Assembly (NCBI GenBank): GCA_030068145.1
Contig: JAPJBO010000364.1
Coordinates: 1-64,000, forward strand
Reading direction: 5' to 3'
From: Diplonema papillatum
Taxonomy: Eukaryota > Euglenozoa > Diplonemea > Diplonemida > Diplonemidae
Length of the DNA: 64,000 bases
This document shows, piece by piece, positions 1 to 64,000 of the stretch. How positions within the stretch are numbered: position 1 is the stretch's first letter; the number at the start of each line of letters is the position of its first letter. Under the pieces are notes generated by a model that saw only the letters and a list, made by a program, of their open reading frames with translations, was not told where the DNA came from and did no database searches. The translations under genes and the position numbers were made by a program.

Positions 1-862
<862 letters not shown>

Positions 863-3800
863 TCATTTTTGGTCCCTCACGCACAGGACATGAGCTGACC
901 TCGTCAGCACTGGCCAATTGACCTTGCGCACTCTCTGTGGACGATCCGTGCTGACGATGTGGGCCGAGCCCCCGACAAACCTGGCCAACACCCACTGGGC
1001 CCTCGGGTTCTTCGGCCCTACTATGGCGGCGGTGCCTTCCTGGTACTCGAGCTCCGCTCCATCCGTGAGCTCGAGACCTAGCAAATCTCGCGCTGCTTTT
1101 CGGAGGGTGTTGACCGTGAACCACCCCTCCTCCTGCGGTTTTTCTGCCAGGGCTTGGATGTCGTGCTCCCGGGCTGTTGTGTAGAGCCACGTCTGGATTC
1201 GGAACAAGTCGATAAAGTTCGCCCTGTCTCTCTGCCACTCATCCGCCAGCCAGTTCAGGGCTGCCCATCCGCTCTCCCCTCCTCTGTTGCCCTCTGCTGG
1301 CTGCGTGTGGAGACTCCTTGGGAACCGGGTACCAACTGACTCTGGGACTTTGACTCTGCGCCACTCATCCGGGTGTCTATGGGGGTCTTTGGCGAGTTTT
1401 GCGACTGCGTGGGCGGTGAGGGCTTCCTCTTCTTCCAGAGCCTTTGCACGGCGGAAGGCCAAGCCTTCTTCTCTGTCTATGTCCATCTCCTCGGTCGTGC
1501 TGGGGGGAGCTACTTCTTCATCCTCTGTAAGGTCGATGACTTCCCACGTGCCCTCCGGTCCTCTTGCTCTCTTCGGTACCCCCCGGATTCGACTTGGGAG
1601 TGTGCCTTCTCCTTCAGCAGTGTCTCCCCGGTCCGAGCTCCTTTTCCTCCGCCTGTTGAAAACTGCTCCTCCTTCTGCGTCTATGTCGGGCACTCCCTCA
1701 GCTGGGGTCAACCCCCTTGCTGCCGTACTCTGAGGCTCTGAGGTGTCCAGCCCTGCCGCAGCTTCTTCAGGCTCGGTGTCCGGAACAGGGGCCCGGGGGG
1801 TATCAGGGGGGGACTCATGAAAGGCCTGCCCGTCCGCCTTCTCCTCCGATCCAGTTCCCCTCGACTTTGTGGCTATCCGTGGACCTGTCGACAGGGAGTT
1901 GGGCTCGCCCGACTCCGAGCTCAGTGAATCCCTTTCGATGTCCCCGGCTGCCTCGGCTTCGTGCCTCCTGCCTTGTGAGGCTCTGTCTGCCACCCTTCTC
2001 CTCGTTGCCTCCACGAACCTCGCGAGGAGTTCCTCCGGGCTTGGCCCCTTGACTCCGGGCCTGTTGCCAGCCGGCTCGGGCCCATCCACCGTCGACGGCG
2101 TGCCATCTCTCCTCTCTGTGTCCTTCGAGGTCTCGGGCTGCTCAGGGGCCGGCTGGTATACTAAAAGAAAGGTGTCCGTCCCCTCGAACCTCGGCACGGA
2201 CGAAAAACTGGCATGCTCACCATCAAGAATCGTCCACCTCTGCTCCCTCTCGGCGTGTTCGTTGTACGCGTGCACCCTGTAATGGCCCGCGTTGTTCCCC
2301 CCTGTGTGCGATACCACCGCTGTGAGTTCCAGCTGTCTGCCCAGGCCTGGCAAAGTTATTGTGGTATCTGTGGGCACTGCTCTCCTGTCTGTGCAGTCGA
2401 AAGGGCGCGCCCTTTGTAGCTGAATGATCACCGCTGTGCCGGCCTGGCTAAAGGAGGGCTTAGTCTGGGTCTGCCCCCTGACCCCGCAGTTCTCGCATCT
2501 GTAGTCCGCCCCTGCCGAGGACCACGCGAAAGCTTCGTCGAGACACCTCTGCACCGAGCCAGCTCCTACGGGGAGGATGGTTATGTCCAGGTCCTCTTGA
2601 GCCATGTGGCCATACTGGCACTTCCCACACTTAACTTCGACCGAGTACCTGTGACGCAGGCCTGCAATTCGGTCCGCCCAATTGGAGCTGCAGGCTCGGT
2701 GAGCCGTGTTCTCTTCTAGGATCGCTGAGGCCACTGTCCGCAGGACCTCTCCCACGTCGTGTTGTCGACCGTCACCGAATGGGCCTCTGATTTTCGCCAG
2801 TACAGACCGCAGCACCGCCTCTGAACGGCCGCCTGTCACCCACTTGTGGACCTCTGCAGTTAGTTCTCCCTTCTCGTGTGTGCCGCACTGCTGGAAGATG
2901 GCTATCTGCTGCGCCATGTTGGTGACCGCAAAAAGGTTCAACGCCGCCTGCAGGTAGCACGAGTTCGTGGTCTTGATGCCTGATCGGCCCTTTGCACCCG
3001 GTTTTGCGATCGTCTTATCTCCGAGCCGGTGAGGGTCTCCAACTTCCTCCGAGCTTGGCAGCTCAGAGTCGAGAGCGGCCAGGGATTCTTTCCTCACGCG
3101 GTTCCGCCCCGTTCCTGGGAGGTCGGCAATGTTGCTCGCTTTGTGTGAAGCCAAGCCGGCACCCGGGGTTCTGGGATTTTCGCTTGCTGTCTCGCCTGTC
3201 GTGCTTTGCGGGGACTTCCTGCTCGTCCGTGGATTGTCTGCTTCTGCCTCCTCGGTTGCAGCCGCTTCCCCCTTTGCCATCCCCTTCTCAGCTGCCATGT
3301 GTGGTTGATTTGCGGCGCTGGGGAGGGAGTGTGCTGGGGGGGTCACGGTTTCATGTTCTTGGACGGGGACGCATTCTGGCCGTTCCACCTCCAACAGGGT
3401 TCGCATGATGTCCACAGTTTCCTGGGAGCTGCTGGGGGTGCCTCCTTTTTCCGACCCTCCGGTCCCTGGGTGCCGTATGCCTTCGTCCGGTTCTGGCGAC
3501 CATGACTGGCCTTGGGGGTCGTGTGGCAGTCCTGTCGAATCGCGCGTGTATGAACGAATCTGCCTCTCTTCTGTTGTGCCCTCTGTTTTCGATCGGCCCG
3601 TTCTCCCTCCTCCTGCGACTGCTCCCGTCTTTTGCTGTGGTGCTTCGCCTCCCACTTGCGCTTCTGTCCCTGTCTTTTCCGCCTCGGGTGTCGCTCCCAT
3701 CAACATTCCCCTTCCAGCTGCCATGTGTGGTTGTTTAGCGGCGCTTGGAGGATGGGGTGTTGGGGAGACCTTGGGCACGGGCTTCAAGCTGGAGGAGCAG

Positions 3801-6800
3801 TCACGCCCTTCCCCTTCGAACGGGGCTTGCATCAGTGTCACTGTGTCCTGGGAGCTGGAGGAATAGCCTGTGCCTCTGGCTTCCAGGTGTCGCGCAACTC
3901 TGTCGGCAGCCGTATCCGATGGCCGATTGAATTGGTGGAGTGTTGCTGCACCGTCTGGCTCCCCGGCTTTAAGAGAGACATGCGGACCCGAGCCTTCCGC
4001 TGTTCGGGCGCCTGTTGGTGGGAGGGTCGCTGATCGGGTGTCCCCTGCTGCCATGTGTGGTGTGTTGTTGGCGCCGGTGAGTCCGTCAGAGACTGGAGTG
4101 TGTCGCTCAGTGTCTGGAGTGTGTGACAGAGAAGGCCGGGGGGGCGGGATGTCGTCCGGTGTCTCGAAGACCTCTGCTTGCATAGCTTTCAGTACCTCTT
4201 CTGCCGACCATCCCTCGACTGCTTTCCCGACCCCTACCCGGGTTTGCAGATGTGCGTCCTCTAGCCTTGGCCGGCCCACTTTGCCCCGCCCCTCGTTTTC
4301 GGACCGTGCCTCTGGGCTGGGAGTCCGCCCTGTCTGCCCGAGCGGCCGGGGGCTTCGATCGCCTCCAGGCGTGCCTGGGACGTTGTCTGCTGTCGATTTC
4401 TGCATCGACGGCTGCTCTCCCGCTGCTGTGTCACTCCCGGGCCCCTGACGGGCAGCCGGTGGCATTTGCTCTCCCGCCGCATCCTTTGGTGGTATCGCTG
4501 TTGCCTGGGCGGCTGTCGGAGGAGCGGCCTTAGCTGGAGCTGTCGGGGAGGCGGGGGGGGCGACGGGGCCCCCGGCCGCTCTCGCCGGCGACACCGCTTG
4601 CAAGTACTGCGTCACCGACATTGTGCGCTTTTCCTCCTGAATGAAGCTCCGGGGCGGATCTGATGGAGTTGGGAGGGCGTCGCTCCCCCGCTGTGCTGTG
4701 CTTTCCCGGCTTTTTGCCCACCTCTCCGCTCTTCTTCTCCGCATCGGCATGCTTTTGATCTGCTGAAGCTTCTTGAGGTATCTTCCGGGGTCACCCCTTC
4801 GCTGGACTGCCTGTCCTTCCCCGGAAGACTCGCCCTCGGTCTCATCTGTTGCCATCGGAACGGGTGGGGGGTCGGCATGCCCCTGGCTGCTTGGCCTCCC
4901 TTGGAGGGTGTGGCCTCTCGGCGCTGTGGGGCCTTCCTTCCCGACCGTGGTGGCTTCCTGACCTTGTGTCCCCTGGTGCGTGTCTCCCACAGGAGGCTCG
5001 GCCCTGGGTGGTGAAGCCAGCGGAGCCTTCGGTCTCTCTGTGGCACCTGCGTGGCCCCCCTCCGTTTCTGCAGGGGCTGTTAATGCCTCGGCCGGGGCGC
5101 CTTGGCCCTGCCCCCTCATGTGAGAGTCATCCGTTGTTGGGGCCCCTGTACCGAGGGAGGGGGCGAGCTCAGCCTGAGCAGTGCTGTCGGCGAGTCCTTC
5201 TCCCGGTGATGCGGGGGCTGCTGTCGATCTTGGCGAGGCGTCCTGACTCTGCCCCCTCATGTGTGTGTCCCCCGACAGCGAGAGTTCGGACATGAGGGGA
5301 GGATCGGGCGGCATCTCTCTCTCTGTGCGGTTGGGGTGCACCCATTCCGGTGCGTCGCGTACTGCTGAGGCGTCTGCCGGGGCGTCATGGACCTTTGTAC
5401 CATGTGTGGCCTTCGACCCTTCTTCATCCATGCCTGTCGATCGCGGTGTTGGTGTCGGTGATGCTGGATCTGGCGGCGGCCAAATCGGGGGCAGTGTCCG
5501 TCCTGTCCCCTGACCAGACCTACTCGTCTTTCTCTCCGCGTCTTCCCTGGCTTTCTGCTGAACCGCCTTGCCCAGGGCCTCACACTCCTCTTGCCAAATC
5601 TCCACATCCAGCGAAACGTACTCCACTGGCTTTTCCCTGATGTTTCCGGGTTCCACTCCGATGGAGTTCCTGTCTGTTATTGTCCCTCTGCGGATCGCTG
5701 CCCTGGCTGCCCCTTTGACCACCTGTATGGAGATCCTTTCTGCGTAGTCGCGGAAAACCTCTGCTTTGTTTCTCCTGGCCCGGTCAGCTGCTTCGGCAGC
5801 CACTCTCCAGAGGAAGCTCCGGGCCTCTGCTCCGAAGCCGCCCATGGACTCGAGGGCAAACGCCGTGAAGCGCCGGTTGTTCTTCTGCAGCTCCTCCGCG
5901 TACTTTGTGTACTTGGTCGCCTCCCCCTTCCTGGCCGCGTACCCTTGTGAGATTGCCGCTTCCTGGCAGATGGATGCGCTTTGGGGATTGACGATTGTGA
6001 CGTCGATGGATCTGGGGCGCCGCTCGTTCACTCCTCGCGGGAGGGAAACGTCCCCCGGGATTATCCCTGGCTTTGTGCCCACTGTGCCCTTCTCCTCCTT
6101 CTTCGGCTCCAGGGCCGCGTCCAAGCACGCCATGTACAGCTCGTCCCTCACCGCATGATGCTTTGCTGTCCAGTCCCCACCGTGGCGGCAGCTCAACGCA
6201 TGGTGGCCGAGCCTGTCAAGGCCGTCTTTTTTGCACACCTCGCATGTCTGGCCCGCCTCAAATACCGCCGAGCCCAGCCACATCTTGACTGCTACTTCGA
6301 ACTCTTGAGGCTCCATGTCCTTTCCTGTGTAGGGGACGGCCGTCAGCCACGAGCCGGCATGCGGGAGGGTAATCGTCAGGAGGCGTGCTTTCTCCCTTGG
6401 GTTGTCATCCACGTCCTTCCTGAGTTCCCTCAGCTGCCTCTCCTCAATAGCGGCTGACAGAAGGCGCTGGACGAGGACTCCTCTCGGGCCCTCCGGGCTA
6501 ACATCGTCGCTGCCGACTGCCTCGTTAAATGACTTGGCCGCTTTCCTCCAAGCCCTCGCCTCGACCCGATATCGGTGGTCCAACTTCTTCGCCAGCTCCT
6601 CCCAAGCTGAGATCGACGCCAGCGTCGCTGCCGCATGGTGTTCTGCGGTGCTCCTGAGCCCCAACCCGCCATACCGAATTGCCAGCTTGGCCTGCGACCA
6701 AGCCTGAGCTGACAATCTGCTGCTGCTTATCGCTTGCATTGCGTCGTGGACCATGTCGTCGAACCGGCGGAGTTCTTGTCTGACCTTCCTTCCCGGGACG

Positions 6801-9800
6801 GCCCGCATGTAGTACACCATCTTTCCGTATGAGGTGCAGTATCGCAGCAGCAGGTATGCCGCTTGCTTGTCATCCATCAGCTTGAGCATCCTGAAGGTCT
6901 CCCGGAGCTTGTCGACCTTTGCCTTCAAGAACTCTGCGCAGAATGCGTCGTTTCCTATTGGTGCTCCCAGGAAGCTAAAGTTCGGGCCCACCAAGACTAC
7001 TGTGTCCTTCGGGAACCCCCATGCCTCGGGCCTGCGGTCTAGGGATGCATCCAGGAGGATAAGCTCGCACTTTCCGCGGTTTACCTCGAGGCCAATCTTG
7101 GCGCACTCCCTCTCGAACAACTCGAGTGCTCGCATCACTTCGTCCTTGTTCCCCGCCAGGAACCCGTCGTCCAGGTAAAACAGACTCATGTCTAACCCTG
7201 TTTCCGCTCGGACCTTTCTGACAATGGGGGCAATCGCTAGGGAGAAGAGTAGAGGACCCATGGGGTCGCCTTGTTGAGCCCCCTCTTCCGATGACATGAT
7301 TTTTCCCCTCATGTACAAGTTGGACTTCCCTGCGTAGCACCACTTCACCCACGGCAGGAGTTCGGGGAACGCTGACTTCGTCTCCCTCAGGATGGCCGAT
7401 CTGTGGACGGAATTAAACGCGTTTTTGAGGTCCACTTTGATCATGACTTTGTTTGACTTGCCTTCGTTGCGGAACGCGTAGCTTCTGACAACCTGGACGG
7501 CTGCCTCCAGGCCTCCGGGCACCGCTACGCCCACTTGGTTGTCTTTGACCAGGTATTCCTCGGCCTCGGACTTAACGGCGGCGCACGCGCTTTTTGATGC
7601 GAGCCTCCTCCACACTTCCCCTACCGCGATCGGTCTGACGTCTTTTTCCTTCTTCCTTAGCGCGATGAGGGTAGCCCCCGCCATGTCGCCTCTCGCCAGC
7701 TCAGGGCCCCTCCCCGACAGGAGCAGGTTAACGAACTCCGTCGTGGCTGCTATGGCTCCCTCGACGTCGGGAGCTTCCACCGCGTCCCGTATGTACTGGG
7801 CCTTGAAGGCCGACGGGCCGGCTCCCGAGCCTCGAGGGAATCCTCTGATGCACCGAAGAACGTTTTCTGGTGTCACCTCCAGGGCCTCTTCGGTCTCCCC
7901 GTAGTCCACCTGGTCGTATGCGGCCGCCGCTTTTGGGTGTTTGGACTCGAGGGCCTTCCAGGTTTCCTCGTTGTCCTCCGCCAGTCCCTTTGCCGTAAGG
8001 GCCTTGTTGCCCTGGGAGTATCTTCCCAACTTGGCCAGCACCGTTGCCCTGGCCAGCCTTTCGTCTTCTACCTCTTGCAACTCTCTTTCCTTCTTCTTGT
8101 GGGGCGAGTTGCGCACCGATTCCACCGCTTCGCTCCAGAGAAACCCGTATTCCCCTTCGTTCCATGCCTGCAGCCTGCTCTTCACATCATTCGCGTGCCT
8201 TTTGTGATTCCTCTTGCCTCCGGCTCCTGGCGCCTTCCGCAAGCACGCCTTAGGCAGCATGTACAACAGCCTGTACGAGCTCTCGTCGTTCTTGTCGACT
8301 GCTCGACGGAGTGTTCGCACATAAGTCTCTGCCCAAAGTCGTTGCACTGGGCGCGGGACTTTGTCGAACATCCTGACCCTTAGCTGGGCAATCTCCTTCC
8401 ACTGGGGGAGGCTCCCCTTGGGGTCGAGCAGCAGAGGCCTCTCCGGATCCTCTCCTGGCCGTTCCAGCTTCTTCCTGCAATCGGCGTGCGTCTCCTGACT
8501 GTACAGGACCACGTCCCCACACACTGAGCAGCCTCTCAGGCCGAGCTGTCGCAGATACGACTCCGGCACTGGGATGGTTTTCCTGTGGCTATTGATGTGG
8601 CCCTTCAAAGCCTCAAACGAGGAGAAAGGTTGACCGGGGATCCTGCCTTCGGGCTTTTGCGATCGAGAGCAGCCCCTCATGGGGCAGAAAAACTTAGATC
8701 CCTCTCTAAGACCCATGATGGAGTAGGATGCCTTCGTCAGTTCAGGGCAAACCCACCACCTAATGTCGTCGGCCCCCGTGGTGCCTTCGATGGTCGGGGC
8801 TGTAGCCGGGCTGCCCCGTAGCCTGCCCACCACCGCCTTCGTGGCCATCTTCCACAGTTTCTCCTTCCCGTCCGAGTCGATCCGCACTTTCTCATAGTGG
8901 CCGTTCCCGAAGGCCACCACCAAGACGCGCCGGGGGTCGTTGGTCTCCTTCCCAATCCGTATGACCGGGATGTCTCCTCCACGTATCACCAGGATGCAAA
9001 CCGCCCACATCTCCGAGATGGCCTGCAACGTGAGCATGTCCATCCACTTCTTGCTGGACTCTACCTCCAGGGCGAAGGCCCTAGCCTCTTCCGGTGAAGC
9101 GAGAATTCGGGTGTACGTGTCGAAGTCTTGGCGTATGTGTGCTCCTACCTCCTTCCTCAGGCCGTTGGCGTCCTCCACTTTGAGGCGAGCGTAGTTTATC
9201 GCCCGGTACCCGCAGTCCCCGCCTGCCCCACTTGTATCCAGGATCTTCGCCCCCACCTGCTTGGCGATCCTGCCCCTCTGCGATCTCCGGTCCGCCTCCA
9301 GTATGTCGTCGGGTTGGTGATGGGGGTCGTCAGCCACTGACAGGAGCTTACCCGAGCACGACGCGTGCCGGGTTTCGCCTCTCGACGCGTCCACTACTAG
9401 GCCGCAGTGCTGGCATCTCCTGTAGCGATTCTCCTCGATCGCCTTCAGCACGGCCTTCTTGGCCTTTGCCTCCCCCCAAACGGCCGTGAGGTGCTCTGAC
9501 AGATGGCCTGTCATGAACGTTCGCTTCCCCTTTTCCGTGCAGCCGTTCACTGGGCACGGCTTGGGGCCCTGGTCCTTGGGAGGCTCCGCTCCCCCGGCCA
9601 ATTCGTGTGGTCCCAGGAGGACCGGGGCTCCGCATGTGATCGGTACGGTCGGAGTCTTCGTCCTGAGAGCGCCTCTCTCCCGTCTCCGTCTCCTCTGTCT
9701 CTGGTCGGCTGTGTCTGCGGGCGTGGCCTCTCGCCTCCGGAGCCTGAGCAGTGCTGACGTCGTGGCGACCAGTGATGCCCACTGGAGCCTTTGCGCCATG

Positions 9801-12800
9801 TGCGGCCACGTCTGCAGGCCCATTTCTGCTACCTCTACTGCCTGCCGTCGGCTGGGCAGCGGACCCCCGAAACACGTCGACGAGCTGGGCCGGAGTAGGG
9901 ACTGCGTAGTGGTATCCATCGTGAAATGTGGCGCTTCCCGTTCTTGGACTTGCGCGCGACTCCCAGTCCTTTCCACCAGTGTTGCCAGCGCTACGCCTGC
10001 GACTGCTATTGCTACCCACCTCAGCAGGGACGGGCCGGCCTTCCAGCTGTTTCCCCTGTTAAAGCCGCGCGGGCGGGAGCTTTGAAATCGAGGGGGTGCC
10101 CGTGCGTCTGGGTGCCTCGGGGTCGTTCTGTCCACGGGCTGATGGGGCTCACGTCGCTTTGGTTTCAGGGCGGACACGGCGAGTGCGGAGAATGCTAGAG
10201 CTGTCGCCCCTGCTTGCAGGTGGGGGATGCCTAGGGTCGTTGTTCTCGCCCTACTGTGTCGGACAGCCAGAAACCAAAATGATCCGCTCAGCAAAAAAGC
10301 TCCTCCCACCACTGCAGCAAGCTCCGCCCGGCTTCCAGAAAGCCATTTCCCAGGCCCCGGGATCGTGGGTGTTTGGGGCTGAGGGTCTCGGGGGGGGCGC
10401 TGTTGGGGGGAGCGGGCATCGCCCTGTCTGGGCAGGTGGGACGGCCAAAGGGGGTGATCGGGAGAGGTGCTACTCGGGCCGGCTTTCTTACCTCGAACCC
10501 ACTGGAGGAACCTGGCTCCGGCCGTGACCGCTGGCGCGGCCGCCGATGCCCAGGGAAGTGACCCCGGTTTCTTCTCTACTGATCTGACCGACCGTGCCGC
10601 GCGCTGCGCCTCGCCGGTGCCCCACGCCGTCCCCCCCCGCCCCACTGGCGGTCCGCGGAACTTTCCCCCCCCTGAAACTGTACTGGGAGGGGCGGGATGC
10701 ACTGGGGACGGGGACTTGCGGGGGGTTGCCTTTTGCGTGGGGGGCGTGTGCCCGGGCTCTCTGTGCCCCGGGGTCGCTCTTTCAACCGGCTGACCGGGTT
10801 CGCGTCGTTTTGGTTTCAGGGCGGCCAGGGCCAACGCTGAGAGCGCTAGAGCTGTCGCCCCCGTTTGCACGTAGGGGACGCCTAGGGCTGTTGTCCCTGC
10901 CCAACCATGCCGGACCGCCAGAAACCAAAGCGACCCGCCCAGCACCGAAGCACCACCCACCACTGCGGCGAGCTCCACGAGCATCGCGGCCGCCACGGCC
11001 ATCCACGCTAGGAGCCCCCCGACTCCCCTCCCCAACCAGGATTGGGGGGGGGCGGGGGGTGCAGGGCGAGGCCATAAAAACCGCGCCGAGACCGGGGTCT
11101 CTTCGTCCTCCTCGGGCGGGGCGGGCCTGCGGAGGCCTTCCCGTCTCTTCTTGTGGGGACGGGTCTTTCTCCTTCCACCCTCCCTCCTCCTTTTGTTTCT
11201 CGCCCACCACCTCCCCTTCGTGGTGGGCGGGTCCCCCTCGTCCTCCTTTCGGGGGGCCGGGCTGGGGCTGCGGGGCTGCTGCCCTTCCTCCTCCCTCCTT
11301 TTGGCCCGGGCCTCCCGTCGGCGCCCCGCTTTTACCCTCCTTTCTTCTTTGCTAGGGGTGGGCCTCAGTTTCTTCGGGCGGGGCTTGGGCGGGTAGGTGG
11401 GGAGCGGGCTCCGGCGTCTGTCCCCTCCTTTTGTGCCCCCCGTCTTTGGCAGTCGTGCCGGCCTGCCCCGGGCGAGGGGGGCATCCCCTGGGACCCACTC
11501 CGGCCCCCACTCCTGTGGTGGGGGAGGGGGGGGGACTCTTCCGGGGGGCGCTGGCGGGGGACTGGGCCCCACTAGCCTTACCCCCCTCCGGTTGGAATCT
11601 CGGAGGGGAATCCAGCCTTGGGCGGGGCTCTCGAAGACGTGTGTGTACACGTCCTCCCACCTCCACGGGCGGGCTTCCCGGGGCTGGGGCGCAAGGGATG
11701 CTGGGGGTGCCCTCGGGGGGGCGTCCCAGTCCCGTTCTTCTCTCTGGGGGGGGCGGCCCTGATCCCGCTCTGCGTCCGTCGCACCTCCCTGGTCGTGCTC
11801 CTCCTCTTCGTTTCTCCCCGGCTTGCCTGGCAGGAGACCTTGAGCCCGGTCGGTGGGGCGTTTCGTCCGAGGAGCTCCGACCGAGGGGTGCGACGGGGCA
11901 TCGGCCGAGGGCTGGGGGGGATCGTGGGAGAGTGATCGGGCCCCCCCGCGCACCGACCTGTAGGTCAGCGAGACCCGGGGCTGTGTGACGTCGGCGGGAC
12001 GAATCCCGTGCGTCCACAGGCACCTGGCCTCGCCTTCCATGTGGCACAGGGTGCCGACTGGCAGGGGGGTCCTTACCTTCCGTCCCCCCTTCTCCCACTC
12101 CATGACCGTGTCACTTAAGAGCGACACGGTCGCGACCGTCGGACCCAGCGCCCGCTGGTCCGTGTGGGGGGCGATTCCCACCCCTCTCCCGTACCGGTTG
12201 ACCAGCAACTGGTCCGGTACCCACCCCAGGCGGACTCGAATGAGATCCGCCATTTCTTTAAGGGGCCCTTCGGGGATCCCCTCTTCCAGCTTGAGCGGGA
12301 GTCCGCCCTGTCGGAAGGCGAACCCCCATTGCTGGGTCTCCCTGCCCCCCAGCCTCCTCCACGGGGCTCTCGGCCCGAGCTCGGGTACCCGGCTGAGCCT
12401 CTCCAGAAGGCCCTGAGGGACCGACTGGAAGCTGAGCCCGGGTATGGGTCCCTCGGGCATGGTGGGAGGGGAAAGGACTAAAGAAAAAACAAAAACAAAA
12501 AAAGAAAACACCGGCCCTCGGGGTATGATCCCGGACGACTGCTGGCCAGGTGCGGGCGGGGGGGAAAAAGAGAAGCAGCTGCCGTTGTTGCTGCGGCTGC
12601 TGGTGCCGCTGCTGCGGGTGCTGGGGCTGCTGCCGTTGAGGCAGTTACTGCTTCTGCTGTTGTGGCTGCGGCTGCTGGGGCTGGGGCTGCCGCTGTAGGG
12701 GCCTTTGCCGTTGCTGCTGTTGTGGCTGCTGGATCTGGGGCTGCTGTTGCTGCGGCAGGTGCTGCTGCTGGTGCTCGTGTTGCCGCCGCTGTCGGGGCCG

Positions 12801-13066
12801 TTGTTGCCGCTGGAGCTGGGGCTGTCGCTGCTGCTGCCCGTGAGGCTGCTGCCGCTGTCGTTGGTGCTGCTGTTGCTGTTGTGGCTGCGGCCGCTGCTGC
12901 CGAGGCAGCTGCAGCCCCGGGCGAGCCGGCGGCGCCTCCCTCCAACCCTCCGACCGGCGGATCCTTTCACACCCCTCCGCCGGGTGCGGGCCTTCACGCG
13001 CGCCGGAACGGTGGCGCCAGCCGGTGTCACGCGGCTCTTCCCCGGCTCAGGGGCAGGCGGTGACAC
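863..13066 (-). CDS. 4067-residue retrotransposon polyprotein: AlkB, hydrophobic repeats, zinc fingers, OTU, RT, RLE, SIM and USP
   Basis: One unbroken frame. Domains in order: Ser/Asn-rich leader (1-202, encoded by triplet repeats; Met203 at 12460 is an equally good start); AlkB-like 2OG-Fe(II) dioxygenase about 275-375 (H301-x-D303, H353, R364/R370 pattern); Pro/Arg-rich linker; hydrophobic segments about 690-760 and 905-990 that are copies of each other; C2H2-type finger about 1170-1190 and CxxC...HxxxC about 1215-1235; OTU-like protease about 1272-1402 (D1284-C1285, H1390); a second finger pair about 1460-1530; RT about 1790-2015 (D1879 motif A, GAQQGDP motif B, YLDD at 1964-1967); CCHC about 2275-2293; restriction-like endonuclease about 2325-2420; long disordered region; USP domain about 3360-3640 (C3370, H3595, D3615, two CxxC pairs); SIM VIDLT at 3843-3847 followed by acids; unknown C-terminal domain about 3900-4067. 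RT, CCHC and RLE are standard for R2-type LINEs. The AlkB and USP additions are unusual. No internal protease site is recognised, so processing is unknown. Confidence 0.85.
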   Translation of the reverse strand: MSPPAPEPGKSRVTPAGATVPARVKARTRRRGVKGSAGRRVGGRRRRLARGCSCLGSSGRSHNSNSSTNDSGSSLTGSSSDSPSSSGNNGPDSGGNTSTSSSTCRSNSSPRSSSHNSSNGKGPYSGSPSPSSRSHNSRSSNCLNGSSPSTRSSGTSSRSNNGSCFSFSPPPAPGQQSSGIIPRGPVFSFFVFVFSLVLSPPTMPEGPIPGLSFQSVPQGLLERLSRVPELGPRAPWRRLGGRETQQWGFAFRQGGLPLKLEEGIPEGPLKEMADLIRVRLGWVPDQLLVNRYGRGVGIAPHTDQRALGPTVATVSLLSDTVMEWEKGGRKVRTPLPVGTLCHMEGEARCLWTHGIRPADVTQPRVSLTYRSVRGGARSLSHDPPQPSADAPSHPSVGAPRTKRPTDRAQGLLPGKPGRNEEEEHDQGGATDAERDQGRPPQREERDWDAPPRAPPASLAPQPREARPWRWEDVYTHVFESPAQGWIPLRDSNRRGVRLVGPSPPPAPPGRVPPPPPPQEWGPEWVPGDAPLARGRPARLPKTGGTKGGDRRRSPLPTYPPKPRPKKLRPTPSKEERRVKAGRRREARAKRREEEGQQPRSPSPAPRKEDEGDPPTTKGRWWARNKRRREGGRRKTRPHKKRREGLRRPAPPEEDEETPVSARFLWPRPAPPAPPQSWLGRGVGGLLAWMAVAAAMLVELAAVVGGASVLGGSLWFLAVRHGWAGTTALGVPYVQTGATALALSALALAALKPKRREPGQPVERATPGHREPGHTPPTQKATPRKSPSPVHPAPPSTVSGGGKFRGPPVGRGGTAWGTGEAQRAARSVRSVEKKPGSLPWASAAAPAVTAGARFLQWVRGKKAGPSSTSPDHPLWPSHLPRQGDARSPQQRPPRDPQPQTPTIPGPGKWLSGSRAELAAVVGGAFLLSGSFWFLAVRHSRARTTTLGIPHLQAGATALAFSALAVSALKPKRREPHQPVDRTTPRHPDARAPPRFQSSRPRGFNRGNSWKAGPSLLRWVAIAVAGVALATLVERTGSRAQVQEREAPHFTMDTTTQSLLRPSSSTCFGGPLPSRRQAVEVAEMGLQTWPHMAQRLQWASLVATTSALLRLRRREATPADTADQRQRRRRRERGALRTKTPTVPITCGAPVLLGPHELAGGAEPPKDQGPKPCPVNGCTEKGKRTFMTGHLSEHLTAVWGEAKAKKAVLKAIEENRYRRCQHCGLVVDASRGETRHASCSGKLLSVADDPHHQPDDILEADRRSQRGRIAKQVGAKILDTSGAGGDCGYRAINYARLKVEDANGLRKEVGAHIRQDFDTYTRILASPEEARAFALEVESSKKWMDMLTLQAISEMWAVCILVIRGGDIPVIRIGKETNDPRRVLVVAFGNGHYEKVRIDSDGKEKLWKMATKAVVGRLRGSPATAPTIEGTTGADDIRWWVCPELTKASYSIMGLREGSKFFCPMRGCSRSQKPEGRIPGQPFSSFEALKGHINSHRKTIPVPESYLRQLGLRGCSVCGDVVLYSQETHADCRKKLERPGEDPERPLLLDPKGSLPQWKEIAQLRVRMFDKVPRPVQRLWAETYVRTLRRAVDKNDESSYRLLYMLPKACLRKAPGAGGKRNHKRHANDVKSRLQAWNEGEYGFLWSEAVESVRNSPHKKKERELQEVEDERLARATVLAKLGRYSQGNKALTAKGLAEDNEETWKALESKHPKAAAAYDQVDYGETEEALEVTPENVLRCIRGFPRGSGAGPSAFKAQYIRDAVEAPDVEGAIAATTEFVNLLLSGRGPELARGDMAGATLIALRKKEKDVRPIAVGEVWRRLASKSACAAVKSEAEEYLVKDNQVGVAVPGGLEAAVQVVRSYAFRNEGKSNKVMIKVDLKNAFNSVHRSAILRETKSAFPELLPWVKWCYAGKSNLYMRGKIMSSEEGAQQGDPMGPLLFSLAIAPIVRKVRAETGLDMSLFYLDDGFLAGNKDEVMRALELFERECAKIGLEVNRGKCELILLDASLDRRPEAWGFPKDTVVLVGPNFSFLGAPIGNDAFCAEFLKAKVDKLRETFRMLKLMDDKQAAYLLLRYCTSYGKMVYYMRAVPGRKVRQELRRFDDMVHDAMQAISSSRLSAQAWSQAKLAIRYGGLGLRSTAEHHAAATLASISAWEELAKKLDHRYRVEARAWRKAAKSFNEAVGSDDVSPEGPRGVLVQRLLSAAIEERQLRELRKDVDDNPREKARLLTITLPHAGSWLTAVPYTGKDMEPQEFEVAVKMWLGSAVFEAGQTCEVCKKDGLDRLGHHALSCRHGGDWTAKHHAVRDELYMACLDAALEPKKEEKGTVGTKPGIIPGDVSLPRGVNERRPRSIDVTIVNPQSASICQEAAISQGYAARKGEATKYTKYAEELQKNNRRFTAFALESMGGFGAEARSFLWRVAAEAADRARRNKAEVFRDYAERISIQVVKGAARAAIRRGTITDRNSIGVEPGNIREKPVEYVSLDVEIWQEECEALGKAVQQKAREDAERKTSRSGQGTGRTLPPIWPPPDPASPTPTPRSTGMDEEGSKATHGTKVHDAPADASAVRDAPEWVHPNRTEREMPPDPPLMSELSLSGDTHMRGQSQDASPRSTAAPASPGEGLADSTAQAELAPSLGTGAPTTDDSHMRGQGQGAPAEALTAPAETEGGHAGATERPKAPLASPPRAEPPVGDTHQGTQGQEATTVGKEGPTAPRGHTLQGRPSSQGHADPPPVPMATDETEGESSGEGQAVQRRGDPGRYLKKLQQIKSMPMRRRRAERWAKSRESTAQRGSDALPTPSDPPRSFIQEEKRTMSVTQYLQAVSPARAAGGPVAPPASPTAPAKAAPPTAAQATAIPPKDAAGEQMPPAARQGPGSDTAAGEQPSMQKSTADNVPGTPGGDRSPRPLGQTGRTPSPEARSENEGRGKVGRPRLEDAHLQTRVGVGKAVEGWSAEEVLKAMQAEVFETPDDIPPPRPSLSHTPDTERHTPVSDGLTGANNTPHMAAGDTRSATLPPTGARTAEGSGPHVSLKAGEPDGAATLHQFNRPSDTAADRVARHLEARGTGYSSSSQDTVTLMQAPFEGEGRDCSSSLKPVPKVSPTPHPPSAAKQPHMAAGRGMLMGATPEAEKTGTEAQVGGEAPQQKTGAVAGGGRTGRSKTEGTTEERQIRSYTRDSTGLPHDPQGQSWSPEPDEGIRHPGTGGSEKGGTPSSSQETVDIMRTLLEVERPECVPVQEHETVTPPAHSLPSAANQPHMAAEKGMAKGEAAATEEAEADNPRTSRKSPQSTTGETASENPRTPGAGLASHKASNIADLPGTGRNRVRKESLAALDSELPSSEEVGDPHRLGDKTIAKPGAKGRSGIKTTNSCYLQAALNLFAVTNMAQQIAIFQQCGTHEKGELTAEVHKWVTGGRSEAVLRSVLAKIRGPFGDGRQHDVGEVLRTVASAILEENTAHRACSSNWADRIAGLRHRYSVEVKCGKCQYGHMAQEDLDITILPVGAGSVQRCLDEAFAWSSAGADYRCENCGVRGQTQTKPSFSQAGTAVIIQLQRARPFDCTDRRAVPTDTTITLPGLGRQLELTAVVSHTGGNNAGHYRVHAYNEHAEREQRWTILDGEHASFSSVPRFEGTDTFLLVYQPAPEQPETSKDTERRDGTPSTVDGPEPAGNRPGVKGPSPEELLARFVEATRRRVADRASQGRRHEAEAAGDIERDSLSSESGEPNSLSTGPRIATKSRGTGSEEKADGQAFHESPPDTPRAPVPDTEPEEAAAGLDTSEPQSTAARGLTPAEGVPDIDAEGGAVFNRRRKRSSDRGDTAEGEGTLPSRIRGVPKRARGPEGTWEVIDLTEDEEVAPPSTTEEMDIDREEGLAFRRAKALEEEEALTAHAVAKLAKDPHRHPDEWRRVKVPESVGTRFPRSLHTQPAEGNRGGESGWAALNWLADEWQRDRANFIDLFRIQTWLYTTAREHDIQALAEKPQEEGWFTVNTLRKAARDLLGLELTDGAELEYQEGTAAIVGPKNPRAQWVLARFVGGSAHIVSTDRPQRVRKVNWPVLTRSAHVLCVRDQK
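10138..10990 (-). repeat. Internal duplication encoding paired hydrophobic segments
   Basis: About 200 bp at 10138-10340 is repeated with divergence at 10787-10990. On the minus strand both copies encode ELAAVVGGA, a hydrophobic run, FLAVRH, another Ala/Leu-rich hydrophobic run and SALKPKRREP. Each copy looks like a two-helix hairpin closed by basic residues. The duplication lies inside the polyprotein between the AlkB and OTU domains. Confidence 0.7.
12580..12930 (-). repeat. GCT/GTT triplet-rich tract in the retrotransposon leader
   Basis: This is an imperfect trinucleotide tract (plus-strand GCTGCTG/GTTGCTG). It is open in several frames: Ser/Asn/Gly-rich in the polyprotein frame, Ala/Thr-rich in another minus frame and Leu-rich on the plus strand. 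This ambiguity suggests it may be 5' UTR rather than protein, with Met203 as the real start. Confidence 0.6.
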
Positions 13067-13200
13067 GGGTGCGCGGTCGGGCGCCCGGCGGCAGAAGAAC
13101 GTCGCACACCCCTCCGCCGGGTGTGGGCCTCACGCGTGCCTGAACGGGGGCACTAGCCGGTGTCAAACGGCTCTTCCCCGGCTCAGGGGCAGGTGGTGGG
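12968..13200. repeat. 137-bp tandem repeat, 1.7 copies, at the retrotransposon 5' end
   Basis: A block beginning CACCCCTCCGCCGGGTG and ending CTTCCCCGGCTCAGGGGCAG occurs at about 12969-13066 and again at 13106-13199. Short GC-rich tandem monomers upstream of the frame are typical of LINE 5' UTR promoter monomers, so a promoter role is inferred from position only. Confidence 0.65.
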
Positions 13201-13615
13201 CTTTCGCAAACCCGGGTTTGCGGGTTTGCGGGTTCGAAAATATGTGGTCGGATGCTCGTTTAGGCTGAAATAATGGCTGCAGAATGCAAAAACAAGACAG
13301 AGTCACCTCCCACAAGGCAATTCCAATAAAGTACAGAAACTGTAGCTTTTAAATCGTTGGTTGGCCTGTTGTGGACATCTAAGTGGGAGTGCGCCTTTAA
13401 AGCCCCGAAGCTGCTGAACTTCGGTCCCATCCGCCCGCCCGCCGCCCTCATGGACCTCTCGCACCCGAGCAGTGGGCAAAAGAAGGCCGCTCCCTGCCGA
13501 ATCCCGTGCAGGGAGTAGCACCCCTGCTTCGGGGCGCGGGGGGGTGCTTGTGTGTATCTCGCAGAAACTGTAGCTTTTAAATCGTTGGTGGCTCCCCACA
13601 GTAAGATTTTCCTCG
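13201..13615. other. Non-coding spacer with a 27-bp direct repeat
   Basis: No gene is seen. CGGGTTTGCGGGTTTGCGGG occurs at 13208-13234. A 27-bp sequence starting CAGAAACTGTAGC is present at 13334-13360 and 13562-13588. The segment between has small hairpins but no convincing frame. Confidence 0.6.
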
Positions 13616-13655
13616 TTTTTTTTTTTTGAATCGTACGGGGGCCTTCGAGGCAAAC
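13616..13655 (-). mobile_element. 28-bp retroelement 3' stub with 12-nt poly(A)
   Basis: T12 (13616-13627) is followed by 28 bp that match the 3' terminus of the elements at 29872 and 42410 (GAATCGTACGGGGGCCTTCG and the adjoining CGAGGCAAAC). It is the extreme 3' end of a minus-strand retroelement, cut off by the next insertion's poly(A) at 13656. Confidence 0.65.
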
Positions 13656-14461
13656 TTTTTTTTTTTTTTTTTTGGTAACCCGGAAAAAATGCTTTACGCA
13701 CGACCCCCGTGGACTAAGCGGAGAGTGTGGGACTACGTTCGTGGAGCTATGGTGGCCGAACGCTACCCACTAAAACAACCGGGGGCCCTTAGAGACTGCT
13801 GCTGAGGAGGCCATCCCCCGTGACTCCCCCGGAGGGGGGCTTGTCAGGCCGAGTCACGACAGCATCAGGGAGAGTGAGGTCAACCATCTCTCCCTGCTCC
13901 GCTCCTGCTCCTGGGTTTGTTTGTTTGTTTTTGCTTCCGCTGACTGGTGATGATGCTGCGCTCCGAGCTACCCCTGTCAAGGGCTGACTTGCTCCCTGGC
14001 TCTTTTGCGCGCTTTGTTCCTGTGACTTGGGGTTGCCTGACCTCCCGCTCGCTCCTGGTTTCCCTCCCCCGGCAAGGGGGGGTCCTTGTTGGCATCTTGT
14101 GCCGCTGACTCCTTGGCCGTTCCGTCCGTCCTGGCCCTCTTTCACTTTCTTGGGGTCTACCACCCTCTGCACCGCCGCACTCCTTTTCCTGGCTGGCGCT
14201 GTCGCCGCCCTCTGCTGTCCCTCCCGCCCTGCCCTGGCTGACTGGCTGCCAGGATCCGCTGCTTGACGCCCTCGGGTGGGCTCAGGACTCACAGTCACCT
14301 TCACAGGTCGGGGGCCCCTCAAGCTCACAGTGGGGGTGGCGGCTCCTCCTGCACCCCCAGTCCCCCTCAAACCGGACGCGTTGCCCAGACGCGACCGGCA
14401 TGAGTTGCTCGCTTGAGTGGCCCCTTCCCCGCTCGGGATCGTGATCACCCCTCGCTTCCCC
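13656..14461 (-). mobile_element. 5'-truncated retroelement fragment with 18-nt poly(A)
   Basis: T18 (13656-13673) precedes GGTAACC and a 3' UTR resembling the one at 29568-29700 (shared TGACGCACGACC-like, GAGTGTGGGACT and TACCCACTAAAAC blocks). Upstream on the minus strand lies a low-complexity coding fragment to 14461, where the next element's poly(A) starts. Similar 3' ends at two loci support a retroposed family unrelated to the AlkB/OTU/USP element's 3' end. Confidence 0.65.
13789..14461 (-). pseudogene. C-terminal fragment of a Pro/Gly/Arg-rich retroelement protein
   Basis: About 224 codons are open on the minus strand, ending at 13789. The fragment is rich in Gly, Ser, Arg, Pro and Gln and has no folded domain I recognise. 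Near its end it contains VDLTLPD, which resembles a SUMO-interacting motif and parallels VIDLTEDEE in the large polyprotein. The apparent start at 14586 lies in the neighbouring inserted element, so the N-terminus is missing. It is probably the tail of an ORF1-type or linker protein. Function is unknown. Confidence 0.45.
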
Positions 14462-14776
14462 TTTTTTTTTATACGCCGCTCCACCCGGCACTTGGGACCC
14501 CGTAACGCGCTCATGGGGGTTCCATTTTCATGGGCGCGGAAACCAAACGGGAAAAGAGGAAAATTCCACCATGAATACACAAGCATGTCCGCCTTACTCT
14601 ATTTTACTGGGGGCTGTTTTGGTTTTGGTGGCGTACCACCAGCCCTTTTCGTCCTGTGGTGGCGAGCCGCCCACATGACCTTGCATTTTTGTGTTCTCTT
14701 TTTTTTTTTTCCCTTGCGTATTGGCCTGTTTGTGTATTCGCGTTTTGAAGGTGGTGGGGGGGGAAATGGTAAACAT
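14462..14776 (-). mobile_element. 305-bp 5'-truncated copy of the AlkB/OTU/USP retrotransposon 3' end
   Basis: T9 (14462-14470) is followed by 305 bp nearly identical to 141-445 (for example, it differs at the CACGAATAC/CATGAATAC site). It is a dead-on-arrival copy ending at 14776. No target-site duplication is evident. The close identity implies recent mobilisation of the family. Confidence 0.85.
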
Positions 14777-15048
14777 GGGCGCTGGTACCCGGGGGGGACA
14801 CCCCTCGGACCCACCGAGCACGGGTAAAGTTTGGCGCTCGTACCCGGGTGGGGCGCCCCCCGGACCTCTGGCACGAGGGGCCTGGGGCAGCCTTTTCCCG
14901 CCTGTCCCCCCCCCCCCGCCGGCCTCGGGGCGACGGGGTGACCCAAATACCGCGAGATACTGAGAGACTTCGAAACAAACAACGCAAATTTCGGGCACAT
15001 TAGACCCCGGAACGCAAGAAATCTCGAAAACAACAGTCGGCCGGAAAA
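14777..15048. other. GC-rich spacer
   Basis: No gene is seen. Two related blocks (GGCGCTGGTACCCGGG near 14778 and GGCGCTCGTACCCGGG near 14833) and a C-rich tract near 14908 are present. It may be a further retroelement remnant. Confidence 0.5.
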
Positions 15049-15120
15049 GTGCGGTGAGCGGGGTTCGAACCCGGGCCTGCTGGCCTGAAGGCCGTCACCC
15101 GCTCACTCTGCCACGCCCCT
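15049..15120 (-). ncRNA. tRNA-like Pol III element lacking a D-arm
   Basis: On the minus strand a B-box (GGTTCGAACCC) sits in a T-arm (CGGG-TTCGAAC-CCCG), flanked by an acceptor-like stem (GCGG-G-TGA with TCACCGC, one bulge) and followed by TTTT. An A-box-like TGGCAGAGTGAG lies just upstream of the stem. There is no room for a D-arm and the anticodon arm is irregular. It resembles the element at 55731. It could be a tRNA-derived SINE head or a tRNA pseudogene. Confidence 0.4.
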
Positions 15121-15263
15121 GCCTACTGGCAGGCGGGAGAAAAGTTATATCCGCAATATTATCCAGTCCAAAAACAATACAGTTTCATAATTGTTGCAAG
15201 AAAAGCCGGGTTGGCTCGAATAGAGGCTATTCACATTGCATGTTCATAGGACCTCCAGTCTCG

Positions 15264-15493
15264 AAAAATTCAATAGGGTCCCCTACAGAAATCCGCGAAA
15301 TAGCCTATAACAGTCCAGGTGTCAGGATACTATAAATATTTGTGGCTTCAAAACCCGTCCGTCCGTCACAGTAAGATTTTCCTTGTTTAAAATTCACCTT
15401 CGTCGAAAATTTTTATAAAACTCAAAAAAAAAATTCAATAGGGTCCCCTACAGAAATCCGCGAAATAGCCTATAACAGTCCAGGTGTCAGGAT
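15264..15493. repeat. 65-bp direct repeat, two copies 165 bp apart
   Basis: The block AAAAATTCAATAGGGTCCCC through GTGTCAGGAT is identical at 15264-15328 and 15429-15493. The intervening DNA is AT-rich. No coding role is visible. It looks like a recent local duplication or the ends of a small inserted element. Confidence 0.85.
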
Positions 15494-15810
15494 TGATCGG
15501 GTGCAGCACAGGTTTGTAATGTTTTTGTGCACCGCACCAACGTCAAACTTACTTACAGGTACTGCTTTGAAGAATCCAGGGGCAGTCCAAGCGCCCCCCG
15601 ATTTGGGAATTAAAAAATTAAAGGAAGAATTCGACATACTGTACTCACACTCTTGTGGCTTCCCCCTTTTGTGCATCGCTTCATCGATATATTGCTTCAT
15701 CGATTCATTGCTTCATCTATTGCTTTGCGTTTCTTTGTTGACTTCTTGTGCAGCAAGCTGGACCCTAAGTGCAATGCAAACAACACACCTTTCGTTCTGT
15801 GTTTGTTGTA
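15494..15810. other. Non-coding spacer
   Basis: There is a short plus-strand frame (about 60 codons, near 15501-15690) with no recognisable family and a run of CATCGATT-like repeats (15672-15715). I see nothing else to support a gene. Confidence 0.45.
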
Positions 15811-16296
15811 GGTGCTGTTGATGCTGTTGATGCTGTTGATGCTGTTGATGCTGTTGATGCTGTTGATGCTGTTGCTGCTGTTGCTGCTGTTGCTGCTGTT
15901 GCTGCTGTTGCTGCTGTTGCTGCTGTTGCTGCTGTTGCTGCTGTTGCTGCTGTTGGTGCTGTTGGTGCTGTTGCTGCTGTTGCTGCTGTTGGTGCTGTTG
16001 GTGCTGTTGGTGCTGCTGTTGATGCTGTTGATGCTGTTGATGCTGTTGATGCTGTTGATGCTGTTGATGCTGTTGATGCTGTTGATGCTGTTGCTGCTGT
16101 TGCTGCTGTTGCTGCTGTTGCTGCTGTTGCTGCTGTTGCTGCTGTTGCTGCTGTTGCTGCTGTTGCTGCTGTTGCTGCTGTTGCTGCTGTTGCTGCTGTT
16201 GCTGCTGTTGCTGCTGTTGGTGCTGTTGGTGCTGTTGGTGCTGTTGGTGCTGTTGGTGCTGTTGGTGCTGTTGGTGCTGTTGGTGCTGTTGGTGCT
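15811..16296. repeat. 9-bp minisatellite with three variants in homogeneous blocks
   Basis: The unit is CTGTTGxTG with x = A, C or G. Variants are sorted into blocks: A-type, C-type, short alternating G and C, A-type, a long C-type block and then a G-type block. On the minus strand it translates as Gln/His runs and is open in all frames, so those frames are not evidence of a gene. Confidence 0.9.
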
Positions 16297-17087
16297 TGGG
16301 CAATGGTATGTGTTTGTTTCTGCTTCCTGACTCCTGCTGACGCTCCCCCCTCATCTTCTGCTTCTCTATCTGCTGCCCCTGCTGCTGCCAGCTGTTACCC
16401 TGGCTGCCCCTCCTAGCTGATGCTCATCTTGCTTATTCCCCTGTTGATGCAGCTGCTGCTGCTCCTCTATCTGCTGCCCCTCTAGCTGTTGCTCCTCCAG
16501 CTGCACTCATCTTGCTTCGTCCCTCTTTGCGGCTCCTCTAGCTGCTGCTCCTCTAGCTGCTCCTGTCTTGCCTCCAGTGGTTGCTCATCTTGCTTCCTTC
16601 TTGCTGCTGCTCCTCGAGCTGCTGCTCATCTTCCTTCTTCCCTCTTGCTGTAGCTCTTCCTCCTGCTTCTGCTCCTCTATCTGCCGCCCCTCTAGCTGTT
16701 CTATCCTCTAGCTGCTGCTCATCTTGCTTCTTTCTCTCTTCTATCTGCTTCTGCTCCTCTTTCTGTTGCCCCTCTAGCTGTTCTATCCTCTAGCTGCTGC
16801 TCATCTTGCTTCTTTCTCTCTTGCTGCAGCTCTTCCTCCTGCTTCTGCTCCTCTTTCTGTTGCCCCTCTAGCTGTTTTATCCTAGCTGCTGCTCCTCTAG
16901 CTGCTACTCATCTTGCTTCTTCCCTCTTTGCTGCTCCTCGAGCTGCTGCTCATCTTGCTCCTGCTCATCTTCCTTCCCCTCTTGCTGTAGCTCTTCCTCC
17001 TGCTTCTGCTCCTCTATCTGCTGCCCCTCTAGCTGTTTTATCTTCTAGCTGCTGCTCCTCCTGTCTGCTGCTCATCACGCTACAGCT
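16297..17087. repeat. Degenerate CT-rich low-complexity tract
   Basis: Irregular repeats of GCTGCTGCTCCTCTAGCTG and CATCTTGCTTCTTCCCTCTT-like words. It is probably a decayed continuation of the adjacent minisatellite. No gene is seen. Confidence 0.75.
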
Positions 17088-18919
17088 CGATAGCAAGACC
17101 TCAAATTCCCCAAGAGTCGCGTCTGAATGATAAAGAGCGGCACAAGAACGACTGCAAATTGGCCGATAATCAAACAGCGGCACGAGAACGACTGCAACTG
17201 TGGGCGGCAATGACAGATGACAGATGAACGGAGCTAGACCACAAATGTCCAAAGAGCCATGCCTGAATGACAGCAAACGGCCAAAGTGCGGTACGAGAAC
17301 GACTGCAAATGTCCATAACACCTGTCTTTTTTTCCTTCAAGGACAGCAGATGACCGCAGAACGGTGCCAGAATGACAGCCAATGTCCAAGGAGCGGCGCC
17401 AGAACGACTGCAGATCGCCAGGGATTGCCCCAAGAATGACAGCCATTGACCAATGAACAGCGTTAGAATTACACAAATGCCCATGAGCCACGCCTGAATG
17501 ACAGTGAACGGGCAAAAGAGCGGCGCTAGAACGACTGCAATGGCCAAACTACGGAACGAGAACGACTGCAACTGGCCGGAGATCGCCCAGGAAGGACAGC
17601 CAATGACCAAAGAGCGGCACCAGAATGACAGTGAACGGCCATAGAGCGGTACCAGAACGACTGTGCCAGAATGCCAGCCAATGGCCAAGGAATGCGCCAG
17701 AACGACTGCAGATTGCCAGAGATCGCCCCCAGAATGACAGCCAATGACCCGCAAGCGGCACTAGAATGACTGCCTATGACCAACGAACGGCGCTAAAATG
17801 ACCACAAATGCCCATGAGCCACACCTGAATGACGGACCAAGAGCGGCGCTGAAACGACTGCAATGGCCAAACTGCGGAACGAGAACGACTACAACTGGCC
17901 GGAGATCGCCCAGGAAGGACAGCCAATGACCAACGAGCGGTACCAGAATGACAGTGAACGGCCATAGAGCGGTACCAGAACGACTGTGCCAGAATGCCAG
18001 CAAATGGCCAAGGAGCGGCGCCAGAACGACTCCCAATGACCAAAGAATGCCGCCAGAACGACTACAAATGCCCATAGAGCCTGAATGACGGCGGTCGGCC
18101 AAAGAGCGGCGCTAGAACGACTGCAAATGTCCAAAGAACGGCGCTTGAACGACTGCAAATTGCCCAAGAGCAGCGCCAGCATGACTGAAAATGGCCAAAC
18201 TGCGGCGCGAGAACGACTGCAACAGGCTGGAGACCGCCCAGGAATGACAGCCAATGACCAAAGAGCGGCACCAGAATGACAGTGAACAGCCACAGAGTGG
18301 TACGAGAACGACTGCAAATGTCTAAATCACCTTGCTTGAGGGACGGCAAATGACCGCAGAACGGTGCCAGACTGACAGCCAATGACCAGCAAGCGGCACC
18401 AGAATGACTGCCAACGACCAAAGAACAGAGCTAGAATGACCACAAATGCCCAAAGAGCCGCGCCTGAATGACAGCGAACCGCCAAAGAGCGGTACTAGAG
18501 CGACTGCAAATGTCCAAAGCACCTTTGTTTGAAGGACGGCAAATGACTGCAGAACGGTGCCAGATTGACAGCCAATGGCCAAGGATTGGCACCAGAACGA
18601 CTGCCAATCGCCAGAGATCGTTCCAACAATGACAGCCAATGAATGACCAGCAAGCGGCACCAGAATTAACGAACAGCGTGACACGTGAATGGTATCGTTT
18701 GGCTGAACAGGAAACTGTCCAAACCTGTCAAAGAATCCTGATCAATCATCAGGCAAAGACAGTTGGATAAACAACAAAGACTGCCTGCGTCGGCCGCGCT
18801 TGCAGCGCGTTTCCGAGGAACACCACGAGGAGGTGCAGGTCAGATTTTTGTCCCTCATGTCAAAAACAAGCAATGAGCCATCGTCTGGACTTCGAAGCGG
18901 AGGATGATGAGGAATATCC
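17088..18919. repeat. 33-bp satellite array plus unique tail, copy A
   Basis: About 50 divergent monomers of roughly 33 bp, of the type AGCGGCGCCAGAACGACTGC followed by AAATGTCCAAAG, end in a 258-bp non-repetitive tail (18662-18919). The whole block recurs at 19433-21079. On the minus strand the monomer encodes 11 residues and is mostly open in three frames, giving spurious 100-190-codon frames rich in Ser/Phe/His/Leu. No splice or start signals support a gene. Confidence 0.9.
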
Positions 18920-19432
18920 TTTGTGTGACTCTTGATCCCTTTGAAGAGTTTCCTGCAGTTCACAGCGCCACCTTGCCAAAGGAGCTCTCAACAATGCGAT
19001 GAGTGCCCCTGATGTCGAAATGGGGAAGAAGTTCCGATCTTCGAAAGAACGTCGTTCGTCTGTACTTCGAATTCCTGTGAGGGTTTCTTCAGATGCATCG
19101 GTCAAAACCATCATCAAATTGAGCACGCGCACCGCTCTCTGCACTTGTTCACTTAATCGCAAAAAAAAAGGCATACTTCATTGTTTCCGGTGGGCGCCAA
19201 AACAACCGGCATTGAACCTCGTCACCCCGCCATCTTTTATTTTGGTGTCATGTTCTTCCGGTTGTTTTTATTACCTTTTTTGTCGTTTCAATTTGAATGG
19301 TTTCAACTTCTTCTTGCTCGAGTCGGGCCTCCCATAGATGAGAGGCCCCCTTTCCTGGACAAGACGGCCGCCTTCTTTCAAAGGTTCGGGATTCACGAGG
19401 GGGCCCGCTAGGGCCACCGAGTGCGGGTTTGC
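18920..19432. other. Spacer between the two satellite copies
   Basis: About 510 bp of ordinary sequence separates the duplicated arrays. A minus-strand frame (19174-18860) without a recognisable family runs into copy A's tail. No gene can be supported. Confidence 0.5.
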
Positions 19433-21079
19433 GGGCAAGACCTCAAATTCCCAAAGAGTCGCGTCTGAATGATAAAGAGCGGCCCAAGAACGACTGCAAA
19501 TTGGCCGATAATCAAACAGCGGCGCAGGAACGACTGCAACTGTGGGCGGCAATGACAGATGACAGATGAACGGAGCTAGACCACAAATGTCCAAAGAGCC
19601 ATGCCCGAATGACAGCAAACGGCCAAAGTGCGGTACGAGAACGACTGCAAATGTCCATAACACCTGTCTTTTTTTCCTTCAAGGACAGCAGATGACCGCA
19701 GAACGGTGCCAGAATGACAGCCAATGTCCAAGGAGCGGCACCAGAACGACTGCAGATTGCCAGAGACTGCCCCAAGAATGACAGCCAATGACCAATGAAC
19801 AGCGTTAGAATTACACAAATGCCCATGAGCCACGCCTGAATGACAGTGAACGGGCAAAGAGCGGCGCTAGAACGACTGCAATGGCCAAACTACAGAACGA
19901 GAACGACTGCAACTGGCCGGAGATCGCCCAGGAAGGACAGCCAATGACCAAAGAGCGGCACCAGAATGACAGCGAACGGCCATAGAGCGGTACCAGAACG
20001 ACTGTGCCAGAATGCCAGCGAATGCGCCAGAACGACTGCAGATTGCCAGAGATCGCCCAGCCAATGACCAGCAAGCGGCACTAGAATGACTGCCTATGAC
20101 CAACAAACGGCGCTAAAATGACCACAAATGCCCATGAGCCACACCTGAATGACGGACCAAGAGCGGCGCTAAAACGACTGCAATGGCCAAACTGCGGAAC
20201 GAGAACGACTGCAACTGGCCGGAGATCGCCCAGGAAGGACAGCCAATGACCAACGAGCGGTACCAGAATGACAGTGAACGGCCATAGAGCGGTACCAGAA
20301 CGACTGTGCCAGAATGCCAGCAAATGGCCAAGGAGCGGCGCCAGAACGACTCCCAATGACCAAAGAATGCCGCTAGAACGGCTACAAATGCCCATAGAGC
20401 CTGAATGACGGCAGTCGGCCAAAGAGCAGCGCTAGAACGACTGCAAATGTCCAAAGAACGGCGCTTGAACGACTGCAAATTGCCCAAGAGCAGCGCCAGC
20501 ATGACTGAAAATGGCCAAACTGCGGCGCGAGAACGACTGCAAATGTCCAAATCACCTTGCTTGAGAGACGGCAAATGACCGCAGAACGGTGCCAGACTGA
20601 CAGCCAATGACCAGCAAGCGGTACCAGAATGACTGCCGACGACCAAAGAACGGAGCTAGAATGACCACAAATGCCCAAAGAGCCGCGCCTGAATGACAGC
20701 GAACCGCGCCAAAGAGCGGTACTAGAGCGACTGCAAATCTCCAAAGCACCTTTGTTTGAAGGACGGCAAATGACTGCAGAACGGTGCCAGGTTGACAGCC
20801 AATGGCCAAGGATTGGCACCAGAATTAACGAACAGCGTGACACGTGAATGGTATCGTTTGGCTGAACAGGAAACTGTCCAAACCTGTCAAAGAATCCTGA
20901 TCAATCATCAGGCAAAGACAGTTGGATAAACAACAAAGACTGCCTGCGTCTGCCGCGCTTGCAGCGCGTTTCCGAGGAACACCACGAGGAGGTGCAGGTC
21001 AGATTTTTGTCCCTCATGTCAAAAACAAGCAATGAGCCATCGTCTGGACTTAGAAGCGGAAGATGATGAGGAATATCCT
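19433..21079. repeat. 33-bp satellite array plus unique tail, copy B
   Basis: Near-identical direct duplicate of 17088-18919. It is about 185 bp shorter because several monomers have been lost (for example around 20035 and 20540). The 258-bp tail (20822-21079) differs from copy A at only a few positions, so the duplication is recent. Confidence 0.9.
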
Positions 21080-21705
21080 CGGGTGCGAGTTTTCTAATTA
21101 TTTTTCGTTCGTGCTTCGAAGCTAAGTCCCCACGAATGGGACAGGCATCAGGATCCCGGATGGCACCTTGCTGAGGCCATTCACCATGCCCTGGGTCCCG
21201 TTTGGTCCCGTTGTGCGTCCTTCAGAGACCCGTAGCTCGTGTTTTGGCACCCATACCGTGCATCTCAGCTCGTTCTGGGACCCACTTGCCTCGATTAACC
21301 AATTCTGAAGCCAATCTGGCAGACCCTGGGGCGCGTTCACCTCTGGCCTCAGTGTGTGTCGGTCCATCCCTTGAAGCACCCAGAAGGAAGGTCACCTGCC
21401 ACTTTTCCAGTGTTCTCGGAAGGTTTTGGTCGCTTGGGAATGAAAAACAACTGTTTTCTGCCGTGTTAAGGACCCCGGGGCCCAATTCCAGGTCACAGTG
21501 GCGAGCCTGCTGATGCTGCCTGCTTTTGGCTACTCGTGGGCTTCCCCATGCAGGGTGCCCCAAAACCCCCATTTCTGGGGGGTTTTGAGCTTTCGTACAG
21601 AGCACGGGGCTTACCTGGCATGGGTACGCTGTCAAAAACCGTTTTTGGTGGGCATCTGGGACTCAGAATACCCAGGTTTGGTCTGGAGGTCCGATACATG
21701 AAAAG
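21080..21705. other. Non-coding stretch
   Basis: Several overlapping short frames are open on both strands, none with a recognisable domain or codon pattern. I see no gene. Confidence 0.45.
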
Positions 21706-21860
21706 GTGCAAAGGGGAGGATATGCGGTAGCGGCCTATGGTTCGCGGTCGCGCCTCTCGTTCGGACATGAAGCGATATGGTCCGAGTGTGGGGCCCAGCA
21801 AGGGGATCCGCTTGGGCCCCTCTTCATCTGCCTGGTGCTCGACCGGGTGGATGCGGCCAG
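21706..21860 (+). pseudogene. Reverse transcriptase relic (motif B region)
   Basis: The plus strand encodes SECGAQQGDPLGPLFICLVL at about 21779-21838, a clear RT motif B with its flanks. This form is common to R2-type and related LINEs and resembles GAQQGDPMGPLLF in the large polyprotein. Motifs A and C are absent and the following sequence drifts out of homology, so only a fragment remains. Confidence 0.65.
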
Positions 21861-22702
21861 AGGGAGCCGGCGCCGGGTCATGCAGCCTGTTGTGCACTGC
21901 CCTTGTCTTTGTGCAGCTCCTGATGAAGTTCATGGTGACCATCGATTGCAAGAACGGAAAAGGGAAAGCATCTTGTGTGCAGCAAGAAAAAAGACAAAGA
22001 AGAGGATTGGGCAGCCCTGCCGCCCACCTCTGTCCGCAGGACGAATACGAAGGAAAAGCAAGCTGAGACCTGTGAAGGCGCTTCCCCAGGGTTTCGGCAA
22101 ACTGAAGCTTTTAAATGTGCTGTGGATTCGGCTCTTTACTCAACTAAGGTTCTGTACTGCTTCGGCAATATGAAAGCAGCGGGAGTGCCACACCAAGGCG
22201 GCAAGGTGGTTTGTGGGTTGGTTCCCGGTCGAGACCGAGAAAGTACAAACATAGTATGCTCAACGCACAATGTCCCACATCTCAGAAAGTTGCAGGTTGT
22301 TGACTGCCGGGGGCAGTGGTTCAAAGATTATCTTGTGGCATCCAGACAAATGCAAAGAAGGGAGCATAATCGATGGTGTCGGGGTGAAATTGGGAACCAA
22401 TGAGGTCGGAAATAGAGGGGAGAGTGGGTAGAGGTTCCTGAGGGTTCAGTGAAATCGAGAACCTCCAAGTTTCAACTCTGGGGGTCCGGCCTCGGAAGCG
22501 AGAGTTGAAGCGGGAGCCTGGAAAAGTGCTTTTCAGGTGTACATTCGTGCTTTGGGTGGTTCGCATCTACTTTTCGTGTGCCCGCTCTTGAGCTCCAGCT
22601 GCTTAGGCTAGACCCGTGTGTTGATAACGTTGGTTTGGGTCGGTGGGGTGATGAGGGGGAAGATTATTCAATGGAAAGGGTTGCGGTGCTGGCACCATTC
22701 GA
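21861..22702. other. Non-coding stretch
   Basis: Short lysine-rich or unrelated frames only. It lies downstream of the minus-strand GTPase stop and probably holds its 3' UTR. Nothing else is recognised. Confidence 0.45.
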
Positions 22703-23569
22703 TCAGAGCAGATTGCCGATGACAGGGAGAACAAACCGAAAGAATCTTTTCAAAAACCCAGGCCTGTCGGCCTCCAACTCGCGCACCTGGGCCTCCAACT
22801 GCGCCCTCTGCCGAGCAAACTCCTGCTTCTGTTCCTCCGCGTTCTGTCGGAGGGCGTCAAGCTGCTTCTCGAATGCTTCGATTGTTGCTGCATACTGGTC
22901 AGCCTGCACGTCCTTGACCGTCGCCGGCTCGATGACATGCTGGGGCAGATGGGCCAGGAACGCTGAGAAGTCCTTGCCAGGTGAGACAACTACGTTGTCG
23001 CTGTCCTCCAGTTCTGCACTAAACTGTTCAAAGTGAAAAAACGGTGTCGCGCGATGTCCACAGTTTAGCGCTGTGAAAAATGTGCGCAAAGCCTGGCTAT
23101 CAGATGTGAGCGTCTGCATCAACTTGGACGAGACCTTGTTTACAACCAGCCCGTATGGCACGTCCTCCGGGAGAGCATCCAGCACAAGTTTGATGGTCGT
23201 AACATCCTGTGGACGGACGCGGCCCGACTCCTGAGTGACGACGAATACCAGCTTGTACTTGCCGGTTGCTCTCAGTGCCGTGCTGATCTCGGCAGCAGCC
23301 TTCTTTCTCATCTCGGTGTCTGCCAGACCGGGTGTGTCGCCGTAGAAGACCCCGTTGTGCTCGTGCCACTGAACTATTTCAGTCAGGCCCTTCCCAAATG
23401 ACACACCGGATTTGAATTTGGCGCTTCCGACCAGGGCATTGAGCAGCGTGCTCTTTCCCACGCCCGGGTTCCCAACCAAGAGAACGCGGCTCTGATTGCC
23501 ACCATTCATGGTTTCAGTTGTTTGCTGCTTTTCAAAAGACCTGTGTCCATCATGTAAGTGTTGCTGCAT
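22703..23569 (-). CDS. GIMAP/AIG1-like or dynamin-like GTPase with C-terminal hydrophobic anchor
   Basis: 288 residues. The G domain shows the P-loop GNPGVGKST (33-41), the DTPG of G3 (78-81) and VNKV for G4 (about 146-149). Residues about 226-275 are Gln/Glu/Arg-rich and predicted coiled coil. The protein ends in a hydrophobic segment (FLKRFFRFVLPVIGNLL), which suggests membrane attachment. Paralogues lie at 32533-33399 and, broken, at 33860-34285. Such GTPases bind GTP and often oligomerise on membranes in defence or trafficking. The precise role is unknown. It appears as a single exon. Met21 (MNGGNQSRV) may be the true start. Confidence 0.8.
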   Translation of the reverse strand: MQQHLHDGHRSFEKQQTTETMNGGNQSRVLLVGNPGVGKSTLLNALVGSAKFKSGVSFGKGLTEIVQWHEHNGVFYGDTPGLADTEMRKKAAAEISTALRATGKYKLVFVVTQESGRVRPQDVTTIKLVLDALPEDVPYGLVVNKVSSKLMQTLTSDSQALRTFFTALNCGHRATPFFHFEQFSAELEDSDNVVVSPGKDFSAFLAHLPQHVIEPATVKDVQADQYAATIEAFEKQLDALRQNAEEQKQEFARQRAQLEAQVRELEADRPGFLKRFFRFVLPVIGNLL

Positions 23570-24151
23570 GGTTTCGGGTTCTTGTCTTGTTGCATCAGTG
23601 GGGTGTCATGACGGCCCATGTGTGCTACACTTTGCCTCTATCTTTGTTCTGGAAGTCAGGGGTTCTGTGCTTTCTGCGAAAGTGGGATATCATGGATGGT
23701 CGTGAGAACCGGGTCACTCCGATGAGGGGGAGATGTTCTAACGATGATGCCACAGAGGGTACGGAGAAACTCCGTGTATTGGGGGAATTTTAGGACTTCG
23801 AATTTGGGCCGGGGACATTCAATCCCCGAGAGGGATACTGTTCTTTGGTGAAGCCCCCCTGTGCTTGTACTTTTACCCCCCGACCACTTAAAACCTCACA
23901 GAGGCCTTTAGGGGCCATCTGCTTCGGAACCACACTTTATCGCTTTCCATCAGTGCTGCTGCTGGGTCTCGTCTCCACGTAATTAGGTAGTACCGAGGTA
24001 GTCAGTCAGTCGATTTCGTCGGTGACGCGATTGCGGATATCACCCGCGCCACGGTATTTTGATTCCCGACCAGCATGTGTTTCAGAGGTCATTGCAAGGT
24101 CGGTTTTGACCAATGGATAATGCATTTTAACGCGTTGAGCTCTGGCAGTTG
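23570..24151. other. Non-coding stretch upstream of the GTPase gene
   Basis: It presumably contains the GTPase promoter and 5' UTR. A plus-strand frame (23518-23793) has no recognisable family. Nothing specific is visible. Confidence 0.4.
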
Positions 24152-24272
24152 CATTACTGGGGGGGGGGGCAAATAAGTGCCCGGGGCCAAAGAAGCGCCC
24201 GGGGTCAAATAAGTGCCCGGGTCTGGAAGACCTGGATTTCGCGTGCCCTGCCGCTGAATAAGTGCCCGGGGG
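24152..24272 (+). repeat. Interspersed AAATAAGTGCCCGGG repeats
   Basis: Four related words (AAATAAGTGCCCGGGG twice, AAGAAGCGCCCGGGG, GAATAAGTGCCCGGGGG) follow a G run. The same G-run plus word occurs in opposite orientation at 31168-31214, where it forms a palindrome. Confidence 0.75.
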
Positions 24273-24488
24273 TCTGTGACCGCAAATCAATCCCCGAGAC
24301 CGAGAGCCACTGTTTTTGGGAAAAGTTGCCCCGCGCAGCGGGAAAAAAAAAAATTGGGGTGCTATTTTGGCCATCAGAAATTCGCTCAAGCCACAGAAGG
24401 GCCCTACACAGAACCCATCCTGCGATATTCCGAAGCAGAAGGCCCCTAAAGGCCTCTGTGAGGTTTAAAGTGTTGGGGTATTCTATAT

Positions 24489-24509
24489 GGGGGGGGGGGG
24501 GGGGGGGGG
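24489..24509 (+). repeat. G21 homopolymer
   Basis: Uninterrupted run of 21 G, a candidate for G-quadruplex formation or a sequencing-length artefact. Confidence 0.8.
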
Positions 24510-24590
24510 TAACAAAAAAAAGGAAAAATAAGCGAGTGGACACAAAAATTCAATTTGCGAGCTCCTCGCCCAAATATTTTCCTGCCGAAA

Positions 24591-24735
24591 TCCGGGCCCA
24601 GTTTAGCTCAGTCGTTAGGGAGATTCCCCCCTCGCCGGTCATCTCTTTTATGGCCGGTGCCCCAAATAAAGTAAAGTAAAGATTGCCCTTTGAGCCAGTG
24701 GTCGAGGGTTCGAGTCCCAGCCCGGGTGATTTTTT
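24591..24735 (+). ncRNA. tRNA-derived Pol III element (SINE-like or intron-bearing tRNA relic)
   Basis: A-box TTAGCTCAGTCGTTAGGG (from 24602) and B-box GGGTTCGAGTCCC (24706-24718) both match consensus. TCCGGGC (24591) can pair with GCCCGGG (24720). A T6 terminator follows at 24730. A- and B-boxes are about 105 bp apart, too far for a plain tRNA, and the interval contains a CGCCGG/CCGGTG hairpin. A SINE or an intron-containing pseudo-tRNA fits better than a functional tRNA. Confidence 0.5.
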
Positions 24736-24773
24736 CGGTTGCCACACCAAAGCGAATTTCGCAACTCCAAAGG

Positions 24774-24910
24774 GAATTTTGCCACTCCAAAGGACTCCAA
24801 AGGGGTGGTAGCCACTCCAAAGGGGAGGCAGCCACTCCAAAGGGGAGGCAGCCACTCCAAAGGGGAGGCAGCCACTCCAAAGGGGAGGCAGCAACTCCAA
24901 AGGGGAGGCG
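24774..24910 (+). repeat. 20-bp minisatellite, about 6 copies
   Basis: GCCACTCCAAAGGGGAGGCA is repeated head to tail immediately after the tRNA-like element. A single related copy occurs at 30654-30672. Confidence 0.9.
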
Positions 24911-25040
24911 GCCTTTTGTGTTTCCGACGATCCGAATGGACGTACAGATTGGTGTCTTTCGACCTTTTGGATGCTTGTGAAGTTCAGCTTAGTGCGTGCT
25001 TGTGGTGATCGGTGGGGTTCCCAAAAGAAAATGTTCCGTG

Positions 25041-28000
25041 TTATCGTATCTTCGAGCTAGACTTGATCTCGTGCATTAGCCAAGTGGCCCATTCTGTTGC
25101 TTTTCCGCTGGGCTCCTGATAGCGGACTCGCGCGCAAACAGACAGTATGACTGCTGTGTTGCGGGCTGCAAATTCATCCAATACTTGTCTGTACGTTACC
25201 TCACTCTGTCCAAAGATGCGCGTGAGGTTGGCTTCGGGTCCGTAGCATAGAATATGTCGTTCATCGCCAGCCGTCAGGACATGATCTGCACTTCCTCGGT
25301 GGTAGCAGCCTTCTACGGCGCACTCGTTGCGGGTTTTGAACGGCATGATGGCTCTACGGGTGAGTGCTTGGAGGAGATCCGTAGCTCCATGCAGGTTCCG
25401 CAGCGCCCGCAGGGCTTGTGCGCTGAGGCAGCGAGGTGGTACGTCGGTAGATAGTCGATTACGGACCGCGGTGTCGCGACTGTCGGTACGGTTTCTCCTC
25501 GCGAAGAGTCCGTTTTCTTCGAGTTGCACCAGGTCACCATTGTCGTCTTCGGTATCGTCTTCTTGCCACCGTTGGCACAGCCTGGCAACGTTGGCCTTGC
25601 GGTAGCACCATTCGACATTGAATGTGCTGCTTTTTTGGTAAGCGGCGTTTGCTGCGACGTCTGCCGCGTTGATGTCGGCATTGTCGCTGTGTCCCCTGGC
25701 CCACTGCACATCTGGGAGAGTGCACAGCACCATGGCGACCGGGTCCCCTTTGCGGGGGTTCCTTAACCGGGCGATGGCGCTCATGCTGTCGCTTCGCGGC
25801 TTGGCCATCGCGTGGGGCTTGACTTCCTTCAGTGCAGTCGCTAGAACCATCATCGCACACAATTCTGCTTGTGTGCTCGAGCTGATCCTCCCATGGATCT
25901 TCGCACCGTAGGCCCTGCCGTTGACGCAAATTCCGACAGCGCCTCTGCCTTCTTTTTCCAGGTAGCTCCCGTCGGTTGCTACTCTGACGACATCGCCGCT
26001 TGCTTCAGCTTCTCTGAGCGCCCTCTCGGTCCATGTTATGACGTAGGGCTTTCGCACCCTCCGCGGTGGGCGCAGCTCGAATCCGGTTGCTGGGATTCTG
26101 CCTTCCGTCAGGTCGGGGTGGGCGGCCAGGTAAGCCCTTACCTTTTGCTGTTCAGAGAAGTCCTTTATCGGTGTCATTCCGTATCCAAAGGAGCAGGCCG
26201 GATATCCTGAGATTCCATTGCTTCCATGGTGTCTTGGGATGAGTTTTGTGTAAGCGGCTTGCAACTTGGGGTGCGTCGGGTCGAAGCACTTCGAGACTGC
26301 CTGTATGGCGAGCGTTGGCAGCGCATAGCTTCTGTAGAGCTCACTCTTGCCTCGAGTGGAGCAGTAGTAAGACTGCGAGATCATTGCACAGACTCTGCTG
26401 AAGCGTTCGACTCTTTTCCGATTACGTGCACAGGATGCGTGGTCGTTGTCTCCGTGTAGGCATCCCCCGAGAAGTCTAGTGGACAGCCGCGTCGTCACCG
26501 TGCCAAGACCGGGAATCGGTATCTTGCTGACCCTCGAAGCGACCACCACTAGCTTTCTTCGGGCCAACTTAAAGCCCCTGCTTGTCATCCAGTCGTTGAG
26601 CACCTGTACTTGAACCGGGACCGATTTGACCGCTGCGAGAGATGTAAGGTCGTCAACGTAGGCTTTGCACTGTGTGAGGTCTGGCGGGTCCGCTGTGTAA
26701 TACAGGTAGAGTATCACGCTCAGTGGGGAACCCTGCAGCAGTCCTCTCCTCAGCGCCATAGGCGGGGTAAAACCTTCGTTAGTGGTCAGCGTATACCACT
26801 GCGACTCTAACACTGCCTCGATCGATCTCGCCCACTCGTCTCCGAAGTCGTTGCGTATTTTTTCCAGTAGCTTGTCGTGTGGTACTGTGTCGTAGGCTGC
26901 TTCGATGTCAGCGATGACAACTGCTGGGTCCTCTTCGTCGCCGCCGTCCATCCATTCTTGCGCCCGCTGGAGGATCTCGAGGGTGGCATGCTGCCGCTGG
27001 CATCCGTATTGGAAGTCTTTGGCTTTAATCCGCTCAATGCAGAGGTCTCGGATCTTGAGGTAGACGCAGACGTGGAGGAATTTTAGCATCAGTGGCATGA
27101 TGGCAATTGGTCGGTAGGCGTTCGGGGAGGTTTTTGGGATGCCGGGTTTCGAGATGAGAAAAATCCATGACAGCGCATGTTCGTGCGGGATTCCGGCTTC
27201 CAGCCACTCGTTAAAAGTGTCAGCTACAGTCGTAATTTCTTTTGGGCGGAGTGTGGATAAGAACGTTGCCGACAGGTCGGTCGTCCTAGCCTTCTTCTTC
27301 ACGAATGGAATCGCTGTCTCTACGTCTTCCGGCGACAGTTTGTGGTGTCTCTCGGTCTCCTCTTTTTTTTCCATCGGTCTAGGGGCTCGCGTTGCTACCG
27401 CGTCGTATCTGCTCTGGAACCGGTCAACTACGGCGGCGACATTCAGGACTCTCGGGGGCTCGTACGGTCGTCGTTGTTGGAGGGCGTGGTTGCTGGTTTC
27501 GCCCCTGGTGGCGTAGGCGATTCGTTTCCGAATGTCGCTGACCTGGCGGTTCATCTCCTTCTTGTCGGCTTCGTCGGTGGCATTGCGTCGCTTCAACATC
27601 CTCGTATTTAACGCTCGCTGGAGTCGCGCAATCTTCGTCGTGCGGTATCGGGGCGGCCGGTATGCGATTGGGCTTAGCATTGTTGCCATGAGGCCATCGA
27701 AGTCGTCTGCGGTTGGTCGGTCGTTTTTGGGGTATCTCATGGGCGGGATGATCTTTACGATCGTGTGGTCGTATTCAAGGCTGATCGCTGCATGGTCACT
27801 GCCTCCGGTGAACCGGGCTGATTCGAAGGTGCAGCTTGTGTTGCGGGGAACAAAGACTCTGTCCAGCGATGTATCTGCGTTGCTCCTGTGGTATGTAGTG
27901 CGTCCTCGCACCAGTTCGTCCCCTGCGTTGCGTCTGACGATTCCCTCGACTGTTGGTGTGGTGTTGCCGTTGAAGTCGCCGGTAACTACGTATTCTCCCA

Positions 28001-28844
28001 CGCAGCGCCTCATGGTGTTGACGATCCAGCTGCCGAGTGCCTCCGCCTCTGCCCTTGGGGTGTTGTTCACCACATACACTGAGATCACCCGCAGGACGTG
28101 TTCCCCGATTTTAAGATCGGCAAAGCAGCACGAGCGGTGGGACCCAGTCCGCAGTACTTGCATCGTAGAGTCAGTTCGAATCAGAATGCTGCTGCGTGCG
28201 ATCCGCTTCTGTCCATTCGTCTCTGTTGCTGTGACTAGCGGGTTCCAGCCCTTGAGGAGCGCCACGTCTTCAAATACGCGGGGATCCCTTCCAATCTCAC
28301 TCGCTGTGAGGATGTGTGTTCTGGGTAGGAGGTCGAAGTAGGCTACCAGGCTTTTCTTGCAGCAGGAGTTGCAGCTAGCGATGCGCACTTTGCTTTGGCC
28401 GGCGTTGTTACGACGATGGTCTGCGATGATACGATGGTTTTCGGGGTTGTTTTGGGTGCCTCCACGGGGGAAGGTAGGTGGGAACATGGTGAGCTGAACT
28501 GTTGATTGGTTGGTTGAGGAGTTGGGCTGCTGTAGCGCTACTCGCGGCTCGGTGGTAGGCAGGTGTAGTGCCCCCGACACGGTGCTGAGTGGTGCATCTG
28601 GTAGAATCGGTGGATGATAAGTTGAGGTAGGGATGATCAAGTTGGGAAGGCGGGCGTCGCTCCGTGCAGTGATGGGTGTTGGCAGGAGGGGCACAGATGA
28701 TGATGCGAGGGCTGGGTTTGGGAAGAGGGGAGGCCCAGCTGATGTCGTGGGCGCGTTAACTTGAATTGGCGGTGGTTGTGGTTGTGGTTGATTGTCGATA
28801 GGGCTGCAGTTGGTCGTCTGCGACACAGGGCTTGACGTCGTCAC
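25041..28844 (-). CDS. LINE ORF2: endonuclease, reverse transcriptase, RNase H
   Basis: 1267 residues. Pro/Thr-rich leader (1-145); APE-like endonuclease about 150-360 (GDFN at about 289, SDHAAI at about 349); RT about 550-770 with LISKPG, motif A ADIEAAYD (D646), motif B GLLQGSPLS (about 701) and motif C AYVDD (728-732); RNase H about 950-1070 (D958, E995, D1019, D1062); Cys/His knuckle about 1175-1200. The frame begins at GTG and continues upstream without a break to the ORF1 stop (TAA, 28863-28865), so no clear ATG start is present and expression may rely on readthrough or reinitiation. All catalytic motifs are intact. It copies its own RNA by target-primed reverse transcription. Confidence 0.85.
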   Translation of the reverse strand: MTTSSPVSQTTNCSPIDNQPQPQPPPIQVNAPTTSAGPPLFPNPALASSSVPLLPTPITARSDARLPNLIIPTSTYHPPILPDAPLSTVSGALHLPTTEPRVALQQPNSSTNQSTVQLTMFPPTFPRGGTQNNPENHRIIADHRRNNAGQSKVRIASCNSCCKKSLVAYFDLLPRTHILTASEIGRDPRVFEDVALLKGWNPLVTATETNGQKRIARSSILIRTDSTMQVLRTGSHRSCCFADLKIGEHVLRVISVYVVNNTPRAEAEALGSWIVNTMRRCVGEYVVTGDFNGNTTPTVEGIVRRNAGDELVRGRTTYHRSNADTSLDRVFVPRNTSCTFESARFTGGSDHAAISLEYDHTIVKIIPPMRYPKNDRPTADDFDGLMATMLSPIAYRPPRYRTTKIARLQRALNTRMLKRRNATDEADKKEMNRQVSDIRKRIAYATRGETSNHALQQRRPYEPPRVLNVAAVVDRFQSRYDAVATRAPRPMEKKEETERHHKLSPEDVETAIPFVKKKARTTDLSATFLSTLRPKEITTVADTFNEWLEAGIPHEHALSWIFLISKPGIPKTSPNAYRPIAIMPLMLKFLHVCVYLKIRDLCIERIKAKDFQYGCQRQHATLEILQRAQEWMDGGDEEDPAVVIADIEAAYDTVPHDKLLEKIRNDFGDEWARSIEAVLESQWYTLTTNEGFTPPMALRRGLLQGSPLSVILYLYYTADPPDLTQCKAYVDDLTSLAAVKSVPVQVQVLNDWMTSRGFKLARRKLVVVASRVSKIPIPGLGTVTTRLSTRLLGGCLHGDNDHASCARNRKRVERFSRVCAMISQSYYCSTRGKSELYRSYALPTLAIQAVSKCFDPTHPKLQAAYTKLIPRHHGSNGISGYPACSFGYGMTPIKDFSEQQKVRAYLAAHPDLTEGRIPATGFELRPPRRVRKPYVITWTERALREAEASGDVVRVATDGSYLEKEGRGAVGICVNGRAYGAKIHGRISSSTQAELCAMMVLATALKEVKPHAMAKPRSDSMSAIARLRNPRKGDPVAMVLCTLPDVQWARGHSDNADINAADVAANAAYQKSSTFNVEWCYRKANVARLCQRWQEDDTEDDNGDLVQLEENGLFARRNRTDSRDTAVRNRLSTDVPPRCLSAQALRALRNLHGATDLLQALTRRAIMPFKTRNECAVEGCYHRGSADHVLTAGDERHILCYGPEANLTRIFGQSEVTYRQVLDEFAARNTAVILSVCARVRYQEPSGKATEWATWLMHEIKSSSKIR

Positions 28845-29567
28845 TGCTTCGGTAGGTTGATATTACAGCCTGGGTGGGGTTCTCGGTGGTGGTGTCCATC
28901 CGGCTTCGCCGGGAGCTGCTCGTTTTGTTCCACGCCTTTCTTCGTCATGTTTGTCCTGAGACACTTCCCCCTCTTCGATCTGCGGCGGACCGTCGTCTTC
29001 TTCGTCATTGTTCTGCTCCTCTGTGTTGGTTACGTGCGTCGCTTGCCGTTGGTTGCCGTCGTCTTCTTCTGCAATTCCGCTTTCGTCGTCACTGGTGTCC
29101 TCCGCCAAATTAGGTTGGGCGTCCTCGGTGTCCGGCTTCATGAGGTGGCCGATCTGCCCAAACCGCAGCACGTTCCCGAAAGGGGTTGCAAACGGGATCC
29201 TGGCGAGATCTGCTTCGTCCACAGGGTCGAGACCCTCCACGACATATGCAACGAAGCCCGGCCGCAGTCCGAACACCGGATACACCCGCAGTTGTTGACC
29301 AATCTGGGGGCGTATTGCTGCTGTGGCTAGCGCCCCGGAGATCTCCAGCGTGTGGAAAGTCCTGTCACAGCCCGTCAAGCCGAATTTTCCTTTCGATCTC
29401 TCCACGAACTGTTGTCGTTGATCTTCACGTCGGGCTTTGGTGACGATGTATCTGTCGCCGTGTTTCAGGGCCATTCCCGACGGGTCTAACAGCTCTGCCA
29501 GGTCCGTCCACTTGCCTTCAGTGTCGGGGCGCACCTTTATAAGGTATTCGTTTGCGCCTTTTTTTTT
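25041..29567 (-). mobile_element. APE-type LINE with RNase H, ORF1 and ORF2 in one frame split by a single stop
   Basis: Minus-strand unit with ORF1 (acidic/basic tail) followed by ORF2 (endonuclease, RT, RNase H, zinc knuckle). No long poly(A) is visible downstream of 25041, so the 3' end may be non-polyadenylated or lost. The 5' end merges with another retroelement's A9 tract at 29559-29567, so the first 17 or so codons assigned to ORF1 may be foreign. RNase H-bearing, APE-encoding LINEs belong to the I/R1/Tad-like groups. Confidence 0.75.
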
Positions 29568-29615
29568 GGTAACTGAGGGTAGAAATGCATGACGCACGAC
29601 CACAAGCCGGACCAA
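28863..29615 (-). CDS. LINE ORF1 (gag-like) protein
   Basis: 250 residues, in the same frame as ORF2 and separated from it by one TAA and six sense codons. The first part is mixed alpha/beta-like sequence with no zinc knuckle that I recognise. Residues about 170-235 are highly acidic and are followed by a short basic tail. Position makes it the nucleic-acid-binding ORF1 of the element. Codons 1-17 derive from a neighbouring retroelement tail, so the true start is probably internal. Confidence 0.6.
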   Translation of the reverse strand: MVRLVVVRHAFLPSVTKKKGANEYLIKVRPDTEGKWTDLAELLDPSGMALKHGDRYIVTKARREDQRQQFVERSKGKFGLTGCDRTFHTLEISGALATAAIRPQIGQQLRVYPVFGLRPGFVAYVVEGLDPVDEADLARIPFATPFGNVLRFGQIGHLMKPDTEDAQPNLAEDTSDDESGIAEEDDGNQRQATHVTNTEEQNNDEEDDGPPQIEEGEVSQDKHDEERRGTKRAAPGEAGWTPPPRTPPRL

Positions 29616-29849
29616 ACTTGTGAGTGTGGGACTGTCCGTTTTTCCGTCGGGACTTACCCACTAAAACTACCTAACTCAGAGATTCGAGAGATGCAGAGGG
29701 TGCTACCCACGGTTCTCACCGTGTACGCGGCGCGATGGAGGGGCCACCCTCCACGCGGGACTTGGCCAGTCCTTGCGCTGTCTGCCGCAGGGGTGCCCGG
29801 TGGCTAGCCGGATCTTGCGTCGGAACCCCTGCGCTCGCTGTGGCGCGGC
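29559..29849 (-). mobile_element. Retroelement 3' fragment with 9-nt poly(A)
   Basis: T9 (29559-29567) is followed by GGTAACTGAGG and blocks shared with 13674-13800 (TGACGCACGACC, GAGTGTGGGACT, TACCCACTAAAAC). It is the 3' end of the same family as 13656-14461, truncated by another poly(A) at 29850. Confidence 0.6.
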
Positions 29850-30056
29850 TTTTTTTTTTTTTTTTTTTTTTCGAGGCAAACTGGGAAAAATGGGCAAGAC
29901 AAGCAAGTTCCAAAAGGGGAAGTTCAAATACTTCGTTTGTGGGCCGACACTCGGGTATTCTCCGGTGTCTTTTCGATTGGTGTGACTCAGTCCCTCCTGC
30001 TGCAAATTTTGTGAAATGCAGGAGTGGACTTGTCACAGCCAACCGCACAGACAGCC
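29850..30056 (-). mobile_element. Retroelement 3' fragment with 22-nt poly(A)
   Basis: T22 (29850-29871) is followed by about 185 bp starting CGAGGCAAACTGGGAAAAAT that match 42439-42622 almost perfectly. The terminal GAATCGTACGG block present at 42410 and 13628 is missing here, so this copy ends about 20 bp short. Confidence 0.8.
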
Positions 30057-30847
30057 TTGATTTTTTTTTAAACACCAGGCCGTACAGTTTGCCAGACAAG
30101 GAACCTGGTGCCTGACCTGGTGGGTTCTCCGGGTTCACTTCTTCACAACGAAAAACGGCACAACCACGAACACAGACAGGCGCGGTTTGAACCCGCACCA
30201 GTTGCACACTGCAACCGGCGCCTGCCCCACGGCACTGGGGACTCAGAAAAACGAAAGGAGAGTCGGCTAAGGGCCTGGAAAGGCCGCGGCTCAGCCACAA
30301 GCCGCCACCTGTCACTCAGACTGGGGCCAACTAATTCAAAAAACCGGGGGCACATTGGTAACCATCCCGATTTTACCCCGCCTTCACGATGAGAGGGCCA
30401 CAAGGGAGTCAAACTTGGCAAGGCTCACCTGGAAGGTGCCTCTTTGCACCGCCCCCCCCGTTCCTGCTGGGCAGCTTGGGGCAGGATCTTTTACGCCCGG
30501 GAAGGGTAGGTGCGCAGCTCGGACGCCAGATACGAAGTAAGGGGCTTTCACCCACAGCAAAGGTACTGCTTGCCTTGGCCGCGTTTCGAAAAACACGTTT
30601 CCAGGGGACACGGCGAGGAGGTGGCAAGTCAGATTTTGTCCCCCCACCCTTTGGCCACTCCAAAGGGGACACTTCTGCTGAGGATTAGAATGAGCTTCAT
30701 AGCTGCAGTCCACCTTGCATGTTGGGCTTCAGGCTTCAGTTCAGCTACCCCACGTGTTGGGCCGCCAGTGCACAATGAAAACCCTATGAAAAAAGAAAAA
30801 AGTGTTCTCGTCTTTGTAGCAAATTTTTCGCTCGCGAATTTATTGGG
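30057..30847. other. Non-coding stretch with dispersed repeats
   Basis: It contains the tRNA-like hairpin at 30170-30240 and a 50-100 bp block (30570-30672) related to the satellite tails at 18775-18895 and 20935-21055. Short frames on both strands match no family I know. Confidence 0.45.
30170..30240 (-). ncRNA. tRNA-like hairpin without D-arm
   Basis: On the minus strand, GGCAGGCGC (ending near 30226) pairs over nine positions with GCGCCTGTC (30175). Between them are a hairpin (GTTGCA-GTG-TGCAAC) and a T-arm (GCGG-GTTCAAA-CCGC) with a B-box. The layout matches the elements at 15049 and 55731. No T-run terminator follows. Confidence 0.35.
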
Positions 30848-30926
30848 GGGCTCCTGGTCTAGTGGTTAGGACGTCGGACTATTATCCCATTTATCCCATT
30901 CGACCGCGGTTCGATTCCTCCTCAAC
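30848..30926 (+). ncRNA. tRNA-like sequence, degenerate
   Basis: A-box TGGTCTAGTGGTTAGG (30855) and B-box GGTTCGATTCC (30908). The anticodon stem GTCGGA/TTCGAC encloses a 20-nt loop containing a 9-nt direct duplication (TTATCCCAT twice). The acceptor arms do not pair, so it is probably a pseudogene or SINE head. Confidence 0.4.
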
Positions 30927-31849
30927 CACTATTTCAGATGTTCAGGGATCGGCTCCTGAATGCAACTCCTAGCCCAGTCTCTGTAAAAAACGGCTGCACA
31001 GGTTGACCGTGTGGGTGCCAAAGTGGCCCAAATACGATCCAGGGAGAGGCGACTACCATAGAAAATGGGGTACCCTGAGACGTTTACCCAAAAAAAAAAA
31101 GAAATTTTCGATACATTCAAGAAAGTGCCCCTGTGCGGGATAGAAGCGAAATTTCATTCGTTTTCCCGGCAAATAAGTGCCCGGGGGGCACTTATTTGCC
31201 CCCCCCCCAGTAACATGTTTGCGGGTAAAAAGGTTGAGATACCGTGCACGAGAAGCACGAAAAGGGGTCGCTGTTCACAGCTATTGGCCGGGTGCCAGCT
31301 TTTTAATCATTTTGACAGCTGCAATGAACTCAGAGATCACAACCAGCCAAAAAACATCTAGTTACGGCAATTTCTTCTGACCCGGAAATAGAGATTGGGG
31401 AGGGGGTTTCTGCCCATAAGAGTCGCTTACTCCAAGGTCTCGTGGGCAGTCATGGCAGAACACGTGCTGCTTCACAATTTCCCGCACACATTATGGGAGA
31501 CCCTCAACATTCACAAGCATTATGTTTGCTCGCTGGTCATTTTCGGGGCTTCTGCTTGCCCATTCCCCGCCGGTTTATCCTGTTGCAAAGTGAATTTTGT
31601 TGGATTGCGGTGTGAAACGTGGTGTTTCAATGGAGCGGAAGACTTATCAGAGGTATCAGTGTGCCTCTCAAAACTAGCAGGTGCGCGCGCGTGAACAGTT
31701 GTTGGCAGGGTTGTTGCCCAACCAGCGAGCGGTCTTCCTTGACTTCTCAGCAAAATTCACACACAAAAAGTATGAATGTTGCCAAGAAGCTAGCTGGACA
31801 CCAAATGGTATTCAATTCCACGAATTCGTGCCTGCCTGGGATCGAGGTA
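30927..31849. other. Non-coding stretch
   Basis: It contains the palindrome at 31168-31200 and otherwise nothing I can name. It may include diverged 28S sequence at its right edge. Confidence 0.4.
31168..31200. repeat. Perfect 15-bp inverted repeat, 3-bp spacer
   Basis: GGCAAATAAGTGCCC and its exact reverse complement are separated by GGG. It is followed by a C run, mirroring the G run and word order at 24161-24185. Confidence 0.9.
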
Positions 31850-31980
31850 GCCCAGAGACGCAAACTGTGCACATTAGAGGCGTTCAGCCATAATCCATCC
31901 AGTGGTAGCATCACGGCACTGTCCGATCGAACAACCGTAGATACCAGGGACTAGAAATGGGAGTTCCTCTCGTACTACCC
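31850..31980 (-). rRNA. Fragment of nuclear 28S rRNA (sarcin-ricin loop to 3' region), pseudogene
   Basis: On the minus strand TAGTACGAGAGGAAC (31963-31977) is the sarcin-ricin loop. It is followed 54 nt later by GATGCTACC and then GGATTATGGCTGAACGCCTC (near 31875-31895), in the same order and nearly the same spacing as the 3' domain of eukaryotic 28S rRNA. Upstream of the loop the sequence does not resemble 28S, so this is a truncated copy, perhaps retroposed or a footprint of an rDNA-targeting element. Confidence 0.75.
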
Positions 31981-32532
31981 CATATAGCTGTCGGAATGCG
32001 CCGGCCCGATGGGAGTGGGAACGGCCTCTTTTTTTGGTCCGAAGATCTTTTAACTTTGAGAGACCGTTCCTCGTGTAGCTCTTCCAACGCAGCTACTCAC
32101 ATTTCTTCCATCTTTTTGATTTTGACCCTGTGAACAGTGGTCGTGGCAGCTATTGTTAGTGTTAACATGTTTTCTATGTTAACAATAGTTGTGGGGGGGT
32201 TTAAGGGAATGGGGTTAGGGATATAAGGGAAAGTAATTTCTAACCTAGGGATGTAAGGGAAACTATTTGGGTATGCATAGGGGGTGGTAAGAGAGAAGTA
32301 TTCAGCCATTTGTATACACATGCACCATGTGAAGAAAACAAACCATGGATGGAACCAATCTGAATCCAGTGTGTTTTACCCCTTTTCCCCATTGTTCCCC
32401 TCTCTTGGCGAGGATGTTTTGCTCTTCTTATTGGGGATGGCAAAGAGGGAATATGGGATGGTTGCGGCTTCTGGCGTGGCGCGGGTGATAAAACTTCTGC
32501 TGGTAAGAATAACACATACAAAGCCCCGGCAA
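31981..32532. other. Non-coding stretch with a small inverted repeat
   Basis: CTATTGTTA...GTTAACAT faces ATGTTAACAATAG around 32150-32190. GGGATGTAAGGGAAA-like repeats follow. No gene is seen; the part next to 32533 is the 3' flank of the GTPase gene. Confidence 0.4.
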
Positions 32533-33399
32533 TCACTGGATGATGCAAGAAGAACCCGAATTCCGCATGTTATTAACCTTAGTCTGCATCTCAGCCATCT
32601 GACGGGTGTGCTCTTTTGTTTGAAGCCGCAATGCTTCATTCAGTTCCTTCTGTTTACGCTCGAAATCTTTGATAATGTCCGCAAATTCGTTCGTCGACAA
32701 GTTCTTCACTTCCGCAGGGGCGACAATCCTGCTGGGTAGTTGTTTGATGAAGTTGCTGAAGGCGGGAAGTGGGTCAAAAACAACGTCTACGTCTGTGGCA
32801 TCGTCCAACGCGTCGATGCGTGGGTGCAAGAAACAGAAATCGGTCGGACGCTGCCCGACCAACGAAAGACACAGCTGCGCCGCCTTGCTGTCATCCTCCA
32901 TCAGTGTTTTATGCAAATTCGGGCTCAGCTTGTTCAGAACCAGCCCATAAGGCATGTTGTCCGGGAGGGAGCCCAGCACACATTTGATCGTCGCATTGTC
33001 CTGTGGACGGACGCGGCCCGACTCCACTGTGATCACGAAAACCAGCTTGTAACTGCCGTCCTCCCGAAGCGCACGACCAATCTCCTTTGCAGCCTGCTCC
33101 CTGATATTGACGTCGGCCAACCCAGGTGTGTCGCCGTAGTGGATTCCGTTGTGCTTCTGCCACTGGACAAGCTTGGTCATGCCTTCCCCAATGGATACAC
33201 CTGACCTGAAGAGTGGCTTGCCTGTGAGACAGTTCAGCAAGGCACTCTTGCCAACACCTGGGTTTCCAACAAAGAGGATGCACTGTTTCGCTCCGGCTGC
33301 AAGCTCCGGCTGTGTGTAGTGATTAGGGTGGGGTTTGTTTCCCCGACCAGCTGAGGTGTGTAGAGTATGGTGCCTTTCAATTTTTCTTTCTACTTCCAC
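32533..33399 (-). CDS. GIMAP/AIG1-like GTPase with C-terminal CaaX-like motif
   Basis: 288 residues, a paralogue of 22703-23569. P-loop GNPGVGKS at 45-52, DTPG about 90-93, LNKL for G4 about 160, and conserved ESGRVRPQD in the middle. The C-terminal third is a charged coiled coil. Instead of a hydrophobic tail it ends SSCIIQ, a plausible CaaX prenylation signal, so both paralogues could reach membranes by different means. It lies in the same orientation as the other two copies. The long N-terminus before the P-loop is unique to this copy. Function beyond GTP binding is not known. Confidence 0.8.
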   Translation of the reverse strand: MEVERKIERHHTLHTSAGRGNKPHPNHYTQPELAAGAKQCILFVGNPGVGKSALLNCLTGKPLFRSGVSIGEGMTKLVQWQKHNGIHYGDTPGLADVNIREQAAKEIGRALREDGSYKLVFVITVESGRVRPQDNATIKCVLGSLPDNMPYGLVLNKLSPNLHKTLMEDDSKAAQLCLSLVGQRPTDFCFLHPRIDALDDATDVDVVFDPLPAFSNFIKQLPSRIVAPAEVKNLSTNEFADIIKDFERKQKELNEALRLQTKEHTRQMAEMQTKVNNMRNSGSSCIIQ

Positions 33400-33450
33400 T
33401 GGATTGTGGTTCTGATATCAATCAGGGAGTAGCACGCTTTGACCGGCTGG

Positions 33451-33819
33451 TCAAAAAGTGGAAGGACAAACTGTCTTGTCACCAGTTCCGGTAAAAGTTG
33501 TGCACGAAAAAGGGCCATTTTCCGGATTCCCGTTTTTCTCCCTCAAACATTCAAGGTTGGTATTATCCACCCGCCATGAATGGAAACAGTATAAGCACAC
33601 CTTCGGAGGTGCCTCAGCTGGCCCAGAGCTCGTAACACCGTACCCTGCTCCGCGACTGTGGTGCGCGTGACTGTGGCAGTGGTGCGCATGACTGTGGCCA
33701 TGGTGCGCGTGACTGTGGCCGTAGTGCGCGTGATCGTGGCCATTGCTATCGGCACGCCAGTGGCCCTTGCAGCCCTTTTTGCCACCCTTCTTACCCCCGT
33801 GTTTTCCCTTTCCCTCCAT
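33451..33819 (-). CDS. Small histidine-rich, cysteine-containing hypothetical protein
   Basis: 122 residues from Met at 33819. A Lys/Gly-rich start is followed by a block of about 30 residues dominated by His (HAHHGHSHAHHCHSHAHH type, residues about 28-58), then a Cys-containing tail (CLYC, C, C, C). The His block suggests zinc, nickel or copper binding. The repeat is encoded by an 18-bp GC-rich unit. The frame continues upstream into the broken GTPase copy, so it could be a 3' exon or a fortuitous frame. No family is recognised. Confidence 0.4.
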   Translation of the reverse strand: MEGKGKHGGKKGGKKGCKGHWRADSNGHDHAHYGHSHAHHGHSHAHHCHSHAHHSRGAGYGVTSSGPAEAPPKVCLYCFHSWRVDNTNLECLREKNGNPENGPFSCTTFTGTGDKTVCPSTF

Positions 33820-33859
33820 TGTTTTCGACCTGTGTTCGAAAGAGAGAGTGCAAGCAAGC

Positions 33860-34285
33860 GGCCGCTGTATCGGGCGCATTCGCGTCGGCCTTATTGATTG
33901 AGGGGACCTTGTTCACAAACGCCCCGTACGGCACGTCCTCCGGAAGGGCATCCAGAACAAGTTTGATGGTCGCGACATCCTGTGGACGGACGCGGCCCGC
34001 CTCCTGAGTGGCCATGAACCTCCTCAGTGGCCATGAATATCAGCTTGTAGTTGCCGGTCTCCCTCAGTGCCTTGCTGATCTCTTTGGCAGCCTGCTCTCG
34101 CATTGCGGTGTCTGCCAGACGGGTGTGTCGCCGTAGAAGACCCCGTTGTGCTTGTGCCACTGAAGTAGTTCAGTCAGGCCCTTCCCAAACGATACACCAT
34201 TGCGCTCCCGACCATGGCGTTGAGCAGTGTGCTCTTTCCCACACCCGGGTTCCCAACCAAGAGAACGAGTTTGCCGCCCATCATC
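33860..34285 (-). pseudogene. Third GTPase copy, frameshifted
   Basis: The minus strand starts with a Met-Gly-Gly-Lys-rich leader and GNPGVGKSTLLNAM, then shifts frame near 34195 and again near 34120. REQAAKEISKALRE and later RVRPQDVATIKLVLDALPED (33985-33925) are in other frames. A 20-bp tandem duplication (AGTGGCCATGAA, 34007-34035) breaks the central region. The G4 and C-terminal parts are lost. It is clearly related to 22703-23569. Confidence 0.8.
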
Positions 34286-35835
34286 TTGTCTTGTTTTCAG
34301 TTGTTTGCTTTAAATGACCTGCATATAGCATGGGTTTCGCTTTTCGGAAGAGCTTTTTCTCGAGCTTTCTTCGTGCTTTGAAAGAACACCTTGGGAGACA
34401 ATCCTCACCTTCGCCAGGTGCTTGGTCCCAAGACCGCCAGAAGGTCGAGACAACCTCGGTTGATCGTCGGTAACACGACCAGCCGGAGTGGAGAGAAGAA
34501 CACCGAGAGACACCTCTGGGGCATGTTCCAGGACCGTTGTGTCGGCTAGATGACATCCACCGGGGACTTCGCGTGCACAGGTGGCCACAAGCGCTTCCCT
34601 GCGTGGGAAGGACGCTTGACCGCTACCGGTTGTCATACCAACCCATGCGGGTCGCTTCCCCCGCGGGGCAGTCCGTGGGTCGGGGGTGAATTGGCGCATT
34701 GCTGGCATACTGGGCCCTCGGTTGCTCCCGGGTGTCGTTCCAGGAAGTAGGCAACTACCACTACGCAGAGCGCCGCGGCGGACATGCCCAAGGCCTGCTG
34801 TCTCCGACAAATCCTTAGTCCCGGCAGCCCTAACGGTACCCACCCTGCGATGATTTGACGGATGTATCTGGCCACCGTCGGTTGCCAGCCGTATCCACAG
34901 TTCATTGTTGGATCATCCTTTTCAGTTCTATCCCATCTTCTGTGCCCTGGAAGCTCGCGCGGTGTCCTTCCATACTTTCTGCCGCCATAGGTCCCTGAGC
35001 ACATGGTTCCTGGGGTCGCGTTCCACGGTAGCTCGTTGCTGGTTGGCGTAGGATCCCACTCCTGGGCCTCCCTTCGGTGTTACCCCGGCCGCCGGCATTC
35101 TGTTTAGCACCGCCGACCCATGGGGCCGCGGGCCTTCGTTTTTATGGGCGTTAAATCCTTCCTAGGTACGGTTGCCTTCGGAGCCGTCGGCGCCGAACCG
35201 GCGTCCGAATTTTACTCATGTTTAATGTCTGGTTCTACCAAACATACCTCGGCTGCGTTCCTTAACCGAAACGCTGACGCGACGGGATGCCTCGGTGATG
35301 CTCAATTTTGTTCCCAATCGTGTGTAGCAGCCCAATTTATTTGCCTGACGATTTGCCTGTTATTGGCCTTTTGTGAGCCGGTCGGGCGCCGTCTCCGTAC
35401 GAACGTGTTTCGCGTATCAGCCTTTCTGCGTCGCACCTCCAGCTGCGATTTGCCGGCTTCTGCGTCGGGTTCGTGGCCAGGCTTCCGGGAGTCTACGCAG
35501 CCTTTCGCAGGTCGTGGCTACCACCTTGTCGACGCAGTAGCGTAGGGTGCTGATGTGGGCTCCTCACATGACCGATTTCACCGCGATGTTCTTCCTGCAC
35601 CCGGTGATGATCCGCGGGGCAGCCCGGTGCTTGACTTCGAGCTCTCCAAATTGCGATGTTCCCGCGCCAGTGGTACGTGGGGGTAAGTGAATGCTCAGCT
35701 AAGCTGGCAGAAAAAGAACCAAAGGGAGCATGTACTGTTCACCATAATCAGCGATGAGCTTGGAACCCGCGCTCCTTCCCCGGCTTATTTAGCCATGCAG
35801 CCCCCTTTTCCAAGGGTGGTGGCCATGCGGCCCCA
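34286..35835. other. Stretch with unassigned frames
   Basis: Several frames of 90-180 codons overlap on both strands (for example minus 35004-34633 with a short hydrophobic run and a CxxC, and plus 35120-35545). None shows a domain I recognise, and their overlap argues against most of them. It could be retroelement debris. The part right of 35690 is the 3' flank of the WD40 relic. Confidence 0.35.
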
Positions 35836-37355
35836 TTATTCCACCACCATCCTCCCCACCACCATCCCCCTCCAGTTCATTTCGCAGTCTTGCGCGGCAA
35901 GGGGGCATCCTGGTGGCATGCATCTGACAGTGCAGGACGCAGTCCTTGTGGAGACAAGCGCAGCGACTTTGGTGCCGTCAGGAAAAAAGGCAACGCTGCA
36001 AACACCGGAAGTGTGTCCTTTCATTTGCTGCAGCTCTCTTCCCGTCAACGATTCCCAAATACGGACTGTTTCGTCCTTGCTTCCGCTGACGGCTTTGGTG
36101 CCATCAGGTGAAAAGGCAACGCAGAAAACCCTATCAGTGTGTCCTTCCATTTGCAGCAGCTCTTTTCCAGTCGAGGACTCCCAAATGCGGAGAGTGTTGT
36201 CGTGGCTTCCGCTCACGACTTTGGTGCCGTCAGGTGAAAAAGCAACGCTGCGAACACTTGAAGTGTGTCCTTTCATTTTCTGCAGCTCCTTTCCAGTCGA
36301 GGACTCCCAAATACGAACTGTTTTGTCGCTGCTTCCGCTAACAATTTTGGTCCCGTCGGGTGAAAAGGCAACGCTTGTCACTACATCTGGATGCACGAGT
36401 GGCGGAAGCAAACATCCCAGAGAGGAGTCGCAGAAGTCGACGGAGTCAAGCTCACAGCCGTGAAACGAGGAACGCTCCAGCCAGCAGCCCTCGAACTTTG
36501 CGCTGCGAAGGGAAACAGACGAGAACAACCCGTAGCGCAGGTCCACGTCCTGCAAGCAGATGCCAGCAAGCGAAACGTTGCGGAACGTGTATCGTGCACG
36601 GCAGAGCAGGGAACACGCGTTCGACGCAGCGTTCCTGCGCTGTTGGATGCACCGGTCCCGCGCTGCCGTCTGTTGGATGGTGTGAAGGTACACCGGTACG
36701 TGCTTCTCCGAGAAGGCGGCCCAATCGCCGGCCGCAAAACACGCGAAGAAGAACGCCACTTTGGGCGTCTCCTTTCCGAAGCAACGCGCGGAGGCGCGGT
36801 TCAGAAGGTGCGACGGGTCAGCCCAGAGCTCCCGGAAACACAGGAACTCGGCCAGCGTTTTGTGGCAGAAGCTCACCGAACTCCCCCTTTCCTTCCAGTT
36901 CTCCACACGCAACGGGAGGCACCGCAACAACCGCTCCGCCGCTCCGTCGTCCACCCCGAGAGCCTCCCGCACAGCCACACCCCACGCTGGTCTGCCAGGT
37001 CTGCGTGTTCAGCATGTGCAGGCCAACAGCGCCCCCGGCCCGCAAGCTCTGCTCCACATCATTCCCTGCAGAACCCGCATCCGTTGCGGAGTGCCGCCGC
37101 ACCAGTGTCAGCAGATATGCTCCGCATCCGTTGCCCGCAAAATCGCCTGCAGCTCGGGAGACGCCCGCGCTTCCATCACCATGTGTAACAGGAACGGGGT
37201 CTTCGCCATCTCCCACAGCCCTTTCCCTTGAAGCCACTCCACGGCCTCCTGCACTTCCTCGTTCCCCTGCAGCACGTTCCGGATGTACGCGCGCGTCGTC
37301 GTCGTTGAATCCCTGTAGACACAGATGCCGCACAGCATCGCCGCATACACGAGCC
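35836..37355 (-). pseudogene. NACHT - pentapeptide - WD40 (NLR-like) gene, truncated and frameshifted
   Basis: On the minus strand: NACHT C-terminal helical region (about 37350-37110, with LWEMAKTPFLLHMVMEAR), a frame change near 37105, another near 36980, then FCHKTLAEFLCFREL, a pentapeptide-like stretch (SLAGICLQDVDLRYGLF...), and three full WD40 blades (SVAFSPDGTKIVSGSSDKT type, RIWESSTGKEL). A fourth blade breaks at about 35990. The P-loop part of NACHT is missing and a plus-strand LINE begins where it should continue. NACHT-WD40 proteins are signalling or defence ATPases. This copy is probably dead, although unrecognised introns could explain one of the frame changes. Confidence 0.75.
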
Positions 37356-37362
37356 GCCGTGA

Positions 37363-37686
37363 CCCCCTGCGCCTTCGACGTTGGACGCGCGGGAGGAAGC
37401 GAGCACCCGCCAACAACAGCAACAACACGGGGAGCTGCTGGAGCAAATGAAGATGCTCAGCGCCAGAATGCTCCCGGTGCACGACGAGAAGAAGAGGAGG
37501 TCGAAGAAATCTGCGAAGAAGGAGAAGAAGCAACGGGTGGAGTCGTCGGAATCTTCGGACGGGGAGGACAACACGAGCAACGACTCGGCGAGTCTGAGCG
37601 ACGAACCCATCAGGCGGAAGAAGAAGAGGGAAGCCACACCACAAGAAGTACCGTCCTCGCAGAAGCCCGGGAAAAAAAACAAGTGA
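37363..37686 (+). CDS. LINE ORF1, C-terminal part
   Basis: About 107 open codons with a Gln-rich start, a short coiled-coil-like stretch (HGELLEQMKMLSARM), a very basic segment (KKRRSKKSAKKEKKQR), a Ser/Asp-rich acidic part and a basic end. It stops at TGA 37684-37686, in the same frame as ORF2. The 5' part of ORF1 is missing (an upstream in-frame TGA lies at 37360). A nucleic-acid-binding role is inferred from charge and position. Confidence 0.55.
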   Translation, partial: PPAPSTLDAREEASTRQQQQQHGELLEQMKMLSARMLPVHDEKKRRSKKSAKKEKKQRVESSESSDGEDNTSNDSASLSDEPIRRKKKREATPQEVPSSQKPGKKNK

Positions 37687-37758
37687 AGGGGCTGTCCGAC
37701 GCTTACTCCACCCGGCCGCGATCAACCAACGACTTTCCTCCCCTCCCCGATTTCATCC

Positions 37759-40700
37759 GTGCGCATCCAGCGACCCCTTCCACTCCCTGACACCGCAAGG
37801 AAGGGACGGTTAAAACCTCGACACTACCCTACCCTTCATCTACATCGAGCCCTTAAACTTGCTACAACTAGACGCTCAAAACCTAAGCCCTACCCCATCC
37901 GCCACCAGCACCATGGTCTTAGGCACCCAGCCTGCGTCAATCCACCCTGTTCCGCAACGACGAGACGATCACAAGCTAGGTTCAACCCTACGCACCGACA
38001 GTATCCTGCCTATAGACGCCAACCTTCCGTCGCTATTGGGAGTTCGGGCCGTTTTTGCAGATCCAGCTTCAATCCACAATACTCCGCTCACTCCATTCGT
38101 TCGCGGCCTCTGCCTCCTTCATCAATTCGTAAACATGGCCTTGTATCTTCGCATGGGGTTCTTCTTTCCTGCTGCGGTGACATTCACCCCAACCCAGGGC
38201 CTTTGACCGGGGCATTGCGGTACATGATATATAACTGCAATAGTTGGTTGCTACGAAGGGACTTCGTGATAGACTCCATCGACAGGCATAATTTGGACCT
38301 CGTACTCCTGCAGGAAGCCAGGGTGCCTAAAGGCACAGTGGTCACGATACCCGGCTTCCATGTTGAGCAATTTGACAGAGTCGTCAGGAGGAACCCGCTC
38401 AGCAGGGAAACCACAAGTGGAGGGTTGCTGACCTTCGTGAGGGATTCTCTGCGTTACTCACGAGTGGCTATCACATCTGACCCGGATGATGCGACGGAAA
38501 GGTTAGATATTCAGCTGCATCTACCGGATGGCGCAACGCTTCGGGTCGTCAACATCTACAGACCGCCGATCCCCGTATTCTCCAAGGTTGACACCAGAAA
38601 AAATCTCTTCGACCCGAATAGTCTCCCAACGATAGATGCGGTGATTGCCGGCGACTTCAACCTCCACCATCCCCTGTGGGAAGACGGTGCCGCCAGCCCC
38701 AACTCTTTGAGCTCGTCCATGGCAGAATGGATCCTCAGTTCCGACCTATGTGTGTGCAACGACCCCGCCGTAAGTACGCGTCCAACATCGAAGACATCGC
38801 CAGACCTGGTCCTTGCTCCGACGAACTGGGATGCTCCCTCCTGGAAAACTTTGCCTGATTCGGGTGGATCGGATCATGCACCAATGATCTTGTCACTCCC
38901 GTGCGATTACGGAATAGGAGGGTCGAAAACGAGGAAGGCTTACAACTGGGGGAACGCCGACTGGGACAAGTTCCGAGAGGGAGTTGACAATCTACTTCAA
39001 CAACACAACAACATCCACGACACTGTCCTCCTTGCCCGTCGGCTCACTCACTCCCTCACATTGCAAAGGGATAAACATGTTCCAAGCAGTCGGAGGTGCG
39101 GGAAGGGCTGGTTTAGCACAGATGTAAAGGAAGCCATGCAGATCCGCGACAATCTACGGTCGGATCGAGCGGACTTGAAAACCCGAGGCCTACCAACAGA
39201 CCAAGCTGATGAGAGTATTGTGGAGGCCCAAAGCCGACTCGACACACTTATAGCGGAGGCCAAGATGGAATCTTTGTCGACGTCAGCGGCGGACCTTTCA
39301 CGATTCTCCAAATTGACGGATGTCTACAACCTTCTCGGTCGCCTGGACGGACGCGTAGTTGAATCGGAGATTCCACCGCTGGAAATTGATGGGCGTCTCG
39401 TCTACGATGACAAAGTAAAGGCTGATGCTGCAGGGGCACAATTTGCCTCAGTATGCGCGGGTGAGGACGTGCCCCAAGTAAACGACACATCTCCAAGCGA
39501 GTTTGACGCCCAGTTTACTCTGCGGGAACTGAAGGTACAGGTCGAATCCCTAACAAGTTTCGGTCCTGACGGCGTTAGCCACATCATGCTGAAGAACCTC
39601 GGCGACGTTGCCCTGAAATCTCTACTCCGTCTTTTCAACCTCTCATGGGCCCAGGGTGTCGTACCACAGTTGTGGAAGCAAGCTCATGTCATGATGCTAT
39701 TAAAATCCGAATAGCGTGCTGACCTCATCGACTCGTACCGCCCAATCTCTCTCACCAGCTGCGTTGCCAAATTGCTATTGCGACTTGTGCACGCCAGATT
39801 GTCAGTTGTCTTGGAGCACACAATACACCCTGCTCAGGCGGGCTTCTTACGTGGCCGGACAGCGGAGGAGCAGATAGCGGCTGTCCAGTCCTCACTTTAC
39901 GAGGCCAGGGACAACGGAAAACGGTCGGTCCTATTGCTCTTCGACATCAGGAAGGCGTTCGATACGGTGGACAAGAACAAGCTGATGGACCAACTGAAAG
40001 TCAAAGGCGTGTCGGGGCGGATGCTAAACTGGATTGCGAAGTTCCTTCGTGGTCGGCGAGCGGCGGCAAAGGTGAATGGCACCCTGGGCACAATGCACGA
40101 CATCGTCAATGGCGTCCCACAGGGAACTGTCCTCGCGCCATCGCTTTTTCTATGCTACATTGATCCATTGGCCGAAAAGCTCCAGGAGGAATTTCCCGAC
40201 ATTGTCATGTCGCTTTTTGCGGACGACCTCGCAGTCGTTTGTAGTGACACAGACCTTGGCCTGCTTGAGAAACGCGTTCAGAAAGTCGTCAACGCCGTTG
40301 AAGTTTGGATGGAAGATTTCTTGATGAAAGTTGCCCATGCGAAGACCAAGTTGCTCTACGTCCCATCACAACAAGAGGAGACCATTGAGAGAGTCGATGT
40401 CTACTTCCCGAACTCTGAGGAGGAAGCTGTAATAGACACCCGCCGCATGCAGAACCTGGGGCTTCTTCCCTCCGACCTGTTCGACTACTCAACTCTCTCG
40501 ATAAAACTTTCTGCCAGAGCTGGGTCGGTGGTCGATGCACAGCTCCTAGCACTCGATGGACGCAGGATTGTATCTTGCAATGGGACGGGAGTCGCAGACG
40601 CAGATGCCCTTCTCCAGATGGTGCAGGCGTTTGACAGGGTAGCCATAGCCACAGCATCGTTTGTGAGTAACGTAACTTCTGCACGATTCCTGGGTGTGAT

Positions 40701-42269
40701 ATTCGACTCCAACCTCTCCTTCGAGGAGCATGCATGGGCTGTTCGCCGAAGATTTAATGCTCGACTCTCGAACCTCAAACTCATCTCCAGTGCCGTTAAA
40801 GCGTCACAGCTCAGGCTGCTTCGAACCCTGTATCTGACATATGTCCTCCCTGTCCTCACCTATGGACTGGCGGTTTATGGACCCAGCCTCAACTCTGCAG
40901 TGATGCAAGGTCTATCCGTGGACCACCACAAGGCGTTGCGGTTCATCTCGGGATTACATCCCTCGACGCGTCTCACAACACTCTATCTCGAGACGAACTG
41001 CGCTCCACTGTCCAGCATCATCGACCAGCACTGCGCCATACTCATAGAGCGCATACGGCGACAGCCAAAGACGAGCAGCCACAAGATCTGCTACCCGCGC
41101 CGCTGCACCACCCAGTACTGGAGGACAAGGGCCCACGAAGGTGTCGTAAAAGCAGGTCTCGATGACGTTCCCGCGCAGGTTCTTCACGCACCACTTGTCT
41201 CCCCAATCTGCTCCGACGAGTCCGTCACAATACAACCGACAATCCCGGGTGTGAGCAAGAAGAACTCTGCGACGGTGAACAAGGCTTTGACCCTGGATCA
41301 TTTGGGCGATCTCCGTGGTTACCACTTCTTGGCAGCCACAGACGGCTCGAAGGCAAAAGGAACACCGACCGGATCAGCCTGCTACCTGTCCTGCCGAAAG
41401 GGGTTCACTCAATCTGCCGTCGATGCCTTGCCCGCCTTAAAAGTGGGGAAGTGGAAAGTGCGGATAGACGCCACGCTAAGGGGGAGATGCACCCTGTGGT
41501 TACAGGCTTCTGGAGGTGCCCACGCCACGATCTACCGGGCAGAAGAAATAGCCCTTCTTATCGCGGTCCATGTTCTGGAGTATTTCTCGTCTGCTCAGGA
41601 TGATCCTGACATCATCATCTTGTCTGATTCCCAGTCGGCCTTGTCCCAGCTACTAAAGGGTTCTCACGCACAGCAAGACCTGGTGGCCCAGCTGATCTGG
41701 GAAAAACTAAACAATATGGCCCGCACGCGTTCGGCGTCGGTCAGTCTGCAGTACGTGCCTGCCCATTGCGGTTTGCCCTTCAATGAAATAGCCGACTTAC
41801 TGGCTAAATCAGCCTTCAGAACATCCCAACCCAGGAAGCAAAGACACCCCTCGACTTCGCCTCGGCAAAGGCCAGGATAAGAGCAACTGTCAAGCAGGGG
41901 TGGCTGTCATTCAGGCCAAACAACTACCACTGGAAAGCGACCAATGGCCTGCTCCCCTCCCGTCTTCCCCCGGAGCTATCCCGTGAGGCAGAGACCCTGC
42001 TCTTACAATACAGATCTGGCCATACTCACATAGATATTCTTGACGCGGTACAGTTAAACCTCTGTGTTCACTGTTGCTGCCAACAATCTAACGACCTTCT
42101 TGAACATGTTCTCCTGAAGTGTCCCATGTTAGATCCTGCCAGGAAAAAGTATATCTGCAACCCAGTCCCGACACAGTTGCACGAGCTATTTTTACCTGAA
42201 AACTGCGAAGGCCTACTTCTCTTCCTCCAGGCTATTGACGCGATACCGCAGTTTAGCTTAAGGTGCTAG
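37759..42269 (+). pseudogene. LINE ORF2 (endonuclease-RT-RNase H), one stop and one frameshift
   Basis: The frame is open from just after the ORF1 TGA. A 2A-like motif at 38176-38202 precedes the endonuclease (about 38215-38915; NCNS, LQEARV, GDFNLHHPLW, SDHAPM). RT lies about 39600-40300 (YRPISLTS, FDIRKAFDTV, NGVPQGTVLAP, FADDLA). RNase H is at about 41330-41810 (TDGS, YRAEE, SDSQSA, HCG...AD). A TAG at 39712-39714 interrupts the fingers of RT, with homology resuming in the same frame. Near 41825 the reading frame shifts, and the other frame carries CVHC...EHVLLKC and ends at 42269. This copy is therefore inactive but only lightly decayed. Confidence 0.8.
38176..38202 (+). other. 2A-like ribosome-skipping motif in LINE ORF2
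   Basis: The nine codons read GDIHPNPGP, preceded by SCC, directly before the endonuclease. NPGP with an upstream D-(I/V) is the core of 2A and 2A-like sequences, which in many metazoan and protist non-LTR elements sit in exactly this place. Ribosome skipping would separate an N-terminal peptide from the enzyme. Confidence 0.7.
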
Positions 42270-42394
42270 TACTATCACTACCAGCACGTTCCTCACCCAA
42301 CCACAGTCAAAAAAGATAAGTTGCAGTACGCGACACAAGCTCTAGTCAGTAACTCCGATGCTGCTGATTTAGAATTTTAGACACCATCACTCTC

Positions 42395-42622
42395 TTTTTT
42401 TTTTTTTTTGGAAGAATCGTACCGTACGGGGGCCTTCGAGGCAAACTGGGAAAAATGGGCAAGACAAGCAAGTTCCAAAAGGTGAAGTTCAAATACTTCG
42501 TTTGTGGGCCGACACTCGGGTATTCTCCGGTGTCTTTTCGATTGGTGTGACTCAGTCCCTCCTGCTGCAAATTTTGTGAAATGCAGGAGTGGACTTGTCA
42601 CAGCCAACCGCACAGGCAGCCT
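42395..42622 (-). mobile_element. Retroelement 3' fragment with 15-nt poly(A)
   Basis: T15 (42395-42409) is followed by GGAAGAATCGTACCGTACGG and then about 185 bp shared with 29872-30056. Here the 3' end is more complete than in the other copies. It meets the plus-strand LINE tail to tail. Confidence 0.8.
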
Positions 42623-43140
42623 TCGATGCGGCACGGGGCGACGTGCCGGAACCGACACGTCTCGCGGCTACAGCCGCGCGTCGCAAAGTCCCAGCAAGCT
42701 GGGGCCGCCGCGTCGTTGCGAGCGTGCCGGAACCGGCACCGCTCCCCAAGCCTGCCTGCGCCTCCGCTGGGGGAGCCTTGCCGCCTTTCGCTGGCCGCCG
42801 CCCTTCGCGCCCTTCACGTCGGCGGGCTGTCCGCCTCCGCCTCCGGCTCCCCTCGAGCCCTTCGCCCCGATGCCCGTCGCCAAGGCTGCCGCGTACGATG
42901 GGGGCCCGGCACCCCTCGCCTGCTCCGTCCGACATCCCCTCCCTCGCGCGTTGTGTACGGGGTGCGGTTCAGGTGTGGGTGAGTGCGGGTGGTGTGCGTG
43001 TATGTTCTTTTTTGTTTTCGTGTGCGTGTGGGACGGTGGTGTGGGGTAGGTGGTGTGTGGCTTGCGCGTGTGCGAGCTAGGGGTGGACGCAAAGTGCAGG
43101 GCTTGCGTCCTGCACTTCTTTGTGTCCGAATAAATGTCAG
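42623..43140. other. GC-rich stretch with unassigned frames and a hairpin
   Basis: Frames of about 90-180 codons are open on both strands because of high GC. None has a recognisable domain. It may be the 5' continuation of the minus-strand retroelement. An imperfect hairpin GCAAAGTGCAGG/CCTGCACTTC lies at 43088-43116. Confidence 0.4.
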
Positions 43141-43865
43141 GTGCTTCAGAAAAGTTGGCCCACATCAAGGTTTCGAAAGGTCAGTTCCCTCCGAAAAGTT
43201 GGCCCACATCAAGGTTTCTAAAGGTCAGTTCCTTCCGAAAAGTTGGCCCACACGAGGCTTCTAATGGCCAGTTCCTTCAGAAAAGTTGGCCCACATCAAG
43301 GCTTCTAAAGGTTATTCCCTGCCAAAAACTTGGCCCACATCAAGGCTTCTAAAGGTCAGTGGCCCACATCAAGGCTTCGAAAGGTCAGTCCCTTCCGAAG
43401 AGTTGGCCCACATCAAGGCTTCTAATGGTCAGTTCCTTCAGAAAAGTTGGCCCACATCAAGGCTTCTAATGGTCAGTTCCTTCAGAAAAGTTGGCCCACA
43501 TCAAGGCTTCTAAAGGTCTGTGGCCCACATCAAGGCTTCTAAAGGTCAGTCCCTTCCGAAGAGTTGGCCCACATAAAAGGCTTCTAAAGGTCATTCCTGC
43601 CGAAAAGTTGGAACACATCAAGGCTTCGAAAGGTCAGTCCCTTCCGAAAAGTTGGCCCACATCAAGGTTTCGAAAGGTCATTTCCTTCCGAAAAGTTGGC
43701 CCACATCAAGGCTTCTAAAGGTCATTCCTGGCGAAAAGTTGGCCCACATCAAGGCTTCTAATGGTCAGTTCCTTCAGAAAAGTTGGCCCACATCAAGGCT
43801 TCGAAAGGTCAGTCCCTTCCGAAAGTTGGCCCACACGAGGCTTCTAATGGTCAGTTCCTTCCCAG
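43141..43865 (+). repeat. 44-bp minisatellite, about 16 copies
   Basis: Consensus starts CACATCAAGGCTTCTAAAGG and continues TCAGTCCCTTCCGAAAAGTT then GGCC. Some units are shortened to about 28 bp by loss of the CCTTCCGAAAAGTT half. Because 44 is not a multiple of 3 the open frames rotate, so no protein is implied. Confidence 0.9.
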
Positions 43866-44285
43866 GCATGAAAATGGAATTTGTGGAAATCGAAGTTTCT
43901 GCTTCAGATTTCCTGGTTCAAATGCCTGTGCACACAAAACTATCACTTCCCGCAGGGCACGTTTTTTGACATTTGAACCCGACAAAACAACAGAATTGCG
44001 CCGGTAGTTTTGACCTTTTTGGTGTGAATCTATGGTGCTAACTTTTGTCAAACCGCGGTGTAGTCTCTGTGCCCGCCTGCCGTGAACCGAAGACCCACGA
44101 ACCATTTGTTCCCTGGGTCCATTTTTCACAAATCTCTTCATCGGAGCTGAACGTGAGCATAACATCAACGAAAAAGGTCTGCTACATGGAAAATCTCCCC
44201 AACAAAGGAATTGTCGGCGCACCGAACAGTGCACCGGGCACTGGTGCGCCCGCACCGGTGCAGAGGTCGGTGCGGCCCACACTGC
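43866..44285. other. Unique spacer within the minisatellite
   Basis: About 420 bp of non-repetitive DNA splits the 44-bp array. No coding frame with a recognisable family. Confidence 0.5.
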
Positions 44286-44425
44286 CCACATGAAGGCTTC
44301 TAAAGGTCAGTCTCTTCCGAAAGGTTTGCCGACATCAAGGCTTTTAAGGGTCATTCCCTGCCGAAAAGTTGGTCCACATCAAGGCTTCGAAAGGTCAGTC
44401 TCTTCCGAAAAGTTGGCCCATATCC
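44286..44425 (+). repeat. 44-bp minisatellite, about 3 further copies
   Basis: Same unit as at 43141-43865 (ACATCAAGGCTT, TTCCGAAAAGTTGGCCCA). Confidence 0.85.
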
Positions 44426-45279
44426 ATGATCCAGATCGGAAGCACTCAGGTGGCCAGAGAACCCGCAAACCCTTCTACTCAGTGATCCAATTCAGCACAG
44501 AACCTAAATGGGAAACACAGCAATTGATTGCATGACTTTCTTTCACCACTGTATCCATAATGAACAGCTTCGTGTAGAGATCAGGAAAGAATAGGTGCGC
44601 TTCTTGCCATGGTTCTATTCTTGAGAATGGAACCACAATGCTAGAGCTTGAGTTATAACTCATGGCAAAGCTGCCATTGGTGTCTCTTACAGGATTTACA
44701 GATGGAAAGCGATTACACAGGCACGCTACCTCCGCAATGAGTTGTCAGGCTGTACAGACGATAGTACAGCATTCCACCAACCCGACAGGAGGGCTTATTA
44801 CCAAACTGACAACGATAGTTACAAAGCTCCTCTGTGTCCCCCACACCTGATGCCAGACTTCAATCACATGTGCAGTCAGATTCTGGAGAAAACAAGCTGT
44901 TAGTCAATCAGCGTAACTCATAAAACAGGAGATACGCACTTTCAGCTGCACGCTCGCAGGGGCTACCCTGTTGTGTTGATGAGACTTAGATTCACCTCAC
45001 GGGTTTTCAGAATCATTTGGTGATGGGGACACTTTTGCCATTAATACTTTGCTGACCACATTCAAAGAGGCTTGCAGGGCCTGTCGTGCTGAATTAGCCT
45101 GTAGGAGTCCCCTGCAACTGTGATGCTACCATCTTAGAGGATTGATGACGCGAACTTCGTTTCTGCCCAGGAAAACTGGGCGCATCGGCGATACCATTTC
45201 TTCTCAAGGTTTGAACATGAATTAGGAATTAGGTCTTCAGCTCTGGATAATAACATGTTGCAGCAAAAGCAAGACATAC
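44426..45279. other. Probable 3' part of the USP gene (intron and/or last exon not resolved)
   Basis: Lies downstream of the USP His-box exon on the minus strand. The remaining C-terminus must be here or lost, but I cannot pick an exon with confidence. Confidence 0.4.
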
Positions 45280-45407
45280 CTTGATTGTTGTAACGTACGA
45301 GTCATCAAATGCGTACCATGTATCGTGTGCAAGGCAGTATGCTGTGTAGTGGCCCCCACTGCTGGATCCGTAATGATTGGTGATCCCGTACAACCGGTAG
45401 TTGCCAA
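45280..45407 (-). CDS. USP gene, exon with the catalytic His box
   Basis: 128-nt exon with acceptor CAAACAG before 45407 and donor GTATGT after 45280. It encodes GNYRLYGITNHYGSSSGG and HYTAYC...WYAFDDSYV, the His/Asp-containing end of a ubiquitin-specific protease fold. The frame is too short to stand out by length, but the motif is unmistakable. It completes the Cys box found at about 47.8 kb, so the exons belong to one gene. Confidence 0.85.
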
Positions 45408-47045
45408 CTGTTTGATTTTTTAGTACTATTTGTGGATTAGAATCTTAGTTCGCTTTTTAGGCATTAAGGGGCGATTCTTGTCTAAGTCTCCCCAACTACG
45501 AAAGCTGCAGGAGGGTTTGAGGCATGATGGTTTTTTGGAGTGAGAGTTTTTTGGTCGGTGCCTCATGATTCTTCACTGTGCCAGGGTGACCACAGCCAGT
45601 GTTGCTAGGTGTATGCGAGCTTCAGGTGGACTGAGTCCTCATGTACTCAAATTACATCTTTCTTGCAGTCCTATTGTATCTTGCACCCTTAAGCCTCATA
45701 GCTCCAGTGGTGACAAGAGGGAGGAACAGACCTGGCTCATTTTCTTTCCTGGATGAAGCAGCAGGCGAGGCTCTGTGGGTTTGTTGTTTGCTTTTGATGT
45801 GCTCGACGTTCTAATTGCGCACATGTTGGGGGTGTAGTTCCGCGTGGAACTTGGAGAAAGAAACACAGACCCGAGTTGATGAGAGTGGGGAGCCTCTGTT
45901 TCTGAAGCTCTGGTCTTTCACATCTTCCGGTACTGTGGCGGAAAGTGCAAGTCATTTCACAGGCACACGACGGGCCACAGTGCTTTGCAACTGCGGTTTC
46001 GGTTTGGCATGCATAGGGTGTTAAACCAAAAATAGGCCGAATTCGAGGATGGTCTCTCCTTAACAATACTGTTCCAAACTAGTTCTTCAGATGGGCAGAT
46101 GTTGTTACAAATACACACAGATTTCCAGTTCGTGGCGACAAGTATGGAATGAGAGTCGCTTCCGATAAATCTTTGTCAGGAGGCGTTCTGTGTTGTAGCA
46201 TGATATGTCTGCTGCGCAAAGTAAAACGAACTCAGTCCATTTTCCCACGAATTTCTTCCATGAGATGCTTGGTTCGTGTGACAAAAATACTCGACGTAGC
46301 TGCTTCGACTCCGAATGGAAGGGAGGAACTATAGAGGCAACACACAATCTGATTTGTTCTTCGCTTACACCATCCACCACCCGAGTCTTGTTTTCTCACT
46401 CAGGACTTTGACCTATTGTGTTTGTGTGATTTGTCTTGTAGGGGTAGACCCGCATGACCTCACGTCCGTTCAACACTTGGTTCGGTAGTTACAGCACTTG
46501 GGATCCCTTCTGTTCTTAGTCGGGCAGCATCGTCGAGCATTCCCTTTCATTCAAGCTGGCACTTACGTAAAAAAAGCCACTAGGAACCACAGAAGTAAAA
46601 AAGAACCGCTCTGCCAAGTGGTGACCAACTACTGCTGCAAGTGTGTGGTGGAAAACTAAAGTTGGTGACACGATTGGTAGCAGTGGTACTGTTCTTCAGA
46701 GCTTTGTGTACTGGGACTGCAACCCAGATCTGCCACCGGATAGCCGGAACAGGAGATGTCATCCTAGAACACGAAGGGCGCCGGGTCCTGTGAAGAGTAC
46801 AACTCCCGGAGACCTCAAGGACCTGTGGAAAAGTCAAGAAGTGCAGCAAGGTGTGGGTCGAAGAACACGAATCACTGTATACGTTTCTCCCCCTCCGGTA
46901 TAGCAGCTACTTGTACGAAAAAAACTGCTGGGCCATGTAAGCTTTCGTAAAAGTTGGTGGCCGAGCGGTGAGGCCAGGTGGGTGATCAGACTACCAGTCT
47001 GCTCGGACAAGTTCAGCATGTTTCGGCTAAACACAAAACAATACC
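45408..47045. other. Intron region of the USP gene
   Basis: About 1.6 kb lies between the Cys-box exon and the His-box exon. One short exon of roughly 30-40 codons may be hidden here, since the USP fold usually has more residues between VDFP and the His box. No other gene is seen. Confidence 0.45.
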
Positions 47046-48183
47046 TGGAGATAGTATCAGACATGGAACGCGCCAACCATCGTGCAGGTGAAAATGACGT
47101 TGGGAAGTCGACAGGTGTTGTAATCTTGCTGGTGACAGTGCCATATAAGGAGTACTTGAACCTCTTCAGGTGGATGATGAGATAGGCGGGCAGCTTCCAC
47201 AGTGCGACTTCTTTTCGGAACGGGCGGTGCTTCTTGCACTTGGAGCAATACCACTCGTTTTGGCCTTTAACCTCTTCGAGGTCCATGTATGTGTCAAAAC
47301 ATGACGACAAGTCAAGCTTGCCGCCCCTCGTTTTGTCGGGAAGTGGTAAGCTCAGGTACATCATCGGGTCAAAGGCTTTAGATACATGACCGCAGGAGAG
47401 GCACGTTACAATGGATCTGAGTTGGCCGTGGAACAGGGAGACAACAAAACTCAGGTTTTGTTTGAGATGATACTCCCACCACATGCGGGCGAGCTGCTCC
47501 TCGGTAAAGTTGGGCGGATCTTTCAACTCCACATAGTGTTTCTTTGACACTTTGTTGAGGTCTTCGTGCATCCTGTCCAGGAGAAACGAGACAAATTCCT
47601 GTGAGTCTTCTTGCCCCCAGCCTGCAAACTGCTCATTGCATTTGCCGAGCTCCTTTTTGAAGCTGCCGGGAGCGTAGCTCGTGGAGCTAGTCTGCCACAT
47701 TTGACGCATGAGCTCTGCAAAGGCTTCGACAAGTTTTCCTTTGGTCCCGAGCTTGTTTTCAGTGTTGACGTGCGCCCTGTATTTGCCGGAAATGAAGAAC
47801 TGCCGCAGGCGGACTGTCGCGGAGAGGCACTGGAGAGCAGAGTTCATGTAACACGTGTTCCCGAGGTTCTTCAACCCGCAGGTGCCTGGTTTTTGCTTCA
47901 TGTGCTTGTCTAATAATGTCTTCATCTGCCGAGCGATGTCGTCACCAATTCTGCCTTGGATGGCTGATCCGAGGTCGGATATTTCCGAGCATTCGAGGAA
48001 CGTGTTAACGAACTCCGCCTTCTCGACTCGGCCGTCCCGGTTGACATCCATTTTTGACCACATCTCTTTAGCTATCGACGGGATATCCTTGTGCAATTCG
48101 TCAAAAAATGTCGTATCCACGGCCTGTATGAGGGAGTTTCGGGTAGTGGGGTCAGTGTTTCGGTTCTTCGACTCGCCCCAGTT
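47046..48183 (-). CDS. USP gene, exon with EF-hand and USP catalytic Cys box
   Basis: It starts after the CTGCAG acceptor and encodes NWGESKNRN..., an EF-hand loop (DVNRDGRVEKAE), then the USP core: LKNLGNTCYMNSALQCL (catalytic Cys), QEDSQEFVSFLLD, zinc ribbon CLSCGH...CSKCKKH, LIIHLKRF and TTPVDFPTSF. The 3' boundary is uncertain: CTCCAG/GTATTG at 47046 is the best donor, though an earlier one is possible. USPs remove ubiquitin from substrates. Confidence 0.8.
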
Positions 48184-48457
48184 CTGCAGTACGCAGTCTT
48201 TTGAGCCCACTAAGATTTGCCAAAAAAACAGCACTTTTAACACTCTTGTGAGTACCGACACATCAACTACTGGCTAAGTCGCAGTTGAACTACCGAGAGC
48301 CTGCCATGGTTGTGTCCATAGTAGAAGGCAAATCCTGCAGTTGATCTCTGCTGGCAGCAGGGCAGCCTTTTCATGATAGGTTAAGAAACACGAAACCCTG
48401 CCACAATGCCCTTCACAAGCTGAGGTTGGAAACTCGGAGCATTCTAAAAAAATGTAC

Positions 48458-49708
48458 CTGTTCTTTTAGTGCGGCCACGGCATCCACAATGTCTTTGGAT
48501 TTTTCGGTTTTTCCCGGCATGAACAGCTGCAAGACACGTGTGATTATCGAGTCGACCAGTTGGGGCATGTACCGCTGCACGGAGGCCAGGTAGGCTCGAA
48601 CAAGGTTTTCGCACTCGGTTGGGTTCAATGACCCGTCTCGGTCTGTGTCGAAGTGTTCCCAAATGCTGGCCAAGGTTTCAGAGAGGAAGCCACTTGTGGT
48701 CGGCTGGTCCTTCAGCTTTGACAAAGCAAGCTGCGAAGGATCGGCTAAGTGCTGAGCTACTTGCGCCAGCCCCGAAATGTCAGCGGCATCGCTGTCAAAT
48801 ACTATCACATCGTTCGCGTACTTTCCGTAATTTTCAAGCAGGGCGTCGAACCCGACACAGTGTCCCCTGATACTCATAGATCGAATAATTCCGGAAGTCT
48901 GCCGGCGGATGGCACCTGAAAATTCTTGGGCCCACTTCTCAATGTCAGCAGAACGCCCGCCGGCTACCATAAGCTCCATCTTCTTCCTACCCCTTGGTGC
49001 CATCATGTCGAGAATCATGACCTTTTTCGTGCTCACGAAGTCTACCCTCGCGCCCTTGATCGGATATGTCTTCCATTTCTTCCCCGCCAGATCTTTGCTG
49101 TACCGAATCGAGTGGCTGTCGATGGAGAAGTAGTACGCGGTGTGCTTCTTGTATGACGGAAGGAGTGACTTCGGCTTTTCGAGCCAGCCTTCAATTATTG
49201 GAAGCGTCGCTGTCGAGCTGATAGCCACACCACCGATTTGCGGGGAAGAGTTGCGTCCAGAGGGGGTGACCCGTGGGGGCGAACGAGGAGGGGAAGATGG
49301 GTTGTGGGGCGGGGAGGGTGATGCGGTGGAACGCGTGTGGGCGGAGACGGGTGGCAGCCGTTGAAATCCGAGGTTGCCTCTGCTGGTGGGGAGGGGGGCC
49401 GGCCGCTGGTTGTAGTGCAGCGGCGTGAACACGGGTTCGGCGGGTATCGCACGGGGTGAACCGCTGTCTTCGGAACTACTGGCCGTGATGTAGCTTTTGC
49501 AGCTACCCACCGAGACCCGCCGGGTCGGTTGGAGGACAGGGCTGGAGCGCACATTGTGTCCGCCGCGCAGCCTCGGACTAGACAGAGGCACCGCTCCATT
49601 CACAGCCCGTGTCCGCACTGCAGACGTCGCCTTCGTCAGCGGCGATGCGGGGCGCACTGCATCCAGCGGACGTGGTCCTGCCCCTGGGCTGCTGGGCAGC
49701 CCGCTCAT
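48458..49708 (-). CDS. USP gene, first exon: Ser/Pro-rich N-terminus, PH domain, EF-hand
   Basis: Starts at Met 49708 (MSGLPSSPGAG); an upstream Met at 49795 is an alternative. The first 190 residues are Ser/Pro/Arg-rich and probably disordered. A PH-like domain follows (EGWLEKPKSLLPSYKKH, YFSIDSHSIRYSKD, ending KWAQEFSGAIRR). Next come a helical stretch and an EF-hand loop (DTDRDGSLNPTE). The exon ends in frame at AAAGAACAG/GTACAT, and the 274-nt intron joins it in phase 0 to 48183. The PH domain suggests phosphoinositide or protein binding and the EF-hand suggests calcium control of the protease. Confidence 0.8.
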
Positions 49709-49825
49709 GCGGGGCTGCCCCCCTTTCCCTTCCCCGTATGCTGCCTTCCTTTCCCGAGTATCTCGGCTTCTGCATAAATATATACAGATCTTCACAACAC
49801 ACCGTTTTCTTGTTGCATTAGTGGG

Positions 49826-50334
49826 GAGCCATATGTGTCATATTATCCCGCGGAGGAAAAAGATTGAATTCTCGTGGTAGAAACCTGCGATGGGTGACGA
49901 ACAAATGCCTGTGTGTTTCTGGATTGATGGTTTCTCAAGGTTCATAGCCACGGTTTGTGGTGGTGCTTCCTGGTTCGTGGGTAGCTGACAGGTGCGTCGT
50001 AACACGTCTCGACGAAAGCAGAGTATCCTGCGAGTCATCTGCAGTCCCTCATGGGGAGCCTGGCGTCTACGTCAACCCTCGATCCCTCCATTTTGTTCCC
50101 TACTGCCGTTCCATTTGAGGGTTGAAGATAACTACTACGGGGATTGTGGGAGCTTCGCTTGGGACTACCACCTGCAGCTGGTTTTCAGCAGGATCCATCC
50201 ACAAATTGACCTACTACTCTGCTCTGCACCCGGCCGTGGCTCTGCTTCTGTTCAAACTCCACGCAGTGACTCTCCTGCTGCTGCTTCACGAAAGTGTTGT
50301 TGTTGTAAAGCCAGGTGACATCGCATGAAGCAGG
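49826..50334. repeat. Half-kilobase repeat, copy 1 (central block orientation A)
   Basis: Left arm 49826-50044, central 50045-50241, right arm 50242-50334. The arms match 51559-51776 and 51961-52061 in the same orientation, while the centre matches in reverse complement. It lies just upstream of the USP gene's first exon. Confidence 0.85.
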
Positions 50335-51210
50335 CGTTCTACGAGACCAGCCTCCAGGCATTTGTGCCGGTAAGCGGTAGGCGGTTTTCAAATGCAGATC
50401 AGCCGGATCCTCCAATAAACTCGTTGCCATTGGGTTTTCGCCGGCCTACTACAATGAGACGTTGGAGGAAGACGTTCGAGAGGAGGAACAAGAGACTATT
50501 CTTCGTAGCGAGCGTCGGGGTCTCGTGGAGAAACACAGGATGATTCTTCCCCCGCTGCAAAAAAAAAGAGAGGGCCCGTTGACTCGCAGGAGGAAACACT
50601 CCTCTGCGGGGTACCCCTCTTCCGTGTGCCAATCACGCGGAAGGAATCCCAACCAAGAGTGCAGGGACCATCTCTCCGGGGAGTATCCGGTCGCCCACTA
50701 CTACGGCGGGCGCAAGTCGAAAAAAGAAAATGTCGCAAGGAAGACATGCGAAACGAAAGGAAAAACGAGGAGGAACGTCCAGCGAATCGTAACTGACACG
50801 TCGTCTTGATCTGTGGCTGAAAGGCCACAAACCAAAAGCTCTCAGTAAACGGAGTATCGGGTGGACGGGAAGTGGGGAGGTCATCACAGAAAGCAAAGAT
50901 TTCCAACTGAATGTCGGAAAGGCACCTCTCGTCTCGCTCTGTGACTGGGCTCACCAAAGGCATCGTAAGAGTATTAGTGGGGTTCAAAAAACTGAATGTC
51001 AGAAAATTGCGGGAGAGGGTTTACCGGATGCTGACGCCATGGCACTAACTTCTGCAATCTAGTCGGGCGGATGTAAGCCGGAACCTGAAACTGACAGGCT
51101 CACCACAAGCGGAGAGCCATATACACTCTCGTCCAGATAAGCCGGGTTTTGAAGCAAGGTCAGTCATATGAGCCGGAATGTTAAACTAGGTGTGGTCGCA
51201 GGACAGCTTT
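50335..51210. other. Non-coding stretch
   Basis: Frames on both strands overlap without recognisable families. A 37-bp word (50656-50692, GTGCAGGGACCATCTCTCCG core) recurs at 63034-63070 with four differences. Confidence 0.45.
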
Positions 51211-51546
51211 CTATGCGACGCAATGCTTCCCGCATATCGCGCATTTAAGTCTGCATTTCCCAGACTGGCAGTCAGAATTGCTACCGCACCTGTCACCGTT
51301 ACTTCCATCCCAGCACCTGAGCCCCTGGCAATACCCGAGGCAATCCGCGTCCGCTCCGCAGACTTTTCCTTCAGACTTGCCCGGTGTGCAGTGTTTCAAG
51401 GGTGGGAACCCCCAACATGTAAGTCCAGCCTGGCAGTCAGAATCCTTACCGCACCCGTCTCCGTCATCTCCATCCCAGCACCTGAGGAGGTAGCAATACC
51501 CTTTGCAATCCGCGTCTTCTATGCAGACTCCTCCTTCATTCAGCTG
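51211..51546 (-). CDS. C-terminal exon of a Cys-rich repeat protein (dickkopf/EGF-like spacing)
   Basis: About 112 codons on the minus strand after a possible acceptor (GAGCTCAG), ending TAG at 51211. It holds two tandem repeats of about 43 residues with the pattern G-x-V-C-x3-D-A-D-C-x-G-Y-C-x3-L-R-C-W-D-G-x2-G-D-x-C-G-x2-S-D-C-Q-x-G-x-C, then CTP and a final K-C-x2-C-x3-C. The regular cysteines imply disulfides and hence a secreted or luminal protein. No start or signal peptide lies in this piece. Upstream sequence is the 0.5-kb repeat, so earlier exons may be displaced or the gene broken. Confidence 0.55.
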   Translation of the reverse strand, partial: QLNEGGVCIEDADCKGYCYLLRCWDGDDGDGCGKDSDCQAGLTCWGFPPLKHCTPGKSEGKVCGADADCLGYCQGLRCWDGSNGDRCGSNSDCQSGKCRLKCAICGKHCVA

Positions 51547-51558
51547 AGCTCGAACGGC

Positions 51559-52061
51559 GAGCCATGTGTGTCATATTATCCCGCGGAGGAAAAAGATTGA
51601 ATTCTCGTGGTAGAAACCTGCGATGGATGTGACGAACAAATGCCTGTGTGTTTCTGGATTGATGGTTTCTCAAGGTTCAAAGCCACGGTTTGTGGTGCTT
51701 CCTGGTTCGTGGGTAACTGACAGGTGCGTCGTAACACGTCTCGACGAAAGCAGAGTATCCTGCGAGTCATCTGCAGAGCCACGGCCGGGTGCAGAGCAGA
51801 GTAATGATGGATCCTGCTGAAACCCAGCTGGTTGGTAGTCCCAGCAAAGCTCCCACAATCGGCTTCACCGTACTGTACCCGCCCGTAGTAGTTATCTTCA
51901 ACCCTCAAATGGAACGGCAGTAGGGAGGGTTGACGTAGGCGCCAGGCTCCCCATGAGGGACTGCTTCTTTTCAAACTCCACGCAGTGACTCTCCTGCTGC
52001 TGCTGCTGCTGCTTTACAAAAGTGTTGTTGTTGTAAGCCAGGTGACATCGCATGAAGCAGG
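51559..52061. repeat. Half-kilobase repeat, copy 2 (central block inverted)
   Basis: Left arm 51559-51776, inverted centre 51777-51960, right arm 51961-52061. The switch points fall exactly after CTGCAG and before CTGCTTC, within a 4-bp inverted GCAG/CTGC. Confidence 0.85.
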
Positions 52062-54409
52062 GGACGAAGAACGTGGCGGATTACGTCAGGTACCGCCGAC
52101 GCCCCGCACCATCATCGTCAAGGGCGACAGCGAACTTGTCGTTGGGCAGATAAAGGGATCAGTTTTCACCACAACGAAAAGTCGAGCTCCCTCTGAGTCG
52201 CACTGCAAAACTACCGTACAGTAGCCCTCACGGGTTTCCTCATGATCCTGGTGTTCTCGCTCGCGACTCTCCAGGTATCAGCTCATAGTTGTCTTCGGTG
52301 ATTCCAAACAATCGCTCTTGATCTGTTGCATAAGAGCAAGCGTGCGTGGCTTTATGCTGTAACTCCTTGCAGGCTTCACAGGTTTGCGGAAGACAACTGC
52401 ACGGGATAGTATTCCGACCAAATGTTGGTAGTCAAGTCCAACTGCCATTCGGATAAACTCTACTAAACACTATTTGGCAACGGCTTGATTATTAGTTGAT
52501 ATAAGCAAAGGCAAAGAGGAACACCTAAAGACGAGGAGAGTTCTAAGGTTGTCTATGCAAAAGGAAACTGGAAGCAAAAAAAGAGAGCACCGGCTGAAGG
52601 AAGACTCAAAAGGTTGGGAAGTTGGGGGGGGGGGGGGGGGGGGAACAACCGGAGTAAGTGTGCTTGATCGTTTCTGTCTGTTTGAGCCGGAACTTTTTGC
52701 TCATTTCCCTAGACCCAAGCACACTTTTAATCTTCTCTTACCTTGTTGGTTTACAATCACAGCTTGTTCGAATTGAAACGAGAAAACGGGGAGATCTACT
52801 AATTTGAACTCGGTTTCAAGGCATTGAACTCTGCCTTTGAGTAAGTAGTCTGCCTGCAGACGACAATGGTTGGATGTCAGTTTCGTTTTCGTTCTCTATG
52901 CATCTCAACAACTGGAAACAAACAGAGGGAAGGGGGCGAATGGAAGAACGTTCTTTGGAAATATGTACCCGACAATGTGTCCTATCTGCACCTTGTTCGG
53001 GTCTTTTAAGACACAGAAGGCGGGCCATCAGCATGGAACCTTCGTCTGCATGCAAAACAAATAGGGGGACAGCGGCTGAAGGCCACGTTGAAAAAGCGTT
53101 GTGCGGTGAACTCGGCAATGAAAACGAGGTCTCTGTCTGTTGCTTGCGCAGCAGCCATGCTGACAAAGCCCCAGTCAAGGAGCAATGGTTGAGATGAGAA
53201 CGCACCTCCAACTCTTACCACTCATCGGTCTCAGGGACTTTCAACCCTCTTTCTCAATGTTCTTTGTATCTTTCCATTACTGTACTTGTTCGCTATCGGC
53301 ATCCGTTGTTCAACCTTGAGAAGCCTCAACTAGGGTCGTCCACGCTTCGATTGTGTGCTGGCTGCCTTCGTTTCGCTCGGGTCCACCAGGATAGGAATCA
53401 GTTGAGGAGTTGACCCGCAGCATCGTCAGTGAACTGTTAAGTGACTCCATCTTCGGGCAACGTCTTTGCTCCCATTGGACGTCGTTAACGTTCAGACTGA
53501 GGTCAGACGTCTTGAAACACGGCCCACGGAGGGTAACACGTGTGCAAGGTCTAGGGTGACGAACCCACAAGCCGCACTGAAAGGGAGATGTGCCAATCCT
53601 TGAGGACGCAGCACGATGGTTGCTCAGTGTTAGAGACCCTACTTCGGAACAGAGTTACTTTCTTGCAGGCTGAGGGAAGAATCTTAGCACTGGGGGGTGC
53701 AAGAACGTGCTTGGAATGGTATTCGCTCAACACAGTGTCGTATCCGCACCGTCGAGGTTCTCATCATAGACAGAATAGGTTTTGGCAGACGTGTCAGTGG
53801 TAGGTTAGCAGGCTGTGTCACCCATGATCGACCAATGGTCTAAGCCTTGCAACCTGAAGCTGCAATATAGCTGTGGCACATTGGGGGATCAAAAAATAAC
53901 TCTGTTTTGGGATTGAAAGAAATAACAAAGAGAGTGTGTCTATGTCGGCACGCATCCCTTTCGCATCGTTAACACTGGTGAAATGAGAAAGAAATACGCC
54001 GGGAGAAGATGTCTAGGTCGGCGTGTCTACTGAAGAGATTGATTCTAAGTTCGTTGTGGGTTTTTGCAACTCTAACGCAAACTCGAGTGAGATACTTGTT
54101 CTCCTGTGGTCTTCTGTGGTGTGCAAATGAGGGTGGATCCTATCAAGCTCAGAAACAATGTTTGTGTGAGAAAGCGAAAGCGAGCCACTACTCATGTGGC
54201 GCTGTAACTCGTCTAGGAGGCGCGCTGCACGCGCCTCTGGCACTGTGGATGATGTAAGCGCAGTTGGGGGCATGTGTCGTGCAGGGGATCGCCTTGTTGT
54301 GGACAAGGCAAATGCTCTTCGTCTTGGCTACGAGTGGCTACCGCGACAATCGTTGGTTGCTTTACTATTTTCTTCGTTTACCGGCCGATCCTCTGAGCTG
54401 GCTTTCCAG
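52062..54409. other. Intergenic region
   Basis: About 2.3 kb without a frame I can assign. A minus-strand frame at 53211-52816 is open for 131 codons but has no family resemblance. The USP and CLASP-like genes flank it. Confidence 0.45.
52624..52643 (+). repeat. G20 homopolymer
   Basis: Uninterrupted G run, comparable to the one at 24489. Confidence 0.8.
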
Positions 54410-54918
54410 TTACAAGCGGTCTAGCTCGTTGGCAAGGTCCGTGTTGCACCCTCGCTTAGACAGGTAGAAGTCAAGCAGGCGAATTTTGGCAGGGGGCAGG
54501 CCCTTGGACAGGAGCAAGGCTGACTGTGGCGCGGCAAGGTAAAGGTCGACTAAGCACCAGGTGGCAGCTTTGCGTAGGTCAGTGGACGGCGATGTGATAG
54601 CGGAATGAACCAGGGAACGCAGAATGCTCAAATTGGCCAGGGTGTGGTCCAGGGACAGCTTCGACAGGAGCCTCGGCAGCACACCGACTAGGACGACCTG
54701 GAGGCACTTTTCAGACAGTCGCCCAAAGAACGTGACCAGGGTATCGAACACGTCTTCGGGATTCATCCCTGCTGTCATGTATATTGCTTCACGGGCACGG
54801 CTGGAGACTTCTCCCTGCTCATCGTCGACGCCCCTAAACAGTGCTTGCATCACCTCTCCGAGCACCTGCGGGCTGCCCGTCTCCCCGGGCATGTTCTCTA
54901 TCACCATCTGGATCACAC
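54410..54918 (-). CDS. CLASP: CLASP-like protein, last exon
   Basis: The acceptor CCGCAG precedes 54918 and the stop is at 54410. It encodes about 168 residues of HEAT-like helices: SSRAREAIYMTAGM..., VLPRLLSKLSLDHT and, near the end, RKAATWCLVDLYLAA and KIRLLDFYLSKR. The last two match the conserved C-terminal CLASP motif (RKAA.xCLV, K.(K/R)LL..Y). CLASPs bind microtubule plus ends and kinetochores. The extension ELDRL is short. Confidence 0.65.
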
Positions 54919-55676
54919 CTGCGGAATGGGTATTGTCACTTTTCACCGTTTGCCGAGAGTTCAGTCCATGTTGGACTGGTTCGCGTTTTTCGGGGTATAA
55001 CACGTATACAACTGTGGCCGACCAACTTCTTGCTCCTGATCAGATCAGCTGAGCGTATCTCGGACACCTTGTCAGCTCTCGGTTCATCTCGGTTCGCCGA
55101 TGCTTACCAGAAGTGGCACTTAACAACAGGATTCTACGTCAGGGTTCAAAGAAGTAATCCCAAACTCACACACACCCAATTGCGCGGTAGCAATAGCAGC
55201 GGTGTGTGGATGAAACAGGTCAATCGAGTGATAGCACACGACTTCAAGTCGGTGCAAGCCCGCAAGAGCTTCTGCCCTATCAGCTTTTGACGGTAGTGTA
55301 GTGGACTGGTTCCGTTCGGAACAGGCATAACAAGCGCTTAACCGCTGTTTTTGCCTGGGTAATTAGGGAGGCTTTCAAGTGGCATTACCTAACAGTGCGC
55401 TCGCAGTTTTTGGTTCGAGGCTTCCTGTGTTCTTGAGCAACTCGCAACGTCCAGCCAGACTGGAGAAGTACACCACCACCTCGGTCAACGACGTCTCTTG
55501 GCGAGTGCACAGTGTGGTACTCGTTCACATGCAAAAAAACGTGACGCTTCCCACGTCAGCACAGAACTTTGATGTCTCTGTCCAAATTGTGGCTGCACAA
55601 GCGTGTTCTGGCCGAGAACACGCGTTTGCCGCTCGCGAACTGTCAAAACTTTGATGTCGCTGTCCAAATTGTGGTT

Positions 55677-55711
55677 GCACAAGCGTGTTCTCGGCCAGAA
55701 CACGCTTGTGC
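55677..55711. repeat. 15-bp perfect inverted repeat, 5-bp spacer
   Basis: GCACAAGCGTGTTCT and its exact reverse complement flank CGGCC. The left arm is part of the 47-bp direct repeat unit. Confidence 0.9.
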
Positions 55712-55730
55712 ATCTAGTGTGCTAAAATGG

Positions 55731-55800
55731 AAAAAGTCCCGCCGCGGGATTGAACCCGGGTCTGCAGCACCAGAAACGGCGGGAACAACTCATTCGCCAC
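55731..55800 (-). ncRNA. tRNA-like Pol III element lacking a D-arm
   Basis: On the minus strand GTTCCCGCCG pairs with CGGCGGGAC (one bulge). Between them lie TCTG-GTGCTG-CAGA and a T-arm CGGG-TTCAAT-CCCG, and TTTTT follows. The 3' half (GCAGACCCGGGTTCAATCCC) matches the element at 15049 closely. It is probably a member of the same dispersed family. Confidence 0.4.
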
Positions 55801-55929
55801 GTATTTTGTATGATAACAACTGCAACTATTACTGCAGGACTGTTTCACTTTCACCTGCCTGACACAGTTAGAATAATATTATGCTGGTTCGGCATTCAGA
55901 TTTAATAAACTCTAAGGTCGGTGGCATAC

Positions 55930-56232
55930 TGATAGCCAGGCTGCGTGTTACGAAGTCGGGATCGCGGACAGAGCGGAGGACGGGTGCCATGAACTCGCCA
56001 TAATGCGTCTGCCACTGCTGCTGGCGCACCTGCCACTGTAGCAGCTGCTTCAGGGCCGCCTGCTTCAGCTCGTTCGGGTCGCTCTGGCCCCAAATCCGAA
56101 TCGGAGCGTACTGTTGCTGCTGCTGCTGCTGCTGTTGCAGCTGCTGTTGTTGCTGCAGCTGCTGTTGTTGCTGCTGTTGCAGCTGCTGCTGCTGCATCTG
56201 TTGCTGTTGCAGCTGTTGCTGCTGCAGCTGCA

Positions 56233-56275
<43 letters not shown>

Positions 56276-56581
56276 GTTCGCGTAGCCCAAACCGGGCGGT
56301 AAAGTCTGTGTGGCCGAAAGCTGGCAGTCACCGGCTCCGGCTTTGCTTCTGGCGTTTGCGATGAGCTGCGTGTGATGGACGCTGAAGGCGATGTCCTGCA
56401 GGGAGGGGATCACGTCTTGAGCGATGGCGAGCAGCTCCCTCTTGCGCTGGTTAGGCAGTACTGACGCTTCGCTCAAGAAGACGGTCGGCTGCAGTTTCGA
56501 CAGCATCTGCAGTGCTGACAAGGTGGCGCGCTCAATTTCCTCACCCTCACTCTCGTGCTCGATGGGCAACGTCAGCGACTT
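55930..56581 (-). CDS. CLASP: CLASP-like protein, Gln-rich middle exon
   Basis: The acceptor CCACGCAG precedes 56581. The best donor is ATCA/GTATGC at 55930. It encodes an acidic helical region (ESEGEEIERATLSALQML), a hydrophobic helical stretch, a Gln tract of about 55 residues (56110-56270, CAG/CAA mixed) and a helical segment ending GEFMAPVLRSVRDPDFVTRS, similar to the W-x-E-x-F...D-x-(D/S)-x2-(T/V)-R stretch of CLASP C-terminal TOG/HEAT repeats. Boundaries are predicted by eye. Confidence 0.6.
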
Positions 56582-56614
56582 CTGCGTGGAGTTTGCTTTT
56601 AGTTCCGGTTGCGC

Positions 56615-56651
56615 GACGCGACGCGGAACGCGACGCGTTCCGCGTCGCGTC
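56615..56651. repeat. 18-bp perfect inverted repeat, 1-bp spacer
   Basis: GACGCGACGCGGAACGCG, A, then the exact reverse complement. It lies in the intron 33 bp upstream (minus strand) of the Gln-rich exon and could form a very stable hairpin. Confidence 0.9.
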
Positions 56652-56934
56652 AAGTACATGATGCAGGCGGTCGGGGCATCGGCGACCGCAGCTGAATTTA
56701 GTATGCGGCCTCTAGACTGCCCGCCCGATCGTCGCTTTCGCCTGCCTCTTTGTTGCGGCAGGTGGTGCCTGTGCCGCGCGCTTACCCGCCGGCGTCACTC
56801 GCTGTCCGCGGGAGAGGAGGGCCTCTTCCTGGCTTTGCGTCGTTCGGGGGTTGCCGGCACGCTCGGCTCGTCCAGTTGGTGGTGGCTGCGGCGGCAGCAA
56901 CGCCGCCGGCCTTCTTTGCGTCAGCGTCGGGCGT

Positions 56935-57537
56935 TAAGCATTGAGTTCTTTTGAGTACATGAACCACATGGATTAGCATCCACTTAGCCGTTAAACATTG
57001 GGAACTTTTAAGTACACGGAACACACGGATCTGCATGCACTACGACAGCCGTTAAGCAGCGGCTGCCGGCTTATCCCGTGACACCTTTTATATGTAGTTG
57101 GTTATCATGAATAGACTACATTAGGGTAGATAAACTCAAGACTTTGTTTCTTAGTTTTTGCCTTGCCGCCGGAGCGAACGCACGCGCGCAAAAGAGAAAA
57201 GAAAGACTCAAAGAAAACTGTGGGTGCAGCGCGCACACGAAGGCTGCAAGGCGTCCCCGCCATGTGAAAACGCTTTCAGAGGGTTCCGGCGGGTTCCGGC
57301 GGGTTCCGGCAGGTTGGAAATGCCATTCAGAGAGTTCCGGCGGGTTCCGGCGCGCCGGAACCCTCTGAATGGAATCGCCAACCCGCCGGAACCCTCTAAA
57401 TGGCAATTCCCACTCGCCGGAACCCGCCGGAAGCCGCCCACGTCAAATTTTGTTAAGCATTGAGTTCTTTTAAGTACATGAACCACATGGATGCATTGTT
57501 AAGCAGCGGCTGCCAAAACTTGCCGTGACACCTATTT
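56935..57537. repeat. Direct repeats and CCGGAAC hairpin block beside the Penelope-like element
   Basis: A block (AAGCATTGAGTTCTTTT, ACATGAACCACATGGAT, GTTAAGCAGCGGCTGCC, GTGACACCT) occurs at 56935-57091 and, shorter, at 57453-57533. Between them are GGGTTCCGGC tandem units facing CGCCGGAACCC units (57278-57430), and a 30-bp inverted match (57122-57151) to the Penelope-like coding region. This looks like the pseudo-LTR or scar of the adjacent element. Confidence 0.6.
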
Positions 57538-60500
57538 GATGCAAGGTAAAGGAGAAAGTTGGAAGTAATTGGGAAGTTGATATTTTGTTGGGACCCTCGT
57601 AGCTCGCTGGGTCAGGCGCGCCAGGTAAGTGCTGGGCTAGTTCTTGTCTGGGCTCGGACTGTGAAGTCCTCTTGGGTTTCCGTCGCAAGTTCTCTCGTGT
57701 ATGCTTACACCGAACCAGTTTGCGAATGGGTTTCCGGACCTTGTTGTCGCTATACCACAGAAGCGACACTTCGGCACGGTGGCTTGTGGGTCAGGAAGTT
57801 GTGTTTCTGGGATGTTCGCGGGAGGGCTTGCCTGCGAATCTTGCGTTTGTGACGGCGTCTGTCGTGGCAGCTCTGGTGTAACAGGTCGAGCTGGTGGCTG
57901 TTCCCTTGAGTCCAGTCGAACGGAAGGCTGTTCTGGTGACTCTGGTTGAGCGGCCAGATGTTCTGGTTGTTCTTCTGATGGTTGGGGGACAACACGCGGG
58001 CACGCCTGTTCCTCTGTACTTGTCGCTGAAGCAGAAGAGTTGCGGGGAGGGTCTGCGTTTGGGTTGTGGAATCTTGCGAACAGGCTTTCGGAGTACGGTC
58101 CCTGTATTGGGATGTAATGCACTTGAGCGATATAACCTAGCATTACGGGGGTCCCTGACTCACCTACTGTCTGCGTGTGAAACCTGTTTCTCTCGTCAAT
58201 GGAAAACAGGTGTATTTTCACGTTTTTGAGCTTTGTGTAGGCCACGAGTGAAAGGTAGTCGCCCCAGGTGTAGTTCTCGCGGAGTTTTGCAATGTACTGG
58301 GAGAGGTCAAGGTCGGGTAGGAAGATCCTCAAGTCACTCTTGTGCGATTCCCAGTAGTCTGCTAGCTCGTTGCGGAGGGCCATCTGGTCTCCCTGTTTGT
58401 AAGACAAGCTCAGGAACAGGCAGTTTCCATTTCCAGCTACGGAACGCGGCTGCAATCCTATTGTCCTCAGTCTGGACATGAGTCTCAGCTCTCGTTTGAG
58501 AAGCCTGTCACGTGAGTTGAGGTTGTCACTGTCTTTAGGGGGTTTCGGTGGTTCGGCATTGGGGAAGAAGGTTGGAATGTGGGTTTCTTTAGAGAGTGAG
58601 GATACCACTTCGCTTACTTTCTTTGTTCTCCGACGCCCTACTCTTTTTTGTTCTTCTACGATTGGGAAGCCTGCGTAGTAAGATACAACGCAATTTTGAA
58701 ACCATTGCTTGAGAGAACGTTGCGATGCGCCAAGGTTTGGCAGACGTTCTTGCACGCCGTGATGGAAAACGGCTTTCAGCTTCTGAATCCGATGGCCTCT
58801 GTTTAGCAACAGATACAGCACTAGCTGGATTTCTCTCAGCGCGTCGTGCCAGTTGTTGCACAAATTGAGGCAGCGGATGAGCAGATTCTTAAGGATCGCA
58901 GACCCTTGGTGGTCCGGGATCGTGGACCACTGGTGAACAAAACGTACTGGTTTGAAGTGCCAGTTTCTTGCTTTGTCATTGACCGAGAGTCTGACGAAAC
59001 TGTGATGGTCGTCAGTGGACTGCTCCAGCCTGATCCGTATTCCTAGATACTCGACGTCTCCTTCTTTTAAAGTCGTTTCTTTGTACGTCATCTTGTAGAA
59101 TGACGAGGGCGGTGGTTCTACTCCCCAAGTGAGGAAGTCGTCCATGTACCGCTTGGAGTCCCGGTGTGCTTTCGCTTTTGCTTCGTCTTGTTTCATGAGT
59201 TCGTCCACGTACCGGGACTCCACATCGTAGCAGTACAAGTTTGCAAGATCAGGCGAGGCGTTGGCACCGAGTGGCAGTCCAAAGATTTGTCTCATGCACA
59301 CTCCGCCTTGTTCAACGAAGCAGTTGTCAACGCAGAGAGCGATGAGGGCTTCGATGTCTTGTAATGTGTACGACTTCTCCTTTGAGGTGCCGCCGAAAAG
59401 CTTGAACTCGTTGGTCTTCGCGAAATCGAAAGCCTCCTTCACTGCATTTGAAACACCTTTTTTAAGGTCTTCTTGCGGCAGTTCATTGAACATTGTTTTG
59501 AAGTCAAATGTTCTGGGGAGCTTTCTTCGGAGGAACCTGTAACGCTGTTTGATTTCGGCAGCAACTTCATCCGCGCTCTCGATAATCCAATATCTGGATA
59601 TTCCTTTTTCGGCCTTAAGGATATCGTCCTTAGCTTTGAGGTGTTGCATGACGACTTTCAGGAGCTTTGACAGTAAAGTATTGGCTTCTGTGGTTGCTGC
59701 TTTTGGCTTTCCTTTTGCTGGTTTCGGTTGAGGAGGAGGGGGGGGTGGCGCTGGAAGGGGTTCGTCATCGAAGTCGAGGCCGTTAAGTTCTCTCTCTTGA
59801 GGAGGAGGGTTGCGGGATGATACGCCAGCTATCCAGCGCATGCCTTTCTTCTCCTTATGCAGTTTCGGGAGGCCGTATAGGTAAGGCAACTTACCTGTGG
59901 AGCTAAAACCCAGCGACACATTCCTTGCAGCCAAGGTTGCTCGAAGATCGTCGACGTCCTGGACGCTTGCGTAGCAGCTTGAGCGGAGTTGGTTTTGCAG
60001 CATGCGATGATAGTGCTTTTTGCAAATGATACCAACGTCGTGCCTACTTTTGTCTACTTTTGTCAGGACGAAGTGTGTTTTCAGTGTTTTAAGTGCATCA
60101 AGCGCTTTCTTCGAGAGGGTGTCAGGGGTGAGATGTGGGTGTTTGACAAACCTCGCTTTCATTTCTGCAACGATGACTTCTGTTAATTTCTCTTGTTCTG
60201 GGGGGGAAACGGCTTTGAACGTAGAGGTCACGTAACTAGACACATCGTTTTCCATGTTTTCAAAGACGTGGTCAACATGAGAAGGAAGTCTGTATTTTAG
60301 GCCCATGTCAAAAAGGTGAAGAAGCTCTTCGTCCATTTTTATGTCGTGGGCTGTGCACATGACGTGACCTTCGTGAGTTACGTCGGTTGAGTTTTCCTTG
60401 AGAAACTGTGAGCAAGGACAAGGTTTTGCTAGGTCGTGAAAGTCTCCTTGGGCCGTATTGAGACTCTCTTCGGTCACGTTAAGCAAGAAGCTAGACGTGG

Positions 60501-61905
60501 GCGGACCTAATTTGTTGCAAATCCGTGTTATGCTAAGCAGTTCGGGCGCAGGGCAAGCGTCGATAACTTTTTGGCTGCGAAGAACTTGGCCAAGCTGGAT
60601 AGCGTCTATCGTTTTGTGCGAAAAACTCAGCTTTAGCCACTTCACCGAGTAATCTCTCTTTCTTTGTAACTTCTTTAGGGAAAAGGGTGTCAGCCTTGCA
60701 ATAAGTTTGCTTTCGAGCAGTTCTACTTTTTTTGTGAAGTATTCACCAACTAAGAAGCGCCGCATGAAGGACAGGACCCGCGTGACTCGGCGTAGCTGCC
60801 AGTTGTCAAGGTCGTATTCTGCGAGTGCGGTTTCATCTAGTTGGAACAGGATGTTGAGGTGACGCTTTATGCCTTTCCAGCGTCCTTCCTCGATAAGGAG
60901 GGGGGTTGTGCCTCGCAATTCCCTGATTTGTTCTGTCGTCTCGCGACGGCTGGCACGTTTCTGGGAAGAGGCTGCGGCTCTTTCTTTTTTGGGGGGGCGT
61001 TTCTTGTTTTTCCTCTTCCGCTTTCCTACGGCTGTTGAGTACAAACCTTTCTGATTGAGAGGTGGATTCAACGTGTTGATGTAGTGGTATTCGCGAGGGA
61101 GAGCCTGCCTGTAAAAGAGGAACTTGTTTCTCTTTTTCGAGTTTGCCGCTTCTGGGGTGAAGGCTATCTTTTCGAGGACAACCGCTAGAAGCGGTGACTG
61201 TCTTCGGATAAGAAATTCCTCTACCTTTGTGGGCTGTTGTTGTCTCTTCTGTTTGCTGCGTGCGCTTGAGAAGTGGGCCGATATCCTTGTGAAGGCCTTA
61301 CCACTTGTTTGGCCTACGTAGAGCAGGTTGCCAGCTTCGTTGGCGAGACCATAGATGACTCCTTCCTGCTCTAGGTCGCTAGTAACATGGGGGACTTTGC
61401 ACTTGTACTTCTCCCGTACCGACGGGAGAACTTTGCTGCATGCATCCAAAAAAACAGGCTTGTTGAAACGACCTTCGGCATGGTATGACTTTGTGTCGAG
61501 GTGTCGGAACGCCGCCTTGCTTTTGAGGACTTCGTACCTGTTAAACGAGACAAGAAACGGGTCTGTTTTCACTTCATGGCGGCCGTGCGGAACTCTGGTG
61601 GTTGTAGCGCGGGCTGGCCCTTGTTTCGCTTCTCTTTTCTTTGCGTCGCGAGGTTTTTCCTTTTTAGAAACTTCTTCCAGCAGGACAATTCTAGTGACTG
61701 CTAGAGGCGGCTTTAAAAGAAACAAAGTTTTGAGTTTATCTACCCTTATAGAAAGAGTAGCGTTGGCACTCTTACAGAAAGCGGATGGAACGTCCACCCC
61801 CGTCACCTTCTTTACGAGGGCGACCACATCAGTTCGTTCGAACGACATTATGTTTTCGTCCGCACTACCCTGAGCCCAAATCCTAGACGTGGTTTCAGGT
61901 GGCAA
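57538..61905 (-). mobile_element. Penelope-like element with permuted GIY-YIG and OTU domain
   Basis: Body of an intact element inside a CLASP-like intron, same orientation as the host gene. No poly(A) is present, as expected for Penelope-like elements. The 3' flank carries the direct-repeat and hairpin block at 56935-57537. The exact 5' limit lies between the ATG at 61905 and the next CLASP exon at 62012. Confidence 0.75.
57637..61905 (-). CDS. Penelope-like polyprotein: N-terminal GIY-YIG, reverse transcriptase, C-terminal OTU and zinc finger
   Basis: 1422 residues, no interruption. GIY-YIG nuclease about 180-250 (VIYGLA at about 183, LLYVGQT at about 192). Long linker with basic patches. 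RT about 660-960: LPYLYGLPKLHK (about 678), FDFKTMFNELP motif A (about 812), GLPLGANASPDLANLY motif B (about 885), RYMDDF motif C (about 919-924), YLGIRI. OTU-like domain about 1150-1270 (GNGNCLFLSLS with C1162, H1263 in QVHYIP). Disordered Pro/Gln/Ser-rich part, then CRFCG...HERTC zinc finger at about 1375-1402. N-terminal GIY-YIG is known from the permuted Chlamys/Naiad-type Penelope-like elements. The OTU tail is the unusual part. The intact frame suggests recent activity. Confidence 0.85.
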   Translation of the reverse strand: MPPETTSRIWAQGSADENIMSFERTDVVALVKKVTGVDVPSAFCKSANATLSIRVDKLKTLFLLKPPLAVTRIVLLEEVSKKEKPRDAKKREAKQGPARATTTRVPHGRHEVKTDPFLVSFNRYEVLKSKAAFRHLDTKSYHAEGRFNKPVFLDACSKVLPSVREKYKCKVPHVTSDLEQEGVIYGLANEAGNLLYVGQTSGKAFTRISAHFSSARSKQKRQQQPTKVEEFLIRRQSPLLAVVLEKIAFTPEAANSKKRNKFLFYRQALPREYHYINTLNPPLNQKGLYSTAVGKRKRKNKKRPPKKERAAASSQKRASRRETTEQIRELRGTTPLLIEEGRWKGIKRHLNILFQLDETALAEYDLDNWQLRRVTRVLSFMRRFLVGEYFTKKVELLESKLIARLTPFSLKKLQRKRDYSVKWLKLSFSHKTIDAIQLGQVLRSQKVIDACPAPELLSITRICNKLGPPTSSFLLNVTEESLNTAQGDFHDLAKPCPCSQFLKENSTDVTHEGHVMCTAHDIKMDEELLHLFDMGLKYRLPSHVDHVFENMENDVSSYVTSTFKAVSPPEQEKLTEVIVAEMKARFVKHPHLTPDTLSKKALDALKTLKTHFVLTKVDKSRHDVGIICKKHYHRMLQNQLRSSCYASVQDVDDLRATLAARNVSLGFSSTGKLPYLYGLPKLHKEKKGMRWIAGVSSRNPPPQERELNGLDFDDEPLPAPPPPPPQPKPAKGKPKAATTEANTLLSKLLKVVMQHLKAKDDILKAEKGISRYWIIESADEVAAEIKQRYRFLRRKLPRTFDFKTMFNELPQEDLKKGVSNAVKEAFDFAKTNEFKLFGGTSKEKSYTLQDIEALIALCVDNCFVEQGGVCMRQIFGLPLGANASPDLANLYCYDVESRYVDELMKQDEAKAKAHRDSKRYMDDFLTWGVEPPPSSFYKMTYKETTLKEGDVEYLGIRIRLEQSTDDHHSFVRLSVNDKARNWHFKPVRFVHQWSTIPDHQGSAILKNLLIRCLNLCNNWHDALREIQLVLYLLLNRGHRIQKLKAVFHHGVQERLPNLGASQRSLKQWFQNCVVSYYAGFPIVEEQKRVGRRRTKKVSEVVSSLSKETHIPTFFPNAEPPKPPKDSDNLNSRDRLLKRELRLMSRLRTIGLQPRSVAGNGNCLFLSLSYKQGDQMALRNELADYWESHKSDLRIFLPDLDLSQYIAKLRENYTWGDYLSLVAYTKLKNVKIHLFSIDERNRFHTQTVGESGTPVMLGYIAQVHYIPIQGPYSESLFARFHNPNADPPRNSSASATSTEEQACPRVVPQPSEEQPEHLAAQPESPEQPSVRLDSREQPPARPVTPELPRQTPSQTQDSQASPPANIPETQLPDPQATVPKCRFCGIATTRSGNPFANWFGVSIHERTCDGNPRGLHSPSPDKN

Positions 61906-62011
61906 ATTGGCAAATGATCACGATCAGAAGGTCCTACATGGGCGGTTCAGTTTCCTCACACATTGCATGTGGCTAAAAACATTTGCAGCTTTTTGTTGTA
62001 AAACCCCATAC

Positions 62012-62240
62012 CAGAAGCTTCGCCATCGTTTGCTTCATGTTCTTGCTCGACAAAAGGAAGTCAGCGCAGAAGCGAAGAATGTAGACGAGGCACTCGAGAC
62101 ACGCTGCGCGGACACGCGACTTCGGCGAGTCGAGAACCTTCAGCAGGCCGCCGAGCATAGTTCCCACCGTGTTGGCTGCCATGATAACGTCAACCACTGA
62201 TCGTGCCTGAAGTGTGCTATGAATGAAGGCGAGCCAGTCT
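62012..62240 (-). CDS. CLASP: CLASP-like protein, HEAT-repeat exon
   Basis: Encodes EDWLAFIHSTLQARSVVDVI, ANTVGTMLGGLLKVLDSPKS and RVRAACLECLVYILRF, with helix pairs of TOG/HEAT type. The donor CTTCTG/GTATGG falls at 62012. The upstream acceptor is one of two AG dinucleotides near 62240-62250. It is separated from the next CLASP exon by the intron holding the Penelope-like element. Confidence 0.6.
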
Positions 62241-62395
62241 TCCACTAGACCACTCAGGATCGAAGGGGGGGTCCAAAGGGTTTCGTACTGTTTCTCAACA
62301 CCGCCAAATCTTGTGCCTTTCTCTGATACTCCCTGTCGTCAGTGTTTTCCTTTGTCACAGTTGCGTTTCTGCTCACGCATATTAAATGTACAAAC

Positions 62396-62507
62396 CTTGT
62401 CTTTCACTGTGCCTTTCTTCTCGGACATCGTGTTGAACACGGCTGCGAGCAGCTGGTCAATTACAGCTGTGACCTCCTTCGGGTACTTTTCAACGGATCG
62501 CTGCAAG
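62396..62507 (-). CDS. CLASP: CLASP-like protein, short HEAT exon
   Basis: 112-nt exon with acceptor CCCACACAG before 62507 and donor AAG/GTTTGT after 62396. It encodes LQRSVEKYPKEVTAVIDQLL and AAVFNTMSEKKGTVKDK, one helical repeat. Placed by splice signals and continuity with the neighbouring exons. Confidence 0.6.
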
Positions 62508-63273
62508 CTGTGTGGGTAATGAGCATTTTTAGACTGGATTGAAGACCGCCCACTGCATCCTGCCGAAGGGTTTCGAAGGGTGCAGGATCCAAGTTTTGGG
62601 TCCAAGTTTGAATCCTAGTTTGGGTCCTAGTTTGGGTCTTATATTTTCAACTTGGTTCAACACAGGTTCCCTGCCAGTTGCCGCACAAGTCTAGTCTGCC
62701 CGAACTTAGTCCACCGATTATAGATCATCAGAACTTTGAGACGAGGGCATCCCCGTTGGTACCGAAGCCCGACGCACTCGCTTGTATGCAATTCCCTCTC
62801 GTTCGAATACGTAACGGGGGAGGCGGAGGGCGCAGGAAGCAAATGCCCAACAGGAACTTCTATTTCGATTCGCTGGTTAGCCCCCGCAACGAACCACGAC
62901 GCTTCGTGGTGTAACACGATACGAGAACATGGAGATACGAAGAAGACGGTTTGGATGCGCGCGAACGCACGGGGCCCGTGAGAAAGCATCGACCACCTTG
63001 CGAGCTAAAGAGAGAGGGAGAGAGACACGAGTTAAAGTGCAGGGACCATATCTCCGGGGAGTTTCCGATCTCCTCACTTCGATCGAGCTAAATACCTTCA
63101 ACGGAAGAATATCACGGGGTCGGCTGAACCGGGAGCTACCGGAAACGGTGTCACCAATTCGTTTCTCAGACGACAAAACTTCGTGTGTGTGTGTTTCCTG
63201 GTCAATCATCATGGCATTAATCTTCTAAAGACTAGCGTTGTGTACACAAAAACAGAGGAAGGAAAGTCGATAC
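62508..63273. other. CLASP-like gene intron
   Basis: No gene is seen. It contains TTTGGGTCC-type repeats (62590-62640) and the 37-bp word shared with 50656-50692 (at 63034-63070). Confidence 0.5.
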
Positions 63274-64000
63274 CACGTCAGCATCTCCTGAACGACCTTG
63301 TAGTTTCCTTCGGTCTGGTCGGTGAGCCTCTGCGACAGGACGCCGAGCACCTTGAGAGCCATGGGTCCCGACTCCATGTCCGGCTGCGTGGTCGTCGCTA
63401 AGTACTCTCCAATCTTCCGGTACGCGTCCAGCCGGATGTCGACGTTGTTGTGGACAGTGGCCCCGTCGAGCAACTCTTCGACGGCAGCCAGATCGGACAT
63501 CATCACGATCGGTTCCGCGGCTGAGTGCAGCCTGAGGTGCGCCTGCGATCGCGCCGGCTTCTGGAAACTTTGCGGGTTGACGGGCACCATTTCAACGTCC
63601 TCGTCACCGACCGGTCTCTTGGAAGAAGCGCTCTGCTGCGACGAGTGCCTGCTGCTGGCGTTGCTGGCACTGCTGTGCATCGACAGCCGCCGAGAGCTGG
63701 CCGGGGGTCGAACACCGTGCGCGTGCGGGTCTGCGGGCGCGTTGTGCATCGAGGGCGGCAAGTTGCCGTGGCCGTTGGCTGCGGGTGGCTGCGCTGCGGG
63801 TGGCGGTGGCGGCGGGGCTGTCATCTTCTTCGGCGGAACCTGCGGCGCCCAACCACCCGACTTCTTCGCGGGAACCGACTTGTCCTGCTGGGCCGCGGGG
63901 TACGTGTTGTGCAGGATGTTGATCTCCGTCACGCTGTGTTCTTGCAGAGGGATCCCGACGGCGCGAGGAGGTGGCTGCTGCTGCTGCTGCTGCTGTTGGT
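63274..64000 (-). CDS. CLASP: CLASP-like protein, exon running off the window
   Basis: It opens at the window edge within a Gln tract and continues QPPPRAVGIPLQEH..., a Pro/Ala-rich linker, a Ser/Arg-rich stretch typical of the basic microtubule-binding region, then helical repeats (DLAAVEELLDGATVHNNVDI, RLDAYRKIGEYL, MALKVLGVLSQRLTDQTEGN). The donor CTGACGTG/GTATCG lies at 63274. The domain order (basic Ser-rich linker between HEAT/TOG blocks) fits CLASP. The N-terminal TOG region must lie beyond 64000. Confidence 0.6.

Follow-up and report, generated by a model that had tools for sequence, protein, structure and literature searches.

A Diplonema papillatum LINE with AlkB, OTU-like and USP-type domains alongside reverse transcriptase and restriction-like endonuclease in one reading frame

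The element, its frame and its surroundings

The window, a stretch of 64,000 nucleotides of Diplonema papillatum DNA (contig C364:1-64000 in the 271-Mb genome of 2,910 contigs that we searched), begins with a non-LTR retrotransposon read on the minus strand. The element is 13,069 bp long (139-13207) and is followed by a poly(A) tail at 1-138 (minus strand), seen as a T run on the plus strand; the run reaches the contig edge, so the tail is at least 138 nt long. From 13066 to 863 the minus strand is free of stop codons for 4,067 codons (4,088 counted stop to stop), confirming the uninterrupted frame described in the initial annotation and placing it on the minus strand. The longest open stretch among 100 mononucleotide shuffles of the element was 423 codons, as compared with 4,088 in the real sequence. 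The frame had also been said to end in the poly(A), which is not the case: the stop is at 863, and a 3' untranslated region of 724 nt (862-139, minus strand), also present in copies of the element (filter of >97% identity and >250 bases), comes between the two.

The GTG at 13066 is no more than the first potential start that follows a stop codon, and the first ATG is residue 203, at 12460. This ATG stands in the context ccaccATG, just downstream of an extended T-rich tract (12478-12510, minus strand). The tract ends in TTTAG and looks like a trans-splice acceptor, and we list it, as read from the sequence, as a candidate acceptor for the spliced leader. The same context, T-rich tract and TTTAG, precedes the ATG of a diverged sister family, L039. 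Essentially all D. papillatum mRNAs bear a spliced leader and trans-splicing is general in the species (excerpt of PMC10161547). The protein start is likely M203, which makes 863-12460 (minus strand) the most likely coding sequence, with a product of ~3,865 amino acids whose domains are separated by long low-complexity linkers. The 5' region of the element (12461-13207, minus strand) starts on the sense strand with GCGAAAGCCC at window base 13207, and copies on contigs C6 and C1171 have the identical first base.

Several other features lie in the window. At 14462-14776 (minus strand) lies the 3' end of a further, truncated copy of this element (99.3% identity over 305 bases). We considered 13656-14462 as a possible 5' region of the element and rejected it: the ~807-bp stretch is an independent, SINE-like repeat that has ends of its own, and its low-coordinate side carries a run of T that reads as poly(A) on the minus strand. 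The 2.65-kb stretch that includes it gave 4,937 first-look candidates in the genome, 40 of which were scored. Two further regions are LINE-like: 37759-41880 (plus strand), where APE precedes RT and RNase H across adjoining frames, and 25041-28844 (minus strand), with RT and a weak RNase H. A fragment of eukaryotic 28S rRNA lies at 31821-32000 (minus strand); the D. papillatum genome has ~3,600 scattered 28S pieces (excerpt of PMC10161547). At 35836-36978 (minus strand) a WD40-repeat frame overlaps a 126-bp tandem repeat.

Domains of the frame and their relatives

The N-terminal domain is an AlkB-type 2OG-Fe(II) oxygenase (residues 280-370; 11957-12229, minus strand), matched by the Pfam family 2OG-FeII_Oxy_2 at an E-value of 5.3e-11 and with 43.5 bits against a cut-off of 31.2. 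HTD is read from 12166 and WTHGI from 12016, with RVSLTYR after these. The arrangement HxD...H...R comprises the defining residues of AlkB / 2OG-Fe(II) dioxygenases, and HxD, WTHGI and RVSLTYR are retained both in L039 and in a second family, L038. Compared with the PDB, the domain matches ALKBH8 (1.7e-9) and ALKBH6 (4.3e-9), with ALKBH2 and ALKBH3 at 0.0029 at best.

The AlkB of L038 is related to that of the element (75-77% amino acid and 83% nucleotide identity) and is located near the start of an APE-type LINE family. At the L038 locus (C17:427400-434000, 1072-6600, plus strand) a single frame holds AlkB, the peptide GDIEQNPGP, which we take to be 2A-like, an APE endonuclease and RT. We looked for a 2A peptide in the element as well and, unlike in L038, there is no NPGP in the frame. 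In the genome search with AlkB, for which the best 150 of 326 candidates were scored, 15 were 98-100% identical (window included) and 128 were 72-76% identical; many of the latter are in frames near 2,000 codons, and the one that was read is L038. As the scoring covered the best 150 of 326, ordinary AlkB genes of lower similarity would be missed. A related AlkB heading an APE-type LINE (AlkB-2A-APE-RT) points to module exchange. Used as a query against proteins (3,192 candidates, within length limits), the L038 AlkB found three, all from D. papillatum.

Downstream of AlkB, residues 679-1030 (9977-11032, minus strand) contain hydrophobic segments, by hydropathy, and an internal duplication (79% nucleotide identity). 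This stretch was considered as a conserved membrane module and rejected, since it is not kept in L039.

An OTU-like cysteine protease follows (residues 1258-1406; 8849-9295, minus strand), with GGDCGY from 9223 and NGHYEK from 8905, and zinc-finger-like C..C..H..H motifs flank it on both sides by eye. The Pfam OTU match (E 0.0012, 19.8 bits) is below the cut-off of 23.3; the fold is supported by a PDB profile and by fold matches, among them the PRO/DUB of Turnip yellow mosaic virus. In place of DGxC the element has GGDC and L039 has GGNC, with Asp changed to Gly in both, and the Cys and His are kept in all four rows of the OTU alignment (A5).

The reverse transcriptase core (residues 1804-2030; 6977-7657, minus strand) matches RVT_1 at 4.7e-21 and has YLDD from 7177. 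A profile of its relatives matches R2 (9nl3) with an E-value of 9.1e-47 and LINE-1 ORF2 with 2.5e-16. Behind it lies the restriction-like endonuclease (RLE; 5987-6244, minus strand), with CEVC..H..C from 6244, IIPGDV from 6064 and SIDVTI from 6010. Pfam has no RLE family listed, and the assignment rests on a 40-row profile that aligns to solved R2 proteins across the CCHC and D...D region; C636, H650, C654, H664, D700 and D716 are kept in at least 90% of the 40 rows. Exo_endo_phos, the APE endonuclease family, is not among the four Pfam families listed for the frame at E<=1.

The C-terminal domain is a USP-type deubiquitinase (residues 3366-3637; 2156-2971, minus strand) with NSCYLQ, CxxC pairs, NAGHY and LDG. 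It scores 31.8 bits with Pfam UCH (USP; E 1.5e-7; cut-off 23.9), and ubiquitin C-terminal hydrolases account for 23 of the 25 PDB matches of the USP profile at E<=1. The key residues (Cys box, CxxC finger pairs, His box and Asp) are kept in L039 and in the D. papillatum gene model P0002. Compared with USP7, the oxyanion-hole Asn position is non-canonical. The predicted structure, made from an alignment of two rows, has a pLDDT of 36.6, and a phmmer search of the PDB with the USP sequence by itself gave no hit at E 0.01. In hhalign, a comparison with a UCH protein of the same window (46834-48261) was not significant (probability 1.4%), although the Cys box and CxxC pairs align. That protein, a 475-residue frame on the minus strand with a UCH match of 1.8e-50 and an EF-hand match below cut-off, is probably the product of a host deubiquitinase gene.

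The five enzymatic signatures originally proposed are confirmed, with corrections: AlkB, RT and USP are over the Pfam cut-offs and RLE is supported by profile, and OTU, which is below cut-off and non-canonical, is supported by profile and fold. AlkB and USP, the two domains on which the proposal hinged, are both above the curated cut-offs.

The RT-RLE piece found 113 matching proteins, those after Diplonema coming from sponge, dinoflagellate, moth, tardigrade, octopus and many others. A Pfam scan of 39 RT relatives detected no AlkB, UCH or OTU at 0.05. We also built an OTU profile from the element, L039 and two OTU stretches of P0003 and ran it on 116 proteins, where it matched P0006 (1.8e-5) and P0012 (0.001; Ser replaces Cys); with Pfam OTU, the C-terminal domain of P0003 alone was seen, below cut-off, and P0006 gave none at 0.1. 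In an RT tree (FastTree; 85 of 118 matching rows kept by a length and coverage filter, with P0004 and P0005 of Diplonema dropped, few named members, and long branches for P0113, P0108 and P0091), P0003, P0006 and P0012 (ENA) are the nearest relatives outside Diplonema, forming a clade of six rows with three Diplonema rows at a local support of 100. All three proteins have an OTU-like domain after RLE, where this element has USP, suggesting that the lineage carries a post-RLE deubiquitinase-type domain more than once, and P0003 has a second OTU-like stretch before RT. Unlike the element, P0003 and P0006 have no UCH or AlkB match and P0012 has none in the Pfam scan; the sequences compared for P0006 and P0012 start at or inside the RT region.

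The window contains a second mobile element with a deubiquitinase-type domain. At 57637-61905 (minus strand) a frame of 1,422 codons (P0119) has an N-terminal GIY-YIG (5.4e-6) and a C-terminal OTU above cut-off (9.6e-9). Penelope-type RT-like motifs are seen by eye, and Pfam lists no RT. P0119 is multi-copy, with near-identical copies and relatives at 74-79%.

Copies of the element and a sister family

The window copy and those on C6 and C1171 share their 5' end, the C1171 copy being cut by the end of its contig. C6 and C1171 have one common 5' flank and the window has a different one, indicating at least two independent full-length insertions. Divergence from the window copy is just 0.015% for C6 and 0.024% for C1171, which argues that the family was active recently. 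Stop-free frames of 4088 codons are present in both C6 and the window, among the 15 AlkB matches at 98-100%.

Other copies are truncated from the 5' side at many points (for example at 12603, 12084 and 9159) and have A runs of 14-104 after the 3' end at 139, with runs at contig edges being lower bounds. The 14 readable 3' flanks comprise 12 different sequences. The fixed 3' end, poly(A) and variable 5' truncation are the hallmarks of target-primed reverse transcription. All 40 scored candidates (of 77) matched the 3' piece and 40 of 40 matched the internal 2-kb piece at 3000-5000, the window being included in each count. Copy counts drop from 3' to 5', as in LINE truncation, in searches that differ in kind. 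These data uphold the initial annotation of a mobile non-LTR (LINE) element with five regions in one frame.

Some copies are nested. The flank letters on C405 and L027 are the element's own sequence, and on C405, C703 and L026 the flanks match P0002, a member of a related family, at 99.5-100% identity; such nesting partly explains the contig breaks in the element. As copies are often at contig ends, a telomeric array was considered and rejected: the flanks beyond the poly(A) are varied, and none of the 20 loci counted has more than one TTAGGG/CCCTAA word. Together with contig ends inside a near-identical repeat, this points to assembly breakage rather than a telomere element. The copies on C805 (L012, L033) and C6 (L018, L031) have a common 3' flank and different 5' sides, which may reflect a duplicated site, a shared target or an assembly error. 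In the L022 copy the A run starts 94 bases ahead of the usual 3' end.

The frequency with which contigs end inside or near a copy could raise the concern that the joined frame is an artefact of assembly or gene fusion, an objection anticipated in the initial annotation. We regard this as extremely improbable. The 4088-codon frames of C6 and the window have no stops, and the copies have a common 5' end and unlike flanks. The domain order is also the same in the diverged family on C1429, so that both a further full-length copy and a sister family keep the architecture.

This sister family, L039, has AlkB, OTU-RT-RLE and USP in the same order in one open piece of 3,292 codons, with 61% amino acid identity to the element over OTU-RT-RLE (1144-2550) and 68% over USP. 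Between the two, pS and pN are 0.71 and 0.29 for OTU (z 7.7), 0.76 and 0.21 for RT (z 20.2), 0.71 and 0.21 for RLE (z 12.2) and 0.50 and 0.16 for USP (z 10.3); the z-test assumes independence among sites, and pS approaches saturation for OTU, RT and RLE. AlkB has 92% amino acid identity, a pS of 0.066 and a pN of 0.013 (z 3.3). A pS of ~0.07, as compared with 0.50-0.76 in the other four regions, suggests that the AlkB part was exchanged or homogenised recently. For this pair, the AlkB constraint depends on 14 changes over residues 203-376, and omega over residues 203-390 is 0.47 or 0.60; between the element and the APE LINE L038, the AlkB omega is 0.32. We did not use omega for residues 690-1140 because the alignment is poor. 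As judged from these sequence comparisons, AlkB, OTU, RT, RLE and USP are all under protein-level constraint.

Comparison with known elements and possible function

The element is an unusual LINE, not a new class of element. Like the R2-type / RLE LINEs (CRE, R2, R4, NeSL, HERO), it has RT and then the CCHC and D...D of RLE in one frame, N-terminal zinc-finger-like motifs, a 3' poly(A) and 5' truncation. Unlike these, it has AlkB, OTU and USP added and no single insertion site is seen, and its protein is ~3 times the size of the R2 proteins in the PDB (1,114-1,390 residues). With respect to CRE/SLACS, the name used by NCBI, 12 sequences among 14 3' flanks speak against a single spliced-leader-gene site. 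Dualen, a LINE with APE plus RLE, has its APE in the same frame, and this was not found here. NeSL/Utopia are also RLE-type LINEs, and at the N-terminus they too have a cysteine protease whose family acts on ubiquitin-like tags; theirs is of the Ulp1 family, not OTU, and the excerpt of PMC4640811 describes no C-terminal USP and no AlkB. An orchid Gypsy element likewise encodes an AlkB, which demethylates m6A RNA in vitro, but it is an LTR element with the AlkB, called ALKBH5-like, in a separate ORF (excerpt of PMC9289625). Ginger1, Helentron and other DNA transposons have OTU, Ulp1 or C19 domains too, with AlkB not mentioned in the excerpts (PMC2836005, PMC6431247). In the open-licence PMC literature we found no LINE joining AlkB, OTU and USP with RT and RLE, and the combination is not described in the excerpts of PMC10161547, PMC9289625, PMC4640811, PMC12278014, PMC2836005, PMC6431247 or PMC11943222; the OTU in the last of these is a gene listed on its own.

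Four D. papillatum gene models are pieces of the element or a related family. P0002 and P0004 are filed as SLACS 132 kDa protein, P0025 as a tRNA methyltransferase and P0118 as a hypothetical protein. They are cut up, spliced or fused, and none of the four has all five domains. P0004 matches the frame at 99.9% identity along 1,091 of its 1,123 residues, and D. papillatum gene models are the top matches in the protein searches.

The element is probably an autonomous, recently active RLE-type LINE whose accessory enzymes favour survival of the RNP or integration. The zinc fingers and RLE would nick the target and RT would copy the poly(A)-ended RNA by target-primed reverse transcription, as in R2, with the accessory enzymes joined to the one protein (AlkB at the N-terminus, OTU between zinc fingers, USP after RLE). 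AlkB might remove or alter methyl marks on the element RNA, given ALKBH8 and ALKBH6 as its closest solved relatives. OTU and USP could strip ubiquitin or a ubiquitin-like tag from the RNP, allowing it to survive, or act on host repair or chromatin proteins at the target, favouring integration. Protection of the RNP from ubiquitin-driven decay, with RNA repair or demethylation, would fit the domains and the purifying selection. Counting against this explanation are the OTU, with no Asp at DGxC and a Pfam score under the cut-off, the weak C-terminal OTUs of P0003, P0006 and P0012, the low pLDDT, phmmer null and non-significant hhalign result for USP, the small number of changes behind the AlkB constraint in the close pair, and the lack of AlkB and UCH matches at 0.05 among the 39 RT relatives scanned.

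Alternatively, OTU and/or USP may be processing proteases that cut the product into AlkB, RT-RLE and a C-terminal part, with deubiquitination being secondary. The size of the product and the long linkers would suit such cutting, as would the OTU-fold PRO/DUB of a tymovirus among the fold matches; the PRO of Turnip yellow mosaic virus cleaves the viral polyprotein. However, no ubiquitin-like domain is among the Pfam matches of the frame at E<=1, and USPs are not known to process polyproteins; we consider this reading unlikely, though a real rival. We are similarly doubtful that the accessory enzymes act at the insertion site, AlkB by repairing or demethylating target DNA or cDNA and the deubiquitinases on ubiquitinated histones or repair factors, again a real rival. 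DNA dealkylases occur among AlkB homologs, and the weaker PDB matches include ALKBH2 and ALKBH3, yet the much better matches to ALKBH8 and ALKBH6 are a weak pointer to RNA. Also in favour of action at the insertion site, the Ginger paper proposed DNA-repair factors as the targets of transposon Ulp1/OTU domains (excerpt of PMC2836005). That AlkB, OTU and USP are functionless passengers, picked up at random and maintained through copy number, is very unlikely. Copies within the family are so alike that selection within it says nothing, but L039 keeps all three within its frame, pS clearly exceeds pN in OTU and USP, the AlkB omega against the APE LINE is low, and the key Cys, His and HxD residues are retained.

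The domain content suggests that the element may bring its own tools to resist or exploit the RNA-modification and ubiquitin systems of its host. A broader and more tentative possibility, to which we give somewhat less than even weight, is that AlkB and deubiquitinase domains can be swapped among diplonemid retroelements as counter-defence cassettes, and that in the RLE lineage USP has taken the place of a C-terminal OTU. This reading derives from the related AlkBs of two LINE types, RLE and APE, and from the presence of OTU in both the RLE LINE and the GIY-YIG retroelement of the same window. Two deubiquitinase-type domains, one unlike that of the nearest relatives at the same place, together with related AlkBs on two LINE classes, would be expected if the ubiquitin system and RNA or DNA methylation restrain retroelements in this host. 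If true, host defence against retroelements through RNA methylation and through ubiquitin would become testable in a transformable flagellate.

AlkB of the retroelement type is also found in the D. papillatum proteins P0025, P0117 and P0118, where it is cut from or joined to such elements, and P0117 and P0118 fuse it to other sequence. These retroelement AlkBs bear on the published count of a dozen AlkB genes.
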